IMG/VR virus record: IMGVR_UViG_3300044620_000273 | Span: 1 to 56,707 of that record | Strand: one strand, 5' to 3' | Source of the DNA: a virus | DNA length: 56,707 nucleotides | Shown here: positions 1 through 56,707 of the stretch, piece after piece | Layout: the number at the start of each line of letters is the position of its first letter | How positions within the stretch are numbered: the first letter of the stretch is position 1 | Position numbers and translations under genes: made by a program | Notes under the pieces: generated by a model | Databases searched by the model: none | What the model was told of the DNA's origin: nothing | What the model saw: the letters and a program-made list of their open reading frames with translations, nothing else

Positions 1-127
1 CCGAAGGATCTCGGCAAGCCGAAAGACTTGTCAGTTAAGCGCAAGGCCGCCGCAAAACGTCGCGCCAAAGCCGCTGGACGACCCTATCCAAATTTAATCG
101 ACAATATGGCTGCGGCCCGCAAGAAAG
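1..127. repeat. Terminal direct repeat, left copy (identical to 56581-56707)
   Basis: Positions 1-127 are identical to 56581-56707. The repeat lies inside one open reading frame that continues correctly across the join, so the contig closes to a 56,580-bp circle. A length of exactly 127 equals a common maximum assembler k-mer, so this is most likely an assembly overlap and not a physical terminal repeat. Confidence 0.95.
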
Positions 128-135
128 GTAAGTGA
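1..135 (+). CDS. Small basic protein, C-terminal part (gene crosses the contig junction)
   Basis: This is the 3' part of a 58-residue protein whose ATG is at 56539, at the other end of the window. Positions 1-132 give 44 codons and TGA is at 133-135. The complete product is very rich in Lys, Arg and Ala and has no Cys or membrane segment, so a nucleic-acid or virion-binding role is possible but unproven. It lies one base after the gene ending at 56537 and one base before the gene starting at 137, so it belongs to the rightward head/tail operon. I do not recognise a named family. Confidence 0.75.
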   Translation, partial: PKDLGKPKDLSVKRKAAAKRRAKAAGRPYPNLIDNMAAARKKGK

Positions 136-136
136 C

Positions 137-823
137 ATGGACGGATTTAAGAACAGCACTCGTACCCAGTATATGAAGGGCGGCGCTTGCGAGGGTTACG
201 CCAAGGGCGGCTCGGTAAAGGGCGCAGCCAAGATTGCCAAAGTCATGGGCGAATTTAAGGCTGGCACGCTTCACAGCGGCTCGAAGAAGGGCCCTGAAGT
301 AACCAGCAAGAAGCAAGCCACGGCCATCGCCCTGAGCGAGGCCCGCAAGGCTGGCGCGAAGATACCCGTAAAGAAGGGACGCGGCGGCATGATCGAGGAA
401 GGTATTTCCACGCGCCCCACAACCGCCTCTGGCCGTCGCATGACGAACGAAGAACTTGGCATGACGCCGGGAGGCGTAGCGCCTAAGAAGATGCCCCCTG
501 CGGTTAAGGGCGCTGCGTCTGGCGCTGCAAAGGGTCTTGGCGCGCGTGCTGCGAGCGAGGCTGCAAAGGGCCTTGGCGCACGCGCTGCGCGTCCCCTCCC
601 GAAAAAGGCGGTGCCAGTTGCCCCCCGTGAGCCGTTGATCTCGCCATCCTTGATGCGCGAAATCAACATGCGCTCCATGGCGGAGAAATATGGCAGCAAA
701 AAGGGCCCAGCTACTGGTCTAGGCGCGGTTTCAGACAGCGACATGCGGATGCTGCGGAACGCTTCTGGATACAAAAAAGGCGGGTTGTCCGCCATGCCGA
801 AGAACAAAGGCGGCAAATGTTAA
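137..823 (+). CDS. Basic Gly/Ala/Lys-rich protein with DUF6496-like motif
   Basis: A 228-residue protein. Residues about 33-75 carry the pattern KVMGEFKAG...SGSKKGP.VTSKKQA.AIALSEA, which matches the small phage family I know as DUF6496. The rest is low-complexity Lys/Gly/Ala with a tandem duplication around residues 124-151 (copies of AAKGLGARAA and similar). YMKGG, YAKGG and YKKGG motifs occur at both ends, as in other basic proteins near this phage's head genes. It starts at ATG 137, two bases after the preceding stop. It is probably a minor virion or DNA-associated protein; its function is unknown. Confidence 0.7.
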   Translation: MDGFKNSTRTQYMKGGACEGYAKGGSVKGAAKIAKVMGEFKAGTLHSGSKKGPEVTSKKQATAIALSEARKAGAKIPVKKGRGGMIEEGISTRPTTASGRRMTNEELGMTPGGVAPKKMPPAVKGAASGAAKGLGARAASEAAKGLGARAARPLPKKAVPVAPREPLISPSLMREINMRSMAEKYGSKKGPATGLGAVSDSDMRMLRNASGYKKGGLSAMPKNKGGKC

Positions 824-867
824 ACAAGAAGGGGGCGGCTGACTTGTCGTTTGCCGCCCAATCTTGT
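824..867 (+). terminator. Two-part hairpin after the basic gene, without a U-tract
   Basis: ACAAGA (824-829) pairs with TCTTGT (862-867), and GGGCGGC (833-839) pairs with GCCGCCC (853-859), separated by a small internal loop. No run of T follows. It could be a weak terminator, a processing site or an mRNA-stabilising hairpin at the head-to-tail gene boundary. Confidence 0.4.
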
Positions 868-872
868 ATAAG
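844..872 (+). promoter_or_regulatory. Candidate late promoter for the first tail adaptor
   Basis: TTGTCG (844-849), a 17-base spacer and TATAAG (867-872) resemble a sigma-70 promoter. It lies in the 113-base gap ahead of the gene at 937 and overlaps the hairpin at 824-867, so terminator and promoter functions could be coupled. Confidence 0.4.
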
Positions 873-936
873 ATGACAGCCAGAGATGCTTGCCCAACAT
901 GGCGAGCTGCTGCGATAACCAAGCGAGCAAAATCTT

Positions 937-1923
937 ATGGCGTATTCAGGTACCATTTCACAGACTGTTTTTAACACGCGGCGCGTCATTGAGAACGCGA
1001 CACGTCGGTGCAAGTTGACTGCACAGCAGCTCACCTCTGAGCATGTCGACATCGCAAACGATCAGCTTTTCCTCCTCCTCTCCGACCTTGCCAACCGAGG
1101 CATCCAACTTTGGTGCATTGAGAAGCAGATCTACCCGCTCTACAGCGGCGTGGGCGACATCACCACGGACGTCGGCACCGTCGACATCCTGAACAGCAAC
1201 CTGCGCTGGCTTCAACAGGTCACGGGTATCAACTACGACACGAGCACGTACCGCGAGGTGGATTTCACCGACGCGACCTTTGTGACGACTGTGGGCGTCC
1301 TCTGGTCCGCCGCATCCGTGCCGATTGTCCTCGAACGCTCCGACGACAACGTGACGTGGTTCGAGGTGCAGTCCGAGACGCCAAGCGCAACGGCAGGGCA
1401 GTGGACGTGGTACGATCTGGAAAGCAGTGTAGCCTCCCGCTACTTCCGCGTCCGCGCAACGTCCGGCACGCTCGGCTTCAGCCAAATCTATTTGGGCAAC
1501 ACGCCCACCGAGATCCCGCTGGCCCGCATGAACCGCGACGACTACACGAACTTGCCTAACAAGAGCTTCCAGTCGAACCGTCCGCTGCAATATTGGTTTG
1601 ACCGCCAAGTCCAGCAGCCAATCATGCACTTGTGGCCTGTGCCAAACGATCAGGCTGAGACCTACCAGATCGTTCTGTGGCGGCAGCGTTACATCATGGA
1701 CGTCGGCAGCATGACGCAAGAGATCGAGGTTCCGCAGCGTTGGTACGATGCCATCGTTGCGATGCTGGCCGCAAAACTGGCGCTTGAGTATGTTGAGGTC
1801 GACGCGCAGCTCATCCCGCTGCTCGACGCCAAGGCGAAGGAAACACTCTATTTTGCCCAGCAAGAAGAGCGCGACAACAGCCCGATGATGATCGCGCCCA
1901 ACATTGCGATGTACACGAGGTAA
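937..1923 (+). CDS. Head-tail adaptor, P22 gp4-like, with inserted carbohydrate-binding-like domain
   Basis: A 328-residue protein. The N-terminal helical part (about 1-80) and the C-terminal part (about 215-328, with RPLQYWFDRQ, LWPVPND, VPQRWYDAIV and a final helical region) look like the tail-accessory/adaptor family that joins portal to tail in P22-like podoviruses. Between them, residues about 100-190 (WSAASVPIVLERSDDN...ASRYFRVRATSG) resemble an F5/8 (discoidin-like) beta-sandwich, which would be displayed on the virion. A second, shorter adaptor-like gene is at 14324. Family placement is by recognition of layout and motifs; the inserted domain is an inference. Confidence 0.6.
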   Translation: MAYSGTISQTVFNTRRVIENATRRCKLTAQQLTSEHVDIANDQLFLLLSDLANRGIQLWCIEKQIYPLYSGVGDITTDVGTVDILNSNLRWLQQVTGINYDTSTYREVDFTDATFVTTVGVLWSAASVPIVLERSDDNVTWFEVQSETPSATAGQWTWYDLESSVASRYFRVRATSGTLGFSQIYLGNTPTEIPLARMNRDDYTNLPNKSFQSNRPLQYWFDRQVQQPIMHLWPVPNDQAETYQIVLWRQRYIMDVGSMTQEIEVPQRWYDAIVAMLAAKLALEYVEVDAQLIPLLDAKAKETLYFAQQEERDNSPMMIAPNIAMYTR

Positions 1924-1925
1924 GG

Positions 1926-2159
1926 GTGCCGAACGAGGGCTTCCTTGATACTCGCGGCAAACAGTGGCTGGCGATTGGCCTGTGTGACAGGTGCAAGCGG
2001 AAGTTTCCGCTTGAGGAGCTGTGGAGCGACCGCAACAACCCCGGCCTGAAAGTCTGCAAAGACGATCTGGACGAGTACGACCCGTGGCGGCTTCCGGCGC
2101 GTGAGGGCGAGCAGATCGCCCTGCGCTTCCCCCGCCCAGATGTGGCGCTCGACGGATGA
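1926..2159 (+). CDS. Small zinc-binding-like protein, first of two tandem paralogues
   Basis: A 77-residue protein with GTG start at 1926, two bases after the preceding stop. It has CDRC near residue 20 and GLKVCKDD near residue 40, followed by EYDPWRLPAR and FPRPD. The metal site would be Cys-x2-Cys...Cys-x2-Asp. Its 3' end overlaps the next gene by ATGA. The next gene encodes a clear paralogue. Such small Cys proteins are found near adaptors in related uncultured phages; the exact role is unknown. Confidence 0.7.
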   Translation: MPNEGFLDTRGKQWLAIGLCDRCKRKFPLEELWSDRNNPGLKVCKDDLDEYDPWRLPAREGEQIALRFPRPDVALDG

Positions 2160-2476
2160 CGCTCTATCTCAACACGCGCGGACGCACGACGCTTGCCATC
2201 GGGATATGCTCGCGGTGCAGCCGCAAGTTCCCGCTTGACATGCTGCAACCAGATCCGAATTATCCGGGGCTGCGCGTCTGTGACGTGGACAAGGATCAAT
2301 TTGACCCGTATCGTTTGCCTGCGCGGCAGCCCGACAACATCGGACTGCCCTTCTCGCGACCTGATACGCCGATCCCAACCAATCCGGCGGGCGTTATCAC
2401 CCAGAATGAGGACCAGTTCCTCATCACTGAAGACAACGACGATTTTATCATTTTCTTTGAGGATGAAGAGTTTTGA
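2156..2476 (+). CDS. Small zinc-binding-like protein, second tandem paralogue, with acidic tail
   Basis: A 106-residue protein. Residues about 1-68 align with the preceding protein (CSRCSRKFPL, GLRVCDVD, QFDPYRLPARQ, RPDTPI). It then adds a C-terminal extension, NEDQFLITEDNDDFIIFFED, with strand-like and acidic character. It overlaps the upstream gene by ATGA (2156-2159) and the fibre gene start by TTGA (2473-2476), so the three are probably translationally coupled. It may act in attaching or assembling the fibre; this is inferred from position only. Confidence 0.7.
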   Translation: MTLYLNTRGRTTLAIGICSRCSRKFPLDMLQPDPNYPGLRVCDVDKDQFDPYRLPARQPDNIGLPFSRPDTPIPTNPAGVITQNEDQFLITEDNDDFIIFFEDEEF

Positions 2477-5400
2477 GCAACGTCCCTACAAATCTCATCC
2501 CTACCAAGATCACTGGCTTGCCGGAGTACACCGGCAGCAGCACCCTCGGCTATTTGCCTTACGTTCTCGAAGGACGCACGTATAAGGTTCAGTTCGCGAA
2601 CATCGCGGCTGTCGGTGCCGTGCCCTCGACCCGCGAGATCAACACCGGCAGCGGTCTGGGCGGCGGCGGAGACCTGTCTGCCAACCGCACGCTCTACATC
2701 TTGCCGGGCGGTGTCGATGACAGCCGCCTGAGCGTCACGGGCGTCACGGCGGGTACTTACGGCGCAGCCGACACCATCCCCGTCTTCACCGTCAATGCGC
2801 AGGGCCGCGTTACAGATGTGACCTTGGCACCTATCGTCCTATCCAATTATGTCCCCACCAGCCGCACAATCACGGCTGGCGCGGGTCTGACCGGCGGCGG
2901 AGACCTTTCCGCCAACCGTTCGTTCGCTGTAAACTTTTCATCTACAACGCCTGAGCCTCTCGGTATCGGATCTTCCGGTGTCTCGAATGTTGCCGCGCGT
3001 GGAGATCACGTCCACCCTGCGGTGGACTTGAGCGACACCACGGAAACGCAAGGCGTGCTCCCCTTGTCCCGTGGCGGCACCGGCAATAGTCTGTCTCCTG
3101 TTGCCGGTGCCATCGTCTATTCCAGCAATGACAAGCTGTACCTGACCACCGCCGGAAGCGTCGGGCAGGTTCTGCGCTCTGGCGGCCCCGGCGGCGTGCC
3201 CTTCTGGACCGACGTTGGTGCAGGCACCGTAATCAGCGTTGCCGTCGCGACCGCAAATGGCTTTGCGGGCACTGTTGTCAGCCCGACACTGTCCCCAGTT
3301 ATCACGCTCTCGACGACTGTCAGCGGTATGGTCAAGGGCAACGGCACAGCCGTGTCTGCGGCCACCGCAGGCGTTGATTACGTCGAGCCGGGTGCATACA
3401 CCGCCAGCGGCCTCACAATGGCTACAGCGCGGCTTCTGGGCCGCACTACGGCATCAGTCGGCGCGGCGCAGGAAATCAGCGTCGGCACAGGCCTTACGCT
3501 CTCTACCGGCTCTCTGGTCAACGCTGCGCCCGATCAGGTGGTCTCGCTGACGGCAGGCACCGCAATTTCGATTACTGGCACATATCCGTCGTTCACGGTC
3601 ACCAACACCGCGCCCGATCAGGTTGTGTCGCTGACAGGCGCGGGCACGACGACCGTTACCGGCACGTATCCATCGTTCACAATCACATCGAACGACAGCA
3701 CATCGGGCACCGTGACCAGCGTCAATGCCAGCGGCGGCACAACGGGCATGTCGTTCACTGGCGGCCCAGTCACGTCGGCGGGCACCCTGACCCTCAACGG
3801 CACGCTTGCCGTGTCGAACGGCGGCACTGGCGCGACAGACGCCGTGGCTGCTCTCACGAACTTAGGCGCGTATCCCGCAAGCAACCCTGCCGGATACACG
3901 TCGAACGTAGGTACGGTGACGTCAGTCTCAGGCACCGGCACCGTCAGCGGCCTGAGCCTGAGCGGCACAGTGACGTCCGCAGGTTCGCTGACACTCGGCG
4001 GCACGCTCGTTGTCACGCCATCCGACTTCGCGTCGCAGACGGCCAACACGGTCCTTGCGGCACCGAACGGCTCGGCGGGCGTCCCGACGTTCCGCGCCAT
4101 CGTTGCGGCGGACATCCCGACGCTCAACCAGAATACGACCGGAGTGGCCGCAAACGTCACGGGGATTGTCGCTGTAGCCAATGGCGGCACAGGCGCGAGT
4201 GTGGCCTCCACGGCGCGCACGAACCTCGGCGCGGCGGCCTCTGGTGCGAACACCGACATCACGTCGATTGCGCTCACCACAGGCACGATCAGCACGTCGC
4301 CAGTTAACGGCACGGACATCGTCAACAAGGCGTATGCCGACAGCATCGCGTCGGGCATCAACTTCCACCAGTCCGTGCGCTTGGCGACGGCTGCGGCACT
4401 GCCTGCCAACACCTACAACAACGGCACGGGCGGCGTCGGCGCGACGCTCACGGCCAATGCCAACGGCGCACTTTCGGTCGATGGCGTGGCTGTGGCGGTG
4501 GGTAACCGCATCTTGGTCAAGAACGAGGTGGCGGGGGCCAACAACGGCGTCTACGTTGTCACGGATACCGGCAGCAGCGGCGGCCCCGGCCCCGGTCCGG
4601 GTGGCAGCAACCCATACATCCTGACACGCGCAACGGACTTCGACAGCGCAGGCACTGGTGTTGACCAGATTGACGCGGGCGACTTCTTCCTCGTCACGGC
4701 GGGATCGACGCTGGCAAACACGTCGTGGGTGCAGCAGACGCCGCTGCCAATCACTGTCGGCACGACGGCGATTGTCTTCTCGCAGTTCGCCGCGCCGGTC
4801 CTGTACTCGGCGGGCACTGGCCTGTCGCTGACCGGTACGGTCTTCAGCATCACGAATACGGGTGTAAGCGCATCGACCTACGGCAGCGCGTCGTCCGTCC
4901 CTGTCATCGCAGTCAACGCGCAGGGTCAAGTCACGTCTGCATCCAGCTCGTCGATAGCCATAGCGGCCTCGCAAATCACGTCTGGCGCACTTGCCATCGC
5001 CAATGGCGGTACAGGTGCCACGGACGCGTCTGGCGCGCTGTCGAACCTCGGAGCGTATCCTGCGAGCAACCCTGCGGGCTACACGTCCAACACCGGCACC
5101 GTCACCAGCGTCAACCTGACTGCGGGCACAGGCGTCAGCGTCTCTGGCGGCCCTATCACGGCCTCTGGCTCCATCACCGTCACCAACACGGCCCCAGATC
5201 AGGTCGTGTCGCTGACAGGGTCTGGCGCTACGACCGTGACAGGCACATATCCGAACTTCACCATCTCCTCGCCTACGGCTGGCGCAGGCACCGTGACCAG
5301 CATCAACGTCAGCGGTGGCACCACCGGCCTGACGACGTCGGGCGGCCCAGTCACCAGCAGCGGGACAATCACGCTCGCTGGCACGCTGAATGTCGCCAAC

Positions 5401-8400
5401 GGCGGCACAGGCGCAACGACCCTGTCGTCGGGCTACGTCCTCAAGGGCAACGGCACGTCGGCTGTCAGCGCGTCTGTGGTGTACGACGATGGTACGAACG
5501 TCGGGGTCGGCACGACCTCAGTCAGTGCTACCTACGGAAAACTTACAGTTGCGGGCGGTATACGGACTACAGACGACACAAGCTCAAAGCTGGAACTTGG
5601 CCGCTATAGTGCTGGCGCTCCGAACAGCTACATCAAACTTGGCGCAAACAGTGCTTCCTTGAGGTTCACCAACGCTGGCGACACCGCAGATTTAATGACG
5701 CTGACAGACGCTGGTAACTTAGGGCTTGGTAACGCTTCCATACCCTACACCACCAGTGGGCGTACAGTACTTAATGTCAACGGCACTAGCTCCGCGATAA
5801 CGTCGTTTCAGACGGCTGGTTCCAACCGTGGTTATATATACGCCGACGGTTCGTTAATTTCCCTTGAAACTGAAACTGGCGTTACTCTAAGGCTGCTTAC
5901 TAACGCCCCGCAACCCATCACGTTCTTCACTAACGGGTCTGAGCGTATGCGCATCGACAGCGCGGGCCTTGTCGGGATTGGTACAAGTGCGCCGGGGTCG
6001 TACCCCTATGGTGGACTACTCAATGTCGCAGGTAGCATCTCCATGTCACTTGGCGAACGGCTTGGTTGGGGTATCACCGATGCCTTTACGCTGAACGGCG
6101 TCACCACTGCGCATTATGGGTTCACATACGGCGGCGGCACGAACCTCGTCACTTCATCGGGCTATTACGGATTAAACTTCGCTACCCTCGGCTCAGAACG
6201 TATGCGCCTCGACACTAGTGGCAACTTGAGCATCGGAACGAGTACAGCGGCTAACAGGCTTACTGTTTCCGCCACAGGTTTGAATATCACTGGTGGTAAC
6301 GCCATAGACGGCACAAACATGCAGGGTATACGTCTTCAGAACACTCTGAATGACAACAGTTCCCTCGGCCTCTGGTTTGGCACAAACAATGTCCACTGGG
6401 CGGGTATATCTGGGCAACGCACGAATTTTGCGGGTGATTGGACCACAGACTTACGTTTCTATACACACGAAGCAGCGTTGGTTGATATAACCTATGCGCG
6501 TGAACGGATGCGCATAGCTGGCAGCGGCAGCGTCACAGCCTACGTCGATATGCGTGCGCCAATCTTCTATGATAGCGACAATACTGCGTTTTATGTCAAC
6601 CCCGCAAGTGGCACGGTTCTTGGTGGAAGCTTTACGGTAGCTGGCAGTCGGCCACTTACATACTCTCCCAGCGGCGGCGATTTAGCTATCCAAGGTGACG
6701 CTGGCGGGTGGGCCACCGGTTTATATTTCCGTGGTTCGGCTGGTACAACCCGTGGCGGGTTTGGAGGCACTGGAGGTGCTGACGCATTGTCCTACCTATG
6801 GGCGGGGAATGCCTATAACGATGCCGCGCTTTATCTCTATGCGGCCAACTACGCCGAAAGCCCCGGTTCTTTCCGTGCGCCAATTTTCTACGACAGCAAC
6901 AACACTGCGTACTACGGTGACTTTGCTTCTACTTCCTCTTTAAATTCGCTTATTGTCGGAAACAATGGTAGCACTCTAGCTTATAACGCTGCGGCTACCG
7001 GAAATTTGTATTTTGGTTCGGCGGGTGGCGACGCCTCGACAAATTACCACATCACCACCAACATGGAGAATGTTGGGGGCAACTACTCGAAGCTCGATTT
7101 TAAGTGGTATACGGGCCAGCGTTTTTACGCCCACTATGCCTATGGCGGCTTCCGCTTTAAGGAAATTACCACTGGCAATACGCTGTTCTCAGTGGGCGAA
7201 GGTGACTTGCGCGTCCGTGTTTACGACAGCATTTCCGCACCAATCTACTACGACAGCGCCAACACGGCGTACTACCTCGACCCAGCGAGCACAGGAACGT
7301 CACTTATTACTGCGGGTGGAGTTTACGCTGCTGGTCAAGTCCGTGCTGCTGGTTGGTGGGGCGATGCTTCTGCTAGTGCCACAGGTTTGGCTGTTGAAAT
7401 TGGTGAGAGCGGCGGTCGTGGCTACGTTCTGACGTATAGCCGTGATGCCTCTGCTTATGGCCCGATGTCGTTTGAAGCGACGGACTTTACCTTCACAGGC
7501 ATCAGTGGCGGGTTCATTGGGGTTAATACCAGCGTTCGCGCACCTATATTCTACGATAGCAGCAACACCAATTATTACATTGACCCCGCCGCCAATCTGG
7601 GGCCACGGGCCGGTTACCTAGATGGCAACTTGTGGATTAACCCGAAATCAGAAAGCTATGGCGAAGGCGTTACCTTCAATATGCCTAGCCAAGGGACGTG
7701 GGGCGGCTTGCGTTGGTACCGCAACAGCAGTCCTTTCACTGGTAACTGGGCCTTTGGCTATTTCGGAAACGAATTTAACAACGACATTGGCTTTCACAAC
7801 GGCACTAACGGCTGGCGGCTAGACCACTCGTTCAACAATACTGTGAACGGTTCTGTCCGCACACCCATCTATTACGACAGCAACGACACCGGATACTACT
7901 TAGACCTCAACTCTACCAGTGAAGCGGCTATGCGGATGCGTGGCGGCGCGTTGATTGGGCCTAATACAAGTTACGGTGCGTATCTTCGTGTGGGAGCAAG
8001 CGGCTGGACTGGTGACCATTCTTCAGTCTTTGTAACCAACGGGAACCTTCACCTCGACGCGCAACCGGGATTTGATCTCTATCTAAACTGGTACAGTGCT
8101 CGCCCAGTTTGGAGTGAAGGTGGCGCTTATTTCCCGATATATTACGACCGCAACAACACCGCGTTTTACCTCGACCCCGCAAGCACCTCGGTGCTTTCGA
8201 CTGTCCGCGCCGCGACAATCCAACATTCGTCCGGTAACAGGGCTATTACACTTAACGGCTCTACGTGGACGGAGTTCTGTGACGTTAACGGGTCTACCAA
8301 ACTGTGGCTTGGTGGGAGCGGCGACCCAAACAACTATTACAATGCTGGTATTCACTACTTCCGCAACACGTCCAGCAGCACCACGATGACGATTGATAGC

Positions 8401-8712
8401 TCTGGAAATGTCGTAGCCACAGCAAACGTCACCGCATATTCAGATGCTCGCCTCAAGAAGGACGTTGAGACCATTGGTGACGCGCTTGGTCTCGTCGGTA
8501 AAATGCGCGGCGTGCGGTATACCCGCATCGACACTGAGAAACGTAACGTCGGTGTCATCGCGCAGGAGATGTTGGAAGTTATACCTGAAGTGGTCCATCA
8601 AGGCACGGGTGACGACGACACGCTCTCTGTTGCCTATGGTAACCTTGTTGGTGTATTAATAGAAGCAATCAAGGAACTTGAAGCCCGCGTGGCCGAATTG
8701 GAAGGAAAGTAA
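2473..8712 (+). CDS. Giant tail fibre with C-terminal S74 intramolecular chaperone
   Basis: A 2,079-residue fibre, TTG start at 2473 overlapping the upstream TGA. The N-terminal half has repeated fibre motifs: two GLTGGGDLSANR-type units near residues 55-160, then several NGGTGAT...NLGA units and repeated GTVTSV stretches. From residue about 1,000 the sequence changes to varied beta-rich modules, with six copies of a PIFYDSxNTAYYxDPAS motif. The C-terminus (about 1988-2079) is a Peptidase_S74 chaperone: SDARLK gives the expected Ser1990/Lys1995 dyad, followed by GVIAQE and a terminal coiled coil. In this family the domain trimerises the fibre and then cuts itself off. This is the main host-recognition candidate. 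Confidence 0.92.
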   Translation: MSNVPTNLIPTKITGLPEYTGSSTLGYLPYVLEGRTYKVQFANIAAVGAVPSTREINTGSGLGGGGDLSANRTLYILPGGVDDSRLSVTGVTAGTYGAADTIPVFTVNAQGRVTDVTLAPIVLSNYVPTSRTITAGAGLTGGGDLSANRSFAVNFSSTTPEPLGIGSSGVSNVAARGDHVHPAVDLSDTTETQGVLPLSRGGTGNSLSPVAGAIVYSSNDKLYLTTAGSVGQVLRSGGPGGVPFWTDVGAGTVISVAVATANGFAGTVVSPTLSPVITLSTTVSGMVKGNGTAVSAATAGVDYVEPGAYTASGLTMATARLLGRTTASVGAAQEISVGTGLTLSTGSLVNAAPDQVVSLTAGTAISITGTYPSFTVTNTAPDQVVSLTGAGTTTVTGTYPSFTITSNDSTSGTVTSVNASGGTTGMSFTGGPVTSAGTLTLNGTLAVSNGGTGATDAVAALTNLGAYPASNPAGYTSNVGTVTSVSGTGTVSGLSLSGTVTSAGSLTLGGTLVVTPSDFASQTANTVLAAPNGSAGVPTFRAIVAADIPTLNQNTTGVAANVTGIVAVANGGTGASVASTARTNLGAAASGANTDITSIALTTGTISTSPVNGTDIVNKAYADSIASGINFHQSVRLATAAALPANTYNNGTGGVGATLTANANGALSVDGVAVAVGNRILVKNEVAGANNGVYVVTDTGSSGGPGPGPGGSNPYILTRATDFDSAGTGVDQIDAGDFFLVTAGSTLANTSWVQQTPLPITVGTTAIVFSQFAAPVLYSAGTGLSLTGTVFSITNTGVSASTYGSASSVPVIAVNAQGQVTSASSSSIAIAASQITSGALAIANGGTGATDASGALSNLGAYPASNPAGYTSNTGTVTSVNLTAGTGVSVSGGPITASGSITVTNTAPDQVVSLTGSGATTVTGTYPNFTISSPTAGAGTVTSINVSGGTTGLTTSGGPVTSSGTITLAGTLNVANGGTGATTLSSGYVLKGNGTSAVSASVVYDDGTNVGVGTTSVSATYGKLTVAGGIRTTDDTSSKLELGRYSAGAPNSYIKLGANSASLRFTNAGDTADLMTLTDAGNLGLGNASIPYTTSGRTVLNVNGTSSAITSFQTAGSNRGYIYADGSLISLETETGVTLRLLTNAPQPITFFTNGSERMRIDSAGLVGIGTSAPGSYPYGGLLNVAGSISMSLGERLGWGITDAFTLNGVTTAHYGFTYGGGTNLVTSSGYYGLNFATLGSERMRLDTSGNLSIGTSTAANRLTVSATGLNITGGNAIDGTNMQGIRLQNTLNDNSSLGLWFGTNNVHWAGISGQRTNFAGDWTTDLRFYTHEAALVDITYARERMRIAGSGSVTAYVDMRAPIFYDSDNTAFYVNPASGTVLGGSFTVAGSRPLTYSPSGGDLAIQGDAGGWATGLYFRGSAGTTRGGFGGTGGADALSYLWAGNAYNDAALYLYAANYAESPGSFRAPIFYDSNNTAYYGDFASTSSLNSLIVGNNGSTLAYNAAATGNLYFGSAGGDASTNYHITTNMENVGGNYSKLDFKWYTGQRFYAHYAYGGFRFKEITTGNTLFSVGEGDLRVRVYDSISAPIYYDSANTAYYLDPASTGTSLITAGGVYAAGQVRAAGWWGDASASATGLAVEIGESGGRGYVLTYSRDASAYGPMSFEATDFTFTGISGGFIGVNTSVRAPIFYDSSNTNYYIDPAANLGPRAGYLDGNLWINPKSESYGEGVTFNMPSQGTWGGLRWYRNSSPFTGNWAFGYFGNEFNNDIGFHNGTNGWRLDHSFNNTVNGSVRTPIYYDSNDTGYYLDLNSTSEAAMRMRGGALIGPNTSYGAYLRVGASGWTGDHSSVFVTNGNLHLDAQPGFDLYLNWYSARPVWSEGGAYFPIYYDRNNTAFYLDPASTSVLSTVRAATIQHSSGNRAITLNGSTWTEFCDVNGSTKLWLGGSGDPNNYYNAGIHYFRNTSSSTTMTIDSSGNVVATANVTAYSDARLKKDVETIGDALGLVGKMRGVRYTRIDTEKRNVGVIAQEMLEVIPEVVHQGTGDDDTLSVAYGNLVGVLIEAIKELEARVAELEGK
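6550..8190 (+). repeat. Six PI[FY]YDSxNT[AG][FY]Y repeats in the fibre
   Basis: Copies begin near 6556, 6876, 7237, 7537, 7858 and 8131. Each encodes (A/T)PI(F/Y)YDS or YDR, then NT or DT, then a Tyr/Phe-rich strand and usually DPAS. Spacing is roughly 90-120 codons with divergent sequence between copies, so each copy probably marks a repeating shaft/receptor module in the trimeric fibre. Confidence 0.85.
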
Positions 8713-8713
8713 T

Positions 8714-9085
8714 ATGGCACTTACGTACACTTGGGCGATCACGTCCTTGAAGAAAACCACAGATGGCAGCATCGACAACGTCGTCGTGCAATCCACATGG
8801 ACCTGCACCGGCACGGACGAAGATGGCGACAGCGGCACGTTTAGCGGCGCTACGCCTTTCCCGCTTTCCAGCGTAGACCCTGCTACGTTCATCCCCTATG
8901 AAGATTTGACCGAGGCTGACGTCCTTGGTTGGATACAGGCCGTCGTCGTTGGTTCTTACAAAGACCACGTTGATGCTCAGATCAACAAGCAAATTGCCCT
9001 AGAGAAAGACCCTGTAGTGGACGTTCCTGAAGGCGATTTCCCGTGGGAAGAACCCACACCAACCCCAACACCACCAGCTAGTTAA
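8714..9085 (+). CDS. Fibre-associated conserved phage protein (DUF7936-like)
   Basis: A 123-residue protein starting at ATG 8714, one base after the fibre stop. It begins MALTYTWAIT and contains VQSTWTCTGTDEDGD, FIPYEDLTEADVLGWIQ and a Pro-rich tail ending TPTPTPP. The YTW...W.C...FxPYxDLTExDVLxW pattern recurs in small proteins next to phage fibres; I associate it with DUF7936 but could not check. It is probably virion or fibre accessory. The Pro/Thr tail may be a flexible linker. Confidence 0.7.
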   Translation: MALTYTWAITSLKKTTDGSIDNVVVQSTWTCTGTDEDGDSGTFSGATPFPLSSVDPATFIPYEDLTEADVLGWIQAVVVGSYKDHVDAQINKQIALEKDPVVDVPEGDFPWEEPTPTPTPPAS

Positions 9086-9097
9086 AGGAGACAGAAT

Positions 9098-9301
9098 ATG
9101 AACCCCGAATTGGACCATCTCGATGTAGACAATCAGGCGCAGGCTGCGCCACAGGAACCAGTTGTAAAGTTGGAACTGGCCGTCAACGACATAAACCTCG
9201 TTCTCGCCGCATTGCAGGAGCTGCCACACAAGATAGCCGACCCGATGCTGCGCAAGATCATGGAGCAGGCAAACGCCCAGCTCGCTCCGAACGGCGCGTA
9301 A
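9098..9301 (+). CDS. Small conserved phage protein
   Basis: A 67-residue acidic protein with a strong ribosome-binding site (AAAGGAG, about ten bases before ATG 9098). The C-terminal two thirds (VKLELAVNDINLVLAALQEL, then ADPMLRKIMEQA) resemble a short helical family common in phage tail/lysis regions. No Cys, membrane segment or catalytic motif is visible. Function unknown. Confidence 0.7.
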   Translation: MNPELDHLDVDNQAQAAPQEPVVKLELAVNDINLVLAALQELPHKIADPMLRKIMEQANAQLAPNGA

Positions 9302-9302
9302 C

Positions 9303-9665
9303 ATGATCGAGGAACTCATCAGCCGCGTGTTCTACGCACGCAACGTGGCGCACTTTGAGCACTGGCGCGCCAAGGGTGATGGTAGTTTCGCAAAGCACAA
9401 GACATTGGGCCGCTTCTACGACGACGTCATCGACGCAATCGACCGTCTCGTAGAAGCCTACCAAGGCGCGTTCAGCATCATCGGGAACATACCCGCTCCC
9501 GATGTGTCTGAACGCGACGTGCTGAAGCTGCTTGAGGCCGACGCGGCATGGATTGAAGAGCATCACGAAGACATCTGTCAGGGCAACCGCGCAGTGGCTA
9601 ATTTAATTGACGGTGTCACAGAAGTGTATCTGTCGGCGGTGTATAAGCTACGGAACTTGAAATGA
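9303..9665 (+). CDS. Ferritin-like/DUF5856 family protein
   Basis: A 120-residue all-helical protein. RNVAHFEHWRAKG, KHKTLGRFYDDVIDAIDRLVEAYQG and EEHHEDICQGN match the DUF5856 phage family, which resembles Dps/ferritin-like helical bundles. His/Glu/Asp residues are present in the helices, but I cannot assign a complete di-iron site. ATG 9303 follows the preceding TAA directly, and the 3' end overlaps the next gene by ATGA. Family likely; function unknown. Confidence 0.65.
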   Translation: MIEELISRVFYARNVAHFEHWRAKGDGSFAKHKTLGRFYDDVIDAIDRLVEAYQGAFSIIGNIPAPDVSERDVLKLLEADAAWIEEHHEDICQGNRAVANLIDGVTEVYLSAVYKLRNLK

Positions 9666-9874
9666 ACTTCGACATCAATACCCTCGTGACCGTGCTGACC
9701 TTTATCGGGGGCCTGATAACCGTATGGGTGAACCTCAACAGCCGTCTGACGTTGCTTGAGGCGCGTCTTGGCTTTGGTGACGAGAAGTTCAACGCCATCG
9801 ACAAGAAGTTCGACGAGGTGATGATGCACCTCCGCCGGATTGAGGACAAACTGGATAATAAGGCGGATCGATGA
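9662..9874 (+). CDS. Single-membrane-span coiled-coil protein
   Basis: A 70-residue protein. Residues about 6-24 form a hydrophobic membrane segment (LVTVLTFIGGLITVWVNL), followed by a charged helix with heptad character (LTLLEARLG...FDEVMMHLRRIEDKLDNK). It overlaps both neighbours by ATGA. Inner-membrane spanin or holin-associated roles fit its layout and its position ahead of the secreted and lysis genes, but no outer-membrane spanin partner with a lipobox is recognisable. Confidence 0.65.
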   Translation: MNFDINTLVTVLTFIGGLITVWVNLNSRLTLLEARLGFGDEKFNAIDKKFDEVMMHLRRIEDKLDNKADR

Positions 9875-10872
9875 TGAAACGGTTTCTGTTTGGTTTTGTG
9901 GCCGCCACCAGCGCGGCCTCTCTCGTGTTTGCGCAGACTGCTCCCGTGTCGGTGGCTCCGACGGAGTATATCTACAACACGACGACCAACAGCACGTCGA
10001 ACAACACCAACACGTCCACCAACACGTCCACCAACACGAACAACAACAATTCCACCAGCACGTCGACGAACACGAACACGAACAACAACGTGAACACCAG
10101 CACGAGCACGTCGGTCAACACGAACAACAACGTGAACGCCAGCACATCGGTCAACACGAACAACAACAATAACGTGAGCACGTCGGTCAACACGAACAAT
10201 AACGTCTCGACGAACACGAACATCAACCAAAATACTGGCACGATGACGAACATCAACCAGAACACCAACGTCAATTCTGGCACGATGACGAACATCAACC
10301 AGAACACCAGCACGTCGGATAACGTCAACCGGAACATCAATACCGACACGAGCAACAGCACGATCAACCAGAGCGTGAATAGCAGGTCCGATAACACCAA
10401 CCGGAACATCAACAACGACACGTCGAACTCGACAATCAACAGCACGACGAACAACGTCAACCAGAACAACAACGTCAACGTCTCCGACAGCAAAAGCTAT
10501 AGCGAGAACGTCTCTCGGCAGGTTATCGATCAGAACATCAAGTCACCGCCTCCGAGCGCCATCGCGCCGAGCATGATGTCCTACAGCCAAGACCTCTGCA
10601 CCACCGGCCAGTCTGGCGCTGTGCAGACGCAAATCATCGGCCTGTCCGCTGGGCGCACTGTGCGTGATCAAAACTGTGAGCGGATGAAGCTCTCGAAGAC
10701 CCTGTACGACATGGGTATGCGCGTGGCTGCTGTGAGCCTCCTGTGCCAAGACACCCGTGTCTTCAGGGCGATGGAGATGGCTGGTACGCCCTGCCCGTTC
10801 ATGGGCGCAATCGGTGAGGCTGCGACAGCGGCATGGGAAGAAAATGCCGACCGCCGCCCCGACGCAGACTAA
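9871..10872 (+). CDS. Secreted Asn/Thr/Ser-rich repeat protein with conserved Cys domain
   Basis: A 333-residue protein; ATG 9871 (or the adjacent 9874) overlaps the preceding stop. Residues 1-22 are a signal peptide (MMKRFLFGFVAATSAASLVFAQ, cut after FAQ). Residues about 35-215 are almost wholly N, T, S, V and I, built from NTNNN, TSTSVN, MTNINQNT and NVNRNINxDTSNSTIN units. Residues about 235-320 form a conserved globular part with four Cys (SQDLCTTG, DQNCERMKLS, LLCQDTRVFRAM, GTPCPF), a domain I have seen in other phage proteins of unknown role. The repeats could form a beta-solenoid or fibril. Export by a lytic phage is unusual. Confidence 0.8.
   Translation: MMKRFLFGFVAATSAASLVFAQTAPVSVAPTEYIYNTTTNSTSNNTNTSTNTSTNTNNNNSTSTSTNTNTNNNVNTSTSTSVNTNNNVNASTSVNTNNNNNVSTSVNTNNNVSTNTNINQNTGTMTNINQNTNVNSGTMTNINQNTSTSDNVNRNINTDTSNSTINQSVNSRSDNTNRNINNDTSNSTINSTTNNVNQNNNVNVSDSKSYSENVSRQVIDQNIKSPPPSAIAPSMMSYSQDLCTTGQSGAVQTQIIGLSAGRTVRDQNCERMKLSKTLYDMGMRVAAVSLLCQDTRVFRAMEMAGTPCPFMGAIGEAATAAWEENADRRPDAD
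9970..10500 (+). repeat. Degenerate AACACGAAC-type repeat tract
   Basis: This stretch is made of variants of AACACGAACAACAAC, AGCACGTCGGTCAACACG and ATGACGAACATCAACCAG. It encodes the Asn/Thr/Ser region of the secreted protein. The tract is prone to copy-number change and to assembly compression. Confidence 0.85.
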
Positions 10873-12487
10873 GCGTCTAATCTCTTTACTGGCTGCATTG
10901 CTGGTCAGTACATCTGCGGCTGCGCAGACCTATGAGCCTGCCTTAATCCCCCCGCAAATCAACGGCGCGCCTACCACAATGACGCCCCTCAATCTGGGTG
11001 ACGATGGCACGCGGAACGTCAGCCTTGGCTTTGAATTTGAGTATTGGGGCCAGACGTTCACCGACGCGTGGGTTTCGAGCAATGGCTTTGTGTCGTTCCA
11101 GAGCGGCGCGCATCTGTGCTGCAATGGTCAGCCTATCGAAATGGCGCAGCGCAACACAATCTACGCCTACTGGTCAGACCTAATCAGCTACACTGGCAAC
11201 CCATATTATCGCCGCGACGACGGCTCGATCCTATTCGGCTGGTATGGCGTGAACGAGTATGGCACGAACAACAGCAGCACCTTCGAGATTGGCCTCTTTG
11301 CCGACGGTAAGATACAACTGAATTTTGGCAATCTGGGCTTCTCTGGCTACCGCGACTTTACTGCGGGCCTCACCGGCCCAACTGCCGACGATAACATCCC
11401 GCTCTTCTACGGGCGCAACGCGCAGTTCCTTCAGAACCAGTCGGGCCTCTTGTCGTGGATTGCGCCCGAGCCAGAGGTTGTGCCTGTTGACTGCAACGCA
11501 ACGCCCATGGACCCCACTTGCCCACCGGCATCCGTAGCCATCGATGTCGGCGCACCTGATCCTACGGAAAGCACATCGGACACTGCCGTTGCTTCAGTCG
11601 AGCAGACGCCGCAGGAAGAAGTGCAGATGGAAGATGTGGCCGAGCAGGAGATTGAAGAGGCGCAACAGGCGCTGGAGACTGCCGAAGTATCGCTCGAAGC
11701 TGACGCCGAAACTGAGGAGGCTGCCGTTGAAGAGGCGGTCGAAGACGACACCGTCGAAGAACTGGTGTCGGAACAGGATTTAGAAGATCTTGATGACGAG
11801 CGCCTTTCGCCTGAAGAATTGGCTGCATTGGCGGCGCAAGGCCCCGAAGATGATAAAGAAACTTTAGCCAGTGAAACCTTGGCGTCGCTGGAAGGCGCAG
11901 AGAACGCTTTGGAAAGCCAAGACGCATCGGGCGCGGAGCAAGAAGCAAATGCTACGGCGCTTGAGGAGAGCGCGCAGCAATCGGCCTTCTTCGAGGAGGC
12001 CGAACAGGCCAGCCAAGCGTCGGCCTTTGAAGGCAACGCACAATCGGTGCAGGGCTTTGCTGGCTTCCAAATGCGCGTTGATTTTGGGTCGAGTGCTTCC
12101 GTTGCAGGCGGCAGCGGTGTCGGCCTTGGTTCGTCACCCCTCGACGCCGCCATATCAGTGGGCAGCCCTGTTTCGATGGCTAATACCTTTGAAATTCTGA
12201 ACAGCGTCGGCGGTCAAAGCAACGCCGCGCCCGCTGCGGCAACCGCCTCATCTGAAAAGTCAGAAAACGAGATGTCGGAAGGCCAATCGGAAACCATCAA
12301 TGAAATGGGGGCCGTGCCGGGTTTCGCTGCGTACACTCAGACATCCCTGCAAGATAGGGCTGACTTTTACGCAATTCGTGATATATACAGCCGACGTAGG
12401 CTGCAAGACGCAAACTTTGAATTGTATCGACTGATGCAGACGAATGATGCCCGCTGGCAGGAGATGGTAGATGAGCAGTACAGATGA
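10844..12487 (+). CDS. Secreted NIDO-like protein with long acidic Glu/Ala region
   Basis: A 547-residue protein. I chose ATG 10844 because it places a good signal peptide at the N-terminus (KRLISLLAALLVSTSAAAQ); this start overlaps the upstream gene by 29 bases. Residues about 30-210 resemble the nidogen-like (NIDO) extracellular fold: FEFEYWGQTFTDAWVSSNGFVSF, YAYWSDL, FGWYGVNEYG and FEIGLFADGKIQLNFGN. Two Cys pairs are present. Residues about 240-380 are strongly acidic (Glu/Ala/Asp), then a Ser/Gly-rich stretch and a conserved C-terminal helix (FYAIRDIYSRRRLQDANFELYRLM). Possibly virion-surface or periplasmic; not a standard lysis protein. Confidence 0.7.
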   Translation: MPTAAPTQTKRLISLLAALLVSTSAAAQTYEPALIPPQINGAPTTMTPLNLGDDGTRNVSLGFEFEYWGQTFTDAWVSSNGFVSFQSGAHLCCNGQPIEMAQRNTIYAYWSDLISYTGNPYYRRDDGSILFGWYGVNEYGTNNSSTFEIGLFADGKIQLNFGNLGFSGYRDFTAGLTGPTADDNIPLFYGRNAQFLQNQSGLLSWIAPEPEVVPVDCNATPMDPTCPPASVAIDVGAPDPTESTSDTAVASVEQTPQEEVQMEDVAEQEIEEAQQALETAEVSLEADAETEEAAVEEAVEDDTVEELVSEQDLEDLDDERLSPEELAALAAQGPEDDKETLASETLASLEGAENALESQDASGAEQEANATALEESAQQSAFFEEAEQASQASAFEGNAQSVQGFAGFQMRVDFGSSASVAGGSGVGLGSSPLDAAISVGSPVSMANTFEILNSVGGQSNAAPAAATASSEKSENEMSEGQSETINEMGAVPGFAAYTQTSLQDRADFYAIRDIYSRRRLQDANFELYRLMQTNDARWQEMVDEQYR

Positions 12488-12992
12488 GGAACCCAAGGTC
12501 GCCTTTGATGAGAGCGGCTTCAGTTTTAAGATTGGTGGCCTGAGCAGTGGCAAGATTGCCATTATCTTCGCGGCTATATCGACCATTGTCGGCGGCCTCT
12601 GGGCTGGCTTTCAGGTGTACCAGCAGTTCCTGACTATGAAGGAAGTCACAGCGGCTTATGTGCCGCCTGACCTGTCTGCCATTGAAGGACGCATTTCGGT
12701 GCTGGATGAGCGCGTCACGAGTGTCGAGCGTCTGACCAAGATTAACAGCGAAGCCCTAAATTATATGACGGGCAGCATTTCCAGCAGCGTTAGTGGCACG
12801 CGCCAGACGGTTGACGCGGTGTCGAGCAGCGTTAGAAACAGCGATGCGCAGAACATGGCGATGCAGCGCGCTGTCATAGAGCAACTGCGTCAGCAGGATC
12901 AGGAGCAGCAGCGTCGCATCAAGGAACTTGAGGCTGAGACTGCCGAACGTATTCAAAAGACGCTGGCGAACCCGCTGGCCGGAAAGGACTGA
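12471..12992 (+). CDS. Membrane-anchored coiled-coil protein
   Basis: A 173-residue protein. The N-terminal 27 residues are polar, residues about 28-48 form one membrane segment (GKIAIIFAAISTIVGGLWAG), and the rest is coiled coil with a C-terminal Gln/Glu/Arg helix (QQDQEQQRRIKELEAETAERI). It overlaps the secreted gene by 17 bases and the holin candidate by one base. It sits directly before holin and endolysin, so an inner-membrane spanin or holin regulator is possible; no sequence signature decides. Confidence 0.7.
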   Translation: MSSTDEEPKVAFDESGFSFKIGGLSSGKIAIIFAAISTIVGGLWAGFQVYQQFLTMKEVTAAYVPPDLSAIEGRISVLDERVTSVERLTKINSEALNYMTGSISSSVSGTRQTVDAVSSSVRNSDAQNMAMQRAVIEQLRQQDQEQQRRIKELEAETAERIQKTLANPLAGKD

Positions 12993-13483
12993 TGATGGAA
13001 GATAAATTAATGGATGCGCGCATCAAGGCGCTCTTGTTGGCTGCTCGCACGATGGCATTTGTCATCTGCACGATTACCATCGCCATGATCGCAGGCCTGT
13101 TCGTGTCGAACGAGATTATCGACAACAAGGACGTCTTCGGCCTCCTCAGCTATGTCATGACCTCGGTTGTCGGCGCTGTGGCTGGCTCCTACGCCACGTT
13201 GATGGGTATGAAGGGTGAGCTGGTCCCACCGCCGCCTGAAGACCGCAACGACCCTGAGCCAGAAGAGCCTGCGCCAGCACCACTGCCGCCGCTCGACCTG
13301 ACGGCAGAGATGGCACCAAAAACATACGACGATCCGCAAGCCACCGTCTTTATCGACGAAGACGACGATGACGATGACATGGAGCCTTGGGAAAAGTATC
13401 GCAACGATATGCGCTATGACGCCAACGGTGACGGCGTAGTCGATGAACTTGATTTCCCTGATTGGCGGAGTGCTGGCAAATGA
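12992..13483 (+). CDS. Holin candidate with EF-hand-like C-terminus
   Basis: A 163-residue protein. Two membrane segments (about 18-38 and 50-70) and a cytoplasm-like charged N-terminus give a holin layout, and the endolysin follows with an ATGA overlap. After a Pro/Glu-rich linker comes a poly-acidic run (EDDDDDDDMEPWEKY) and then DANGDGVVDELD, which fits a calcium EF-hand/dockerin loop (D1, N3, D5, G6, D9, D12). That tail is unusual for a holin. The holin role is inferred from membrane topology and position. Confidence 0.65.
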   Translation: MMEDKLMDARIKALLLAARTMAFVICTITIAMIAGLFVSNEIIDNKDVFGLLSYVMTSVVGAVAGSYATLMGMKGELVPPPPEDRNDPEPEEPAPAPLPPLDLTAEMAPKTYDDPQATVFIDEDDDDDDMEPWEKYRNDMRYDANGDGVVDELDFPDWRSAGK

Positions 13484-14094
13484 GCATGATAGAACTTCAG
13501 AAGAAGATTGGCGTAACGGCTGACGGGGCTTTCGGCCCCGGCACGCTGAAGGCCGCCGCATCCTACTTCAAGCTAAACAAGAACCGCGCTGCCCACTTTT
13601 TTGCTCAATGCGCGCACGAGAGTGGCAACTTCAAAGCGTTCAGCGAGAACCTGAACTACGGCGCAAAGGGTCTGCGCGGCATCTTCGGAAAGTACTTTCC
13701 GACCGATGCGCTGGCTAAGGCTTACGAGCGTCAGCCGATGAAGATTGCCAACCGTGTCTATGCCAATCGCATGGGCAATGGTGACGAAGCGTCGGGCGAA
13801 GGTTTTCTGTACAAAGGCCGAGGTCCCCTCCAACTCACTGGCAAGAACAACTACCGCGCATTCGGTAAGTATATCGGGCGCGAACAAGAGATTTTGGACA
13901 ACCCAGACCTCGTCGCTACCGAACTCGGCTTTGAAAGCGCCCTGTGGTTCTTTGACGCAAACAAGCTCTGGTCGATCTGCGACCAAGGCATCAACGACGC
14001 TGCGATCCTCGCACTGACGAAGCGGATCAACGGGGGCACTCACGGCCTCGATGACCGTAAACTGAAAACCAAGAAGTATGCTACTTGGCTCTAA
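13480..14094 (+). CDS. Endolysin, glycoside hydrolase family 19
   Basis: A 204-residue enzyme predicted to cut peptidoglycan glycan strands at lysis. The N-terminus (LQKKIGVTADGAFGPGTLKAAA) is the short substrate-binding-like lead common in phage GH19 lysozymes. The catalytic domain shows CAHESGNFKAFSENLNY with the expected catalytic Glu47, then NGDEASGEGFLYKGRGPLQLTG with the second acidic site, NPDLVA, and INGGTHGLDDR. There is no signal peptide, so it depends on a holin. ATG 13480 overlaps the holin-candidate stop by four bases. Length and motifs are typical. Confidence 0.93.
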   Translation: MSMIELQKKIGVTADGAFGPGTLKAAASYFKLNKNRAAHFFAQCAHESGNFKAFSENLNYGAKGLRGIFGKYFPTDALAKAYERQPMKIANRVYANRMGNGDEASGEGFLYKGRGPLQLTGKNNYRAFGKYIGREQEILDNPDLVATELGFESALWFFDANKLWSICDQGINDAAILALTKRINGGTHGLDDRKLKTKKYATWL

Positions 14095-14105
14095 GGAGAA
14101 GAACA

Positions 14106-14279
14106 ATGGATTTGAAAAGCGTATTGAAGAAGGAAGCCGAAAAGGCGATCCTCAAGAAAGCCACCAACAAGATCTTGCCGATGGCCGGAGACGCGCCGAA
14201 GTTCGGTAAGAAAAGCAAAATCGCAGCCGTTCTTATCACTTTCGCAGGCATTGCAACTGCCCTCGCCGAATATCTGTAG
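14106..14279 (+). CDS. Small membrane protein after endolysin
   Basis: A 57-residue protein. ATG 14106 has a strong ribosome-binding site (AAGGAGAAG). The first 37 residues are Lys-rich; residues about 37-55 form a hydrophobic segment (KIAAVLITFAGIATALAEYL). It may be a lysis accessory or pinholin-like protein, with a positive N-terminus facing the cytoplasm. No family recognised. Confidence 0.65.
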   Translation: MDLKSVLKKEAEKAILKKATNKILPMAGDAPKFGKKSKIAAVLITFAGIATALAEYL

Positions 14280-14287
14280 GCGGTGTC

Positions 14288-14316
14288 TGTCCAAACCAAT
14301 AAAAAACAGGTATAGA
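14288..14316 (+). promoter_or_regulatory. Weak promoter candidate before second adaptor
   Basis: TATAGA (14311-14316) with TGTCCA 17 bases upstream lies in the 44-base gap after the lysis genes. The -10 is reasonable and the -35 is poor. TATAAG/TATAGA also occurs at 867 and 55376, which may point to a shared late -10. Confidence 0.25.
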
Positions 14317-14323
14317 GGCCCCT

Positions 14324-14977
14324 ATGTCCACGACGATGACCTTCGAGAGCCTTCAACAGGATGTCCGCCGCTACCTTGAGCGCGGCGCGACACTCGCGTC
14401 TGACGCTGTCGTTTACGAGCAAATCCCGCGCCTCATCAACTTGGCGGAGCGCAAGATTGCTCGTGAACTCAAGGTTCAGGGCTTCATCAATGTCGTGACG
14501 GGCGAGCTCAACACTGGGCAATCGGTTTACCCTAAGCCCGACCGCTGGCGCGACACCGTGTCGATTAACATCGGCACGGGCGCAACGGGTGACAATCGCA
14601 AGTTCCTGTTCACGCGCGATTACGAATATATTCGCACGTACTGGCCCAACGCGCTCGACACCGACCAGCCTGTTTTCTACAGCGACTATGACTATAGCCA
14701 CTGGTTGATCGCGCCAACGCCCGATCAAGATTACCCCTTCGAGATCCTCTATTACGAATTGCCGCCGTTGCTCGACGACAGTGTGCAGACGAATTGGGTC
14801 ACGGAATACGCTCCACAGCTTCTGCTTTACGGCACGCTGGTGGAAGCCACGCCGTTCCTCAAGAACGACGAACGCATCCAAGTTTGGCAGAGCATGTATG
14901 ATCGCGCGGCGGCGATGCTAAACGGCGAAGACCTTGGTAAAATCCTCGACCGATCCGCTGTGCGCAAGGAGGCCTAA
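14324..14977 (+). CDS. Second head-tail adaptor (gp4/gp11-like)
   Basis: A 217-residue protein. The start MTFESLQQDVRRYLERG and the segment YEQIPRLINLAERKIARELK match the helical N-terminus of phage adaptor proteins, and the central strands (DRWRDTVSINI, YEYIRTYWPN, HWLIAPTPDQDYPFEILYYELPPLLD) plus a C-terminal helix (LLYGTLVEATPFLKND) fit the same family. It is shorter than the adaptor at 937 and lacks its inserted domain. Both adaptors stand just upstream of an S74 fibre gene, as though an adaptor-plus-fibre module was duplicated. Confidence 0.75.
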   Translation: MSTTMTFESLQQDVRRYLERGATLASDAVVYEQIPRLINLAERKIARELKVQGFINVVTGELNTGQSVYPKPDRWRDTVSINIGTGATGDNRKFLFTRDYEYIRTYWPNALDTDQPVFYSDYDYSHWLIAPTPDQDYPFEILYYELPPLLDDSVQTNWVTEYAPQLLLYGTLVEATPFLKNDERIQVWQSMYDRAAAMLNGEDLGKILDRSAVRKEA

Positions 14978-14979
14978 TA

Positions 14980-17900
14980 ATGTCCACATCGTTCACTCAG
15001 GTCTTCGGGGGCAGCACGATCTACCCCTCGGACGTGTCGTATCTTCCGCTGTCGCTGTCCGGCGATGTAACGCTTGAGTGGCCGCTTGAGGCCACCACCG
15101 GCAACAACGTCGTCGCCCGCATCATCGATGTAACGCCGACTGGCGTCTACACCATCATCATGCCTGACGCGACGAAGGTCGGCGTGGGCCAGACGATCCT
15201 CTTCAACAACCTCGGCCCTAGCATCGTCACGGTCGACACTGCCGCAGGCAACGCCATTCTCAGCATGAGTGCAGGCGAGCAGTGGCAGATTTACCTGACG
15301 GACAACACAACGGTCGCAGGAACGTGGCGCGTCTTCCGTTACGGCGCGGCTACCGCACAGGCGCAAGCCTCTGCGCTCGCAGGCCCCGGCCTCGTTGCCC
15401 TCGGCTCAACCCTCGCGCAGAACGCCGAGGTTGTCGATTTCTCCTCAACGCCAGTCACGACGACGACAGGCGACCGCGCTAAGACTTTTGTCTGGACAGG
15501 CGCACTGGGCACGTTGAACTTGCCAACTTCCGTCTCGGCGACTGACGGCTGGTTCATCAACCTGCGCAACAGCGGCACGGGCGACCTTGTCGTCGACCCA
15601 TCTGGCGCGGAACAGATTAACGGGGCGAGCACGCTCACCTTGCAGCCGGGCGACAGCGCCAGCATCGTGACCGACGGCATCCAGTGGTACACCATCGGCC
15701 TCGGCCAGCAGGCGGTCTTCGCCTTCGACTACACGTCTGTCGCCGTCACTACAGGCACGTACACGCTGAGCGGATCTGAACTGAACCGGATTGCCTACAA
15801 GTTCACAGGCACCCTGAGCGGCAACGTGACTGTCGTCGTGCCTGCCACCGTGCAGCAGTACTGGATCAATAACCAGACGACGGGTGCCTTCACCCTCTCT
15901 GTCCGCGTGTCGGGCAGCTCATCCCCTGTTGTTGTGACGCAGAACACGACGGGTATCTACTATTCCGACGGCACGGACATCATCACCGCAACGACTGCGG
16001 CGGCATTCGCAGGCGTGGTCGGCATCTCACAGGGCGGCACCGGCGCGACCAGCGCAGGCTCCGCGCTGACCAACCTCGGCGGCACGGGCATCGGCACCGC
16101 CGTCTTTACGGCATCCACAACGGCTGCTGCCCGCTCCGCCATCGCGGCGGCTGCCTCTGGCGCGAATAGCGACATCACCTCGATTACGGGCCTCACAACG
16201 GCCCTGACCGTTGCGCAGGGCGGCACAGGATCTACGACAGCCGCAGGTGCGCGCTCTAACCTCAGCGCGGCCCAGTCGGGCAGCAACAGCGACATCACCG
16301 CGCTAACCGCCTCTGGCGGCGTACAGGTCGGCGCGCCGACGGGTGGCGCGCAGGGCACAGGCACGATCAACGCGACGGGTCTATTCATCAACGGCGTGGG
16401 CGTCGGCACGGGTTCAGGCTCGGTGACCAGCGTCGGGCTGACCGTCCCCTCGTTCCTGTCCGTCACCGGATCTCCTATCACGACTTCAGGCACGCTCGCC
16501 GTCTCGCTGTCAGGCACTGCGCTACCTGTCGCCAACGGCGGCACGGGCCAGACCTCGTACACCGACGGCCAGCTTCTGATTGGTAACAGCACCGGCAACA
16601 CGTTGACCAAGGCAACCCTAACGGCTGGCTCGGGCATCAGCATCACTAACGGCGGCGGCTCGATTACGATCACGTCGACGGCTGGCGGCGGTACGGTTAC
16701 CTCAGTCGACGCCTCGGGCGGCACGACGGGTCTCTCCTTCTCCGGTGGCCCTGTCACTGGAAGCGGCACGCTGACGCTTGGCGGCACTCTGGCCGTCACG
16801 AATGGCGGCACAGGTGGCGCTACGGCCTCTGGTGCGCGTCTGAACCTCGGCGCGGCTGCCTCTGGCGCTAACAGCGACATCACGTCTCTATCGGGCCTCA
16901 GCACGCCTCTGAGCATCGCGCAGGGCGGCACAGCCTCCTCGACGGCTGCGGGCGCACGCAGCAGCCTTGGCGCGGCTGCCTCGGGTGCAAACAGCGACAT
17001 CACGGCTCTATCGGGCCTGACGACCGCATTGAGCATAGGACAGGGCGGCACGGCATCGACGACGGCTGGAGGCGCGCGTACCAACCTTGGCGCGACGGCC
17101 ATCGGCAGCAGCATGTTCACGCTCGCCAACCCGAGTGCCGTTACGTTCCCCCGCTTCAACGCAGACAACACGGTCTCGGCTCTCGACGCGGCGTCGTTCC
17201 GCTCGGCCATCGGCGCGGGCACCAGCTCCACCACCGGCACCGTCACCTCAGTTGGCGGTACTGGATCGGTCAACGGCATCACGCTCACGGGCACCGTCAC
17301 CTCCTCGGGTAACCTGACGCTCGGCGGCACACTGTCTGGCGTCAGCCTGACCACACAGGTCTCAGGCACTCTGCCTGTCGCCAACGGCGGTACAGGCGCA
17401 ACCGACGCGGCAACTGCTCGGTCTAACCTTAGCGTCCCCTCGGCTACTGGTTCCGGCGCGTCGGGCACTTGGAGCATAAGCATCAACGGCAACGCGGCGA
17501 CCGCCACCTCGGCTACGACTGCTGGGTCCGCCACCTCGGCAACTACGGCTGGCTCGGTCACCAATGCGGTAACCTTTAACAATACCGGCGGGGCAGCGGC
17601 GGGCACGACGTTCAACGGGTCGGCAGCACGCACGATTGACTACAGCACCGTTGGTGCTCCTAAAGCAGACGGCACAGGCGCATCCGGCACTTGGGGTATT
17701 AACATCAGCGGCAACGCGGCGACGGCAACGTCGGCTACAACAGCTACCTCCGCTACAACCGCTACAACAGCCACCAATGCAACAAACGCGACGAATGCGA
17801 CGAATGCGACGAACGCAACGACGGCGACCACGGCAAACGCGCTCAACACCAGCAACAACTATCAGGTCAACAGCCTTGGCGTTGGCACTGCTGGCTCCGG

Positions 17901-18258
17901 CACTGCCGGTGAAATCCGCGCGACCAATAACGTCACGGCCTACTATTCGTCGGACGCGCGTCTCAAGGAGAACGTGCAGCCGATTGAAAACGCCCTCGAC
18001 ATCGTAACGACAGTCGGCGGCAAGACGTTCGACTGGACCGACGCATACATCGCAGAGCATGGCGGCGAAGACGAATACTTCGTCAAGAAGTCCGACTTCG
18101 GTGTCATCGCGCAGGACGTGGAGGCTGTGTTCCCGCTTGCTGTCCGCAAGCGCCCAGACGGCACGCTGGCCGTTGACTACGAGAGGCTGGTCGCCGTGGC
18201 ATTTGCTGCCATCAAAGAGCTAAAGGCGGAACTGGACGAGCTACGAGGAGCTAAATAA
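14980..18258 (+). CDS. Second tail fibre with C-terminal S74 chaperone
   Basis: A 1,092-residue fibre. The N-terminal 350 residues are distinct (TQVFGGSTIYPSDVSYLPLS...), probably the virion-anchoring part. The middle has many QGGTGAT/NGGTG...NLGAAASGANSDIT units shared in style with the first fibre, then an Ala/Thr/Asn low-complexity stretch. The C-terminus (about 989-1092) is Peptidase_S74: SDARLK with Ser991/Lys996, FGVIAQDVEAVFP, VDYERLVAVAFAAIKEL and a coiled-coil end. The family cuts itself at the serine after trimer folding. The two fibres probably give branched or dual receptor binding. Confidence 0.92.
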   Translation: MSTSFTQVFGGSTIYPSDVSYLPLSLSGDVTLEWPLEATTGNNVVARIIDVTPTGVYTIIMPDATKVGVGQTILFNNLGPSIVTVDTAAGNAILSMSAGEQWQIYLTDNTTVAGTWRVFRYGAATAQAQASALAGPGLVALGSTLAQNAEVVDFSSTPVTTTTGDRAKTFVWTGALGTLNLPTSVSATDGWFINLRNSGTGDLVVDPSGAEQINGASTLTLQPGDSASIVTDGIQWYTIGLGQQAVFAFDYTSVAVTTGTYTLSGSELNRIAYKFTGTLSGNVTVVVPATVQQYWINNQTTGAFTLSVRVSGSSSPVVVTQNTTGIYYSDGTDIITATTAAAFAGVVGISQGGTGATSAGSALTNLGGTGIGTAVFTASTTAAARSAIAAAASGANSDITSITGLTTALTVAQGGTGSTTAAGARSNLSAAQSGSNSDITALTASGGVQVGAPTGGAQGTGTINATGLFINGVGVGTGSGSVTSVGLTVPSFLSVTGSPITTSGTLAVSLSGTALPVANGGTGQTSYTDGQLLIGNSTGNTLTKATLTAGSGISITNGGGSITITSTAGGGTVTSVDASGGTTGLSFSGGPVTGSGTLTLGGTLAVTNGGTGGATASGARLNLGAAASGANSDITSLSGLSTPLSIAQGGTASSTAAGARSSLGAAASGANSDITALSGLTTALSIGQGGTASTTAGGARTNLGATAIGSSMFTLANPSAVTFPRFNADNTVSALDAASFRSAIGAGTSSTTGTVTSVGGTGSVNGITLTGTVTSSGNLTLGGTLSGVSLTTQVSGTLPVANGGTGATDAATARSNLSVPSATGSGASGTWSISINGNAATATSATTAGSATSATTAGSVTNAVTFNNTGGAAAGTTFNGSAARTIDYSTVGAPKADGTGASGTWGINISGNAATATSATTATSATTATTATNATNATNATNATNATTATTANALNTSNNYQVNSLGVGTAGSGTAGEIRATNNVTAYYSSDARLKENVQPIENALDIVTTVGGKTFDWTDAYIAEHGGEDEYFVKKSDFGVIAQDVEAVFPLAVRKRPDGTLAVDYERLVAVAFAAIKELKAELDELRGAK
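17735..17835 (+). repeat. Ala-Thr/Asn microrepeat tract in the second fibre
   Basis: Short tandem variants of ACAGCTACC, ACAACCGCT and GCGACGAAT encode repeating ATSATTATTATNATNAT sequence. It lies just before the last linker to the S74 domain. Such tracts may change length by slippage and tune shaft length. Confidence 0.8.
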
Positions 18259-18821
18259 TGACGCTCAACTCTTCAGGCCCAATCAGTCTGGGTGGCAGCA
18301 CGGCGGGGCAGTCCATCAACCTCGAACTGGGTAAATCCGCTACCGCCACGGTCTCGCTGAACGACACCGACGTCCGCACGCTGGCGGGCGTTGCGTCTGG
18401 CGCTATTGTCATGCCGACCAACTTCTACGGCAAGAGCAATGTCCTTATTACTTTCAGCGATTACGGCGTTTTCGCTGCGGGTTTTGGGTATTCCGAAGCA
18501 GCGTACGCAATTTTCGGTGCTGGTGCCGCCATCGGCCAAGTATATGAGGCGCTTAACGGTGGCTCTTATATGTATGTAGAACAGTGGTGCACACCAACCA
18601 GCCAAGGTGGAAACTACGAAGTTTACGCTAGTGTGACAGCCGGTTCGGTTACTGGCACGGTTAACTCTTGGGTAGCGACGACTGCCAACCCCGCTTGGCT
18701 CGTAGATATTTCTGGGTCAGGAAACTCTGCGTATGCCCAACTAGCCTTCCAAGTTCGCCGCACTGGCACTGCCACGGTGCTTGATACGTGGACCGTAGAC
18801 CTCAACGCGGAAGCTCTGTAA
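18258..18821 (+). CDS. Conserved virion protein next to second fibre
   Basis: A 187-residue protein coupled to the fibre by TAATG. The N-terminus (LNSSGPISLGGSTAGQSINLELG, then TVSLNDTDVRTLAGV and IVMPTNFYGKS) is a motif set common in phage tail proteins. The remaining 120 residues are beta-rich and aromatic with one Cys, with base use noticeably richer in A/T than the N-terminal part. That pattern suggests a conserved anchor plus an exchangeable outer domain. Likely tail-tip or fibre accessory. Confidence 0.7.
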   Translation: MTLNSSGPISLGGSTAGQSINLELGKSATATVSLNDTDVRTLAGVASGAIVMPTNFYGKSNVLITFSDYGVFAAGFGYSEAAYAIFGAGAAIGQVYEALNGGSYMYVEQWCTPTSQGGNYEVYASVTAGSVTGTVNSWVATTANPAWLVDISGSGNSAYAQLAFQVRRTGTATVLDTWTVDLNAEAL

Positions 18822-20596
18822 TGGCAGACAACGTCGTCCAGATCCGCTCTCTCCCCGGCATCAAGCGGGACGGCACCAAGTTCGAGGGTGACCAGTACGT
18901 TGACGGGCAGTGGGTCCGCTTTCAACGTGGCTTGCCTCGTAAGATGGGCGGCTATCGCTCGGTCAACAAGTTCCTGCGCGGCTTGCCCCGCACGCTCACG
19001 GAGTACACGCAGGATCTGCTGACCTATGTCCACGCCGGATCGGCTAACCTCGTCGAACGGTTCTACATTGACGGCACGTACAACACGAGCGTCATCAGCA
19101 ACCGCACGCCGACATCGAGCTTCACGGCCAACGACGGAAATCTCTGGCAGTTTGCCCTCGGCTATGATCTGACGAACGGCAACCAGCTTGTCGCGCAGGT
19201 CGCGCCGAACTTGAACTGCATCTGCAACAGCGACGGCGGCGAGCTCTTCGTCGGCGACCTTCTCGCCACGACCGCCTTGACGCGAGTTACGGCTGTTCCC
19301 GCAAATTTCAGCGCCACTGGCGGCGTCGTATCGCTGCCTCCCTACACTGTTGTTTTTGGCAATGACGGCTACGTTGCGTGGTCGGTTCCGAACGGACCTG
19401 ACGACTTCACCAGCTCCGGTGCGGGGAATGCCTATGTGACCGGCCAAAAGATTGTGCGCGGCATGCCGTTGCGCGGCGGCCCCGGTAACAGCCCCTCGGG
19501 CCTCTTGTGGTCCGCAGACAGCATTGTGCGTATGACATACATAGGCGGAACGCCAGTCTTCCAATTTGACACAATCAGCACCGAGAGCTCAATCCTGTCG
19601 GCGCAGTCGGTCATCGAGTATGACGGCGTCTTCTATTGGATTGGGACCGACCGCTTCCTGATGTTCAACGGCGTCGTGCGCGAGGTCCAGAACAATCTGA
19701 ACATCAACTTCTTTTTCGACAACCTGAACTATGCCCAGCGGCAGAAAGTGTTCGCGGTAAAGGTGCCACGCTTTGGCGAGATCTGGTGGTGCTTCCCGTT
19801 CGGCGACAGCCTCGAGCCGAACCACGCCGTTGTCTACAACGTGCGCGAAAACATCTGGTACGACACGCCGCTGCCCAACGGTGGTCGCGGCGCGGGCTTG
19901 TTCCCTGCCGTGTTCCGCAAGCCGCTCATGTCGGGCGTCGAGCAGCAGAATTACGAGGCCACTGCGGTCACAATCACGGCGGCAGGCACCGGATACGCCG
20001 TGGGCAACACCCTACTCGTCAGCGGCGGGATCGATGTCTTTCCGACTGAGCTGACTGTGACGACGGTCAACGGCAGCGGAGGTATTACCGGCATAACCAT
20101 CACCAACGCGGGCAGCTACACAACGCCGCCAACCAACCCTGTGTCGGTCACAGGCGGCGCAGGCTCTTCGGCCACGTTCACTTTGACCTTTGTCCAGCCC
20201 TACAAGTTCTGGGTGCATGAGGTCGGGACGGACGAGATTGACGGCACAGTGGTTAACCCAATCCTCTCCTACTTCGAGACGGGCGACATGTCGCTTCCAG
20301 TCCAGTCGCAGACCAACAAGGCCCTTCAAGTCCTTATGCTGGAACCTGACTTCGTGCAGTCTGGCGACATGACCGTGCAGGTCATGGGCCGCGCCAACGC
20401 TCGCGCGCCGGAAGTGAACGGCGAGCTCAAGACGATCTACGAAAACCCGCAAACGCCGCAAGAGCAGGTCATCTATTTTAAGGACCAGCGGCGCGAGATG
20501 CGCTTCCGTTTTACGAGTAATGCCATCGGCGGAAACTACGAGATGGGCCTTATTCTTGGGCACGTCCAGCCCGGCGACGGCACGGTCATCGGCTGA
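18821..20596 (+). CDS. Tail hub/nozzle candidate (P22 gp10-like)
   Basis: A 591-residue protein. ATG 18821 overlaps the upstream TAA. The start VVQIRSLPGIKRDGTKFEGDQYVDGQWVRFQRGLPRKMGGYR, followed by many beta strands (LWSADSIVRMTYIGGTPVFQF, YWIGTDRFLMFNG, WWCFPFGDS), is a widespread podophage structural family in the position of P22 gp10. Residues about 385-460 contain an inserted repeat-like beta domain (AAGTGYAVGNTLLVSGG, TNAGSYTTPPTNPVSVTGG). The hub assignment is inference from size, beta content and order. Confidence 0.6.
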   Translation: MADNVVQIRSLPGIKRDGTKFEGDQYVDGQWVRFQRGLPRKMGGYRSVNKFLRGLPRTLTEYTQDLLTYVHAGSANLVERFYIDGTYNTSVISNRTPTSSFTANDGNLWQFALGYDLTNGNQLVAQVAPNLNCICNSDGGELFVGDLLATTALTRVTAVPANFSATGGVVSLPPYTVVFGNDGYVAWSVPNGPDDFTSSGAGNAYVTGQKIVRGMPLRGGPGNSPSGLLWSADSIVRMTYIGGTPVFQFDTISTESSILSAQSVIEYDGVFYWIGTDRFLMFNGVVREVQNNLNINFFFDNLNYAQRQKVFAVKVPRFGEIWWCFPFGDSLEPNHAVVYNVRENIWYDTPLPNGGRGAGLFPAVFRKPLMSGVEQQNYEATAVTITAAGTGYAVGNTLLVSGGIDVFPTELTVTTVNGSGGITGITITNAGSYTTPPTNPVSVTGGAGSSATFTLTFVQPYKFWVHEVGTDEIDGTVVNPILSYFETGDMSLPVQSQTNKALQVLMLEPDFVQSGDMTVQVMGRANARAPEVNGELKTIYENPQTPQEQVIYFKDQRREMRFRFTSNAIGGNYEMGLILGHVQPGDGTVIG

Positions 20597-20832
20597 TGGC
20601 TATCAATCCCATCGGTATGTCATTGCTCGAATGGGCAGATGCTGTTATATTGACCACGAATGATGCTTGGGCGTTTGGGAAACTGGACGACGAAGCTGAT
20701 TGGCAACGATGGGCCACAGGGTTTGTACGCGCGTCTCCCTTTACGCAGCGCGCCCTGCCTGACCCCTTTCAATTTACGGACTGGCGCGAGTGGGCTATGC
20801 GGGTTTATCCAATGCTTGAGGAACAAAACTGA
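20596..20832 (+). CDS. Small conserved protein between tail genes
   Basis: A 78-residue protein rich in Trp (five residues; LLEWADAV, DEADWQRWATGFVR, FTDWREWAMRVY). It is linked to both neighbours by one-base TGATG overlaps. No membrane segment or known motif. Probably a minor tail or assembly protein; function unknown. Confidence 0.7.
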   Translation: MAINPIGMSLLEWADAVILTTNDAWAFGKLDDEADWQRWATGFVRASPFTQRALPDPFQFTDWREWAMRVYPMLEEQN

Positions 20833-23027
20833 TGTATATCCCCGGCTTCACCAACTATTTGGAAGCGTCCATACCTGAGTATGGCGCGGAACCAATCATG
20901 GATGCGCCCCAGCGTGCGCTGGTCGAGCCGATGACACAGGAGGCCGTCGCGCCTGCCGAAGTGCCCTTCGATATTAATAGTTTGGCTGGCTTGGATTTAA
21001 GCGGCCTGAACAGCCTGTACGGGATGAACTTCGGTTCTAACTTCGGCGGCGGTGGCGCTGGGGGCGGCATATACCAAGCCGATCCGAACCTACAATACAT
21101 CGGCGCACCAAAGTCTAACAAAGGCAACCCCACCTCGCGAACCGGCGGCAACACGTTCGCGGTGCGGGCTGACCAGCCGGTGCGCCTCGTTGACCATCGC
21201 ACCAACCAGATCGTGTTCGAGGGCACAGGCTTTGACGCCGCGCGCAAGGCAACTGAATTAGGTCAGGGCTTGACGAACCAGTTTGGTCGCAAAGCGAACT
21301 ACAGCATTCAAACCGCCGACCCGTCCGGTAACTACTCAACCGTTGCGTATGAGAAGAAGAACAAGAGCGTTCTCGGCAAGATTGGTGACGTAGTCGGCAC
21401 GGTGGCTCCTTTGGCATTAGGCTTCGTACCGGGCTTCGGCCAGCTTAGCCTTCTTGCAAAAATGGGCGCTGCCGCTGGCGCAGGTGGCTTAGGCGCTGCG
21501 CTCAAGGGCGACGACATCCTTAAAGGTGCCTTACTCAGCGGCGCTACTGCGGGCCTAGTAAGCGGCACGGGCCTTGATAAAGCGATTGGCGGTGCCCTGA
21601 GCAATGCTACCAAAGGCGTAGCACAAGGCGCGGCGCAGGGAGCCGCACAAGGTTTAAGCGATGACATCGTTGTCACCGCGCTTTCTCGGCTTGCCCAAGG
21701 CACAGGCGGCGCACTCGGCCAAGCGGCTCTATCGGAGGCAGGCAACGCCGCCTCGCGTGCGCTAAGTGGCTACAAAACGCCAGCCGAGCAGTTTGCGCAG
21801 CAGCCGCTGCCCGAGGCATTTCAGCCTCCAATAGACGACACTATTAACGTAATCGCAAACCGAGCGGCGTCCGCTGCGCCAAATTACGGCGGAGCACTAG
21901 CCAACACCCTCGGCCCTATAGCCACAGAGTTTCTACCGAAGGGTGCTTTGCCCGAACCTCTGCCGTCGGAACCAACCCCTGTAACGGAACCAACCCCTGT
22001 AGCGGAACCCGCGCCAGTGGACGACAGCATCGTTGTCAGCGGCAACAGGTTCGTATCTGGATCGGGATCACCGTTCGCAGCGGCGGTCCCTATCCCCGTA
22101 AACGCAATGCTTTCAGGCGCGTTGAGCGCCGCAGAGCCTGCGCCTGCGGAAAAGACAGCAGAAGAGATTGAAGCCGAAAAGAACCCGATTGTCGTCACAG
22201 CTCCGACAAACCTGTTGCCCGCTGACTTCGTCACCTCTGCCGCAGCAGCCGCAGCCGCCAACGCGGCAAACGGCATGGGTGACGCCCCCGACCGTGCGGA
22301 GATGACGGACGAGGAACTAGACACGTACATGAACTCCGACGCGGCGACTAAAGGCTTGTCCCTTTCGGACATCGCCGACTATCTGCGCCTCGGCAGCACA
22401 GGCGTTGGCCTAATCGGTGGTCTGATTGAGGGCGGCAAGGGCGGCTCCTCGGGCGTTCGCTATCCGGGCGGCGGCACGGGGACGCTCAACCCGCTGTTCT
22501 CAGCCAAGCTTCCTGCACCGAACATGCCCGGCGCGACTGGCAACTTCGCCGCTCGGCCACAGTCCGACTTTGCCGTAGTAAACGGCCAACCTCGTGACTG
22601 GACGCGGTACGGCTTCGGCCCCGAGGCGAGCTTCTTTAACTACGCGTCGCAGCCCGGCTCTGCGCCTGTCAGCGCGCCTATCACCACACCTATTCCAAAC
22701 GAGCCTAGCGCCCCTGCGATGTACGCCCCCGACGTCGACAACATGCGCTTCGCACGGGGCGGCTCGCCCAAGCGTAACGCATTTGCAGTCAGCGGCCCCG
22801 GCACTGGCCGCAGCGACGACATCCCTGCGGTGCTGTCCGACGGCGAGTATGTGATGGACGCGGAGACCGTGGCCCTGCTGGGCGACGGATCGAGCAAGGC
22901 GGGTGCCGAAGCTCTGGATCGGCTGCGCGTTAATTTGCGCAAGCATAAGGGACAAAAACTTGCTAAGGGCAAGTTCAGTGTAAATGCAAAACGGCCAGAG
23001 CGTTATCTGGTAGGAGGACGTATCTAA
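20832..23027 (+). CDS. Internal/ejection protein candidate with glycine-zipper region
   Basis: A 731-residue protein. Residues about 185-280 are hydrophobic and Gly/Ala-rich (LALGFVPGFGQLSLLAKMGAAAGAGG, GALLSGATAGLVSG, QGAAQGAAQG), suited to membrane insertion. Four copies of a D-D-x-I-V-V-like motif occur (DDIVVTALSR, DDTINVIANR, DDSIVVSGNR, NPIVVTAP). The C-terminus carries FARGG...GRSDDIPAVLSDGEYVMDAETVALLGDG and RLRVNLRKHKG, a tail seen on many phage virion proteins. It begins a block of five large genes, as in podoviruses that eject proteins before DNA. The role is inferred. Confidence 0.65.
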   Translation: MYIPGFTNYLEASIPEYGAEPIMDAPQRALVEPMTQEAVAPAEVPFDINSLAGLDLSGLNSLYGMNFGSNFGGGGAGGGIYQADPNLQYIGAPKSNKGNPTSRTGGNTFAVRADQPVRLVDHRTNQIVFEGTGFDAARKATELGQGLTNQFGRKANYSIQTADPSGNYSTVAYEKKNKSVLGKIGDVVGTVAPLALGFVPGFGQLSLLAKMGAAAGAGGLGAALKGDDILKGALLSGATAGLVSGTGLDKAIGGALSNATKGVAQGAAQGAAQGLSDDIVVTALSRLAQGTGGALGQAALSEAGNAASRALSGYKTPAEQFAQQPLPEAFQPPIDDTINVIANRAASAAPNYGGALANTLGPIATEFLPKGALPEPLPSEPTPVTEPTPVAEPAPVDDSIVVSGNRFVSGSGSPFAAAVPIPVNAMLSGALSAAEPAPAEKTAEEIEAEKNPIVVTAPTNLLPADFVTSAAAAAAANAANGMGDAPDRAEMTDEELDTYMNSDAATKGLSLSDIADYLRLGSTGVGLIGGLIEGGKGGSSGVRYPGGGTGTLNPLFSAKLPAPNMPGATGNFAARPQSDFAVVNGQPRDWTRYGFGPEASFFNYASQPGSAPVSAPITTPIPNEPSAPAMYAPDVDNMRFARGGSPKRNAFAVSGPGTGRSDDIPAVLSDGEYVMDAETVALLGDGSSKAGAEALDRLRVNLRKHKGQKLAKGKFSVNAKRPERYLVGGRI

Positions 23028-24100
23028 TGGCGCTCAGCGACTTCTTGAACAACGGCCAAATCCCCGCAGGATCTGCGGTCAAGTCTACGACCAGCCAGAC
23101 GGTGCTGCCCGAGTGGTACACCAACTACGCTATGCAGCTCTTGTCGAACCAGCAGGCTGTCCAGAACCGCCCATACGAGACGGCTCCGATGCCGCGCGTT
23201 GCGGAGTTTACACCGGGCCAGCAGCAGGGCTTCGGGATGACCAACACGGCGGCCAGCGCGTACCAGCCCGGTCTGACGGCGGCCACAGACGTGACCAAAG
23301 CGGCCCTCGCCGCTCCCGGCGCTCTGCCCACCGCGCAGCCATATGTGACGCAGGCAGGACAAAGCACAGTCGCCAACATCGGCCAGTACATGAACCCATA
23401 CACGGAGCAGGTCGTCAAGCGGATCGGTGAAGTGGGCCAACGCAACCTGACCGAGAACCTTCTTCCCGCTATCGAAGGCCGCTACATCCAATCAGGTCAA
23501 CTCGGCTTCGGCGCTCGTGAGGGTGCGGGAACGCCATCAGGAATGCTGACGGACACGGCACGCGCTCTCCGCGACACCAGCTCCGACATCCTCGGCAAGC
23601 AGACAGAAGCCCTTCGCAGCGGCTTCACTGAAGCTGCGGGTCTCTCTGCGGCTGATCTGGCGCGCATGGGCCAACTCGGCCAGATCGTCGGCGGCCTGCA
23701 AACTTCCGACCTCACACGCCTCCTTTCAGGCGGAGAGCAGCTCGGCGGTCTCGCCGCATCCGAACAGGCCCTCGGCCTCAAGGGCGCGCAGGCTGTCACG
23801 GGCGTCGGCGCAGAGCAGCAGGCTCTCAACCAGAAGAACCTTGACGTCGCCTACAGCGACTTCCTCAAGCAGCAGGGCTACCCGCAAGAGCAGATTGACA
23901 AGGCCCTCGGCACGTTCCGTGGTCTGGCGGGCGCAGCACCCGGCGCGACGATTGACGAGGGCATCGTTCCTAGCGGCGTGGACTATAAGGGCACGCCAAC
24001 GACTGCGGCGACAATCGCAGGCGCTCTGTCGGGCCTTGGCGGTGTACTGGCTGGCGCTAAGGAAGGCTCCGCCCTCAGCAAGTTGCTGGGCTTCGGCTAA
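23027..24100 (+). CDS. Internal virion protein candidate
   Basis: A 357-residue mostly helical protein rich in Ala/Gly/Gln. It starts MALSDFLNNGQIPAGSAVKS and contains EWYTNYAMQLLSNQQAVQNRPYE, PYVTQAGQSTVANIGQYMNPYTEQVVKRIGEVGQRNL and DFLKQQGYPQEQIDKALGTFRGLAG. This architecture is typical of uncultured podophage genes next to ejection proteins. The C-terminus is Gly/Ala-rich. One-base TAATG overlaps link both sides. Confidence 0.6.
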   Translation: MALSDFLNNGQIPAGSAVKSTTSQTVLPEWYTNYAMQLLSNQQAVQNRPYETAPMPRVAEFTPGQQQGFGMTNTAASAYQPGLTAATDVTKAALAAPGALPTAQPYVTQAGQSTVANIGQYMNPYTEQVVKRIGEVGQRNLTENLLPAIEGRYIQSGQLGFGAREGAGTPSGMLTDTARALRDTSSDILGKQTEALRSGFTEAAGLSAADLARMGQLGQIVGGLQTSDLTRLLSGGEQLGGLAASEQALGLKGAQAVTGVGAEQQALNQKNLDVAYSDFLKQQGYPQEQIDKALGTFRGLAGAAPGATIDEGIVPSGVDYKGTPTTAATIAGALSGLGGVLAGAKEGSALSKLLGFG

Positions 24101-24951
24101 TGGATAAAACTTTTATCACCCAGCAGAACTATGATGACTTGGTTGCGCAAGAAGGCCAAGAGGCGGCTGACCAGTTCATGCGCAAGTACGACCTTGCGGT
24201 CCGCCCGAACGAAGTTGAATTTAGGCCCGTTTCTGGTATGAGCGCCGGTGGAGAAGACGATATGGACCCCGAGGCAGATTTTGCTGTTGCAGATGAGGAC
24301 GCCGCAGACAACACAGGCGAAGAGGGATCGAGCCTTGCCGTTGCGGGCCCCAAGTCTGATACCTACACCGACTGGGAACAAGACCAACTTGCCTTCATGA
24401 AGAAGGCACAGGACCAACGGTTGAAGCAGTTCAATGACGCAAAGGCCTACATCGAGAAGAACTATCGCGGACCTAGCCTGTCCGAGCAGCTCTTCGCAAT
24501 GTCTCAGGCCTTTCTGAGCCCAACCAGCATGCCCGGCTTTAAGGGCACACTGGCGAACATCAGCCCTGTCTTCGGCCAGATTGCCAAAGCGCAGCGCACC
24601 GCTGAAGAGCAGCGCGCCGAGGCTCTCATGAAGCTTCAGCAGCAGTATCAGACGGGCGAGTTGGGCGCGGAAGGCGAGGCGCTCAAGAACCGTCTGGCCG
24701 TCATCAAAGCGCGCGCAGCCGCGAACAAGCCGCAGTATATCCGCACTGAAGATCCTGTGTCGGGCAAGGTCACTATCACGCCTGTTTTCCCGAATGGGCA
24801 ACAGGGTACCGCAGCGGGGAACGGCCCGACGCTTGAGAACACGCGGTACATCCGCAACCAAGCCGACATGATCAGGCTGCCGCCTGAAATCAGATACTTC
24901 ATCGCGGTGGACGACCCGAACCAGACACCACGCCCGATCCCCGGAAGGTAA
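24100..24951 (+). CDS. Internal virion protein candidate, helical
   Basis: A 283-residue protein with an acidic N-terminal third (GGEDDMDPEADFAVADEDAAD), then a charged helix (WEQDQLAFMKKAQDQRLKQFNDAKAYIEKNY). The conserved segment SLSEQLFAMSQAFLSPTSMPGFKGTLANI is followed by a long coiled coil. It lies in the ejection-protein block. No enzyme motif found. Confidence 0.6.
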   Translation: MDKTFITQQNYDDLVAQEGQEAADQFMRKYDLAVRPNEVEFRPVSGMSAGGEDDMDPEADFAVADEDAADNTGEEGSSLAVAGPKSDTYTDWEQDQLAFMKKAQDQRLKQFNDAKAYIEKNYRGPSLSEQLFAMSQAFLSPTSMPGFKGTLANISPVFGQIAKAQRTAEEQRAEALMKLQQQYQTGELGAEGEALKNRLAVIKARAAANKPQYIRTEDPVSGKVTITPVFPNGQQGTAAGNGPTLENTRYIRNQADMIRLPPEIRYFIAVDDPNQTPRPIPGR

Positions 24952-24956
24952 AAGCT

Positions 24957-27758
24957 ATGGCTCAAAAGAAAGATTGGTGGGAAAGCTACGAGGAGGCAGG
25001 AGGTCAAGGCTCCCCCTCGCGCAGCATCGTTGTGCAGCCCGGTTCCCCCGTGAAAGAAAGGGAAATCGAAGCGGGGATTGGGCAGAAGCAAGCGGGGGCC
25101 GCATCCTCGGCAGCTTCTGCCGAACAGACGCGGACGCTGCTTCCTGCCAAGGCGAGCAAAGCTCAGTCTGACGCCGAGCTGGCGCAGATTAAGACTGAAG
25201 CCGCTCGCATGGCGTTGGAAAAGGCAAAGGCGCTCATGCGCAACCGTCCGGTCGGCGACGCGCTGACCGAGGCGCAGAACCTTGTTCTGACAGAAATCAG
25301 GAACGCTGTTAAGGCACGCAAGCTTAGCCGTGACATGTTCGGCGCAAGCGGCCTCGGGCAGGGTATCACGTCAGCGTCTATATTCTCCGGCTCTCCGGCA
25401 AACAGCGTCCTTGCGCTTCTCAAACCCATTCAGGCGAACACGGCCTTTACCAAACTGCAAGACATGCGCGCCAAAAGTCCAACGGGCGCGGCACTGGGTG
25501 CCGTGTCGGATCGTGAACTTCAGTTGCTCTACAGTACTGAGGACGCGATTGACCCTGCGGCGAGCGACGAAGTCTTTCAGGACGGCATGGGCACGGTCAT
25601 CAGGAACCGACTGACAGTCGCCAACCGCCTCGGCATCTCCCCCGAAGCTTTGGCCGAGGCCCTCGGGCCAGAAGAAATCCAGACCTTTGGCTCGGACATC
25701 AAGTCCTACCGCTTCGTCCCTGAAGATGTGAAGGCGCTTCAGGCGTATGTTGCGAAGACCAAGAAGGATGGCACCTTCGACCCGACGGACTTTGCCGCAC
25801 TTATGGGCAGCGCATACTACAACGCCACTGGCCGCGAACCAGACGAGAACTTTGTAAAGAATGCTCTCGACACCGGCATGAACTTGCAGACCAGTGAGGG
25901 CGCAGGTCTTTCGGACTTTAGCTATGAGCAGGCCGACAAGGACGCGCAGAAGATGCTCGGCGTTCAAGCCAATGCTGGGGGCAAGACCGAACTTGGCTGG
26001 GGCGAAGTGCTCGGCGGCGCGGCGTTGAACTTTATCCCGAGCACCTTTGAGCTTGCATACGATACGGCCAAGGCCCTGACTGTCGATCTGCCTGACACGG
26101 TTGAGAGCCTTGTGAAGGTCGTTGGCGGCGCGACTGGCCTCACAGACGACACCCAGTATGAGGCCCTGAAGAAATACTACATGGATCGTTACGGGAGCAT
26201 TGAGGGCTTCAAACAGGCCCTCATGACAGACCCAGCGTCTATCGCCGCTGACATCGCGGGCCTCGCAACAGGCGGTGCTACGATCCTTGCGAAGACTGCG
26301 GGCCTTGCGTCCAAGGTCGGGAAGATCGGCGCACTATCGAACGCGGCCAAAGCCGCTGAAGGTTTCGCCAGTGTCGCTGAAGGCTTCGCCACTGGTGCGA
26401 GTAAGCTGGACCCAACACGCTTGGCGGTTGGCACAACCAAACTTGGCGCAAAGGCCCTTGGCAATGTGGCGGAACAGCTCGCTGTGAACGCCCCTGCTCG
26501 CATGGTTGGTGCGACGGGCGCTGACGTCAAGCAGGCCTTCAGTGCTGGCAAGCGCGGATCTCAGGAGTTTGTTGAGCAAGCAACGGAAACGGGCGACGTT
26601 CTCGATCCCTTGGCTAAGGCCGACGCAGCCCTTAGCGAACTCTATCTGAACCGCAGCCGTGATTATACGCGCCGCATGAAGAAGCTAAAGCAAAATCCAG
26701 AAATCTTGTCCTTTGACGATGTCGAACAGGCTATTGAAGGCGTCCGCAATGTTGGGCGGCATAAAGGCATCGACATTTCTGGTGCTGGCGGCGTGTGGGA
26801 CGAAATCGACGCGAAGTACATGGAGTTCTTCGACAAGGGTCTGAACAGCATCGAAGACTTTGATGCGATGAAGCGCGCGATTAAGGAAATCGGCAGCCGC
26901 TACCAAGTCGGTACGCCTGAGTTCAAGGTCGCGAATGATGTCGCAAAGTCGATCAACGCCACCATCACCGCAAAAGCTCCCATATACTCCAAGGTTATGG
27001 GCGACTATCGTCTAGCGAGTGATACCCTCGCCGACGTGAAGGCATCGATTGGTGCAGGTGCAAAGAGTGCAGATACCACCCTCTCGAAGCTCATGCGTGC
27101 GCAGTCCGGTAAAGGCCCGCGTGGCAACTCGGTTATCCAATTACTTGAGAGTACGAAGAGCGGCAAGGGTCTTGGGGACATGCTGGCAGGACGCAACCTG
27201 TCGAGCACTGAACCCCGTGGCATGGCACCAAGCATGATGACGACTGGGGGTGCTGCTGCGGGTTCTCCTGAGCTTCTTCTCGCCTCCACGCTATCGCCTC
27301 GCGGCCTTGGCATGAAGGCCTATGAGCTGGGCGAAAAGTACGGCGCAGCAGAGCGCGGTATTGGCGCAGCGGGCCGCATGATTGGCGCGGATCAGTACAT
27401 CCCGAAGGCAGTCAATCTGGTGCAGGAGTATACGCCGGGCGTGAAGCGCGCCGTCTTCGGCATGCAGCCTATCATCCAGAGCCAGCAAGACCCGTTCACC
27501 CTCACGACGGTCACTCCTGAAGAGCGCAAGAACGCCCTGATGGCGCGCTACGCCGCAACGGCCATACCGCAGGCTGCCTTGGTGGAGCGCGCGCCGCTGT
27601 CGCTTGAGCAGTACCGCGTTGGCCTTCCGGGGGAGGGCAGAACGGATCTGACCGAGCTTTTGAAGATGTATACAGGCGAAGACAACGAACAGCCCGTTGA
27701 AGAAGAGCAGCCCGGATTTGCGCGCGGCGGCATCGTCATGGCACCGAGCATGTTCTAA
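24957..27758 (+). CDS. Large internal/ejection protein candidate
   Basis: A 933-residue protein, mainly helical. Hydrophobic or amphipathic stretches lie near residues 340-380 (VLGGAALNFIPSTFELAYDTAKAL) and 420-470 (ADIAGLATGGATILAKTAGLASKVGKIG), where membrane insertion could occur. The C-terminus ends GFARGGIVMAPSMF, echoing the FARGG tail of the gene at 20832. No transglycosylase motif is recognisable, unlike T7 gp16. It starts five bases after the preceding stop. A DNA-ejection conduit role is inferred from size, composition and gene order. Confidence 0.6.
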   Translation: MAQKKDWWESYEEAGGQGSPSRSIVVQPGSPVKEREIEAGIGQKQAGAASSAASAEQTRTLLPAKASKAQSDAELAQIKTEAARMALEKAKALMRNRPVGDALTEAQNLVLTEIRNAVKARKLSRDMFGASGLGQGITSASIFSGSPANSVLALLKPIQANTAFTKLQDMRAKSPTGAALGAVSDRELQLLYSTEDAIDPAASDEVFQDGMGTVIRNRLTVANRLGISPEALAEALGPEEIQTFGSDIKSYRFVPEDVKALQAYVAKTKKDGTFDPTDFAALMGSAYYNATGREPDENFVKNALDTGMNLQTSEGAGLSDFSYEQADKDAQKMLGVQANAGGKTELGWGEVLGGAALNFIPSTFELAYDTAKALTVDLPDTVESLVKVVGGATGLTDDTQYEALKKYYMDRYGSIEGFKQALMTDPASIAADIAGLATGGATILAKTAGLASKVGKIGALSNAAKAAEGFASVAEGFATGASKLDPTRLAVGTTKLGAKALGNVAEQLAVNAPARMVGATGADVKQAFSAGKRGSQEFVEQATETGDVLDPLAKADAALSELYLNRSRDYTRRMKKLKQNPEILSFDDVEQAIEGVRNVGRHKGIDISGAGGVWDEIDAKYMEFFDKGLNSIEDFDAMKRAIKEIGSRYQVGTPEFKVANDVAKSINATITAKAPIYSKVMGDYRLASDTLADVKASIGAGAKSADTTLSKLMRAQSGKGPRGNSVIQLLESTKSGKGLGDMLAGRNLSSTEPRGMAPSMMTTGGAAAGSPELLLASTLSPRGLGMKAYELGEKYGAAERGIGAAGRMIGADQYIPKAVNLVQEYTPGVKRAVFGMQPIIQSQQDPFTLTTVTPEERKNALMARYAATAIPQAALVERAPLSLEQYRVGLPGEGRTDLTELLKMYTGEDNEQPVEEEQPGFARGGIVMAPSMF

Positions 27759-27793
27759 TGGCACAGGATTATAGCTCGAAGGGTTTAGGTTAA
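27758..27793 (+). CDS. Possible 11-codon coupling ORF
   Basis: ATG at 27758 and TAA at 27791-27793 encode MAQDYSSKGLG. Both ends overlap the flanking genes by one base (TAATG on each side), the same join used by neighbouring tail genes. It may be a real micro-peptide or a reinitiation bridge that carries ribosomes from the 933-residue gene to the next gene. A chance arrangement cannot be excluded. Confidence 0.3.
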   Translation: MAQDYSSKGLG

Positions 27794-29883
27794 TGACTGG
27801 TAGCGTTTCATCCCGCAAAAAGAATGCCGAAAGGGCCCGCCAACGTCGTATCGATGCGATGAAGGTGGAACGCCGCCGCGCCAATGAAGCCGCGACATCC
27901 AACGCAGGAAAGCTCGGCAGCGGGATTGCGTCGATACCGAGCCGCGTCGTGAAATACGCCAAAACCTCTACGCCTTCGAGCGTTGTTCGTGACGTCAAAA
28001 ATATTGCCACGTCCACTTACGATGCGGCGGTGGAAGATCCGAACGCGTTTATCGAAGACGCGATATTCTCTCCGCTTGCGGCTATCCGTGACTTTGGTGA
28101 TGCGCGCGCAATGGCGCAAAAGCTCCGTGAGCAGGGCCGCTATGCCGAGGCAGAAAAGATGGAAGCACTGGCGGGCACTGCTGTAATGGCCGCCGTGCCT
28201 ATCCTCGGACGGCCCGCAGGTGTTACACTGCGCAACGCAGTGAAAACCGCAGAAAAGACGGCTATAAAAGACGCGGTGAAAGGTGCTACGAAGGCGGCAC
28301 CCTCGGACCTAACTGTAACGCCGAAGGCGACCACAATAATCGCCGGTGTCGAAGAGAAGAAACCTTCGCGGGCCATCCAGCGTTTTGCCGAGCCGCGTTC
28401 TGGCCCAAGCACAAAAGAACGCCCCCTCGCCCAAACAAGGACACCTCTACCCGAAACAGCGCCCGCGCTACCGTCCAGCGTTTCTGGTTCGTTTGATGCC
28501 AGCCAGAACGTCCCGATGACCTATAAGGGCATGCAGCCTTGGGAACTGACTAGCACCCAGATGGCTGATCTCGGCGATACGCTGGGCGTGCCAAATCTTG
28601 GGCCACTGAACGAGCCTGTCTCCTTTCCTTATGAGGCAGGCGGTGGTGAACGCTTCGACATACCGGGCGGCCTCGAAGGCAGGTTCACCTATGAAGACAT
28701 GGCGAAGATGAAAGCTTCGGGCATCGATCCATCGCGGATTGATCCTGAACTGCACCGTGGCATCCAGCGTAAGCTGATGCTGTCAATGGACGAGCCTGAA
28801 GGTCTCTCGGACGCCAAGGTGCTTTCGGGCCTGACCTTTGGCTACACCTCACCAAACAACCCGCTGACACCAAACCAACTCGCGACATCGCGCCTTCGTA
28901 TGAACTCGATGGAAGATTTGGATCGCATCATAAATAGCAGGCCGTGGGAGCTTTCCGACGCGGTCACGAAAGATCAGCGAGAAGCTTTTAGCGAAGATCT
29001 TGCCAATCGGTTGGGCTTGGGTGCTGCCTCAAAGGGCGGGATAGGCGCACGCGGCAGCGTCGACTATTCCGGTTATACCGACTTTTTAGATCTGTTCCGT
29101 CGCGACCCCTCCTTCTTCCACCGTGGTGCGGACGAAGCATGGCCCGCACTGGTGGAGCGCATAGCAACGCAGGTGCCGGGCTTGTCGAACAAGACTGGAT
29201 CTTTTGGCGTTGCGTGGCAGCCAAATGCTGGGGTGTCGGCTATCGACCGCCACATGGCAAACAGGTACATGGACACAATCTTGGCTGATCCAGCCAAGCG
29301 AGATGCCTTTGAAAAACGCGCCTTGAACCTTGCGGCGACCCGTGCTGCCAAAGAAGGGAAAGAGGCACCCACGAACTTTGCTGATTTGAACAAAGGTCTG
29401 GTGCAAGAGCTTCTTCTGGCGGAAGTTGGCAACTCGCCTTCTCCGAAGTTCCGCATGAAGTCTGGTGAGGTGAACCCCGCCGTCCCCGACTATCTTGCCG
29501 ATGTTGACTGGATCTCTGAACCGCAAAAAGCGGAACTAATGGGGCAGACCTACAAGGACGTCGTTAACGCAAACGAAGAGGCGATGGCCGGTTCAGGCCT
29601 GCACCTGTTCGGCAACCAGTGGAACATCTGGGATCGCATCCGCCAGCGCCTTGAGCCGCATGAGAATATGTTCCCCGGCCTTGAAAACATCCCGAGGCTG
29701 AACGTCGACCAGATGCGGGTTATCGACACCGCCCACGGTCTGACCGGACACAAGAACTACAGCAAAGATAGCGACTTCAGGCTCCAGCCAACGAAGGCTG
29801 GGGACTACCGGCGGTTCCGTTATTTCTCGGATGGGGGCTTCGCTGTAAAGAAGCGTGATGAGGCTTTTGCTGTCCACAAATAA
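27793..29883 (+). CDS. Last virion gene of the right-going arm, internal protein candidate
   Basis: A 696-residue protein. The N-terminus is highly basic (SSRKKNAERARQRRIDAMKVERRRANE), followed by an Ala-rich hydrophobic patch (EALAGTAVMAAVPILGRPAG). The C-terminal 400 residues look globular (GYTSPNNPLTPNQLATSRLRM, FLDLFRRDPSFFHRGADEAWPALVERI, SAIDRHMANRYMDTIL, YFSDGGFAVKKRDEAF) and resemble large proteins found at this position in related uncultured phages. No known catalytic motif is recognised. It converges on the leftward early genes. Confidence 0.6.
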   Translation: MTGSVSSRKKNAERARQRRIDAMKVERRRANEAATSNAGKLGSGIASIPSRVVKYAKTSTPSSVVRDVKNIATSTYDAAVEDPNAFIEDAIFSPLAAIRDFGDARAMAQKLREQGRYAEAEKMEALAGTAVMAAVPILGRPAGVTLRNAVKTAEKTAIKDAVKGATKAAPSDLTVTPKATTIIAGVEEKKPSRAIQRFAEPRSGPSTKERPLAQTRTPLPETAPALPSSVSGSFDASQNVPMTYKGMQPWELTSTQMADLGDTLGVPNLGPLNEPVSFPYEAGGGERFDIPGGLEGRFTYEDMAKMKASGIDPSRIDPELHRGIQRKLMLSMDEPEGLSDAKVLSGLTFGYTSPNNPLTPNQLATSRLRMNSMEDLDRIINSRPWELSDAVTKDQREAFSEDLANRLGLGAASKGGIGARGSVDYSGYTDFLDLFRRDPSFFHRGADEAWPALVERIATQVPGLSNKTGSFGVAWQPNAGVSAIDRHMANRYMDTILADPAKRDAFEKRALNLAATRAAKEGKEAPTNFADLNKGLVQELLLAEVGNSPSPKFRMKSGEVNPAVPDYLADVDWISEPQKAELMGQTYKDVVNANEEAMAGSGLHLFGNQWNIWDRIRQRLEPHENMFPGLENIPRLNVDQMRVIDTAHGLTGHKNYSKDSDFRLQPTKAGDYRRFRYFSDGGFAVKKRDEAFAVHK

Positions 29884-30025
29884 ATGCTGTTGATAGGCAT
29901 GAAGAGAACCAGAGGCTGATCTCGTGTAGATCGGCCTCGTCCTTCACCGCCATAAACGCTTTTGCCCACGCATCCGCGTCAACGCACATGTCCTGTTCTA
30001 GTTTCCGTCTGACCTCGTGTGTCAA
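29777..30025 (-). CDS. Possible last gene of the leftward operon, overlapping the convergent virion gene
   Basis: An 82-codon frame with TTG start at 30025 that overlaps the upstream TGA (TTGA). It reads TTG-initiated THEVRRKLEQDMCVDADAWA, then KAFMAVKDEADLHEISLWFSS. The D-x-x-AWAKAFM...WF pattern is like small early phage proteins, but the last 35 codons run antisense to the 27793-29883 gene and look non-native (SPHPRNNGTAGSPQPSLAG). Either the gene truly overlaps head-to-head or only the first half is a relic. Confidence 0.4.
   Translation of the reverse strand: MTHEVRRKLEQDMCVDADAWAKAFMAVKDEADLHEISLWFSSCLSTAFICGQQKPHHASLQRSPHPRNNGTAGSPQPSLAGA
29912..29938. terminator. Hairpin between convergent operons
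   Basis: GAGGCTGATCT (29912-29922) and AGATCGGCCTC (29928-29938) form an 11-bp stem with one G-T pair and a 5-base loop. It lies 29 bases after the rightward stop and before the end of the leftward operon. No T-run follows on either strand, so it would be a weak bidirectional terminator or a barrier to antisense read-through. Confidence 0.45.
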
Positions 30026-30399
30026 CGCCCCTCTCCTTTGGCTTCGGCCAGCAGCGCGGCATAGGCTATGTTATCCTCGGCACTATCGGCGTGATACTCG
30101 CTGCGCGTGAACAGGCGAACAAGCTTGACCTGCTGCATGAACATCCAGCCTTCGCTCTCGGTCAGGTCGCGGCCTGTGATGGCATTGAAGGCCGTCACGA
30201 TCTTGCCCATCGACCGTTCGCCCTCTGGCTCGTCGTAGGTCGCAGATCGGTCGTGCATGTGCGCCGCAGCGCGGCCCAGCAGCTCGGCGGCCTTCGGCTC
30301 TGGCATCTTGGGTGTCGCATGCGACTGGAAGCAGTCCATCGTCTTCGTCAGCGTATCATACTCGACGTCGCAGAAACTGCATATAAAGCTCTTGCTCAT
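30022..30399 (-). CDS. DUF6378-type early protein with N-terminal CxxC
   Basis: A 125-residue protein. Residues about 40-122 match DUF6378 as I know it: LLGRAAAHMHDRSATYDEPEGERSMGKIVTAFNAITG, LTESEGWMFMQQVKLVR, and HADSAEDNIAYAALLAE. It adds an N-terminal CSFC with a later Cys/His, which could bind metal. The family is common in phages; its biochemical role is unknown. ATG 30399 overlaps the helicase stop by four bases. Confidence 0.8.
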   Translation of the reverse strand: MSKSFICSFCDVEYDTLTKTMDCFQSHATPKMPEPKAAELLGRAAAHMHDRSATYDEPEGERSMGKIVTAFNAITGRDLTESEGWMFMQQVKLVRLFTRSEYHADSAEDNIAYAALLAEAKGEGR

Positions 30400-31754
30400 T
30401 TCGTTCTCCGTTTCAGTGCTTCCAACAAAACCTCTTGTATCGTCTTCTTGGACGTGAGGCGGTGCATAACGAGACTATCGACCGTGTTGCGGGCGAGGAT
30501 AGGGTAGATGAAGACTGGGCGATCATAACCCGCCTGCTTCTGCCGCATCGGGCCGATGCGCTCAATGATCTGCATATGCTCTTCGAGGTTCCAGTTGACC
30601 CCATAGAAGGCCAATATATTGCCCCCATCGGCAAGGTTCAACCCGTGGCCTGCCGACGCAGGGTGCGCAAACAGGATCGGGATCTGCCCGGCGTTCCACT
30701 GCCTAATCGTGTCAGGGTCTGCGTCCAAGACCCGACCGTTACGAAAGCGATCCCGCAGCCGCGCCAAGTCATGCTTGAAATTATAGGCCACCAACACGGG
30801 CGCGCCGTTGGCTTCCTCGATGATGCTTTCCAGCGCATCCAGCTTGGCCGCGTGAACTGGCTCCCAGTTGCCCTCGTCATCTACGTACATCGCGCCGTTG
30901 GCGAGTTGCAAACACTTCTGCGTGCGCACTGCCGCGTTGACGGCCTCGACACCCTCCTCACCGATCTGCGCGAACATCTCGGTCTCCATGTCCGTGTACA
31001 TGTCCCGCGCGTCGGGCGGCAGGTCGATGTAGATCGGGTTGGTGATTGGCTCGTCGACTGGCAGGCCGCGCACGGTCAGGCAGATGTCCTTGAGCCGCTC
31101 CTCGACCTCGGCCTGCGTGTGATCGTAAGGCACGAGGCTGTAGCCGTCATAGCCCTTGCGGAACCAGCGCATGGCGAAGGCAGAGAAGCTCTGACCCAGA
31201 CGCTCGCCCTTGTCGAGGAACCAGATCTGGCCCCACAGATCCTTGACGCCGTTTGGCGCGGGCGTGCCTGTCAGGCCAATGAAGCGGTCGACGTGCGTGT
31301 GCGCCACCTCACCCAATGCCCGAGCGCGAGATCCGCCCTGCCGCAAGCGGAAGGACTTCAGGCGCGTGAACTCATCCGCGATCACAGTCTTGAAGGGCCA
31401 CGCGTCGCCCACCGCCTTCCGCAGCCAGACAAGGTTGTCATAGTTGGTCGTGTAGATGTCGGCGGGCGTATCAAGCGCCGCTTGACGCTGCTTAGGCGTG
31501 CCGGTGATGACGCTGACGCGCAGGTGCGACAGGTGCGGCCACTTCTGGACCTCGTCAGGCCACGTAGAGCGCGCAACGCGCAGCGGGGCCAGCACAAGGG
31601 CCGGATAGACGTCCTCGACCACGGAGAGGGCCTCCAGAGCCGTCAGGGTGGTTACGGTCTTCCCGCCGCCCATCGGCATCCACAGGGCTGCCCTGCGCTC
31701 CTTGTATAGGTGCGCGAGGGCCTCTTCCTGATAGTCGTGTGGTTTGAAGGTCAC
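30396..31754 (-). CDS. SNF2/DEAD-like superfamily 2 helicase
   Basis: A 452-residue ATP-dependent DNA translocase/helicase. Visible motifs: HDYQEEAL near the N-terminus (Q motif-like), Walker A PMGGGKT with Lys32, LVLAPLRV (Ia), VIADEFTRLKS (motif II, Asp127-Glu128), GLTGTPAPNG (III), APVLVAYNFKHDLARL (IV), and QIIERIGPMRQKQ (VI). Length and spacing fit phage SNF2-type helicases, which are thought to act in replication, recombination or repair. It lies in the leftward replication operon, ATGA-linked to both neighbours. The exact substrate is not deducible. Confidence 0.92.
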   Translation of the reverse strand: MTFKPHDYQEEALAHLYKERRAALWMPMGGGKTVTTLTALEALSVVEDVYPALVLAPLRVARSTWPDEVQKWPHLSHLRVSVITGTPKQRQAALDTPADIYTTNYDNLVWLRKAVGDAWPFKTVIADEFTRLKSFRLRQGGSRARALGEVAHTHVDRFIGLTGTPAPNGVKDLWGQIWFLDKGERLGQSFSAFAMRWFRKGYDGYSLVPYDHTQAEVEERLKDICLTVRGLPVDEPITNPIYIDLPPDARDMYTDMETEMFAQIGEEGVEAVNAAVRTQKCLQLANGAMYVDDEGNWEPVHAAKLDALESIIEEANGAPVLVAYNFKHDLARLRDRFRNGRVLDADPDTIRQWNAGQIPILFAHPASAGHGLNLADGGNILAFYGVNWNLEEHMQIIERIGPMRQKQAGYDRPVFIYPILARNTVDSLVMHRLTSKKTIQEVLLEALKRRTK

Positions 31755-32443
31755 GCTGCTTCCTCGAACTTGGGCCGGGCGATTATGGTCTGCGGCACGC
31801 CGTCGCGCAAGTCATGCGCCTTGATGGTGGCCTTACCGCGAACCTTCTCGCCGCGCTCAAACGCGATGCTGCCCTTGTAGACGATGACGTTGTTGCCAGC
31901 GTCGCGGAAGATCGTGATGTAGACCGTGCCGAACTGGCTGTCGAAGCTGTGCGTGCGCTCGGCGGTCAGGTCGAAGTCGCGACGCTCGCCGACCGTGCCA
32001 ACGTGGTTGGTGTTGGCATCAGCGGCATTAGCTTCGGCGCGGGCAACCTCGCGACCGGCCAGCTTGTCCTTGGCTGCGGCAAAAGACTTAGCGACGGCGG
32101 CGTGCTGACCGTCGGTCAGACCGCCCCACTCATCGATGGCTTTGCGCATGCTGTCGAGGAAAGAACCGCGAGCGTAGAACGACAGGGGGTGGCTGACGAT
32201 CTTGCACCCGCAGACGCCGTACTTGTTGTCTTCATGCTCATACGTGCCGTCGGCATAGCGGCAGCAGCGCGAGCCGAGCTGCTCAACACCAATGAACTCA
32301 CCCTCGTTGAACAGCCAGTCGTGCAGGGTCTGCGCGTCTTCGTGCGCGGCCAGCCACTTGGCGCGGCCTGTCTTGGCGCGGTTCGCTTGGATGCGGCGGC
32401 GGATAGCGGCTTCGTAGCGGGCTTCGTTTTCGATGTACGTCAT
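31751..32443 (-). CDS. Conserved early protein of unknown function
   Basis: A 230-residue protein. I chose ATG 32443 because it follows a predicted promoter, leader and ribosome-binding site; an in-frame extension would run back into the promoter. It contains a Cys cluster (SRCCRYADG, YGVCGCKIV), a charged middle (AAAKDKLAGREVARAEANAADA) and a C-terminal beta segment (FGTVYITIFRDAGNNVIVYKGS). The Cys group could bind metal. Similar proteins occur in other phage replication regions. It overlaps the helicase start by four bases. Confidence 0.7.
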   Translation of the reverse strand: MTYIENEARYEAAIRRRIQANRAKTGRAKWLAAHEDAQTLHDWLFNEGEFIGVEQLGSRCCRYADGTYEHEDNKYGVCGCKIVSHPLSFYARGSFLDSMRKAIDEWGGLTDGQHAAVAKSFAAAKDKLAGREVARAEANAADANTNHVGTVGERRDFDLTAERTHSFDSQFGTVYITIFRDAGNNVIVYKGSIAFERGEKVRGKATIKAHDLRDGVPQTIIARPKFEEAA

Positions 32444-32457
32444 GTCGGTAACTCCGT

Positions 32458-32500
32458 GTTGCTGATGCCCCCTAGTGGCATATGCAACGTCAGGTTGCAA
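32458..32500 (-). promoter_or_regulatory. Early promoter-operator module A
   Basis: On the - strand: TTGCAA (-35, 32500-32495), 17-base spacer, CACTAG (weak -10, 32477-32472), predicted start A32466, and transcript start ATCAGCAAC (32466-32458). The inverted repeat TGCAAC-N5-GTTGCA (32483-32499) overlaps the -35. It is one of four matching modules. Here both repeat arms carry C/G instead of T/A, so symmetry is kept. Confidence 0.6.
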
Positions 32501-32783
32501 CCCCCTTCTGCACTTTTTTCACTATTTCGTCGATTTCTTCTATCGACCGGGCGATGAACACCGGAAAACCGTCGTTTCTCATGCGCTCAATCTCGCGCTG
32601 CTGGTGCCCGCTAACGCGGTCCCCATCGGCTTTGATCTCGATGAAGGCCGCCTTGGGCCACGTCCACCAGACAAAGCAGTCTGGGCAGCCCCTGCGGCCC
32701 TCCCAGCGCACCTTGCGGTACTGACCGCCGCTCTTCTGCACGACGTGCTTGAGATGGTCCTGTAGGCGTCCTGCGGGCGTCAC
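32490..32783 (-). CDS. VRR-NUC domain nuclease
   Basis: A 97-residue single-domain protein of the VRR-NUC (PD-(D/E)XK-like) class. GTG 32783 starts one base after the polymerase stop and has AGGAAGG upstream; ATG 32813 would add ten unlikely residues. Motifs: TPAGRLQDHLKHV, RKVRWEGRRGCPDCFV (the catalytic Asp in GCPD), and AFIEIKADGDRVSGHQ (catalytic Glu-x-Lys). Such phage proteins are structure-specific nucleases placed beside DNA polymerase, likely acting on replication or recombination intermediates. Confidence 0.88.
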   Translation of the reverse strand: MTPAGRLQDHLKHVVQKSGGQYRKVRWEGRRGCPDCFVWWTWPKAAFIEIKADGDRVSGHQQREIERMRNDGFPVFIARSIEEIDEIVKKVQKGVAT

Positions 32784-32784
32784 G

Positions 32785-34749
32785 TCAGTCCTTCCTGTAC
32801 CGCTTGGTCTCAAAGCCCGCAGCGGCCAAAGGCAGGCCGCCAGACCAACTCGGGTTGGTGGACATGAGCTCGGCCAGACCGTCGCTGGTGTAGGTTGGGT
32901 TGTCCGGCGTCTCGCAGACCAACTCGTCGTGGACGCGGATGCAGACGTCGAAGCCGTCGACCTCGGCGCGCAGCATGCCGGACATGAAGACGTCGCGGGC
33001 GATTGCCTGCACTGCGTTCTCCGTCAGCTTGCCGCCATAGGTGTCGAGGCGCTCCCACTTGCGGGTGTACTGGTTCATGCCCTCATGCGTGATTTTGCCG
33101 CTCTCCGACACCTCTGGGCTCGGATAGCACAAGTACCGACCGCTCGGCAGCCGCATGCGCAGCCATGCGATGCCCTGCGTGTCCGCCTTGACGTCGAACG
33201 TGATCAGATCGCGCACGCCAAAGCTTTCGCCCAGATTGTTGATCGCCTCACGCGCGGCGGCCTCCATGTCGTACCACAGGCTGCGCGTGCGCGGGTGCGC
33301 CTTGCGCCATGCCGTGACGATCTCCTGTATGGCCTCGTCGCTCATCGCGTCAAAGACTGCGCCGCCCATCTTCCGATAGGCCCCGACGCCGCCCTGATAG
33401 CCCCCAGCGAGCTCAGGCACCTTGCCCTGAAGCTGCCGCTCGGTCTTTGTGATGTCGCCCGGATCTTTGCCGAGGATGCGTCCAGCGGTCACCTTATACA
33501 AATCGTGCCCGTCGCCGCTGTCATAGGCTTTGAAGGCTTTGATCTTCCAATCCTCGCCCGCCAGCCACGCCAGCACGCGCCCTTCGATGTTCGACAAGTC
33601 GGCGATGACCAGCTTCTTGCCCGGAGACGCGATCAACGCGCCGCGCACGCCGAAGGCGCACCGCTCGCTGATGTTGTCCCAGATGAGATCTTCGCAGTCT
33701 GCCTTAAACGCCGCGACCGTCGTCTCTTGCACGACGTCGTCAAACCAGTCAGGCGAGCGGGGCAGGTTTTGCGGCTGGAACAGACGGCCCGCATCGCGCC
33801 CTGTGCGCGCCGCGCCGCAGAACTGGATCAGGCCGCGCAGGCGACCGTCGCGTGACGTGCCGTTGAGCAGCACAGTGTATTTGGCCGGTGAAGTCGCGGC
33901 GGCCTGCTGGCGGATCTCCAACAACTCGCGCACCTGCGGATCGAGATCCCCGTCGAGCAAGTTGCTGAGGGTGCCACCCGTCAGATCTTCAGGCTCGAAG
34001 TTGAGCTTGTCCTTGAAATGGTCGAGCAGCCGCTGCCGCTGCGTGGCCGAGGTGACGTTGCCGCCAGTCAGATGGGTTGCACGAGCGGCCAGAGCTCTTG
34101 AAGTTCGGTCAAAAGCTCGGAGAGCGGATCGGGCGAAGTCGAGGTCAACGGCGATGCCACGGTCATTAATTCTTTGGTCTGTGAGCCATAGGTTGCGCTC
34201 ATAGCTAGTATCGTTCCAATGCGGCAGGCGTCCATGTACGTCGCGCATCGCGTCCACATCAAGTCGGGCGTATTCGATGAAGGCTGTCCACTCATTGGGG
34301 TGCGTCTCCCGTGTTGCTCGCCGCAATTTCCAGTTCTTGGGACACGGCTTGGTGAATAGATGTATAAGCTTTTTACCTGCTTTGTCTTTAGCTTTGTCAG
34401 TCGGCACGTTCAGGACGTCGCAGAGCTGGCCCAGAGAACCCGGCAGGCTGTGCTGTAGAGCCAGCACCATCGTGTCGATGATCTTCTCTACAGGGATATG
34501 CACGCCCTGTTCGCGCAGCACGGTGCGGTCGAAGTTGCTGTTGTGAATGACGACGCTGTCGGCGCTGTCGATCAGCTCCTGTAACACCTCACGCCAGTTC
34601 GGCATGTCCTGCGTGTCCCAGACGTCCACAGGCGCGTTGTCGGCGGCCAGCGCGACGAGCATCACCTCTGCCTCTTCGGCATAGCGGTACGCCCCGTGCC
34701 GGATGTTGACGGCGCAGAAGGTTTCCAAATCGAGGTATAGGATGGTCAT
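32785..34749 (-). CDS. DNA polymerase family A with 3'-5' exonuclease
   Basis: A 654-residue replicative polymerase. The N-terminal exonuclease domain has LYLDLET (Asp7, Glu9), VIHNSNFDRTVL and YARLDVDAM. Polymerase motif A is VIADLSNIEGRVLAWLAG (Asp384), motif B runs through TERQLQGKVPELAGGYQGG (Arg438, Lys443, Tyr451), and motif C is RVHDELV (His607-Asp608-Glu609). No 5'-nuclease domain is present, as in most phage family A enzymes. It is ATGA-linked to the upstream HTH gene and followed by the nuclease, forming a replication block. Confidence 0.97.
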   Translation of the reverse strand: MTILYLDLETFCAVNIRHGAYRYAEEAEVMLVALAADNAPVDVWDTQDMPNWREVLQELIDSADSVVIHNSNFDRTVLREQGVHIPVEKIIDTMVLALQHSLPGSLGQLCDVLNVPTDKAKDKAGKKLIHLFTKPCPKNWKLRRATRETHPNEWTAFIEYARLDVDAMRDVHGRLPHWNDTSYERNLWLTDQRINDRGIAVDLDFARSALRAFDRTSRALAARATHLTGGNVTSATQRQRLLDHFKDKLNFEPEDLTGGTLSNLLDGDLDPQVRELLEIRQQAAATSPAKYTVLLNGTSRDGRLRGLIQFCGAARTGRDAGRLFQPQNLPRSPDWFDDVVQETTVAAFKADCEDLIWDNISERCAFGVRGALIASPGKKLVIADLSNIEGRVLAWLAGEDWKIKAFKAYDSGDGHDLYKVTAGRILGKDPGDITKTERQLQGKVPELAGGYQGGVGAYRKMGGAVFDAMSDEAIQEIVTAWRKAHPRTRSLWYDMEAAAREAINNLGESFGVRDLITFDVKADTQGIAWLRMRLPSGRYLCYPSPEVSESGKITHEGMNQYTRKWERLDTYGGKLTENAVQAIARDVFMSGMLRAEVDGFDVCIRVHDELVCETPDNPTYTSDGLAELMSTNPSWSGGLPLAAAGFETKRYRKD

Positions 34750-35039
34750 CGTTTGCCGTGCAGGATCTCGCTGATGCGACCGATGTTAATGTTGTGCGCC
34801 TCGGCAATATCTTGGTGTGTCATATCGGGGTTGTTGCCCGCCATGTGGCGCACCGACGCGCGGACGTCTGCCGTGATGCGTTTGCTCTTCACCGGCGCGC
34901 GGCTGTAGGTCCGACGGTATGTCTCCTGCATCAACGCGTTGATGCGCAAGTTTATCTCATACTGCCGACGGGACAGCTTTACGCCCTCATCGGTCAGCTC
35001 AGAAATCAAATCGCGGATTTGTGGTATGGTAAGTTTCAT
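34746..35039 (-). CDS. HTH DNA-binding protein under a structured leader
   Basis: A 97-residue protein. The N-terminal half is helical (LTIPQIRDLISELTDEGVKLSRRQYEINLRINALM). The C-terminal half looks like a helix-turn-helix: ITADVRASVRHMAGNNPDMTHQDIAEAHNINIGRISEILHGK, with the xRISEILxGK ending common in small phage regulators. The ribosome-binding site AAGGAG (35053-35048) is eight bases from ATG 35039 and lies at the foot of a strong upstream hairpin (35052-35130). It overlaps the polymerase start by ATGA, so its translation may control polymerase output. Confidence 0.8.
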   Translation of the reverse strand: MKLTIPQIRDLISELTDEGVKLSRRQYEINLRINALMQETYRRTYSRAPVKSKRITADVRASVRHMAGNNPDMTHQDIAEAHNINIGRISEILHGKR

Positions 35040-35172
35040 GCTGATAACTCCTTCTTTCAGGTGAGCCGCGCGCTTCGGTTATCAGCAACGCAGGAGCAAC
35101 CCGCACCCGCGCGCGGCTCGCCAGAAAGAAGGTACGCCCGCCGACGATACATGAGGAGAGCGGGCGTACCAT
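35040..35172 (-). ncRNA. Structured leader with two hairpins and potential pseudoknot
   Basis: Read on the - strand. Hairpin I: GGTACGCCCGC (35170-35160) pairs perfectly with GCGGGCGTACC (35141-35131), 18-base loop. Hairpin II: 35130-35109 pairs with 35073-35052 over 22 positions with two mismatches, plus AACC/GGTT (35101-35098 with 35080-35077) in its head. This leaves a 17-base apical loop (35097-35081). Loop bases 35087-35078 are complementary to 35048-35039, the end of the ribosome-binding site, spacer and first base of the HTH gene's ATG. The region has no convincing ORF. Expression and folding are inferred. Confidence 0.7.
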
Positions 35173-35178
35173 GACTAT

Positions 35179-35195
35179 AGACCTAAAGTAGGTCT
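35179..35195 (-). terminator. Short hairpin at the end of the GapR-like gene
   Basis: AGACCTA (35179-35185) and TAGGTCT (35189-35195) form a perfect 7-bp stem with a 3-base loop that spans the gene's stop codon. It directly precedes the structured leader, so it is a third helix in the same 143-base interval. There is no T-run, so termination is uncertain. Confidence 0.4.
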
Positions 35196-35437
35196 AAGCC
35201 AATAGCCGAGGCATAGGTATCGAGTATCGCGAAATGTTCGTCCCTATCTTCCTTCGACATCTTGCGGATGCGCACGATCTCACGGAGGATTTTCGGCACA
35301 TATCCACGGGCCTTAGCCTCAGTGTACACGTCCCTGATGTCTTCCGCGATGCCCTTCTTCTCCTCTTCGAGACGCTCGATGCGCTCGATTAAAAGACGGA
35401 GCGGATCGCCCGCACTATTGTGTCCTACCTCGCTCAC
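35183..35437 (-). CDS. GapR-family (DUF2312) DNA-binding protein
   Basis: An 84-residue protein. GHNSAGDPLRLLIERIERLEEEKKGIAEDIRDVYTEAKARGY and LREIVRIRKMSKEDRDEHFAILDTY match DUF2312/GapR throughout. Cellular GapR in Caulobacter-type bacteria binds AT-rich overtwisted DNA ahead of replication forks and stimulates topoisomerases. A phage copy in a replication operon may handle supercoils during phage replication or divert the host system. The family is largely alphaproteobacterial, which supports the host assignment. ATGA overlap with the SSB-like gene. Confidence 0.92.
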   Translation of the reverse strand: MSEVGHNSAGDPLRLLIERIERLEEEKKGIAEDIRDVYTEAKARGYVPKILREIVRIRKMSKEDRDEHFAILDTYASAIGLDLL

Positions 35438-36018
35438 AGGATGTCGTCCGCGTCGGCCTTAGCCTTCGCCAGACCAGCGAACTCGTCCGCCGATGCTGGA
35501 GCGGAACCGCCACCGAAGTTCTCACCTTCGCCGGTCAGCATGACGCCGCGCAGCGAGCAGTTGATGCGACGGCCCCACTTGTTGTCCTGCGCCCAGATCT
35601 CGACCGAAGCGTTGACCAGCGCGCCGCTGAACGCCTTGGCTTCAATCTCGCTCTTGCCGCTCAGCTCTTCACCGTACTGATTGAACACGGTGGGCTGGGT
35701 CTTGGCGTTGCGGGCAGACAGATAGTGCATGCCGTCAAAGCCCTGATAGGCTTCGCCTGTCTTCTTCGAGCGGTAAACCTTCTTGGTGAAGGCAACCTTG
35801 CCATCTTCTTCAAGCATCGACAAAACGCTGTCGGCCTTGTCCTTCCAAGCTTCCTTAGCTTCGGCCAGCATAGCAGCCTCGATGGCCTTCTGCTGTTCGC
35901 TATTTGGCTTGATTGGGAACTTGGCACCATAGGCAGGTTCGCCTTCGCCAAATGCCTGCGGTTCGGCCAGAGCCGGAAACGCCAGTGTGATGCCTTTGAG
36001 CATAATACGTGTAGCCAT
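35434..36018 (-). CDS. Single-stranded DNA-binding-like protein (DUF2815)
   Basis: A 194-residue protein. ATG 36018 is preferred over the TTG at 36024. RIMLKGITLAFPALAEPQAFGEGEPAYGAKFPI, AFTKKVYRSKKTGEAYQGFDGMHYLSARN and NASVEIWAQDNKWGRRINCSLRGVMLTGEGENFGGG match DUF2815, an OB-fold family related in role to T7 gp2.5. The acidic C-terminus (ADADDIL) is typical of SSB proteins that recruit partners. It sits between the DUF2800 nuclease and GapR genes, a common phage recombination/replication arrangement. Confidence 0.9.
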   Translation of the reverse strand: MATRIMLKGITLAFPALAEPQAFGEGEPAYGAKFPIKPNSEQQKAIEAAMLAEAKEAWKDKADSVLSMLEEDGKVAFTKKVYRSKKTGEAYQGFDGMHYLSARNAKTQPTVFNQYGEELSGKSEIEAKAFSGALVNASVEIWAQDNKWGRRINCSLRGVMLTGEGENFGGGSAPASADEFAGLAKAKADADDIL

Positions 36019-36036
36019 TATCAATTATCCACTTCT

Positions 36037-37275
36037 TCAGTTTGCAGTTTTAATAAGATCGCTGAAATCATCAGCGACCGATTGAACGGTCAATTCTGAC
36101 CGCTTATCCGAGGCAAATGCCACAGATGGCTTACCGTCGCTGCGGGAGGTCAGGGCTTCGACCTTCTCCCACCGCTTGGGGTTACTCTTGAACATCTTCT
36201 CCGCCTTTGTCGGGGAAATCAAGCTCATATCATATATTTCGTCCTGCCGCAGGCGGAAAGACTTGAACAGGGCCTCGACCTCAGCCTCATCCTTCCATTT
36301 GCGGTTGCCCTTGCGGCCTTCGACCAGCTTGAAGCCGTCGATCTTTTGTCCCGCCAACAGCCGACGCTCGACCTCGGCGCGGACGGCTTTGCACCAATCC
36401 TCGACCAGACCGACCTTCGCCATGGCGATGGACAGATAGTTGTCGCCTGTCTGCATGTCTGGCACCTCCGGCAGGAAGGCCTCGAACTCATCCAGCGTGG
36501 CCGCAGCCGATCCGCCGACGACCTCGGTCATCTCCGCACGCAGGGCTGGGCACGTCGCCTTGGCCTTGCAGAAGCGGCACTGCTTCTCACCGGGGGTGAA
36601 GAAACCCTTGACCAGATCGTCGGTGGGATCTGACATGTCGAGGCTCTGGCCCAGTTGAACGTGCCCTGCGGCTTCGCGCACCTGATCGGCAAACTTGAGC
36701 AAATCCTCTGTCGTCATGTGGCACTCGCCGACATAGTTGAGGCGGGGCATGTGGATGTACATGCTGACCGTGTCGAAGTCGCATAGGACGCCGTACATCT
36801 CCAATGCGCCCAGCGCATACATCATGAGCTGCGGATTGTTTGTCGCGTCCACGGCAACGCCCACGCCGTACTTCAGGTCGACAATGGACAGGTTGCGGCC
36901 CGCCACGTCCACGATGACCACGTCGCTGGTGCCTGTGGCTCCCTCTTCGCCTGTCAGGTGGCCGATTGGCACCTTGCTCTCGACATACAGGGTCTTGCCC
37001 TGCGACAGCTCGCGGACGAGCTTCATGTAGTCGAGAACGTGATCGATCATATCCTGCCCGACGGTAAAGTCGAAGCCGTCGACGGTGTGCTTGGTGCCGA
37101 GGTACACGGGCGTGTACGTGTCGTTGAGCAAACTCTCCGACGCAATCTCGTGCGCCAGCGTACCCTCAGCGGCGTAGATGCTGCTGTCGTCTGGATAGGC
37201 CGCCTCAAGGACGACGCTGCCCGGACAGGCCATCCAGCGGTGCGCGCCGGACGGACTAAGCTTTGCGTGTGCCAT
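36037..37275 (-). CDS. DUF2800 PD-(D/E)XK nuclease (RecB/Cas4-like)
   Basis: A 412-residue protein. The N-terminus LSPSGAHRWMACPGSVVLE and AEGTLAHEIASESLL, the catalytic core SDVVIVDVAGRNLSIVDLKYGVGVAVDA (Asp...Asp-x-Lys) with NNPQLMMYALGAL, and the Cys cluster CRFCKAKATCPAL fit DUF2800, whose fold resembles RecB/Cas4 exonucleases with an iron-sulphur or zinc site. Paired with the DUF2815 protein it likely works in phage recombination or end processing. ATG 37275 shares its last base with the upstream stop. Confidence 0.9.
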   Translation of the reverse strand: MAHAKLSPSGAHRWMACPGSVVLEAAYPDDSSIYAAEGTLAHEIASESLLNDTYTPVYLGTKHTVDGFDFTVGQDMIDHVLDYMKLVRELSQGKTLYVESKVPIGHLTGEEGATGTSDVVIVDVAGRNLSIVDLKYGVGVAVDATNNPQLMMYALGALEMYGVLCDFDTVSMYIHMPRLNYVGECHMTTEDLLKFADQVREAAGHVQLGQSLDMSDPTDDLVKGFFTPGEKQCRFCKAKATCPALRAEMTEVVGGSAAATLDEFEAFLPEVPDMQTGDNYLSIAMAKVGLVEDWCKAVRAEVERRLLAGQKIDGFKLVEGRKGNRKWKDEAEVEALFKSFRLRQDEIYDMSLISPTKAEKMFKSNPKRWEKVEALTSRSDGKPSVAFASDKRSELTVQSVADDFSDLIKTAN

Positions 37276-37721
37276 TAGGCGATCTCTGCTTCGAGGCGAG
37301 CGATCAGCTCAGGCCACAAACCGTCGTCCAGATCCGAGGCGCGGACGCCGCCGAACTCAGACAGGACGTCCTGCACAAATGGCTTACCCTTTGCGGCCAC
37401 CGCACGCAGCACCACCGGCGCAACGTCCAACTCAAAGTTGAGCGGCTCGGAGGCCGATGCCGCAGGAGCAGGGGTAGAAGAGGGTTCCGTCGTCGTTGGC
37501 TGGCTCTCGGAGCCAGCCGCAGCCTCGGCACTCTTGGGGGCCGGAGTAGGGTCCACGGGTGCGGCTTCGGCTACCCCCATAACTTCTTCGATTGTCTGAG
37601 CACCTGTGCCCCCGTTGGCGATGGGTAGAACAGCCGTGGTGGCCCGCAAGCTGGCACCGATAGCCAACAACTTGTCAGCCACTTCGGGGATGCTGTTGCC
37701 TGTTACTTCGATCTTAATCAT
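37275..37721 (-). CDS. Early protein with Pro/Ala linker
   Basis: A 148-residue protein. It has an N-terminal MIKIEVTGNSIPEVADKLLAIGASL, a long Ala/Pro/Ser/Thr linker (about 55-95) and a C-terminal helical domain (LDVAPVVLRAVAAKGKPFVQDVLSEFGGVRASDLDD, WPELIARLEAEI). The two ends are conserved in proteins next to DUF2800 genes in other phages, as far as I recall. No enzyme motif. It may tether replication/recombination proteins. Confidence 0.65.
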   Translation of the reverse strand: MIKIEVTGNSIPEVADKLLAIGASLRATTAVLPIANGGTGAQTIEEVMGVAEAAPVDPTPAPKSAEAAAGSESQPTTTEPSSTPAPAASASEPLNFELDVAPVVLRAVAAKGKPFVQDVLSEFGGVRASDLDDGLWPELIARLEAEIA

Positions 37722-37724
37722 CTA

Positions 37725-38009
37725 TCAGTTTCCTTTTTTCAGTTCTTCAATAGTTTCGTCACGCTGGCTAATCATCAGTTCGAGTTTGTTGATTTCCATT
37801 TCCAGTTCATAGACCTTGTCTTCGAGGTGGCTCACCTCGCGGTTTGCGTCGGCGGTGCGCTCGTTCGCTTCATACAAATCCGTTTCGGCTTCGAGCATTA
37901 TGTCATCCAAACGCTCGGCCAGCACAACGGCCAGCTCCGAGTTCGGGTTGTACTTCGCCTCCTCGAGCAGTTGCTGATCCTCTTCGGTGCGGTAATATGT
38001 GCGGTCCAT
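37725..38009 (-). CDS. Coiled-coil early protein
   Basis: A 94-residue protein. ATG 38009 has GAGGGG upstream. It begins MDRTYYRTEEDQQLLEEAKY and is then almost entirely coiled coil (ETDLYEANERTADANREVSH, KVYELEMEINKLELMISQRDE). Strongly acidic. Function unknown; the next gene starts three bases downstream. Confidence 0.65.
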   Translation of the reverse strand: MDRTYYRTEEDQQLLEEAKYNPNSELAVVLAERLDDIMLEAETDLYEANERTADANREVSHLEDKVYELEMEINKLELMISQRDETIEELKKGN

Positions 38010-38020
38010 TTCAATCCCCC

Positions 38021-38197
38021 TCAAAAGTTCCACGGCTGCGCGCCGTACTGTTTGGCGAGCTGACGCGCTTCACGCTTGCCGCTCACGTTGAAGCCGATCA
38101 GGTGCGTGCGGTGCCCGCCCACGATCCGCGTAAGGTACACTGTCGCGGGGACGTTGCGCCCCCGTGACGTGAACTCTGCTGCAAGGATGCCCAGCAT
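38021..38197 (-). CDS. Small basic early protein
   Basis: A 58-residue protein. ATG 38197 is four bases after the preceding TAA. The sequence (LAAEFTSRGRNVPATVYLTR, GGHRTHLIGFNVSGKREARQLAKQYGAQPW) is basic with alternating strands, and ends PWNF. It could be a nucleic-acid-binding protein; not recognised. Confidence 0.6.
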   Translation of the reverse strand: MLGILAAEFTSRGRNVPATVYLTRIVGGHRTHLIGFNVSGKREARQLAKQYGAQPWNF

Positions 38198-38201
38198 GCG
38201 C

Positions 38202-38513
38202 TTAGGCCTTGCGCGCCACGACCTTGACGGTCGTGTAGCCCTTGGTGGTCTTCTGGTTCTTGCTGAACCAGCGACCGTCGACGCCCAGCTCACGAAGCTT
38301 GGCTTCGGCTGCCTTGGGGCAGAGCGACTGGCGCTCGGCGATCTCGGACACGGTGGCGCGGAAGGTGTCGCCCTCGTGGGCACCTGCGCCAAGATCCTTG
38401 ATTTCGTCGGTCAGAAAAGCTTCGATTTCCTTCAAGCGGGCGATCTCGGCCTTGATGTCGCCCAGACGGTCGACTGGGGAAATGTTGGAAATGGTTGCGG
38501 CTACAGTTGCCAT
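38202..38513 (-). CDS. Early phage protein, first gene after promoter B
   Basis: A 103-residue protein. The N-terminal helix (SPVDRLGDIKAEIARLKEIEAFLTDEIKDLGAGAHEGDTF) is followed by a compact basic C-terminal part with PKAAEAKLRELGVDGRWFSKNQK and TTVKVVARKA. Homologues are common in phage early regions with unknown function. It is the first gene served by the best of the repeated promoter modules, with AGGAG before ATG 38513. Confidence 0.7.
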   Translation of the reverse strand: MATVAATISNISPVDRLGDIKAEIARLKEIEAFLTDEIKDLGAGAHEGDTFRATVSEIAERQSLCPKAAEAKLRELGVDGRWFSKNQKTTKGYTTVKVVARKA

Positions 38514-38529
38514 GATGCGTACTCCTATT

Positions 38530-38576
38530 TGCGTTGCTGATAAACATCATATAGTCGCTGCAATTAGGCATTGCAA
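38530..38576 (-). promoter_or_regulatory. Early promoter-operator module B (best copy)
   Basis: On the - strand: TTGCAA (38576-38571), a 17-base spacer, TATATG (38553-38548), predicted start A38541, and transcript start ATCAGCAACGCA (38541-38530). The inverted repeat TGCAAT-N5-ATTGCA (38559-38575) overlaps the -35. TTATCAGCAACGCA (38543-38530) is complementary over 14 bases to the apical loop region of the structured leader at 35.08 kb. Confidence 0.7.
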
Positions 38577-38591
38577 CCCCCCTAAGCAAAA

Positions 38592-40643
38592 TTATTCGTA
38601 AAAAATTACAATGCCTTTTTCCATGCGCAGAGGGCCGTCCTTTTCCTTGCTAAGTTGCTGAATTGCCCTGACAATCGATTGACGGCGGATGTCACGCTTG
38701 CCCGGCTCAGGCGGTGGTAACATATCGCAAGCCTTCTGGATGAGCTCTTCTGAACGCACGACGGCGTCTTCTGCAAAGGTCGTCATGACCTCAAGCACAT
38801 GCGTCTCAAGCCGACCGCGACGCTTCACGGATTTCTTGTCCTCGGTCACGGTCGACCGCACCTCGTCCTCGACTGCGACGCAGCTTGTGATCTCGTCACC
38901 GTCCTCGTCGAAGCCCAGCAGGATCGTCTCCAACTTGAAGCCCCAGCGCAGGCCGTCCTCGCCGTCCTTCTGCTTGCTGGTGCGGATCTGGCGTGCGCCG
39001 CTGTTCTCATCGCGCGTCACTTCCAGCTCAGCGTCGACGGCGGCACGGATGCCTGACCAGCCGCGTGAGCCTCGGTGGGCGTCCTTGCCTGCGTGATGCA
39101 CAAGCTCGACCGTCGCGCCTGTCGCGGTGCGCAGGACGCGCACGTTGGCAAGGGCGAGGCCCATGTCCTCTGCGCCGTTCTCATTCGCGCCGGGCGTCAC
39201 CTGCGCAAAGGTGTCGATCACGATCAGGGACACGCCGCCGACCGCCTTGATCGATGCCGCCAACTCGGTGACGTCGCCCTCCTCCATGAGGTTGGGCGGC
39301 ACCACGATCACGCCGATGTCCAGATCCTTGGGCGAGATGCCCAGATGCTGCGCCAGCGCCTTGATGCGCTTGCCGTAGCTGCCTGCGCCTTCCGCCGCGA
39401 TGATCACGACGCGGCCCTTCTCGGCCTTGTGGCCGCGCCACGGCACGCCCAGTGCGATGCAGGCCGCCATCTCAAGCACGACAAAGCTCTTGCCTGAGCC
39501 CGACGCGCCAAAGATCGTGACGATGTCGGCGGCAGGCACGACGCCCTTGATGAGCCACTTAGCCGTCTTCTGGCTGCTCATCTCATCGGCAGACAGGACT
39601 GGGAACTTGCCGGTGTAGCCCGCAGGCGAATAGACGCCCTCTGACGCTTCCAGATCGGCGACGAGCGCATCGGCCTTGGCCGACACCTCATAGGCGCTCG
39701 CCGCCTTACTGGGGCGCGTTGCTGCGGCGTCCTTTACCATCTTGATTACGGAGGCCATGGTGACCTGCTTGCGGTTGGAGCCCTTGCGCCGCTCGAAGCT
39801 GTCCCACTGGACGCGCAGCCCTTCGGTGCCGGGGTAGGTGTAGCCTTCGCTCGACCAGTCGTCCCAGATCTCGAAGCCGTCATCGCCGCCGTCGGTCTCA
39901 TGGGCCAGAGCCATGCCGACCTTAATCCACTGCTCGCGGCCCATGTCTGGATCGAGGGCGGAGACTAGCTCCTCCATGCGCTCAATGGTCAGGCCCAGCC
40001 TCGGCTCGCGGCCTGCCATGAAGTCGTCGGGATCGATGACGTTATTCTGCACCGAACCGAAGCGGGTCTCGCATAGGTCGACCGTGTACTGGTCAACGTC
40101 GGCGACGGTGTTTTTGAGGCCGATCATCTCGCAGGCTGGCAGGATGTTGCCGGTGAAGGTCACAAAGCCTGAGCTGCTGAACGTCTCGAAGCCGAAGCGG
40201 TCGGGCGTGGCGTGGCTCTTGTGGTTGCCCAGATTGCCCCTCAGCGCGGCGCGGATGCCTTTGCCGCTGGGGCTGTACTCGGCGTAGGTGCGCACGATGA
40301 TGCGCTCGATGTCGCTGGGGATCTCACCGTTCGGCCCGACGCAGTGGTCGAAGTCGAGGAAGGTGTAGCCAAAGTCAGGCAGGGGCGCGAAGCCGACGCC
40401 GTCATAGCCCATGCGCGCGGCTGCGTCGCGAGCGGCGGCGAAGGTCGTCAGCCGTGTGCGGTCGGTCGGGGAGCCCTGCTGGCCGTGCCTGATCGTGCCG
40501 TCGGTCCAGTAGGGCACCTTACGCGGCTTGGGTTCGTTGTGGTACTTTTCAAAGCGCCAGATGAGCCACGCGGGAACTGAACGCAGTTCCTCTGGCACTT
40601 CTAACGAGAGAAGTTTGGGCGCAATTGCCCTTACGCTTGCCAT
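38592..40643 (-). CDS. Primase-polymerase fused to RecA-like helicase
   Basis: A 683-residue protein. ATG 40643 has GAGAGGA upstream. Residues about 15-170 are a prim-pol domain (VPAWLIWRFEKY, KVPYW, FLDFDHC with Asp97/Asp99, YSPSGKGIR). Residues about 215-295 are PriCT-like (LVSALDPDMGREQWIKVGMALAHE, WDDWSSEGYTY, WDSFERR). Residues about 350-560 are a RepA/RecA-type ATPase: Walker A GASGSGKS, VIIAAEGAG, LIVIDTFAQ (Walker B) and VELVHHAGKD. The C-terminus looks winged-helix. It likely primes and unwinds phage DNA with the family A polymerase, replacing separate primase and helicase genes. Confidence 0.93.
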   Translation of the reverse strand: MASVRAIAPKLLSLEVPEELRSVPAWLIWRFEKYHNEPKPRKVPYWTDGTIRHGQQGSPTDRTRLTTFAAARDAAARMGYDGVGFAPLPDFGYTFLDFDHCVGPNGEIPSDIERIIVRTYAEYSPSGKGIRAALRGNLGNHKSHATPDRFGFETFSSSGFVTFTGNILPACEMIGLKNTVADVDQYTVDLCETRFGSVQNNVIDPDDFMAGREPRLGLTIERMEELVSALDPDMGREQWIKVGMALAHETDGGDDGFEIWDDWSSEGYTYPGTEGLRVQWDSFERRKGSNRKQVTMASVIKMVKDAAATRPSKAASAYEVSAKADALVADLEASEGVYSPAGYTGKFPVLSADEMSSQKTAKWLIKGVVPAADIVTIFGASGSGKSFVVLEMAACIALGVPWRGHKAEKGRVVIIAAEGAGSYGKRIKALAQHLGISPKDLDIGVIVVPPNLMEEGDVTELAASIKAVGGVSLIVIDTFAQVTPGANENGAEDMGLALANVRVLRTATGATVELVHHAGKDAHRGSRGWSGIRAAVDAELEVTRDENSGARQIRTSKQKDGEDGLRWGFKLETILLGFDEDGDEITSCVAVEDEVRSTVTEDKKSVKRRGRLETHVLEVMTTFAEDAVVRSEELIQKACDMLPPPEPGKRDIRRQSIVRAIQQLSKEKDGPLRMEKGIVIFYE

Positions 40644-40666
40644 GTCGTCATCCTCTCCCACAGTGT

Positions 40667-40915
40667 TTACAGTAGATCTGCGCTTGCGCTCGGCGTGTTC
40701 AGGGCCCGCATGAGATCAGGGTTCATGAGGTCGGAGCGCGGGATGGCGAAGATGGCCTCGATGATGATGGCCTTCTCGACGGGTGCCCAGCCGCGACTTT
40801 TCCACGCATAGACGGCCTGATGCGTCAGGCCCATGCGCTTACAGAACTTGACGATGCCGCCGCCTCGCTCGATGGCGAGGTCGATGGCGGCAATGCGTTC
40901 TTGTTTGGTGGTCAT
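40667..40915 (-). CDS. YdaS/Cro-like transcription regulator
   Basis: An 82-residue protein. IDLAIERGGGIVKFCKRMGLTHQAVYAWKSRGWAPVEKAIIIEAI is a Cro/YdaS-type helix-turn-helix, with the recognition helix around THQAVYAWKSRG. It is a leading candidate to bind the four TGCAAY-N5-RTTGCA operators. It lies in the transcript served by promoter C, so negative feedback would be possible. Overlaps the previous gene by ATGA. Confidence 0.88.
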   Translation of the reverse strand: MTTKQERIAAIDLAIERGGGIVKFCKRMGLTHQAVYAWKSRGWAPVEKAIIIEAIFAIPRSDLMNPDLMRALNTPSASADLL

Positions 40916-41100
40916 GCGGCTACTTTCGTTTCTTGCCTGAAGCTCTCTTCTCGGAGGCCCCAGACGCGGGTGATGACCATGTGCTCGGTCCTAAGTTGGG
41001 TAATTTGGTTGTTGATGGCGCGCAACTCGGCTTCGAGCTTGTCGCGCTTGATGAAGGCCTTGCGAGCCTCGGCGTGGATGGTCTTGAGATCCCGTGTCAT
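40912..41100 (-). CDS. Small coiled-coil early protein
   Basis: A 62-residue protein, highly charged helix (LKTIHAEARKAFIKRDKLEAELRAINNQITQLRTEH). ATGA overlaps on both sides. No family recognised; possibly a dimeric adaptor. Confidence 0.65.
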   Translation of the reverse strand: MTRDLKTIHAEARKAFIKRDKLEAELRAINNQITQLRTEHMVITRVWGLREESFRQETKVAA

Positions 41101-41327
41101 TTGAAACGCTCCCCCTTGCGGCCCAAACGGCCTGTCTTCGGATTGCGGAAGTGTGCCTGCTTGAGCAGATCTTGGAGACGCTCAAGCTCGGTGCGCAGGA
41201 TACGCTGATGCAGTGCATGCTCTTTCAGCTTCAGCTCAAGCCTACTGTTCATGGCGTACAGACGGTCGGCTTCCAACTTGTAGGCTTCAATCGCCTTGCG
41301 TGCGGCCCACGGCCAGATGATGTTCAT
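41097..41327 (-). CDS. Small basic helical early protein
   Basis: A 76-residue protein. It begins MNIIWPWAARKAIEAYKLEADRLYAMNSRLEL, continues as coiled coil and ends in a basic tail (NPKTGRLGRKGERFK). ATGA-linked both sides. Its MNIIWPWAARK start resembles the MIWNPWRRVREL start of the small protein between the terminase genes (46763), a distant likeness only. Confidence 0.65.
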   Translation of the reverse strand: MNIIWPWAARKAIEAYKLEADRLYAMNSRLELKLKEHALHQRILRTELERLQDLLKQAHFRNPKTGRLGRKGERFK

Positions 41328-41638
41328 GCGTACTCTCCCAGTTTTCCGGCGGCGATTGCCTCCTCGATGATGTCGGTAAGTTTGGCTGCCAGCTTCTCGT
41401 AGCTGACGGCCCAGTCCATGGATGCGTAGCGGTGGGCGTCCGTGCGCTCATTGATGTCGAACGAGGTGCCGTGATCCCAGACGACGATGTCTGTCGTCTC
41501 TCCTTCGAGGTAAACGTCGAAGTCGGCAGTCGCGCCTTGCTCAGGCTCGTAGCCGTCCCAACTGACGGTGATGTCGAGCTGGGTGTGCGCCTTGAGAGCC
41601 TTGTTGATCTGGCTTTCGGTGTATTCGGGGTGGTCCAT
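41324..41638 (-). CDS. Acidic early protein, first gene after promoter C
   Basis: A 104-residue protein. ATG 41638 lies 23 bases downstream of the predicted transcript start, with CGGAGT as ribosome-binding site. It is acidic with central strands (LDITVSWDGYEPEQGATADFDVYLEGETTDIVVWDHG) and a helical C-terminus. No known family. It leads a unit that includes the Cro-like regulator and prim-pol. Confidence 0.65.
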   Translation of the reverse strand: MDHPEYTESQINKALKAHTQLDITVSWDGYEPEQGATADFDVYLEGETTDIVVWDHGTSFDINERTDAHRYASMDWAVSYEKLAAKLTDIIEEAIAAGKLGEYA

Positions 41639-41652
41639 GTTGTGTACTCCGT

Positions 41653-41696
41653 GTTGCTGATGAGCCATCCCTAATCGATGCAATCAGACATTGCAA
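41653..41696 (-). promoter_or_regulatory. Early promoter-operator module C
   Basis: On the - strand: TTGCAA (41696-41691), a 17-base spacer, TAGGGA (41673-41668), predicted start A41661, transcript start ATCAGCAACACGG. The inverted repeat TGCAAT-N5-ATTGCA is at 41679-41695. The -10 is poor, suggesting a need for activation or a phage factor. Confidence 0.6.
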
Positions 41697-41700
41697 TACC

Positions 41701-41811
41701 CTATCGATGATTTTTTTGGTACTCGTCGATTGCTCGACGCAGCCAATCCCCTGCCCAGACCGCGCCCAGCACCAGTAGGATGACACCGATAAAGAGAGCG
41801 GCCTCCGTCAC
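41701..41811 (-). CDS. 36-residue membrane micro-protein
   Basis: GTG 41811 overlaps the upstream TGA; TAG is at 41703-41701. The product begins V/M-TEAALFIGVILLVLGAV and continues WAGDWLRRAIDEYQKNHR: one membrane segment (about 5-19) plus an amphipathic basic/acidic tail. It ends five bases before promoter C. Coupling and composition support a real gene; function unknown. Confidence 0.55.
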   Translation of the reverse strand: MTEAALFIGVILLVLGAVWAGDWLRRAIDEYQKNHR

Positions 41812-42062
41812 GCGTTGCCCGCCACGTCACTGAACATGGTCAGGTCCGTATGTGCCCGCGACATAATCATCCGAGCCATGGCTTGGGTGACCTCGGACAC
41901 GTCCTGAACGTCGTCCATCGCCATGAACTCGGCGTACAGGAGCTTGATCAGGACTTCCGCCCGGCAAACCCGCTCACTGTCGGCGAAGATGTCCCAGAGG
42001 ACGTCGGTAATCTCTTGCTCCGCTGTTTCGTGCGATAGGACGTGGCGCTCTTCTTCAGTCAT
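41808..42062 (-). CDS. Acidic early protein
   Basis: An 84-residue helical protein (TEEERHVLSHETAEQEITDVLWDIFADSERVCRAEVLIKLLYAEFM). Acidic and Met-rich, without membrane segment. The start overlaps the preceding small gene by eight bases and its stop overlaps the GTG of the micro-protein. Unknown function. Confidence 0.65.
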   Translation of the reverse strand: MTEEERHVLSHETAEQEITDVLWDIFADSERVCRAEVLIKLLYAEFMAMDDVQDVSEVTQAMARMIMSRAHTDLTMFSDVAGNA

Positions 42063-42204
42063 CTTTTTTCCCTTCGATTAGGTGGTTCAGCCCGAGGCGC
42101 ACGGCCTCGCGCTCAAGGTGTTGGACCTTGCGCCGAGCCAGCTCCAGTTGCTGCGGCAAGATCTTGATGCGGTACTTCATGTACCGCAGGGCTTCTGGCG
42201 TCAA
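42055..42204 (-). CDS. 49-residue helical micro-protein
   Basis: TTG 42204 overlaps the upstream TGA (TTGA) and has GAGGAG nine bases before it; an in-frame ATG at 42180 is the alternative. The product continues TPEALRYMKYRIKILPQQLE, LARRKVQHLEREAVRLGLNH and ends EGKKDD. It is a basic amphipathic helix. Function unknown. Confidence 0.5.
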   Translation of the reverse strand: MTPEALRYMKYRIKILPQQLELARRKVQHLEREAVRLGLNHLIEGKKDD

Positions 42205-42278
42205 AATCTAATCTCCTCGTCGGCCCAGTCGTAAATGTCCCAGCCGAAATTATCGAACAGGAATTGGCGCAGGGTCAT
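42201..42278 (-). CDS. 25-residue micro-protein
   Basis: ATG 42278 overlaps the upstream stop (ATGA), and its TGA overlaps the next TTG. The product is MTLRQFLFDNFGWDIYDWAD followed by EEIRF: acidic and aromatic. Perfect four-base joins on both sides suggest translation, at least as a coupling peptide. Confidence 0.45.
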   Translation of the reverse strand: MTLRQFLFDNFGWDIYDWADEEIRF

Positions 42279-42562
42279 TTGCGGTATTCCTGTAGGACTG
42301 CGTTCACCGCCGCTAGCACAAACTCTTCGTCTTCTGGCGTTACGTCAGATGGGTCAACGTATAGGTAGACAAGGCTACGCAGTCGCTCGTTCTCTGCTTT
42401 CAGCGCATCGGTCTGTTGTTCCGCTACCGCTTTGATGGCAGATGCGTAGACTAATCCGATTTCCCCGACGGATAGCCCCTGCTCGGTCTGGGGTTGGCGG
42501 AGGGCTTTGCCGCATGATGGACATTCGTCTTGTCGTATCTTTTTAAGATATACTTCGGTCAT
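42275..42562 (-). CDS. Early protein with CxxC and coiled coil
   Basis: A 95-residue protein. CPSCGK near residue 14 could be half of a metal site. The rest is a charged helix (AIKAVAEQQTDALKAENERLRSLVYLYVDPSDVTPEDEEFVLAAV). ATGA overlaps on both sides. Function unknown. Confidence 0.65.
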   Translation of the reverse strand: MTEVYLKKIRQDECPSCGKALRQPQTEQGLSVGEIGLVYASAIKAVAEQQTDALKAENERLRSLVYLYVDPSDVTPEDEEFVLAAVNAVLQEYRK

Positions 42563-42696
42563 TTGCGTTTCTCCCGTATGTAAAACCAGTCAGCCCACGA
42601 AATGCGGCCAGACCTGCTCCCCGAAAAGTAGAAGCAGCTTCGGCCCTTGCGTTTGTCAGCCATTTCAATGCGCTTAGTTTGGATTGGGTTGGTCAT
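42559..42696 (-). CDS. 45-residue basic protein
   Basis: ATG 42696 overlaps the upstream stop by four bases, which selects this start over the longer frame. The product (TNPIQTKRIEMADKRKGRSC, then FYFSGSRSGRISWADWFYIR) is basic and aromatic. Unknown function. Confidence 0.55.
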   Translation of the reverse strand: MTNPIQTKRIEMADKRKGRSCFYFSGSRSGRISWADWFYIREKRK

Positions 42697-42887
42697 TGCC
42701 CCTTTTCCCATGTCAGCGCGTCGGCTTTGCCTGTGAACACTAACCACGCCGCCTTAACCCTCGAGCAGAACGACGGGTAGCCGTATGCCCTAGCCGGGAC
42801 CCATGCCATGCCGGGTGGCACGCGGGTCATGTTCTGGTTGGCGGTTTCGATAATCTCGCGCACCGATATTATGTTCGGGTATTTCAT
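42693..42887 (-). CDS. 64-residue early protein
   Basis: ATG 42887 overlaps the preceding stop (ATGA). The product begins MKYPNIISVREIIETANQNM and continues TRVPPGMAWVPARAYGYPSF; the N-terminal VREIIETANQN...PPGMAWVPARP-like pattern is common in small phage proteins. A short hydrophobic segment (VKAAWLVFTG) follows. Function unknown. Confidence 0.65.
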   Translation of the reverse strand: MKYPNIISVREIIETANQNMTRVPPGMAWVPARAYGYPSFCSRVKAAWLVFTGKADALTWEKGQ

Positions 42888-43255
42888 TGCCCCTTCTCCC
42901 GTATCTCCAGCCCACGGGCGTCCAGTGCGGCGCTCAATGATGGCGCACAACTTTCGATGACAGCATCGGCCCACCCAGCCTGTTTCATTACCTCCACCAG
43001 CGGGTCAGGCTTGGGCTTGGGGATGATGAAGTGTCCAAGGTTGTTCCTGATTGTTGCGCCGTCCTCTGCATCAAGCAAAGCACTTTCAACCGCATCGCTC
43101 ACCTCTTGCTTAAATGCTTCGTGCTGTTCTATGGCGCGGCATAGGGCTTCGTCCATGATAAGTCCGCGCATGATACGGCGTGTAAGTTCCTTTTCGCCTT
43201 CCTCGCGCTCAACCTCATTCACCAGCGCCAAGGCTTTTGCTTCAATGTCGGTCAT
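42884..43255 (-). CDS. Early protein, 123 residues
   Basis: ATG 43255 overlaps the upstream micro-gene stop. The product is mostly helical: IEAKALALVNEVEREEGEKE, RRIMRGLIMDEALCRAIEQHEAFKQEVSDAVE, then a turn-rich GHFIIPKPKPDP and a C-terminal helix with LSAALDARGLEI. Similar small phage proteins carry LVNEV...LCRAIE. Function unknown. Confidence 0.65.
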   Translation of the reverse strand: MTDIEAKALALVNEVEREEGEKELTRRIMRGLIMDEALCRAIEQHEAFKQEVSDAVESALLDAEDGATIRNNLGHFIIPKPKPDPLVEVMKQAGWADAVIESCAPSLSAALDARGLEIREKGQ

Positions 43256-43419
43256 CTGAGTAACAGCCCTTCCAGTTCGCGGATGGCCCACTGGATGCCT
43301 TGGATCTCGACGCCCATGTCGTGCAGGCCGTGTGCGTCCTTGGCGTGTAGAAACACCTCCGCCATCTCCCAGCATACTTGTTCGCGCTTGCGCAGCGCCT
43401 CGATACGTTCCTTGATCAT
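43252..43419 (-). CDS. 55-residue helical micro-protein
   Basis: ATG 43419; TGA overlaps the next start (ATGA). The product is MIKERIEALRKREQVCWEMA, EVFLHAKDAHGLHDMGVEIQ, GIQWAIRELEGLLLR: a helical protein with a GLHDMGVEIQGIxWA segment of the sort seen in small conserved phage proteins. Good codon use and tight coupling support it. Confidence 0.6.
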   Translation of the reverse strand: MIKERIEALRKREQVCWEMAEVFLHAKDAHGLHDMGVEIQGIQWAIRELEGLLLR

Positions 43420-43490
43420 TGATCCCAATCCTTATTGTTTCTGAACATGTAGGCCAAAAGCCGGTCGATGATGCGGCGTATCAGTCCCAC
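43416..43490 (-). CDS. 24-residue basic micro-protein
   Basis: GTG 43490 starts ten bases inside the end of the upstream gene, and TGA overlaps the next ATG. The product is V/M-GLIRRIIDRLLAYMFR followed by NNKDWDQ: an amphipathic basic helix. It is very short, so support comes only from the four-base overlap. Confidence 0.35.
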   Translation of the reverse strand: MGLIRRIIDRLLAYMFRNNKDWDQ

Positions 43491-43606
43491 CAGTCTTCCT
43501 CCATCTCTTTGCGCTCCTGTGCGGTGAGCTCAGGCGCGGTCAGCATGAGGTAGGTCGTCAGCAGGCCGAGGCCTACTATGAAAAAGAAGAGTGCGCGCTC
43601 GCTCAT
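43481..43606 (-). CDS. 41-residue membrane micro-protein
   Basis: ATG 43606 overlaps the upstream stop (ATGA). The product starts MSERALFFFIVGLGLLTTYL and ends EEDWWD: one membrane segment (about 5-22) and an acidic tail. It is similar in design to the micro-proteins at 41701 and 44606. Confidence 0.55.
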   Translation of the reverse strand: MSERALFFFIVGLGLLTTYLMLTAPELTAQERKEMEEDWWD

Positions 43607-43797
43607 GCTGCCACCTTCCGGCTCTTACGTGGTGCCTTGTCCTTGCTGCCCTTGGGACGGCCAACCTTGCGCTTGGGCTTTATAACCCGCCGTTCTACAG
43701 CCTCGATCAACAGAACAGCCATCGACCTGAACACAACCTCGCGCCAGTCCAGCCACGCCGCCAGCGAGAACAGTTTCTTTGCCAACCAATTATTCAT
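43603..43797 (-). CDS. Small protein with AT-hook-like tail
   Basis: A 64-residue protein. The N-terminal two thirds are helical (NNWLAKKLFSLAAWLDWREVVFRSMAVLLIEAVE). The basic C-terminus KPKRKVGRPKGSKDKAPRKS contains GRPKG, an AT-hook-like minor-groove motif. It may bind AT-rich DNA such as the stretch near 45.58 kb. ATGA overlaps on both sides. Confidence 0.7.
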   Translation of the reverse strand: MNNWLAKKLFSLAAWLDWREVVFRSMAVLLIEAVERRVIKPKRKVGRPKGSKDKAPRKSRKVAA

Positions 43798-44615
43798 TTC
43801 AGTCCTCCTTCTACTTGATAATCCTTGTGGACGAAGCCCGGTGTCTCGCCCTTAACCATGCAGGCCTGCACCCAGTGCCGCACGCCCTTGCGGCTGGTGC
43901 GGTAGTAGCCGCGCCGCAGGTGTGCTCTGGGCGAGGCGTGCGTGCCTCCTCCCTTGCTGACCTGCCGCGCCTTGGGCGCGCCGATGATCAGCGTCTTGTA
44001 TGTGTAGAGGGGAACGCGCCCCTTGATGCGCCTGACGCGGTTCTCCTTGTCGTCTGGCGGCACGTCCACTAGCTCGACGTGGTTGTTGGCGAGCACAGCG
44101 CACAGGCGCGCAAATAGCGACGTCGCGGCGTCCAGAAGCTCTGCGGCGACTGTAAACGTATCTACCTGTTCCGCGCCGTTCTGCTCCGCCATCATGTCTG
44201 CCAGTATTGGAGACCAGCAGCGCAGTTCGATTGGCACCCAATGATCGATATACTCGTAGCGAACCTCAAAAGGACATATGGCTACGGTGTCGCCTACCGG
44301 AGAGGCGTACACCCGCAGCTTGACGTGTGTACCGAGATCCTCGATCACGATCACATGCTCGGTCGGTCCCTTGGCGTACTCAACGACGGTGAGGGGGTAG
44401 GGCGGTCTCAGGTTTGCGCCGATCAGAGGCTGCTTGTCAGGCAGCACGCCGGGCAGCGTGTCCGTCAGCGCGAAGCGGACGCCATTGCGGTTTGCGCGCT
44501 TCATGTGTGCGACCGTCTCGCGGTGGGTAGACTTCAAGGGTGGCGGGCTGGACGCAACACGCTCCATCCAGTCTATAAAGCGCGGAAGGTAGTGGCCGGG
44601 GCGGATCACTTCCAT
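43794..44615 (-). CDS. Conserved early phage protein
   Basis: A 273-residue protein; ATG 44615 lies ten bases before the upstream micro-gene ends. The C-terminal half has RVPLYTYKTLIIG, GGGTHASPRAHLRRGYYRTSRKGVRHWVQACMVKG and GFVHKDY, a signature I have seen in many proteobacterial phages with no function assigned. The His/Arg-rich GTHASPRAHLRRGH-type motif suggests RNA or DNA binding or an unrecognised active site. Confidence 0.75.
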   Translation of the reverse strand: MEVIRPGHYLPRFIDWMERVASSPPPLKSTHRETVAHMKRANRNGVRFALTDTLPGVLPDKQPLIGANLRPPYPLTVVEYAKGPTEHVIVIEDLGTHVKLRVYASPVGDTVAICPFEVRYEYIDHWVPIELRCWSPILADMMAEQNGAEQVDTFTVAAELLDAATSLFARLCAVLANNHVELVDVPPDDKENRVRRIKGRVPLYTYKTLIIGAPKARQVSKGGGTHASPRAHLRRGYYRTSRKGVRHWVQACMVKGETPGFVHKDYQVEGGLK

Positions 44616-44698
44616 TCTCCTGTCAGTGTCTTGACGATTGCGATGATGGTGAAGGCGAGGACGGCCAAAAAGAAGATGTTCGAGGCGATGTGCATCAT
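44606..44698 (-). CDS. 30-residue membrane micro-protein
   Basis: ATG 44698 overlaps the upstream stop (ATGA); TGA is at 44608-44606. The product is MMHIASNIFFLAVLAFTIIA followed by IVKTLTGEWK: a single membrane segment. Coupling on both sides supports translation. Confidence 0.5.
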   Translation of the reverse strand: MMHIASNIFFLAVLAFTIIAIVKTLTGEWK

Positions 44699-44958
44699 GC
44701 TGCTGCCCTCCCCTGATTGCCGATGTGCAGTGCCTCGTCGAGCAGCTCGTTGCGCAGCGTGTGCAGCGCGGCGATGCGGTCGAAGTGCGTGGTGCGGTCA
44801 GCGATGAAGCGGTCACGGTCGCCGAGGTAGTCGCGTCCGTTGGGCGTGACCTGCTTGAGCGCCTCGATGGCGTTCATCAGGTGGTCCATCGCATCGCGGC
44901 GTGGCTGGATGAGGTCAACGGCGCTGCTGCCGTTGATGTTGAGTGTTGGTCGTATCAT
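44695..44958 (-). CDS. Small early protein, 87 residues
   Basis: ATG 44958 overlaps the preceding stop (ATGA). The product begins MIRPTLNINGSSAVDLIQPR and continues RDAMDHLMNAIEALKQVTPNGRDY and RTTHFDRIAALHTLRNELLDEALHI. It is helical with a conserved-looking MxPTLNINGSS start common in phages. Function unknown. Confidence 0.7.
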   Translation of the reverse strand: MIRPTLNINGSSAVDLIQPRRDAMDHLMNAIEALKQVTPNGRDYLGDRDRFIADRTTHFDRIAALHTLRNELLDEALHIGNQGRAAA

Positions 44959-45155
44959 GCTTCCACCTGTCCGTTGCGGATGATCGTGATCTCGTCGCCC
45001 TCGTTGGGCCAACGCTTGTCAACAACGCGGTATACGTGTTGGTCCCACTTGCTGAAGGCGCGGCCCGCTTCGACGGCCATGTGGGCGAAGCGGAAGGTGG
45101 CGACTGGGTGCCACTTGTGGGTTTCGGTGTCTTTGTGTTCCAGTTCGATTTTCAT
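44955..45155 (-). CDS. Small early protein, 66 residues
   Basis: A 66-residue mixed-charge protein (MKIELEHKDTETHKWHPVAT, FRFAHMAVEAGRAFSKWDQH, VYRVVDKRWPNEGDE). It is probably a small alpha/beta fold. AGGAGC precedes ATG 45155, and upstream lies a TATCAGCAAC leader box without its own promoter. Confidence 0.65.
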   Translation of the reverse strand: MKIELEHKDTETHKWHPVATFRFAHMAVEAGRAFSKWDQHVYRVVDKRWPNEGDEITIIRNGQVEA

Positions 45156-45160
45156 GATGT

Positions 45161-45176
45161 GCTCCTGTTGCTGATA
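45161..45176 (-). promoter_or_regulatory. Leader box fused to a ribosome-binding site
   Basis: On the - strand TATCAGCAAC (45176-45167) is followed directly by AGGAGC (45166-45161), the ribosome-binding site of the gene at 45155. Together they match the complement of the structured leader's apical loop except for two loop bases. This site lacks the promoter module and would be read from promoter D. Confidence 0.55.
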
Positions 45177-45180
45177 GGGT

Positions 45181-45196
45181 GGGGGCCGGAGCCCCC
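45181..45196 (-). terminator. GC hairpin with UCCG tetraloop
   Basis: GGGGGC/GCCCCC with a TCCG loop on the - strand forms a very stable hairpin between the first early gene and the next. No T-run follows. It may stabilise or partly terminate the transcript from promoter D. Confidence 0.5.
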
Positions 45197-45202
45197 GTTG
45201 GG

Positions 45203-45502
45203 TTAGATGCGGTTGGCTGCGACGATGGCGCAGAGGACGGCAGGGTTCTTGTGGGTGCGATAGAAGTCACCGCAGTTGTATTCCCACTCGTCGTCACACT
45301 CGAAGCGGTGGGCGGTGCCGAACAGTTCGCCATCGTAATAGAAGTCGACGGTGTGGAAATCGTACTTTGGATCGTCACCCTTCACGGTGTTGAAGTTCCG
45401 CAGCTCGAAGTCGTAACCGTTGAACGAGAACTTGCTGTCGCGGATGTTGATGGTGGCTTCTTCGCCGGACCAGTTGCTCTTGTTGAAAGTGATGAAAGTC
45501 AT
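45203..45502 (-). CDS. First early gene of the leftward operon
   Basis: A 99-residue beta-rich acidic protein (MTFITFNKSNWSGEEATINI, FNGYDFELRNFNTVKGDDPKYDFHTVDFYYDGELFGT). ATG 45502 with CGGAGT upstream is 29 bases after the predicted start of promoter D. As the first gene expressed from the divergent region it may be a host-takeover or anti-defence protein. No family is recognised. Confidence 0.65.
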   Translation of the reverse strand: MTFITFNKSNWSGEEATINIRDSKFSFNGYDFELRNFNTVKGDDPKYDFHTVDFYYDGELFGTAHRFECDDEWEYNCGDFYRTHKNPAVLCAIVAANRI

Positions 45503-45519
45503 GATTTTTACTCCGTGTT

Positions 45520-45566
45520 TGCGTTGCTGATGAGCTATCCCTAATCGATGCAATCAGGCATTGCAA
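45520..45566 (-). promoter_or_regulatory. Early promoter-operator module D
   Basis: On the - strand: TTGCAA (45566-45561), a 17-base spacer, TAGGGA (45543-45538), predicted start A45531, transcript start ATCAGCAACGCA (45531-45520), with the inverted repeat TGCAAT-N5-ATTGCA at 45549-45565. It drives the outermost leftward operon from the divergent control region. Confidence 0.6.
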
Positions 45567-45842
45567 TACACAAAATGCATCTTTTTAAAAATAATTGCAG
45601 CATGCATCATTTGCAGCATTAAGCAGCATGCTGCAAATGGTGCAGCTCGGAGAAATGCAGCATTTATGCAGCATCGGGGGGAGCCTTCTAAAAGAAGGCC
45701 CCCAACTGCTGCAAATGCTGCACCGAGCAGATGCTGTGCTGCGCTGCACTTTTGTTGACCACCCTCGGAACTCAATCGTGCATCATGTTGCGCTGTGATG
45801 CATGCTGTGTTACTCGGATCAAAATCACTAGGGGTTTAGGAA
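45567..45842. other. Divergent control region, candidate replication origin
   Basis: 276 bases without a gene, between leftward early and rightward late genes. An AT-rich stretch (about 45568-45596) is followed by GCAGCAT at 45597, 45613, 45623, 45657 and 45668 and its reverse ATGCTGC at 45628 and 45715, with partial copies at 45731 and 45802. Iteron-like repeats next to AT-rich DNA are a usual origin layout. Possible rightward promoter elements (TTGACC at 45755; TTGCGC at 45788 with TACTCG 17 bases on) are weak. Confidence 0.5.
45645..45728. repeat. 84-base imperfect inverted repeat (cruciform-forming)
   Basis: Nested arms: GCTCGG/CCGAGC (45645-45650 with 45723-45728), TGCAGCATTT/AAATGCTGCA (45656-45665 with 45713-45722), GCAGCA/TGCTGC (45668-45673 with 45707-45712), GGGG/CCCC (45678-45681 with 45700-45703) and GCCTTC/GAAGGC (45683-45688 with 45694-45699) around a TAAAA loop. 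That is 32 pairs with small bulges. The core could terminate transcription in either direction; the whole could be an origin hairpin. Confidence 0.7.
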
Positions 45843-46136
45843 ATGAAAAGATACCTCGGGCATAAACCGAAAACGGATGACTGGAATTTTCTCGGGTCGG
45901 TAGAGGCAGACGGAAATTGGTTCGTGTACGTCAGGCCTGATCCGTCGAACGGATGGTCGTCGGTTAAGGTCGTGGCAGATGGCAGGGCCTTGGGCAAAGC
46001 GAACTATTGGCTGGGCTGGAACGGTCAACGCTTTAGCCGCCATGCGGATCTGCCGCTGCTGCTCAATCGCAGTGGGTTGGCTAGAGCCGTAGAGGATATG
46101 CTCAAGGCCCGTGAGGATGGGTTTGATTTGCTTTGA
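45843..46136 (+). CDS. First rightward gene, unknown function
   Basis: A 97-residue protein (MKRYLGHKPKTDDWNFLGSV, NWFVYVRPDPSNGWSSVKVVADGRALGKANYWLGWNGQRF, LLNRSGLARAVEDML). Trp-rich, beta in the first part and helical at the end. Alone between the control region and the terminase genes, so it may be an early or delayed-early product. No family recognised. GGGG...AGGA lies just before ATG 45843. Confidence 0.65.
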   Translation: MKRYLGHKPKTDDWNFLGSVEADGNWFVYVRPDPSNGWSSVKVVADGRALGKANYWLGWNGQRFSRHADLPLLLNRSGLARAVEDMLKAREDGFDLL

Positions 46137-46167
46137 CATCGCGCGGCCTTTCAGGCTTCATGCAGGC

Positions 46168-46202
46168 TGTGGCTCGGCTGATTTGGAATAGGTCGAGCCA
46201 CA
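46168..46202 (+). terminator. Hairpin before the terminase genes
   Basis: TGTGGCTCG (46168-46176) pairs with CGAGCCACA (46194-46202), 9 perfect pairs and a 17-base loop. It is followed by CCCTCTTGTAG, only mildly pyrimidine-rich. It lies in the 132-base gap between the first rightward gene and terminase, so it may be a weak terminator or an operator. Confidence 0.35.
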
Positions 46203-46268
46203 CCCTCTTGTAGTTTCATCGCGCTGCTGCTATCTGGGGCTTCTGGTAGTCCTGCCAAGAAGCGGAGC

Positions 46269-46766
46269 ATGCAGACAATGGGTCAGACGAAACGAACTTC
46301 TGCCGTCGAGCAGCGTATCATCGAGGGGCTGTGCGATGGCGTCCCGCTGCGTGAGTTGTGCCGTCAGGATGGGATGCCGAGCTGGCGGACTGTGTATGAT
46401 TGGATCTCCGCCGACGAGGAGTTCGCCGCACGCATCGCGCACGCGCGCGAGTTGGGCTTCGACGCCATCGCCGAGGACATCCTCGACATCGCCGACGACG
46501 GCACCAACGACTGGATCGAGCGCCAACGCAACGACGGCACGACCGAACTGGCGATTAACAGCGAGCATGTGCAGCGCAGCAAGTTGCGCATCGACACGCG
46601 CCTCAAGCTTCTGGCGAAGTGGTCCCCCAACAGGTACGGCGACAACGCAACACTGAACCTTGGCAACAAGAACGGTGAGGCGCTCAAGATTGAGACCCAG
46701 CCCGCCGACCCCATGGTGCTGTCCGCAGTGACCCAAGCCCTGCTCTCGCATAAGGTAGACACATGA
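46269..46766 (+). CDS. Terminase small subunit (Sf6 gp1-like)
   Basis: A 165-residue DNA-recognition subunit of the packaging motor. The N-terminal HTH (EQRIIEGLCDGVPLRELCRQDGMPSWRTVYDWISADEEF) and the helical core ARIAHARELGFDAIAEDILDIADDG...VQRSKLRIDTRLKLLAKWSPNRYGD match the widespread phage small-terminase family. ATG 46269 and 46278 are both possible; GGAG is nearest the second. Overlaps the next small gene by ATGA. Confidence 0.92.
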   Translation: MQTMGQTKRTSAVEQRIIEGLCDGVPLRELCRQDGMPSWRTVYDWISADEEFAARIAHARELGFDAIAEDILDIADDGTNDWIERQRNDGTTELAINSEHVQRSKLRIDTRLKLLAKWSPNRYGDNATLNLGNKNGEALKIETQPADPMVLSAVTQALLSHKVDT

Positions 46767-46939
46767 TCTGGAACCCGTGGCGTCGCGTCCGCGAGCTTCA
46801 GGTCGAGCTGGACCGCGTGCGCGCCGAGCGCACTGCGCTTGATCACGCGCTGCTGCGGTCGACGGAACGGTACGACAAGATCCGCGAGACCAACCTCCAA
46901 CTGCGCGACGCGCTGACGCTGTACCGCAAGGACGCATGA
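46763..46939 (+). CDS. Small coiled-coil protein between terminase genes
   Basis: A 58-residue protein, MIWNPWRRVRELQVELDRVR then AERTALDHALLRSTERYDKI and a basic end. It is a charged coiled coil. It overlaps both terminase subunit genes by ATGA, so it is made with them. It might assist motor assembly. The coding frame is clean and codon use matches its neighbours. Confidence 0.65.
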   Translation: MIWNPWRRVRELQVELDRVRAERTALDHALLRSTERYDKIRETNLQLRDALTLYRKDA

Positions 46940-48435
46940 CCACCGCGCCGCTTACACTCGCGGATGGTCGCGTCGTGCAGGTTGACGTAGTCGACATCCT
47001 GACTGGCGACGAGCACGTCAATACCTTCATGGAGTGGCAGACGCGCTGGAAAAGCACGGCGCGCGACAGCCAGATCCCTCCGTTCACGAAATGGAGCGAG
47101 TGCGGCTTCCTCGCCGGGCGCGGCTTCGGCAAGACGCGCGTCGGCGCAGAGTGGCTGACGCGATCCGTCTTCCTCGATCCGTCAGGCTTCGATAGCTGCG
47201 TGATCGCGCCAACCTATCAGGATATTCAGGTGACGTGCATGGAGGGCGAGAGCGGCCTGCTGTCCGTCCTGCCGCCCGAGCTGCTCGTCGAGCACAACAA
47301 GACGGGCAACTACATCCGCATGCGCAACGTGACTGGCGGCGTCAGCACGATACGCGGCTTCACGGCTGAGAAGCCCGAACGTCTTCGCGGCCCGCAGCAC
47401 TGCCGCGCATGGTGCGACGAGCTCGCCGCATGGCAGTACGATCAAGAGACGTGGGACATGATGATGATGGGCATGCGTCTCGGCCCTGCACCGCAGATAC
47501 TCTGGACGACGACGCCCAAGCCCAAGGAGTTGATCCGCAGGCTGAGCGCGCCCAAGGACCGGCGCGTCATCGTGCGCGGCTCAAGCCATGACAACCGGGC
47601 AAACCTGCCCGACGACTTCTTCTCCAACCTCGAACAGTATGAGGGCACAACGCTTGGGCGTCAGGAGATTTACGGGGAGCTGATTGATCCTGAAGAGAAC
47701 GGCGTCATCAAGCGGAGCTGGATCAACCTCTGGCCTGCCAAGCGCAGGCTGCCGAAGCTCGACTGGATCATCATGTCACTCGACACGGCCTACACCGAGA
47801 AGAGCGTCGACAAGAAGGGCGACACCGACCCGACGGCGTGCGGCGTCTGGGGCGTGTTCCAGTACAAGAACATGAGCCACGTCATCCTGCTCGACTGCTG
47901 GGAGGATCATCTCGGCCTGCCCGACCTGATGAAGCGCGTGAAGAAGGAGCGCAACGTGCGCTACGGCGACGACGACGATCAGGCGCTGATCCGCCCCATG
48001 TTCGGCAGCGCCAAGCCCATGACGTCTGGGCGCAAGCCCGACATCCTGCTGATCGAAGACAAGGGCAGCGGCATCTCGCTGCGCCAGATGTTGGAGCGCG
48101 AGGGCATCGAGGCCTACGCCTACAACCCCGGACGCGCCGACAAGCTGACGCGGCTGCACATGGTCTCGCCGATCTTCGCCCAGAACCGCGTCTGGGTGCC
48201 CGAGAGCGACAAGTTCCCCGGCAAGCCACGCAGTTGGGTCGAGCCGCTGATCTATCAGCTCTGCTCGTTCACCGGCGAACGCTCAATTAAGCACGACGAC
48301 CACGTCGATCAGACCACGCAGGCGCTGCGGCTGTGCATGGATAAACGCATGATCGACCTCACACGCAAACCGCGCGATGACTGGAAGGGTGACAGACCCG
48401 CCCCCACTGTGGTAATGAACCCCTACGCGGCGTAA
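46936..48435 (+). CDS. Terminase large subunit
   Basis: A 499-residue packaging ATPase and nuclease. Walker A GRGFGKT (61-67), adenine/strand motif APTYQD, Walker B RAWCDELAAW (Asp161-Glu162), coupling motif WTTTPKP, then the RNase H-like nuclease with LDTAYTEK (Asp283), ILLIEDKGSG (Glu374/Asp375) and HDDHVDQ (Asp455/Asp458). Length is normal. It translocates DNA into the prohead through the portal encoded next. The packaging strategy cannot be read from this window. Confidence 0.96.
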   Translation: MTTAPLTLADGRVVQVDVVDILTGDEHVNTFMEWQTRWKSTARDSQIPPFTKWSECGFLAGRGFGKTRVGAEWLTRSVFLDPSGFDSCVIAPTYQDIQVTCMEGESGLLSVLPPELLVEHNKTGNYIRMRNVTGGVSTIRGFTAEKPERLRGPQHCRAWCDELAAWQYDQETWDMMMMGMRLGPAPQILWTTTPKPKELIRRLSAPKDRRVIVRGSSHDNRANLPDDFFSNLEQYEGTTLGRQEIYGELIDPEENGVIKRSWINLWPAKRRLPKLDWIIMSLDTAYTEKSVDKKGDTDPTACGVWGVFQYKNMSHVILLDCWEDHLGLPDLMKRVKKERNVRYGDDDDQALIRPMFGSAKPMTSGRKPDILLIEDKGSGISLRQMLEREGIEAYAYNPGRADKLTRLHMVSPIFAQNRVWVPESDKFPGKPRSWVEPLIYQLCSFTGERSIKHDDHVDQTTQALRLCMDKRMIDLTRKPRDDWKGDRPAPTVVMNPYAA

Positions 48436-48447
48436 AAGGACAACCTG

Positions 48448-51015
48448 ATGCAAGACGAAGACGAACAGGAGTACGGCGAACTCATTGAGCTTGAGGGCCA
48501 AGAGCAGGACGACGTTGAGGACACCGAAGACGGCGGCGCAATCGTGCGCCTCGACGAGGAAGACCCGAAGGCAGGCGAGAGCGAGTTCTACGCCAACCTC
48601 GCCGACGGCATCATCCCCGAGCCGGAGCTGGGCCGTCTGTCGTCACGCTTCCTCGACCTGATCAGCAAGGACAAGGACGCGCGCAAGAAGCGCGACGACC
48701 AGTATGACGAAGGCCTGCGACGCACTGGTCTGGGCGACGACGCCCCCGGCGGCGCAGACTTTCAAGGCGCATCGAAGGTGGTCCACCCGATGCTGACCGA
48801 GGCCTGCATCGACTTCGCGGCGCGCGCCATGAAGGAGATCTTCCCGCCGCAGGGCCCCGCCAAGGACTTCGTGCCGGGCAAGCCCACGGACAAGAAACTC
48901 GACAAGGCGAAGCGCAAGACCAACCTGCTCAACTGGCAGATGACCGTGCAGTGCCCCGAGGTGCGTGCCGAGCTTGAACAGCTCATGACGCAGGTGCCAC
49001 TGGGCGGCGCACAGTATCTGAAGCTGGGCTGGGACGAGGCGAAGAACCGGCCTGAGTTCCTGTTCGTCGCCATCGACGACATGTACCTGCCATTTGCGGC
49101 CACCAACTTCTACACGGCCCAGCGCCGCACGCACGTCCAGTACCTGACGCAGCTCGACTATGAGAACCGCGTCAAGAACGGCATGTACCGCGACGTCGAC
49201 CTGACGCCCGCAGGCATGGAGCCTGAGATGAGCGTGGCGGCGCAGGCCAACGACAAGATCGAGGGCCGCGAGCAGACCAGCTTCAACGAAGACGGCCTGC
49301 GGATCGTCTACGAGATCTACGCCATTGCCGACGTCGAAGGCGAAGGCGCAGCGCCGTACATCATCAGCGTCGACAAGCCCTCGGGCAAGGTGCTGTCGAT
49401 CTACCGCAACTGGGACGAAGAAGACGAGCACAAGGAAGAGTTGCTCTGGTTCGTCGAGTTCCCGTTCATTCCGTGGCGCGGCGCGTATCCAATCGGCCTG
49501 CCGCACATGATCGGCGGCCTCTCCGGCGCGGCGACCGGCGCACTGCGCGCATTGCTCGACAGTGCGCACATCTCCAACAGCCAGACGATGCTCAAGCTCA
49601 AGGGCGGCACGGCAGGCGGTCAGTCTCTGTCCATCCAGCCGACGCAGACCATCGAGATCGAGGGCGGCCTGAACGTCGACGACGTGCGCAAGCTGGCGAT
49701 GCCGCTGCCGTACAACCCGCCTTCGCCCGTCCTGATGAACCTGCTCGGCTTCTTGGTCGACGCAGGCAAGGGCGTGGTCCGCACGGCCTTGGACGACGTG
49801 GCCGACGGCAACCCGAACGCGCCCGTCGGCACGACGCTCGCCAAGATCGAGCAAGGCATGGTCGTCTTCTCGTCGATCCACGCACGTCTGCACGACGCCA
49901 TGGCCCGCATGCTGCGGATCTTGCATCGCCTCAACGCGATGTACCTCGACGACGAGCGGCTGGAGCAAGAGGCAGGCGAAGAGCTTGCCACGCGCAAGGA
50001 CTTCGAGGGGCCGCTTGATGTGGTGCCCGTCTCCGATCCGAACATCTTCAGCGAGGCGCAGCGTTATGCGCAGGTGCAGGCCGTGTCGCAGCGCGCTGCC
50101 GCCCTGCCGCAGCTCTACAACATGCGTGCCGTTGAGGAGCGCCTGCTTGAGACGCTCAAGGTGCCCAACCCGAAGGAGCTTCTGGTCCCGCCGATGGAGC
50201 CCAAGGACCAGAACGCCGTCAACGAGAACGTCGCGGCGACACTGGGCCGCCCGATCACGGCCTTCCCTGATCAGGACCACATCGCACATCTCAAGACGCA
50301 CCTTGCGTACATGATGAGCCCGACCTTCGGCATGTCGCCGATGATCGCGCCCGCCTTCCTGCCCGTCATGCTGAACCACATCAAGGAGCACGTCGCTCTG
50401 TGGTACGCGGCATCCGTCTTCGACGTCTCGAACGAGGCGCTCGGCGAGGATGTGGGCGACATGATGAAGGAACTGGGCAAGGATACGGAAGGGCGCAAGG
50501 CGCTCGACCAGATGCTGGCCGAGGCTGGTGCCGCCGTTGTGCAGCGCGGTGGCGAGATCTTCAGCGATCTGCCGCAGGTTGTGCAGCAGGCGCAGCAGGT
50601 CATGCAGCAGTTCGCACCGCAGCCGATGCAAGATCCGCGCCTCGCCCTTGAGACGCAGAAGCTTCAGGCCGAGACGCAGCGCGATCAGATGCGCATGCAG
50701 CAGGATGCGCAGCAGGCGCAGCTTGAGGCGCAGATCGACCAGCAGCGGATGCAGCTTGAGCAGCAGAAGATGCAGGTCAATGCGCAGCAAGACCAGCAGG
50801 ACAACCAAATCGACATGGCCGAGCTTCAGCTCCGCATGCAGATCGAGCAGCAACAGCAGCAGGCTGAAGATGCACGTAAGGCGGCTGAGCTTCAGGCTCG
50901 CATGACGATGAACTCGCAGGACAATCAGACGGCCATGCAACTCGCGGCTGCCGAGATTGCGTCTGGTGAAAAAATCGCGGTGTCGACAGGCACTGGGATC
51001 AACCCCAACCCGTGA
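48448..51015 (+). CDS. Portal protein (P22-like) with Gln-rich coiled-coil tail
   Basis: An 855-residue ring protein forming the DNA entry vertex. Acidic N-terminus (1-60), then portal core features: ASKVVHPMLTEACIDFAARAMKE, YLKLGWDEAKNRPEFLFVAIDDMYLP, HMIGGLSGAATGALRALLDSAHISNSQTMLKLKGG, and VADGNPNAPVGTTLAKIEQGMVVFSSIHARLHDAM. Residues about 700-830 are a long Gln/Met-rich coiled coil like the barrel extension of P22 portal. It is longer than P22's 725 residues. SD AAAGGACAAC precedes ATG 48448. Confidence 0.92.
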   Translation: MQDEDEQEYGELIELEGQEQDDVEDTEDGGAIVRLDEEDPKAGESEFYANLADGIIPEPELGRLSSRFLDLISKDKDARKKRDDQYDEGLRRTGLGDDAPGGADFQGASKVVHPMLTEACIDFAARAMKEIFPPQGPAKDFVPGKPTDKKLDKAKRKTNLLNWQMTVQCPEVRAELEQLMTQVPLGGAQYLKLGWDEAKNRPEFLFVAIDDMYLPFAATNFYTAQRRTHVQYLTQLDYENRVKNGMYRDVDLTPAGMEPEMSVAAQANDKIEGREQTSFNEDGLRIVYEIYAIADVEGEGAAPYIISVDKPSGKVLSIYRNWDEEDEHKEELLWFVEFPFIPWRGAYPIGLPHMIGGLSGAATGALRALLDSAHISNSQTMLKLKGGTAGGQSLSIQPTQTIEIEGGLNVDDVRKLAMPLPYNPPSPVLMNLLGFLVDAGKGVVRTALDDVADGNPNAPVGTTLAKIEQGMVVFSSIHARLHDAMARMLRILHRLNAMYLDDERLEQEAGEELATRKDFEGPLDVVPVSDPNIFSEAQRYAQVQAVSQRAAALPQLYNMRAVEERLLETLKVPNPKELLVPPMEPKDQNAVNENVAATLGRPITAFPDQDHIAHLKTHLAYMMSPTFGMSPMIAPAFLPVMLNHIKEHVALWYAASVFDVSNEALGEDVGDMMKELGKDTEGRKALDQMLAEAGAAVVQRGGEIFSDLPQVVQQAQQVMQQFAPQPMQDPRLALETQKLQAETQRDQMRMQQDAQQAQLEAQIDQQRMQLEQQKMQVNAQQDQQDNQIDMAELQLRMQIEQQQQQAEDARKAAELQARMTMNSQDNQTAMQLAAAEIASGEKIAVSTGTGINPNP

Positions 51016-51026
51016 AGGATGGAACC

Positions 51027-51167
51027 ATGAAGAAGAACGACGCGGCGCTGAGCAAGGGCAAGCACACTGGCCCAATCAACGCAGAAAACACAAACATGCA
51101 CAAGCTCATGAAGATGGGCATGCACCCGAAAACCGAAGTGTCGGGCGGTAAGAAGACCCCCGCATGA
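51027..51167 (+). CDS. 46-residue basic head-region protein
   Basis: ATG 51027 with AAGGATGGAACC upstream. The product is MKKNDAALSKGKHTGPINAE, NTNMHKLMKMGMHPKTEVSG, GKKTPA: basic and Met/His-rich. ATGA overlap with the next gene. Small basic proteins at this spot are common in related phages; function unknown. Confidence 0.6.
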   Translation: MKKNDAALSKGKHTGPINAENTNMHKLMKMGMHPKTEVSGGKKTPA

Positions 51168-51358
51168 GGATAGAGACCTTGCTTCAACGCATCGAGGCAG
51201 AGCAAACTAAGTTTGCTAACGATGCGTTGTCGCAACCTGCCGGGCGCGACTTGTTCGCGTATGGGCAGGCCGTTGGCATGCACGCGGGTCTTGAACATGC
51301 CAAGCGTATCCTGATCGACCTTGTGGCCGAGAAGGAGCGCAAAGACTTCAACCTCTAA
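51164..51358 (+). CDS. Small helical head-region protein
   Basis: A 64-residue helical protein (MRIETLLQRIEAEQTKFAND, ALSQPAGRDLFAYGQAVGMH, AGLEHAKRILIDLVAEKERK). The FAYGQxxGxxAGLExAxxILxD pattern recurs in phage small proteins near portals. Function unknown. Confidence 0.65.
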   Translation: MRIETLLQRIEAEQTKFANDALSQPAGRDLFAYGQAVGMHAGLEHAKRILIDLVAEKERKDFNL

Positions 51359-51377
51359 CCCTGCGAAAGGAGCACAC

Positions 51378-51806
51378 ATGCAGGAACTCGGTAACAAGGT
51401 TGACTTTGGGTATGCGAGCACGGACGAGGCGTTTCCCGCCTGTGATCCGGGCATCACACCCTTTGGCAGCCGTGTCCTGTGTCAAATCAGGACACCGAAA
51501 CAGAAAACCAAGGGCGGGATCATCCTGACCTCGGAAACACGCGAGACAGACGCGTGGAACACTCAGATCGCGAAGGTGATCGGGGTGGGCGAACTTGCGT
51601 TTCGCAACCGCACAACAGGCGAGCCATGGCCCGAGGGCTCATGGTGCCAGACCGGAGACTTTGTCCGGGTGCCTAAGTACGGCGGCGACCGCTGGACTGT
51701 CAAAACCGCAGACGGCCAAGACGAAGCTCTTGTCGTCATTTTCAACGACCTTGATCTGATAGGCAAAGTGACGGGCGATCCGCTCGCCATGAAGGCTTTC
51801 ATATGA
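51378..51806 (+). CDS. GroES-like co-chaperonin
   Basis: A 142-residue protein; ATG 51378 has AAAGGAG upstream. PFGSRVLCQIRTPKQKTKGGIILTSETRE is the Cpn10 start with the mobile-loop region, followed by AKVIGVGELAFRN, CQTGDFVRVPKYGGDRW and ALVVIFNDLDLIGKV. Phage co-chaperonins such as T4 gp31 work with host GroEL to fold the major capsid protein. Its place between portal and scaffold fits that job. The extra C-terminal segment DPLAMKAFI is not part of bacterial GroES. Confidence 0.85.
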   Translation: MQELGNKVDFGYASTDEAFPACDPGITPFGSRVLCQIRTPKQKTKGGIILTSETRETDAWNTQIAKVIGVGELAFRNRTTGEPWPEGSWCQTGDFVRVPKYGGDRWTVKTADGQDEALVVIFNDLDLIGKVTGDPLAMKAFI

Positions 51807-51834
51807 TCAATAAGGCTACAATAGGGAGCTGGTT

Positions 51835-52767
51835 ATGAGTGACCGAAACAACCTAAGTGAACAAGATGAAGACGACTTGATCCCCGTCGAAACGCCCCCC
51901 GAGGAAGAGACCAAGGCTGAAGAGCCCGAGGTCGAAGAGGACGAGGACGATGACGACGACGAGGAAGATGCGCGTCTAGCCGAAAGCGACGACGATCACG
52001 ACGAAGAGGTGTCCAAGAACCAGAAGCGCCGTCAGAAGCGGCGTGAGGTGCAAAAGCGGGCCAAGGAAGCCGCCCAGCGCGAGCTGGAAACGCTTCGCCA
52101 ACTGAACGCGGATCTCATCCGCCGCGTGTCTGCCATCGAGACGCACACGGCCAACAGCAATGCTCAGACCCTTGAGCAGAAGCTGGCGCAGGCCGTTGCC
52201 GAAGTGCAGCAGGCTGAGCATGTAATCGCCAAGGCGACTGAGCAGGGCAACGGTGACGATGTCGTCGCAGCCATGCGCATCCGCGATCAGGCGATCTACG
52301 AAGCCCAGCGGCTGAACGCTGCCAAGCAAGAGTTCGAGCAGACGCGTCAGCAAGCGGCCCAGCCGCAGGCTAACCCGACTGTCGTCAACTTTGCGAAACA
52401 GTGGATGGACGCCAACCCGTGGTACGACCCACAGGGCGGTGACCGTGACAGCGCACTGACCAAGGGCATCGACAACGAGCTGGCGCGTGAGGGTTACAAC
52501 CCCGCATCGCGCGAGTATTGGGAAGAGCTTACGGCCCGTGTCTCCGAGGCAATCGGCGGCAATGACGAGCCCAAAGCGAAGCCACGCCGCAAGGCCCCAC
52601 CGACTGGCGGAACACGCGAACACGCACCCGTTTCGACTAAGAAAGAAATATACGTGACACCCGACCGTAAACAGGCTATGATTGAAGCCGGAGTATGGGA
52701 TGACCCTGTGCTTCGCCAACGCTATCTGAAAGCGTATCAGGCCTATGACACTGGTTCGGCTCGCTAA
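51835..52767 (+). CDS. Scaffolding protein
   Basis: A 310-residue protein just upstream of the capsid genes. Extremely acidic N-terminus (residues about 8-60: EDEDDDDDEEDARLAESDDD), basic KNQKRRQKRREVQKRAKEAAQRELE, a long coiled coil to about 185, then QWMDANPWYDPQGGDRDSALTK and a basic C-terminus ending near KAYQAYDTGSAR. The layout matches phage scaffolds that bind capsid through a charged C-terminus and leave the prohead. Confidence 0.82.
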   Translation: MSDRNNLSEQDEDDLIPVETPPEEETKAEEPEVEEDEDDDDDEEDARLAESDDDHDEEVSKNQKRRQKRREVQKRAKEAAQRELETLRQLNADLIRRVSAIETHTANSNAQTLEQKLAQAVAEVQQAEHVIAKATEQGNGDDVVAAMRIRDQAIYEAQRLNAAKQEFEQTRQQAAQPQANPTVVNFAKQWMDANPWYDPQGGDRDSALTKGIDNELAREGYNPASREYWEELTARVSEAIGGNDEPKAKPRRKAPPTGGTREHAPVSTKKEIYVTPDRKQAMIEAGVWDDPVLRQRYLKAYQAYDTGSAR

Positions 52768-52784
52768 AAAAGGAGTGAGACAAC

Positions 52785-53336
52785 ATGACGAATAGTACTG
52801 AAGATGATCGTTTGAAGAAGCCGGAATTTGACGTTGTAGGTCGGCGCGAAACTCGCCGGTCTCAGGACCGGCAGGTCACTGAGAACCGCGAAGTGAGCGA
52901 AGATGACCGGCTCGAAATGTTCCGTAACCAACTTTTCAATGACGCACTTCCTGATCTGCCGGACGTCCCGGGCTATCATATGTGCTGGCTAACCACGCAA
53001 AATCCGCGTGATCCTATCCACCGTCGCATCCAACTCGGCTACGAGCCAGTGCGACCGGATGAGATACCGGGGATGGAATATGCTTCAATCAAGACTGGCG
53101 AATGGGCTGGTTTTATTGGGGTCAATGAGATGCTCGCGTTTAAGCTGCCCACCAGCCTGTACAACAGGTTCATGCAGGAAGCTCACCACGATGCACCTCT
53201 TCGCGAGGAAGATAAGCTTGCCGAGGTTGCGGATGCTATCCGTGAACAGGCTGAGCGAGCCGGTAGCACAATGTACGAGGGCGACGGATTGTCGGAGATG
53301 CGTGATTTCAACCCTCGGGCACCGCAGGTGTGGTGA
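52785..53336 (+). CDS. Conserved head-region protein
   Basis: A 183-residue protein between scaffold and capsid genes. Basic N-terminus (RRETRRSQDRQVTENREVSE), then DALPDLPDVPGYHMCWLTTQNPRDPIHRRIQLGYEPVRPDEIPGMEY, a signature of proteins found at this place in many uncultured podophages. No enzymatic motif. Strong AGGAG start. Likely head assembly or a minor capsid component. Confidence 0.7.
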   Translation: MTNSTEDDRLKKPEFDVVGRRETRRSQDRQVTENREVSEDDRLEMFRNQLFNDALPDLPDVPGYHMCWLTTQNPRDPIHRRIQLGYEPVRPDEIPGMEYASIKTGEWAGFIGVNEMLAFKLPTSLYNRFMQEAHHDAPLREEDKLAEVADAIREQAERAGSTMYEGDGLSEMRDFNPRAPQVW

Positions 53337-53371
53337 CCGAGTAACCGCAACTAACTACGAGGTATAAGACT

Positions 53372-53938
53372 ATGTCTTCGGTATCCCAACCGTTCGGCCT
53401 ACGTCCCGTCTACTCGCCAAGCGGTGTGGTTCGCCCCACCGCCTACTCGATCCTTACGGGCTACGCAGCGAACATTTTACAGAACCAGCCGGTCAAGATC
53501 GTTACGTCTTCGACTGGCGAAGGTACCATTGCTGCGGCAGCCATCGGCGACCGTTTCATCGGCACCTTCCAAGGCGTTGAGTTCACGGACACAGACGGTC
53601 GCCGTCGCGTATCCAACAAGTGGACTGCATCGCAAGCAGGCACCGACATCGTTGCCTACGTCACGCTTGACCCGACAATCGTTTACGAAATCCAGAGCAA
53701 CGCTGCTTTGGTCGTAGCCGACATCGGTAAGCAGTACGACTTCACCACCGTTGGTACTGGTTCGACTGTTGTCGGTATCAGCCAGATGATGCTTGACGTC
53801 GCTTCTGCTGCTGCAAACGCGTCGTTCCGCCTGATCGGGATCACTCCCGGCCCCGACAACAACTGGGGTGACACTTACGTCATCGCTCAGGTCCAAATCA
53901 GCGAACATCAGAACGTCGCTGACGTGGCCGCATACTAA
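53372..53938 (+). CDS. Head structural/decoration protein candidate
   Basis: A 188-residue protein, FGLRPVYSPSGVVRPTAYSI, AAAAIGDRFIGTFQGVEFTDTDGRRRVSNKW, TLDPTIVYEIQSNAALV and DNNWGDTYVIAQVQISEHQNVA. This beta-rich family is common next to capsid genes in uncultured phages and is probably a capsid decoration or vertex protein. GAGG precedes the ATG. Confidence 0.72.
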   Translation: MSSVSQPFGLRPVYSPSGVVRPTAYSILTGYAANILQNQPVKIVTSSTGEGTIAAAAIGDRFIGTFQGVEFTDTDGRRRVSNKWTASQAGTDIVAYVTLDPTIVYEIQSNAALVVADIGKQYDFTTVGTGSTVVGISQMMLDVASAAANASFRLIGITPGPDNNWGDTYVIAQVQISEHQNVADVAAY

Positions 53939-53951
53939 GGAGGGCTGAACT

Positions 53952-54866
53952 ATGGCTACCCCAATGCGGAGTACAGACTTCCGCTCAATCGTTGAGCCGA
54001 TCCTGAACGAAGAGTTCAACGGCATCTATGACCAACGCGCTGACGAATGGTCGCAGGTTTTCAAAGAGTTCAAGGGCATCCCTCGGAACTACCATGAAGA
54101 GCCTGTACTGTTCGGCTTCGGTGCTGCACCAGAACTGCCCGACGGCATGCCGGTCACCTATCAATCAGGCGGCGTGCTGTTCATTCAGCGTTACGTCTAC
54201 AAGGTCTACGGTCTGGCATTCGCCCTGACCAAGGTTCTTGTTGAAGATGGTGATCACATCCGTATCGGCCAGACCTATGCACGTCACCTTGCACAGTCGC
54301 TGATCGAGACCAAGGAAACGCTTGGTGCCAACATCCTGAACCGCGCCTTCAACGGCGCGTACACGGGTGGTGACGGCAAGTCGCTCGTTGCAACCGATCA
54401 CCCGATTGCACAGGGCACGTTCTCGAACCAGCTCTCGACCGCTGCAAACCTCTCGCAGACGTCGCTTGAGCAGCTCCTCATCCAGATCCGCAACGCTGTT
54501 GACAACAACGGCAAGCGTATCCGTTTGACACCTAAGAAGATCGTTTCCGGTCCTTCCAACGTGTTCCAAGCTGAGGTTCTGCTGAAGTCCGCACTGCGTG
54601 CAGGCACCGCAAACAACGACGTGAACCCTGTGAAGAGCATGGGTCTCCTCGATGACGGTCAAGCTAACCTTTCACGTATCACCTCGACCACCGCATGGTG
54701 GGTGCAGACTGATGCGCCAGAAGGCCTCAAGCTCGCGATGCGTCGCGGCCTTGAGAAGTCGATGGAAGGTGACTTCGAGACCGACAGCATGCGGTACAAA
54801 GCCACCGAGCGTTATGCGTTCGGCTGGACCGACCCTCGCGGCGTGTACGGTACTCCGGGCATCTAA
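53952..54866 (+). CDS. Major capsid protein
   Basis: A 304-residue shell protein, HK97-fold type inferred. MATPMRSTDFRSIVEPILNE, RADEWSQVFKEFKGIPRNYHEEP, YVYKVYGLAFALTKVLVEDGD, ARHLAQSLIETKETLGANILNRAFNG, SLVATDHPIAQGTFSNQL, and the C-terminal RYAFGWTDPRGVYGTPG are characteristic of the capsid family found after scaffold in related podophages. A strong hairpin follows the stop, consistent with separate high expression. SD GGAGGG upstream. Confidence 0.87.
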   Translation: MATPMRSTDFRSIVEPILNEEFNGIYDQRADEWSQVFKEFKGIPRNYHEEPVLFGFGAAPELPDGMPVTYQSGGVLFIQRYVYKVYGLAFALTKVLVEDGDHIRIGQTYARHLAQSLIETKETLGANILNRAFNGAYTGGDGKSLVATDHPIAQGTFSNQLSTAANLSQTSLEQLLIQIRNAVDNNGKRIRLTPKKIVSGPSNVFQAEVLLKSALRAGTANNDVNPVKSMGLLDDGQANLSRITSTTAWWVQTDAPEGLKLAMRRGLEKSMEGDFETDSMRYKATERYAFGWTDPRGVYGTPGI

Positions 54867-54873
54867 CCGGGTT

Positions 54874-54891
54874 GGGGAGCTTCGGCTCCCC
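54874..54891 (+). terminator. UUCG-loop hairpin after the capsid gene
   Basis: GGGGAGC (54874-54880), TTCG loop, GCTCCCC (54885-54891), followed by a pyrimidine run CTCCCTCTTCTT. The C(UUCG)G cap makes this extremely stable. It may terminate part of the transcripts or protect the capsid mRNA 3' end, reducing expression downstream. Confidence 0.8.
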
Positions 54892-54916
54892 CTCCCTCTT
54901 CTTAAGGAGAAACCAG

Positions 54917-55360
54917 ATGTCACAGACTACTTGGAGCGGACCACTCGCCTCTGGCGACCGCAACGCAGGCGAAAGTGGCGGACCGAACATCGGCCTCGCC
55001 TATCTCAGCCAAACCGCGCTGATCAACTTCGACGCCACGTTGGTACAAAACGCGACGTTCAACATCCCTGCGTCTTCGCAGATTGTTGACTTCTACGTTG
55101 ACGTGCTGACGGCTTACGACAGCGCATCGTCCGCAACGCTCTCGGCTGGTACCGCTTCTGGCGGCACTCAGTATCTGAGCGGCGTGAGCGTTAAGACGGC
55201 AGCTCGCCGTTCGAACGCGTTCAGTGCTGCGCAGCTTGCTGCGATGGACGACGTTGGCTCGAACCGCACGGTTGTCGCAACTGTAACTTCAGTCGGTCAG
55301 CCGACTGCTGGTCAAGTTCGCGTCACCATGCTGTACGTGCAAACAACGGCTGATGACTAA
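54917..55360 (+). CDS. Head/tail structural protein
   Basis: A 147-residue beta-rich protein; ATG 54917 has TAAGGAG upstream. It has GPLASGDRNAGESGGPNIGL, TALINFDATLVQNATFNIPASSQIVDFYVDVLTAYD, and GQPTAGQVRVTMLYVQTTAD. The family is frequent just after capsid genes in uncultured podophages and is likely a head fibre, decoration or vertex protein. Hairpins flank it on both sides, so it forms its own expression unit. Confidence 0.72.
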   Translation: MSQTTWSGPLASGDRNAGESGGPNIGLAYLSQTALINFDATLVQNATFNIPASSQIVDFYVDVLTAYDSASSATLSAGTASGGTQYLSGVSVKTAARRSNAFSAAQLAAMDDVGSNRTVVATVTSVGQPTAGQVRVTMLYVQTTADD

Positions 55361-55375
55361 GCATTAGTCTTATGC

Positions 55376-55405
55376 TATAAGAGGGGGTCGCCTTCGGGTG
55401 GCCCC
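55376..55405 (+). terminator. TATAAG box and UUCG-loop hairpin
   Basis: GGGGTCGCC (55384-55392), TTCG loop and GGTGGCCCC (55397-55405) form a 9-bp stem with two G-U pairs. TATAAG (55376-55381) lies directly before it and equals the -10-like box at 867, but no good -35 stands 17 bases upstream. No T-run follows. Probably an mRNA-stabilising or processing hairpin. Confidence 0.6.
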
Positions 55406-55425
55406 TGATTATCAAGGAACATAAA

Positions 55426-55833
55426 ATGGCAGATGCAGTAGCAACACAGATTTTATTTGATGGCGAACGCAAAGCCATTATGAAGTTCACCAACATTTCC
55501 GACGGCACCGGCGAGAGCAAGGTGACCAAGGTCGATGTATCGGCCCTAAGCCCCAGCTCCTTCGACAAGGCTTGCGACGGCGTGACGATCACCAAGATCC
55601 ACGCCATGACGCACGGCATGGAAGTCGACATGTACTGGGACGCGACTACGGACGTGTTTATCACTTCGGTCCCGCAACAGCAGATGTATTCGATGGACCT
55701 GACCCAGTTCGGCGGTCTGTGGAACAACGCAGGCGCAGGCAAGAACGGCGACGTTTTGTTCTCAACCCGCGACGCCAGCACAGGCGACACGTACATGATC
55801 ATCCTTGAGATGGTTAAGTCCTACGCAGACTAA
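55426..55833 (+). CDS. Structural protein near the end of the head operon
   Basis: A 135-residue protein with LFDGERKAIMKFTNISDGTG, TKVDVSALSPSSFDKACDGVTITKIHAMTHGMEVDMYWDATTDV and GKNGDVLFSTRDASTGDTYMIILE. This beta-rich family is very common in phage head/tail junction regions. Likely a head completion or decoration protein. AAGGAACATAAA precedes the ATG; TAATG overlap with the next gene. Confidence 0.75.
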   Translation: MADAVATQILFDGERKAIMKFTNISDGTGESKVTKVDVSALSPSSFDKACDGVTITKIHAMTHGMEVDMYWDATTDVFITSVPQQQMYSMDLTQFGGLWNNAGAGKNGDVLFSTRDASTGDTYMIILEMVKSYAD

Positions 55834-56537
55834 TGGGCGCGTTAATGGGCCCTATGGCGTTCGACGCCGCAGCGCAGAAAGCCAAGCGCGACATTCAGGA
55901 TGCGCTTGGTTCCTATCGCCGCATGCCACAAGCCCCACAACCCCGCGCGCAGGCTCAGGTGATGCCGAACGGCATGCAGATGTCTGCGCAGGTGCCTATG
56001 GGCCAGAACCAGATGCAGTTCGGCATGCAGACGCAGGGCATGCGTCCGCAGGATCTCATGGCCCGCTATGCGACGCCTAACCAATCGTTCGGTGTTAACT
56101 ACCAGCCCCAGAACAAGGGCGTCATGGCGACATACGCTCGACGTTTCCAAGAGGGCGGCCTCGCCACCTCGCTGCGCATGGGCGACAATTACGAGCAAGA
56201 CAAAGATTTCGTAGCCGCAGCCAACCAGCAGATGCAAAACATGGTGGCAAAGCCTTTTGCCAAGGGCGGCCTTGCCATGGCCGAGGGCGGCGCGTGGACA
56301 CGCAAGGAAGGCAAGAACCCCGAGGGCGGTCTCAACGCCAAGGGCCGCGCATCGCTGCGCGCTCAAGGCCATGACATCAAGCCGCCCGTCAGCGCCAAGC
56401 AAGCGAAGAAATCACCAAAGGCAGCCGCACGTCGCAAAAGCTTCTGCGCACGTATGTCTGGCATGCCGGGCCCGATGAAAGACGAAAAAGGCCGACCAAC
56501 TCGGAAGGCCCTATCACTGCGCAAATGGGATTGTTGA
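55833..56537 (+). CDS. Basic protein with C-terminal DUF6321 domain
   Basis: A 234-residue protein. The first 130 residues are Gln/Met/Pro-rich (SYRRMPQAPQPRAQAQVMPN, GMQMSAQVPMGQNQMQFGMQTQG) with ARRFQEGGLA and FAKGGLAMAEGG motifs. The last 80 residues (AWTRKEGKNPEGGLNAKGRA, KPPVSAKQAKKSPKAAARRKSFCARMSGMPG, KGRPTRKALSLRKW) match DUF6321, a phage family of unknown role. The GG repeats and basic nature link it to the neighbouring genes at 56539 and 137. Confidence 0.8.
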   Translation: MGALMGPMAFDAAAQKAKRDIQDALGSYRRMPQAPQPRAQAQVMPNGMQMSAQVPMGQNQMQFGMQTQGMRPQDLMARYATPNQSFGVNYQPQNKGVMATYARRFQEGGLATSLRMGDNYEQDKDFVAAANQQMQNMVAKPFAKGGLAMAEGGAWTRKEGKNPEGGLNAKGRASLRAQGHDIKPPVSAKQAKKSPKAAARRKSFCARMSGMPGPMKDEKGRPTRKALSLRKWDC

Positions 56538-56538
56538 C

Positions 56539-56707
56539 ATGAGCAGCTTCGCCGTAAAACCCGTCTGGGACAAGAAACGTCCGAAGGATCTCGGCAAGCC
56601 GAAAGACTTGTCAGTTAAGCGCAAGGCCGCCGCAAAACGTCGCGCCAAAGCCGCTGGACGACCCTATCCAAATTTAATCGACAATATGGCTGCGGCCCGC
56701 AAGAAAG
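56539..56707 (+). CDS. Small basic protein, N-terminal part (gene crosses the contig junction)
   Basis: ATG 56539 follows the DUF6321 gene stop by one base. The reading frame (MSSFAVKPVWDKKRPKDLGK ...) runs off the window and continues at position 1 to TGA 133-135, because 56581-56707 repeats 1-127. See the entry at 1-135. The Lys-rich sequence and tight spacing fit the basic head-region proteins around it. Confidence 0.75.
   Translation, partial: MSSFAVKPVWDKKRPKDLGKPKDLSVKRKAAAKRRAKAAGRPYPNLIDNMAAARKK
56581..56707. repeat. Terminal direct repeat, right copy (identical to 1-127)
   Basis: Identical to 1-127; removing it gives a 56,580-bp circle. Confidence 0.95.

Follow-up and report, generated by a model that had tools for sequence, protein, structure and literature searches.

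The stretch analysed here, 56,707 nucleotides of the IMG/VR virus record IMGVR_UViG_3300044620_000273 (the window), carries on its minus strand, from 35202 to 35037, a promoter-like sequence, two tandem hairpins and the ribosome-binding site and start codon (AAGGAG-TTATCAGC-ATG) of a 97-aa gene, in this order. The promoter-like sequence (TTGGCT-17-TATAGT, 35174-35202) is sigma-70-like, was found once compared with 0.3 expected occurrences in shuffles, and has its predicted start at the foot of hairpin 1; its -35 overlaps the 3' end of gene 35183-35437. Hairpin 1 (35131-35170) is a predicted GC-rich 5' stem-loop whose sequence is highly variable among relatives. Hairpin 2 (35052-35130) has an antisense apical loop on a stem of about 22 pairs, in which a C.A (or U.U) mismatch is conserved. 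In the predicted fold, the two hairpins span about 119 nt with an energy of -69.9 kcal/mol (z -5.35), and none of 200 shuffles was equally stable. Two blocks can be distinguished in the loop, both on the minus strand: an anti-leader core (RNA GUUGCUGAUAA, 35079-35089), of whose 11 nt the MFE fold leaves 10 unpaired, and an anti-Shine-Dalgarno block (RNA GCUCCUGC, 35090-35097) whose CCUGC is paired inside the loop in this fold. GUUGCUGAUA of the loop stays unpaired in the prediction. Read on the plus strand, TTATCAGCAACGCAGGAGC (35079-35097) occurs nowhere else in the window, even with up to three mismatches allowed. A second antisense loop could not be found in hairpin 1: at eight loci, up to six scattered 9-mer matches were shown per locus and none was judged leader-like.

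An earlier note on this DNA had claimed that the loop (35077-35101, minus strand) is antisense to the leaders of five early genes, and each of the positions it gave proved correct. All five leaders lie on the minus strand. The first (ATCAGCAACGCA, 12 nt, 45520-45531) precedes gene 45203-45502 (99 aa) and follows TTGCAA-17-TAGGGA at 45566-45538. The second (TATCAGCAAC, 45161-45176) is joined to AGGAGC in front of gene 44955-45155 (66 aa); it has no TTGCAA promoter and is preceded by a short GC hairpin, GGGGGCTCCGGCCCCC. Leaders 3 (41653-41661) and 5 (32458-32466) both read ATCAGCAAC and belong to genes 41324-41638 (104 aa, TTGCAA at 41696-41691) and 31751-32443 (230 aa, TTGCAA at 32500-32495), respectively. 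Leader 4 (TTATCAGCAACGCA, 14 nt, 38530-38543; TTGCAA at 38576-38571) precedes gene 38202-38513 (103 aa), which comes after the helicase-primase gene. In every case the match starts 21-30 nt 5' of the ATG, with the Shine-Dalgarno sequence in between. None of the five target proteins matched Pfam at E 0.01, and the only PHROGs matches among them were those of 31751-32500, to five families of unknown function.

Chance matching was rejected as an explanation based on shuffle counts and duplex energies. TATCAGCAA was seen three times in the window compared with 0.2 expected, a count reached in none of 100 shuffles, and when the central 21 nt of the loop were scored against 163 candidate starts, the five targets ranked 1, 2, 3, 4 and 6. 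ATCAGCAAC itself occurs eight times in the window: in the five leaders, in the loop and at two other sites (19094, plus strand; 37978, minus strand) inside the listed ORFs 18788-20596 and 37725-38033. When duplex energies were computed for the entire GC-rich 39-nt loop, the targets did not stand out: of the five, only one was among the 14 starts listed out of 492 candidates.

Four of the five window leaders come after a palindromic TTGCAA...TTGCA promoter of the form TTGCAA-17-(-10). These promoters (45566, 41696, 38576 and 32500, minus strand) contain an operator-like palindrome, TTGCAA-N6-TTGCA, which differs among relatives, for example TTGCAAGTGATTGCTTGCA in L127. An 82-aa protein encoded at 40667-40915 (minus strand) weakly matches phrog_35, a phage transcriptional repressor family, and is a candidate for binding the TTGCAA operator. 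Upstream of the first early promoter, dense repeats of the ATGCTGCA/TGCAGCAT type surround a GC-rich hairpin (45560-45830, minus strand), possibly an origin or a regulator array. No integrase family was found among the part of the window proteins that was scanned.

The 97-aa gene directly 3' of the hairpins (34746-35039, minus strand) belongs to phrog_23243 and has a short match to a repressor family. Its ribosome-binding site, GTTATCAGC(A) at 35039-35048, offers 10 nt of complementarity to the loop; the full GTTATCAGC-ATG (35048-35037) had been overlooked in the earlier note. Hairpin 2 contains the gene's Shine-Dalgarno sequence in its 3' arm, and its loop complements the gene's GTTATCAGCA. 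By duplex energy this site ranked 83 of 163. In relatives, the downstream gene's own ribosome-binding site tracks the loop, with GTATCAGC accompanying loop GCTGATAC, and likewise in case of GGGACAACC. The gene following the hairpin differs among relatives, being the HTH gene, the DNA polymerase gene itself or another; irrespective of its identity, most hairpins listed hold its Shine-Dalgarno sequence at the base of the 3' arm. Given this variety of following genes, a reading as a purely cis-acting element of the HTH gene was rejected, and we regard the hairpin as an element in its own right.

Relatives were collected via the 97-aa protein (21 loci), the exact 19-mer (19 stretches) and a DNA polymerase search, of which the best 80 of 108 relatives were used. 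Nine of the 80 start inside the polymerase gene and were excluded; among the 71 loci with upstream DNA, 64 carry the hairpin upstream of the polymerase gene, 71 to 1389 nt from the polymerase match. The seven loci without a hairpin are L074 (polymerase 71% identical), which has neither hairpin nor motif in 9.3 kb, and six with polymerases at 47-49%. L230 (89%) has a leader and no hairpin in the 417 nt of upstream sequence available. Other polymerase loci starting inside the gene (e.g. L128-L136, L222, L224, L345) and repeated contigs were left out, and L163 and L148 were dropped as unrelated hairpins. Some loci share one contig, and IMG/VR contigs are non-independent samples. Nothing came of comparing 30000-46000 (megablast) and the hairpin (blastn) with the phage collection, and among the best 80 of 541 polymerase relatives in genome contigs, nine had any hairpin and none a convincing leader set.

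Compensatory changes keep the stem of hairpin 2 intact. In 20 hairpins chosen for diversity, 97.5% of cells were paired and 16 of 22 pairs showed double changes; none of 500 shuffles matched this, and sliding the register by 1-3 columns reduced pairing to 39-58%. The mismatch at alignment A2 columns 35/108 is constant (C.A in 16 of 20 hairpins, U.U in 4 of 20) and may be a feature for a protein or for RNase III. The strand could not be decided from G.U counts (16 G.U compared with 2 A.C in the stem, one further column being a constant C.A or U.U mismatch). A loose scan, for which no chance rate is available, found promoter-like sequences before the element in 49 of 55 distinct upstream regions from the window and relatives; the -35 reads TTGGCN in 41 of the 49, and the spacing is 17 in 46. 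This conservation may partly be coding, since the -35 extends in part into the end of the upstream gene. At L312:6799, hairpin 2 is kept without the promoter-like sequence and the 5' arm of hairpin 1, and upstream gene sequence seems to join hairpin 2 directly.

The earlier note had named covariation of loop and leaders in related phages as a test, and the cores were found to switch together in most cases. Where loops are antisense to ATCAACAAC, CTCAGCAAC, ATCAAGCAA, ACCAACAAC, GTCAGCAAC or GGGACAACC, the same sequence is found in the leaders of those phages. The loop core of L083 differs by one base, and the matching ATCAACAAC is present in four leaders; L084/L086/L095 are of the CTCAGCAAC type, L097/L098/L101 of the ACCAACAAC type and the L023/L127 group of the ATCAAGCAA type. 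With identical loop and leader sets merged (as also in the energy swap and the orthologue test below), 44 contigs with a ATCAGCAAC loop had 85 own-type leader sites compared with 12 of the four other types scored. Own-type sites made up 4 of 4 for ATCAACAAC (1 contig), 2 of 2 for CTCAGCAAC (2 contigs), 4 of 4 for ATCAAGCAA (6 contigs) and 7 of 7 for ACCAACAAC (5 contigs), and the 14 contigs with these four loop types contained no ATCAGCAAC site. Two later scans used a fresh, not blinded set of 30 loci with upstream DNA. The finder gave 18 hairpins, of which L344 was unrelated, and missed that of L320, which was recognised by inspection. Own-core leaders were found in nine loci (L312, L313, L315, L319, L323, L326, L337, L339, L340), the remaining hairpin loci had no matching leader in the DNA examined, and 11 further loci, with polymerases at 29-54% identity, had no hairpin. 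L319 carries GTCAGCAAC in its loop and three leaders, and L339/L340 carry GGGACAACC in loop, leaders and the downstream gene's own ribosome-binding site, with three leaders in L339. L337 retains the ATCAGCAAC match though its promoters look different, and L320 has ATCAGCAA leaders, with GAGAGCAAC common to its loop and one leader.

An orthologue test used every homologue's leader regardless of motif, in five families chosen as targets in some phage. The own phage's core was found in 50 of 58 unique pairs, another core in 4 and none in 4. For non-ATCAGCAAC loops the own core was present in 14 of 16 pairs and ATCAGCAAC in none, and one target family of 52-54 aa displayed five core types over nine pairs (8 own, 1 none). 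Loops were also swapped among leaders located via the helicase stop codon (33 pairs with 21 loops): the mean duplex energy was -32.5 for own loops compared with -27.1 for permuted ones, and none of 20000 permutations, which do not remove shared descent, reached the own value. Only 5 of 33 leaders scored best with their own loop, and for L077, L092 and L125 the own loop fell short of the average over the other loops. On the polymerase tree, with states assigned by hand, seven loop-type and six leader-type changes were counted (4 and 5, respectively, on an initial tree that used five types). The four independent pairs all agree, a number that alone cannot reach significance. Here, the mixed L108 and L184/L195 as well as L320 (ATCAGCAA) were scored ATCAGCAAC, and L329 was excluded. 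The Shine-Dalgarno-side block covaries more weakly, with a mean shared run of 5.68 for own compared with 4.99 for permuted pairs (163 of 20000 as high).

Several phages depart from this pattern. L108 is mismatched, its loop being of the ATCAGCAAC type with two own-type leaders and three of ATCAACAAC; L184/L195 have mixed leaders, and L329 is degenerate, with one ACCAACAAC and a poor fit. Within the ATCAAGCAA group, L121 and L122/L125 carry no more than CCAAGCAA at the gene that follows the helicase. The sole promoter-anchored leader of L335 does not match its own loop, and L102 and L107/L137/L138 have the hairpin and no clear leader set. L045 and L046 had no exact leader in the contig count, L045 being positive in a looser count. 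Mismatches compatible with G.U numbered 15 compared with 8 A-C and 35 transversions, some of them from false leaders, and are only suggestive as evidence of wobble pairing. Chance matches to the GC-rich flanks of the loops made a matrix of 9-mer matches noisy; only in 4 of 12 rows (W, L083, L337, L184) did the own-loop count surpass all 300 shuffles, and L138 and L329 were at chance level.

Altogether, 149 leader sites, selected by each phage's own core and including a few doubtful starts, precede 110 distinct, mostly small proteins in 38 sequence clusters. Among 101 exact promoter-anchored leaders from the window and relatives, for which L107, L137 and L138 were excluded, the core starts 34-36 nt after the -35 in 84, a position at which transcripts are expected to begin; in the remaining 17 its distance from the scored TTG is 47-49 nt. 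As the leader precedes 110 distinct proteins and follows other promoters (L337) or none that could be seen, it goes with the mRNA, not with the promoter.

No known Rfam family could be assigned: 34900-35300 gave three matches to two eukaryotic microRNA models, all below gathering scores, and these were rejected. C4 (RF01695) was not found at its gathering score in the window and six relatives, nor up to E 10 in 34900-35300, which bears out the earlier note's remark that the element has no clear identity to C4. C4 antisense RNA is processed at its 5' end by RNase P and targets the icd/ant antirepressor operon. It is described as an RNA of about 77 nt with three stem-loops, released from a larger transcript, whose loops pair with an upstream block a' that gives specificity and with the ribosome-binding site b' (PMC5320573); it is encoded upstream of a target within one operon (PMC8198154). 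The likeness to C4 of P1/P7 lies in loop complementarity to an upstream block and the target ribosome-binding site. In the present element both blocks share one loop, the predicted fold has two tandem hairpins with one long conserved stem instead of three stem-loops, and the targets number at least five, none of them assigned to an antirepressor family by the searches made. The element thus appears to work like C4 RNA but fails its Rfam model and architecture. The CI RNA of satellite phage P4 is a processed phage RNA pairing with complementary phage leader sequences (PMC4825925). It acts by premature transcription termination, whereas the hairpin described here suits a translation block, since the core lies about 20-30 nt from the start codon, the match includes the Shine-Dalgarno sequence and the short leaders make termination unlikely. 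Lambda OOP and P22 sar are cis-encoded phage antisense RNAs transcribed opposite their target. They likewise exert antisense control by a phage RNA, but the targets here are kilobases away and have only a short leader in common. Trans-acting base-pairing sRNAs are discrete transcripts, often chaperone-bound; short, co-evolving complementarity to several unlinked mRNAs, a further feature of theirs, was found here with the exceptions given above. The nearest named relatives found are Caulobacter phages RW, KcrB, RLK and GB2A (polymerase 59%, terminase 58%, helicase 50% identity). RW has terminator-like and Shine-Dalgarno-sequestering hairpins at the syntenic place (L116 11930-12000), but its hairpin folds to a 3-nt loop and its leaders have no common antisense motif by eye; the complement of one hairpin arm, ACAGAC-GAGG, partially matches one RW leader (ACAGACAGAGGAG). 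No comparable element was described in titles and abstract starts among the matches listed in the open literature, which leaves most subscription papers outside.

Taken together, we consider it probable (roughly 70%) that the locus encodes an antisense RNA which acts in trans, in the manner of C4, by covering early mRNAs at their 5' end and Shine-Dalgarno sequence. The earlier note's proposal of such an RNA acting on an early regulon gains support from loop-leader co-switching, stem covariation, the promoter-like sequence and the kept genomic place. Sequence comparison establishes that the structure exists, that it is conserved and that loop and leaders co-evolve, and it supports loop-leader pairing well; because both change together across related phages, the RNA very probably pairs with early messages and controls their translation. 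We infer that a short structured RNA comprising both hairpins is transcribed from the minus strand, by its own promoter-like sequence and/or early-operon read-through, and released by processing, with RNase III as one candidate. Hairpin 2 would then present, in its apical loop, an unpaired seed antisense to about nine 5'-terminal bases common to early mRNAs, and the neighbouring block would pair with their Shine-Dalgarno sequences. Pairing in trans with the leaders, and also with the ribosome-binding site of the gene directly downstream, would block ribosome binding, so that early genes may be shut down together as the RNA accumulates, which could make it a timer or an immunity factor.

The main rival, which we consider unlikely, reverses the direction: abundant early leaders would bind the loop, open the hairpin and free the Shine-Dalgarno sequence of the downstream gene; the hairpin would thereby sense early transcription in cis. 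Since base pairing works in both directions, covariation alone is compatible with this reading, as is the placement of the Shine-Dalgarno sequence at the base of the 3' arm in most hairpins listed, be the gene HTH, DNA polymerase or other. However, the loop also contains an anti-Shine-Dalgarno block, the downstream gene's own ribosome-binding site often bears the same target sequence, and pairing at the loop need not open a 22-pair stem. Quite improbable is that a protein recognises the motif in promoter DNA or leader RNA, with the hairpin as an extra binding site or decoy. The palindromic promoter before four of the five window leaders and the position of the leader sequence at the predicted start site would suit such a protein, but the motif also occurs without the TTGCAA promoter (45175; L337, L010, L083:13438), and a wholesale joint change of loop and leaders from ATCAGCAAC to GGGACAACC poses little difficulty for base pairing but much for a protein. 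A protein binding leader RNA would further require transcription of the hairpin's opposite strand. As the leader goes with the mRNA, sits at the ribosome-binding site and can be rewritten wholesale, RNA pairing is favoured over a protein. A non-functional origin, in which a duplicated leader was copied in inverse orientation into the loop and recombination maintained the similarity, could draw on the several promoter-leader units per genome but is very improbable given that loop and leaders match in two blocks of differing spacing, that the stem is structurally constrained and that matching survives several type switches.

Phage antisense RNAs known to us mostly control one operon, whereas the single structured element described here seems to span a regulon of small early genes. 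RNA-level control of phage early genes thereby becomes testable, with the natural loop types and their matching leaders as ready-made compensatory variants and as antisense/leader pairs of different specificity, and the system displays how a multi-target RNA co-evolves with its targets. A tentative reading, to which we give somewhat less than even odds, is that one loop serves as a re-writable key silencing the whole early regulon, the leaders of many unrelated genes being rewritten together whenever the loop changes. Divergent keys would then leave related phages mutually insensitive, as in immunity specificity, and the loop type may represent an RNA-level immunity or timing allele.

What the first reader, a model, noticed from the sequence alone, without database searches (positions are those of the whole stretch)
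45567..45842. Iteron-rich divergent region with AT-rich block and giant cruciform: candidate origin
Five GCAGCAT and two reverse copies lie within about 130 bases beside an AT-rich stretch, and an 84-base nested inverted repeat contains several of them. The region separates the leftward early and rightward late genes. Iterons plus AT-rich DNA is a known origin plan. The hairpin could instead be a strong bidirectional terminator that isolates the two transcription programmes.
Basis: partly seen in the sequence, partly recalled or inferred. Interest (0 to 1): 0.65.

Follow-up and report, generated by a model that had tools for sequence, protein, structure and literature searches.

The report
Probable phage replication origin, iteron-armed hairpins
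Between the early and late genes of an uncultivated phage lies a strongly conserved non-coding DNA element, made of repeated 8-letter words folded into nested hairpins beside the most AT-rich spot of the genome, which is most likely where the phage's own primase-helicase starts DNA copying.

Summary
Five forward and two reverse GCAGCAT lie at 45597-45721, and six of the genome's seven TGCAGCAT words fall in this one gap. The 84-nt nested inverted repeat is 45645-45728 (RNA fold -55.8 kcal/mol, z -7). The most AT-rich 40 bases of the genome adjoin it.

Fifty-six public viral contigs carry the element, always at the same early/late divergence. The neighbouring terS gene is swapped (97%, 45%, 36% identity, or undetected) without changing it. 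More distant relatives have the same hairpin built from a different word (TGCACCAT, TGCAACRC, TGCAACAA, TGCAGCAC). All repeats change in concert and the apical GC hairpin is replaced by unrelated palindromes.

The phage primase-helicase ends in a predicted winged helix. In TGCACC-type relatives the same domain is encoded by the first gene beside the element. Bordetella phage BPP-1 has an iteron-armed hairpin between primase and terS, a stem-loop published as a putative origin on the model of plasmid pRN1.

Best reading: a replication origin of the iteron plus stem-loop kind, untested. GC skew gives no support. A packaging site is weakened, not excluded. A T-tailed terminator is not supported. 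An early/late regulatory switch remains possible.

The parts
45503..45842 (.). whole non-coding early/late divergence: the proposed origin region with flanking promoter sequences
   Evidence: gene context; same position in 56 other contigs
45560..45599 (.). most AT-rich 40-mer of the genome (31/40); candidate unwinding element, or UP element of the leftward promoter
45596..45721 (.). cluster of TGCAGCAT iterons (starts 45596, 45612, 45656, 45667 on +; 45628, 45715 on -)
45603..45644 (.). hairpin 1, arms 45603-45619 and 45628-45644, each ending in a TGCAGCA/TGCTGCA copy
   Evidence: conserved in 36 distinct elements
45645..45728 (.). hairpin 2, the 84-nt nested inverted repeat: GCTCGG / two tandem iterons / GC-rich apical palindrome / two inverted iterons / CCGAGC
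45674..45704 (.). apical palindrome of hairpin 2; replaced by at least three unrelated palindromes in relatives, so structure rather than sequence is kept
45779..45802 (.). hairpin 3, TGCATCA...TGATGCA (TGCAGCA...TGCTGCA in relatives)
45549..45565 (.). operator-like dyad TGCAATN5ATTGCA overlapping the -35 of the leftward early promoter; 3 copies in the genome, all at early promoters
45538..45566 (-). leftward early promoter (TTGCAA at 45561-45566, about 17 nt, then an uncertain -10)
   Evidence: inferred
45843..46136 (+). first rightward gene (97 aa); homologues in TGCACC-type relatives such as L019 and L024 are fused to the primase's winged-helix domain
38592..40661 (-). primase-helicase (primase domain, PriCT_2, RepA-like AAA_25) with C-terminal winged helix (residues about 614-689): proposed origin binder
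40667..40915 (-). 82-aa Cro/YdaS-like HTH protein directly upstream of the primase: alternative or accessory binder

Best explanation
The element is the phage's replication origin. Iterons (TGCAGCAT here) are bound by a phage DNA-binding domain, most likely the C-terminal winged helix of the primase-helicase, possibly helped by the Cro-like protein encoded just upstream of it. Binding to the inverted iterons, together with the neighbouring AT-rich block, opens the DNA. The nested hairpins extrude or form on single strands and serve as the platform where the primase-helicase assembles and primes. Shown here: anatomy, conservation, concerted iteron change, paired arms, sharing of the winged-helix domain with a gene beside the element. 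Inferred: protein binding, melting, priming.
For: Six of 7 genomic TGCAGCAT lie here, beside the genome's AT maximum. The element keeps its place in 56 contigs, with the iteron arms nearly invariant while the apex is swapped between unrelated palindromes. In divergent relatives the whole array changes to another word and the hairpin is kept. Arm pairs: 97.6% of cells paired, 11 both-sided changes against 3.8 in shuffles, slid controls below 48%. The replication protein has primase, PriCT_2, RepA-like AAA and a predicted winged helix. The same winged helix is encoded by the first gene after the element in TGCACC-type loci, twice in tandem in L033. In a separate lineage (L070) a TGCAAC-armed hairpin starts within about 30 bp of the primase stop codon. 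In BPP-1 an iteron-armed hairpin lies between primase and terS; PMC4234260 proposes that stem-loop as an origin by analogy with pRN1, whose stem-loop is required for replication.
Against: No GC-skew support. No E. coli-type DnaA box within 1 mismatch. The element lies about 5 kb from the primase gene in the window. L050 (TGCAAC) and L054 (TGCACC) have nearly identical primase winged helices and Cro-like proteins, so neither alone sets the iteron's fifth base. Element distance correlates with primase distance (rho 0.52) no better than with terL (0.58; in the common subset 0.55 against 0.70), though terS is the weakest (0.34). Caulobacter phage RW, the nearest isolate, has no comparable iteron array in the homologous gap. 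The winged-helix fold match has weak E-values (best 0.04).
Confidence: 0.6

Rival explanations
1. Early/late transcription switch: an array of operators for a phage regulator between divergent promoters, repressing the leftward early promoter and activating rightward late transcription, as p4 does in phage phi29.
For: The array lies exactly between early and late units and close to the early promoter. Candidate regulators exist: the Cro-like protein, whose divergence correlates best with the element together with L340 (rho 0.87), and a stand-alone winged-helix protein in relatives.
Against: A switch does not need a long nested hairpin whose apex keeps pairing while losing its sequence. The early promoters already share a different dyad operator, TGCAATN5ATTGCA, and TGCAGCAT clusters at only one of the three. 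In L070 and BPP-1 the hairpin sits beside the primase gene.
Confidence: 0.2
2. Packaging (pac/cos) or terminal-repeat processing site recognised by the terminase just downstream.
For: The element lies upstream of the terminase genes in all contigs that reach that far. In Caulobacter phage RW and its near-twin GB2A the 2.94-kb terminal repeat ends at about 2940, inside the homologous divergence and next to a GC-rich hairpin.
Against: terS is replaced (100, 97, 45, 36%, or undetected) while the element stays nearly identical; L009 keeps 98.7% of the gap with a 45% terS. Conversely, terS of 54-67% identity occurs with quite different iterons. terS distance is the weakest correlate of element distance.
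Confidence: 0.12
3. Bidirectional transcription terminator or insulator between the two transcription programmes.
For: Strong GC-rich apical stem that keeps pairing with varying sequence.
Against: No T tract on either strand in any of the 36 distinct elements, no terminator-like site called there, and a terminator does not explain invariant iterons that change in concert.
Confidence: 0.05

Closest known systems
pRN1-family stem-loop origin (Sulfolobus plasmids; PMC4234260)
   Same: About 100-nt stem-loop required for replication, kept in structure while its sequence diverges; replication protein with AEP primase, helicase and C-terminal winged helix; small DNA-binding repressor gene in the same operon, just upstream of it.
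   Different: pRN1 has no iterons and an SF3 helicase, and its stem-loop lies just 3' of the replication gene; here the helicase is RepA-like (AAA_25) and the arms are built from iterons.
Bordetella phage BPP-1/BIP-1 stem-loop between primase and terS
   Same: Nested hairpin whose arms are two tandem 9-bp repeats (TTTGCCTCG), with an inner palindrome, upstream of a related terS and beside a PriCT_2 primase.
   Different: Different iteron; primase gene directly adjacent. The paper that proposed it as an origin looked for iterons and reported none there; the repeat arms are noted here.
RSF1010/IncQ oriV (RepA, RepB', RepC)
   Same: Iterons plus AT-rich DNA plus hairpins (ssiA/ssiB) used by a primase; the helicase domain here matches RSF1010 RepA (1g8y, E 1.4e-4).
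   Different: Three separate proteins and regular 20-bp direct iterons in RSF1010; no RepC homologue was identified here.
SaPI rep/ori (Staphylococcus islands; ori details from general knowledge)
   Same: Primase domain matches 7ola (E 4e-15), which I recall as the SaPI5 primase-helicase; SaPI-specific iterons in opposed groups around AT-rich DNA.
   Different: No 84-nt nested hairpin is known to me at SaPI ori; ori lies next to rep.
PLE RepA iterons and ICP1 Odn (PMC8263062)
   Same: Origin iterons whose sequence varies between relatives, and a second protein that shares the initiator's DNA-binding domain.
   Different: RepA_N initiator without primase or helicase; Odn is a nuclease of the helper phage, whereas the stand-alone winged-helix protein here is the phage's own and has no recognised nuclease domain.
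phage phi29 p4 switch (general knowledge)
   Same: Inverted-repeat protein sites between divergent early and late promoters.
   Different: No nested hairpin and no concerted iteron families.

Membership tests
iteron-type replication origin | cluster of short repeats concentrated at one locus | tested here: met
   6 of 7 genomic TGCAGCAT in the gap; corresponding clusters in relatives
iteron-type replication origin | regular, helically phased direct repeats | tested here: not met
   repeats are mostly inverted pairs with 9-, 11- and 16-bp steps
iteron-type replication origin | adjacent AT-rich unwinding region | tested here: met
   genome-wide AT maximum at 45560
iteron-type replication origin | DnaA boxes | tested here: not met
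   best E. coli-type matches have 2 mismatches; not needed by all such origins
iteron-type replication origin | cognate initiator binds the iterons | not testable with these tools
   candidate domains named; no binding data
iteron-type replication origin | supports autonomous replication / early read-depth peak | not testable with these tools
   no reads or culture
pRN1/BPP-1 stem-loop origin | long stem-loop conserved in structure but not in sequence | tested here: met
pRN1/BPP-1 stem-loop origin | replication protein with AEP-type primase, helicase and C-terminal winged helix | tested here: met
   the winged helix is a model (pLDDT 78) with weak fold-search E-values
pRN1/BPP-1 stem-loop origin | SF3 helicase | tested here: not met
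   AAA_25 / RSF1010 RepA-like
pRN1/BPP-1 stem-loop origin | stem-loop directly 3' of the replication gene | tested here: not met
   about 5 kb away in the window; adjacent in L070. Not filed as a member for this and the helicase reason; works-like claim kept
terminase pac/cos site | co-varies with the cognate TerS | tested here: not met
   terS swaps without element change; lowest correlation of the genes tested
terminase pac/cos site | maps to virion DNA ends | tested here: inconclusive
   RW/GB2A terminal repeat ends in the homologous gap; no data for this phage
intrinsic terminator | GC stem followed by a T tract | tested here: not met
early/late operator array (phi29 p4-like) | regulator sites flanking divergent early and late promoters | tested here: inconclusive
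   position fits; the regulator and the late promoter are not identified

The most novel reading that the evidence does not exclude
A hybrid class of origin in which the iterons form the arms of a nested hairpin. All iterons of an array switch sequence in concert while the apex is kept only as a palindrome. It is recognised by the primase-helicase's own winged helix, and in some phages by a duplicated stand-alone copy of that domain encoded beside the origin, which would regulate or compete with initiation.
Probability: 0.35. Interest if true: 0.72.

Novelty: new variant of a known kind. Interest (0 to 1): 0.58.

Why it matters
Origins are experimentally unknown for most tailed phages. This one can be recognised by sequence in dozens of uncultivated genomes, varies by concerted switching of one short word, and comes with a short list of candidate binding proteins, so initiator-origin specificity and its evolution become directly testable. 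If the hairpin is where the primase-helicase assembles, it would extend the stem-loop origin proposed for archaeal pRN plasmids and Bordetella phages to a wide group of uncultivated phages.

Tried and rejected
Rfam: no family in the window. tRNA: none. GC skew: not significant. Terminator reading rejected for lack of a T tract. TerS pac site weakened by terS swaps. Mantel tests were meant to separate primase from terminase linkage: they rank terS lowest but do not favour primase over terL. The recognition helices of the primase winged helix and of the Cro-like protein were compared with iteron type: both fit G against A/C at the fifth base, neither separates A from C. Curvibacter phage PCA1, a primase hit, was set aside as having a different gene layout. 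Relatives cannot be drawn for a virus record. A folding scan of the 1.8 kb upstream of terS in 18 more distant phages gave TGCA-armed hairpins in L070, L071 and perhaps L082; most of the others gave ordinary structure, often inside GC-rich genes.

Full report
Observation. All counted features are there. GCAGCAT occurs five times forward and twice reverse in 45597-45721, and the longer word TGCAGCAT occurs six times here and once elsewhere in the genome. The 84-nt nested repeat is 45645-45728: GCTCGG, a 5-nt bulge, two tandem iterons, a GC-rich apical hairpin, two inverted iterons, CCGAGC. It folds far better than shuffles. Two smaller hairpins flank it, 45603-45644 and 45779-45802. The most AT-rich 40 bases of the whole genome lie immediately to the left.

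Context. The record is a 56,707-bp virus contig with a 127-bp exact end repeat, read as a circle of 56,580 bp; the repeat length looks like an assembly overlap rather than a biological terminus (inference). Leftward genes include primase-helicase, exonuclease, DNA polymerase and helicase; rightward are terS, terL and portal. The nearest isolates are Caulobacter phages RW, RLK, KcrB and GB2A (primase 50%, terL 58%).

Conservation. The 20-mer TGCTGCAAATGCTGCACCGA is found in 56 public viral contigs, all of which also match the other arm. The element sits at the same divergence in every contig where gene context can be read. In 36 distinct aligned copies the iteron arms and the stretch AGATGCTG that follows are nearly invariant, whereas the apical stem occurs as at least three unrelated palindromes (GCCTTCT-AAA-AGAAGGC; TACCCCT-TTA-GGGGTA; CACCCCC-GTA-GGGGGTG) distributed without regard to close relationship. 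The 56 contigs were selected by one arm, so invariance of that arm is by construction; the other arm and the flanks were not selected.

Natural experiment on terS. terS is replaced again and again beside an unchanged element: L009 keeps 98.7% of the gap and a 98% terL but has a 45% terS; other contigs have 36% or no detectable terS. Element distance correlates least with terS distance (rho 0.34) and most with the Cro-like protein and L340 (0.87); primase (0.52) is not better than terL (0.58). These are correlations on related sequences and do not identify a binder.

Concerted change. In more distant relatives the corresponding gap carries the same nested hairpin built of another word: TGCACCAT (L019, L024, and with variants L033, L054), TGCAACAC/TGCAACGC (L016, L050, L055), TGCAACAA (L013), TGCAGCAC (L045). 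In an unsupervised search the most clustered 7-mer falls in this gap in most, not all, of the loci examined (L014, L028 and L062 are exceptions; others are weak or tie with coding repeats). On ten hairpins aligned by their arms, 97.6% of cells pair, with 11 both-sided changes against 3.8 in shuffles, and slid registers pair below 48%. Because inverted copies of one word pair automatically, this alone does not prove that pairing is selected; the apex, which is palindromic without shared words, is the better evidence for structure.

Who binds. The primase-helicase matches solved primases at its N-terminus (7ola, which I recall as SaPI5; 6a9w and others, which I recall as NrS-1) and RSF1010 RepA in its AAA domain, with PriCT_2 between. 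Its last 75 or so residues are modelled as a winged helix (pLDDT 78; H-H-H-E-E); fold search returns winged-helix and linker-histone folds with weak E-values. The same domain appears in the first rightward gene beside the element in TGCACC-type relatives, fused to a homologue of the window's 97-aa protein in L019 and L024, and as two tandem copies in L033 and L017; it was not found there in TGCAGC-type contigs, and L030 (TGCAAC-type) is an exception that also has it. An 82-aa Cro/YdaS-like protein is encoded directly upstream of the primase, also in RW. L050 and L054 share nearly identical versions of both proteins but differ in iteron base 5, so binding specificity remains open.

Parallels. 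In Bordetella phage BPP-1 a hairpin with tandem TTTGCCTCG arms and an inner palindrome lies between primase (bbp29) and terS (bbp26). PMC4234260 proposed the BIP-1 stem-loop 3' of the replication gene as an origin by analogy with pRN1, where a 100-nt stem-loop is required for replication and its structure is conserved without sequence; that the hairpin folded here is the same one is inferred from its position. In L070, another lineage, a TGCAAC-armed hairpin follows within about 30 bp of the primase gene. I therefore read the window's element as an origin that works like the pRN1/BPP-1 stem-loop with iterons as arms, and do not file it as a member because the helicase type and gene adjacency differ.

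Limits. No reads, no binding and no replication assay were available. GC skew is uninformative. The RW terminal repeat ends in the homologous gap, so packaging remains a live minority reading, and a regulatory switch is not excluded.

Noticed in passing
38559-38575, 41679-41695, 45549-45565: A perfect dyad TGCAATN5ATTGCA occurs three times in the genome (0.13 expected with 1 mismatch allowed), each overlapping the TTGCAA -35 of a leftward early promoter: a likely early-regulon operator.
   Followed up: partly
L033 4841-5389; L017 34-582; L014, L019, L024, L051: Stand-alone proteins carrying the primase-helicase's C-terminal winged-helix domain, two tandem copies in L033/L017, encoded as the first gene beside the hairpin element.
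   Followed up: partly
46269-46766 and relatives: terS is exchanged frequently between otherwise near-identical phages (for example L009: terL 98%, terS 45%).
   Followed up: partly
45843-46136: The 97-aa first late gene is optional: absent in L008, L010 and L011, where the gap runs straight to terS.
   Followed up: no
   Followed up: no
9961-10430: Long run of degenerate 6-bp-based tandem repeats in a late gene (333-aa ORF 9871-10872), apparently coding an Asn/Thr/Ser-rich stretch.
   Followed up: no
L048 3657-3960: In this relative the clustered word at the divergence is TGTCACAC rather than a TGCA-type word, again with a strong hairpin.
   Followed up: no
L310 1596-1715 (BPP-1 26595-26714): The hairpin beside the BPP-1 primase, by position the stem-loop published as a putative origin, has arms made of two tandem TTTGCCTCG repeats, apparently not remarked on in that paper.
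   Followed up: partly
1-127 and 56581-56707: End repeat of exactly 127 bp, a common assembler k-mer size, so the contig ends are probably not physical termini.
   Followed up: no
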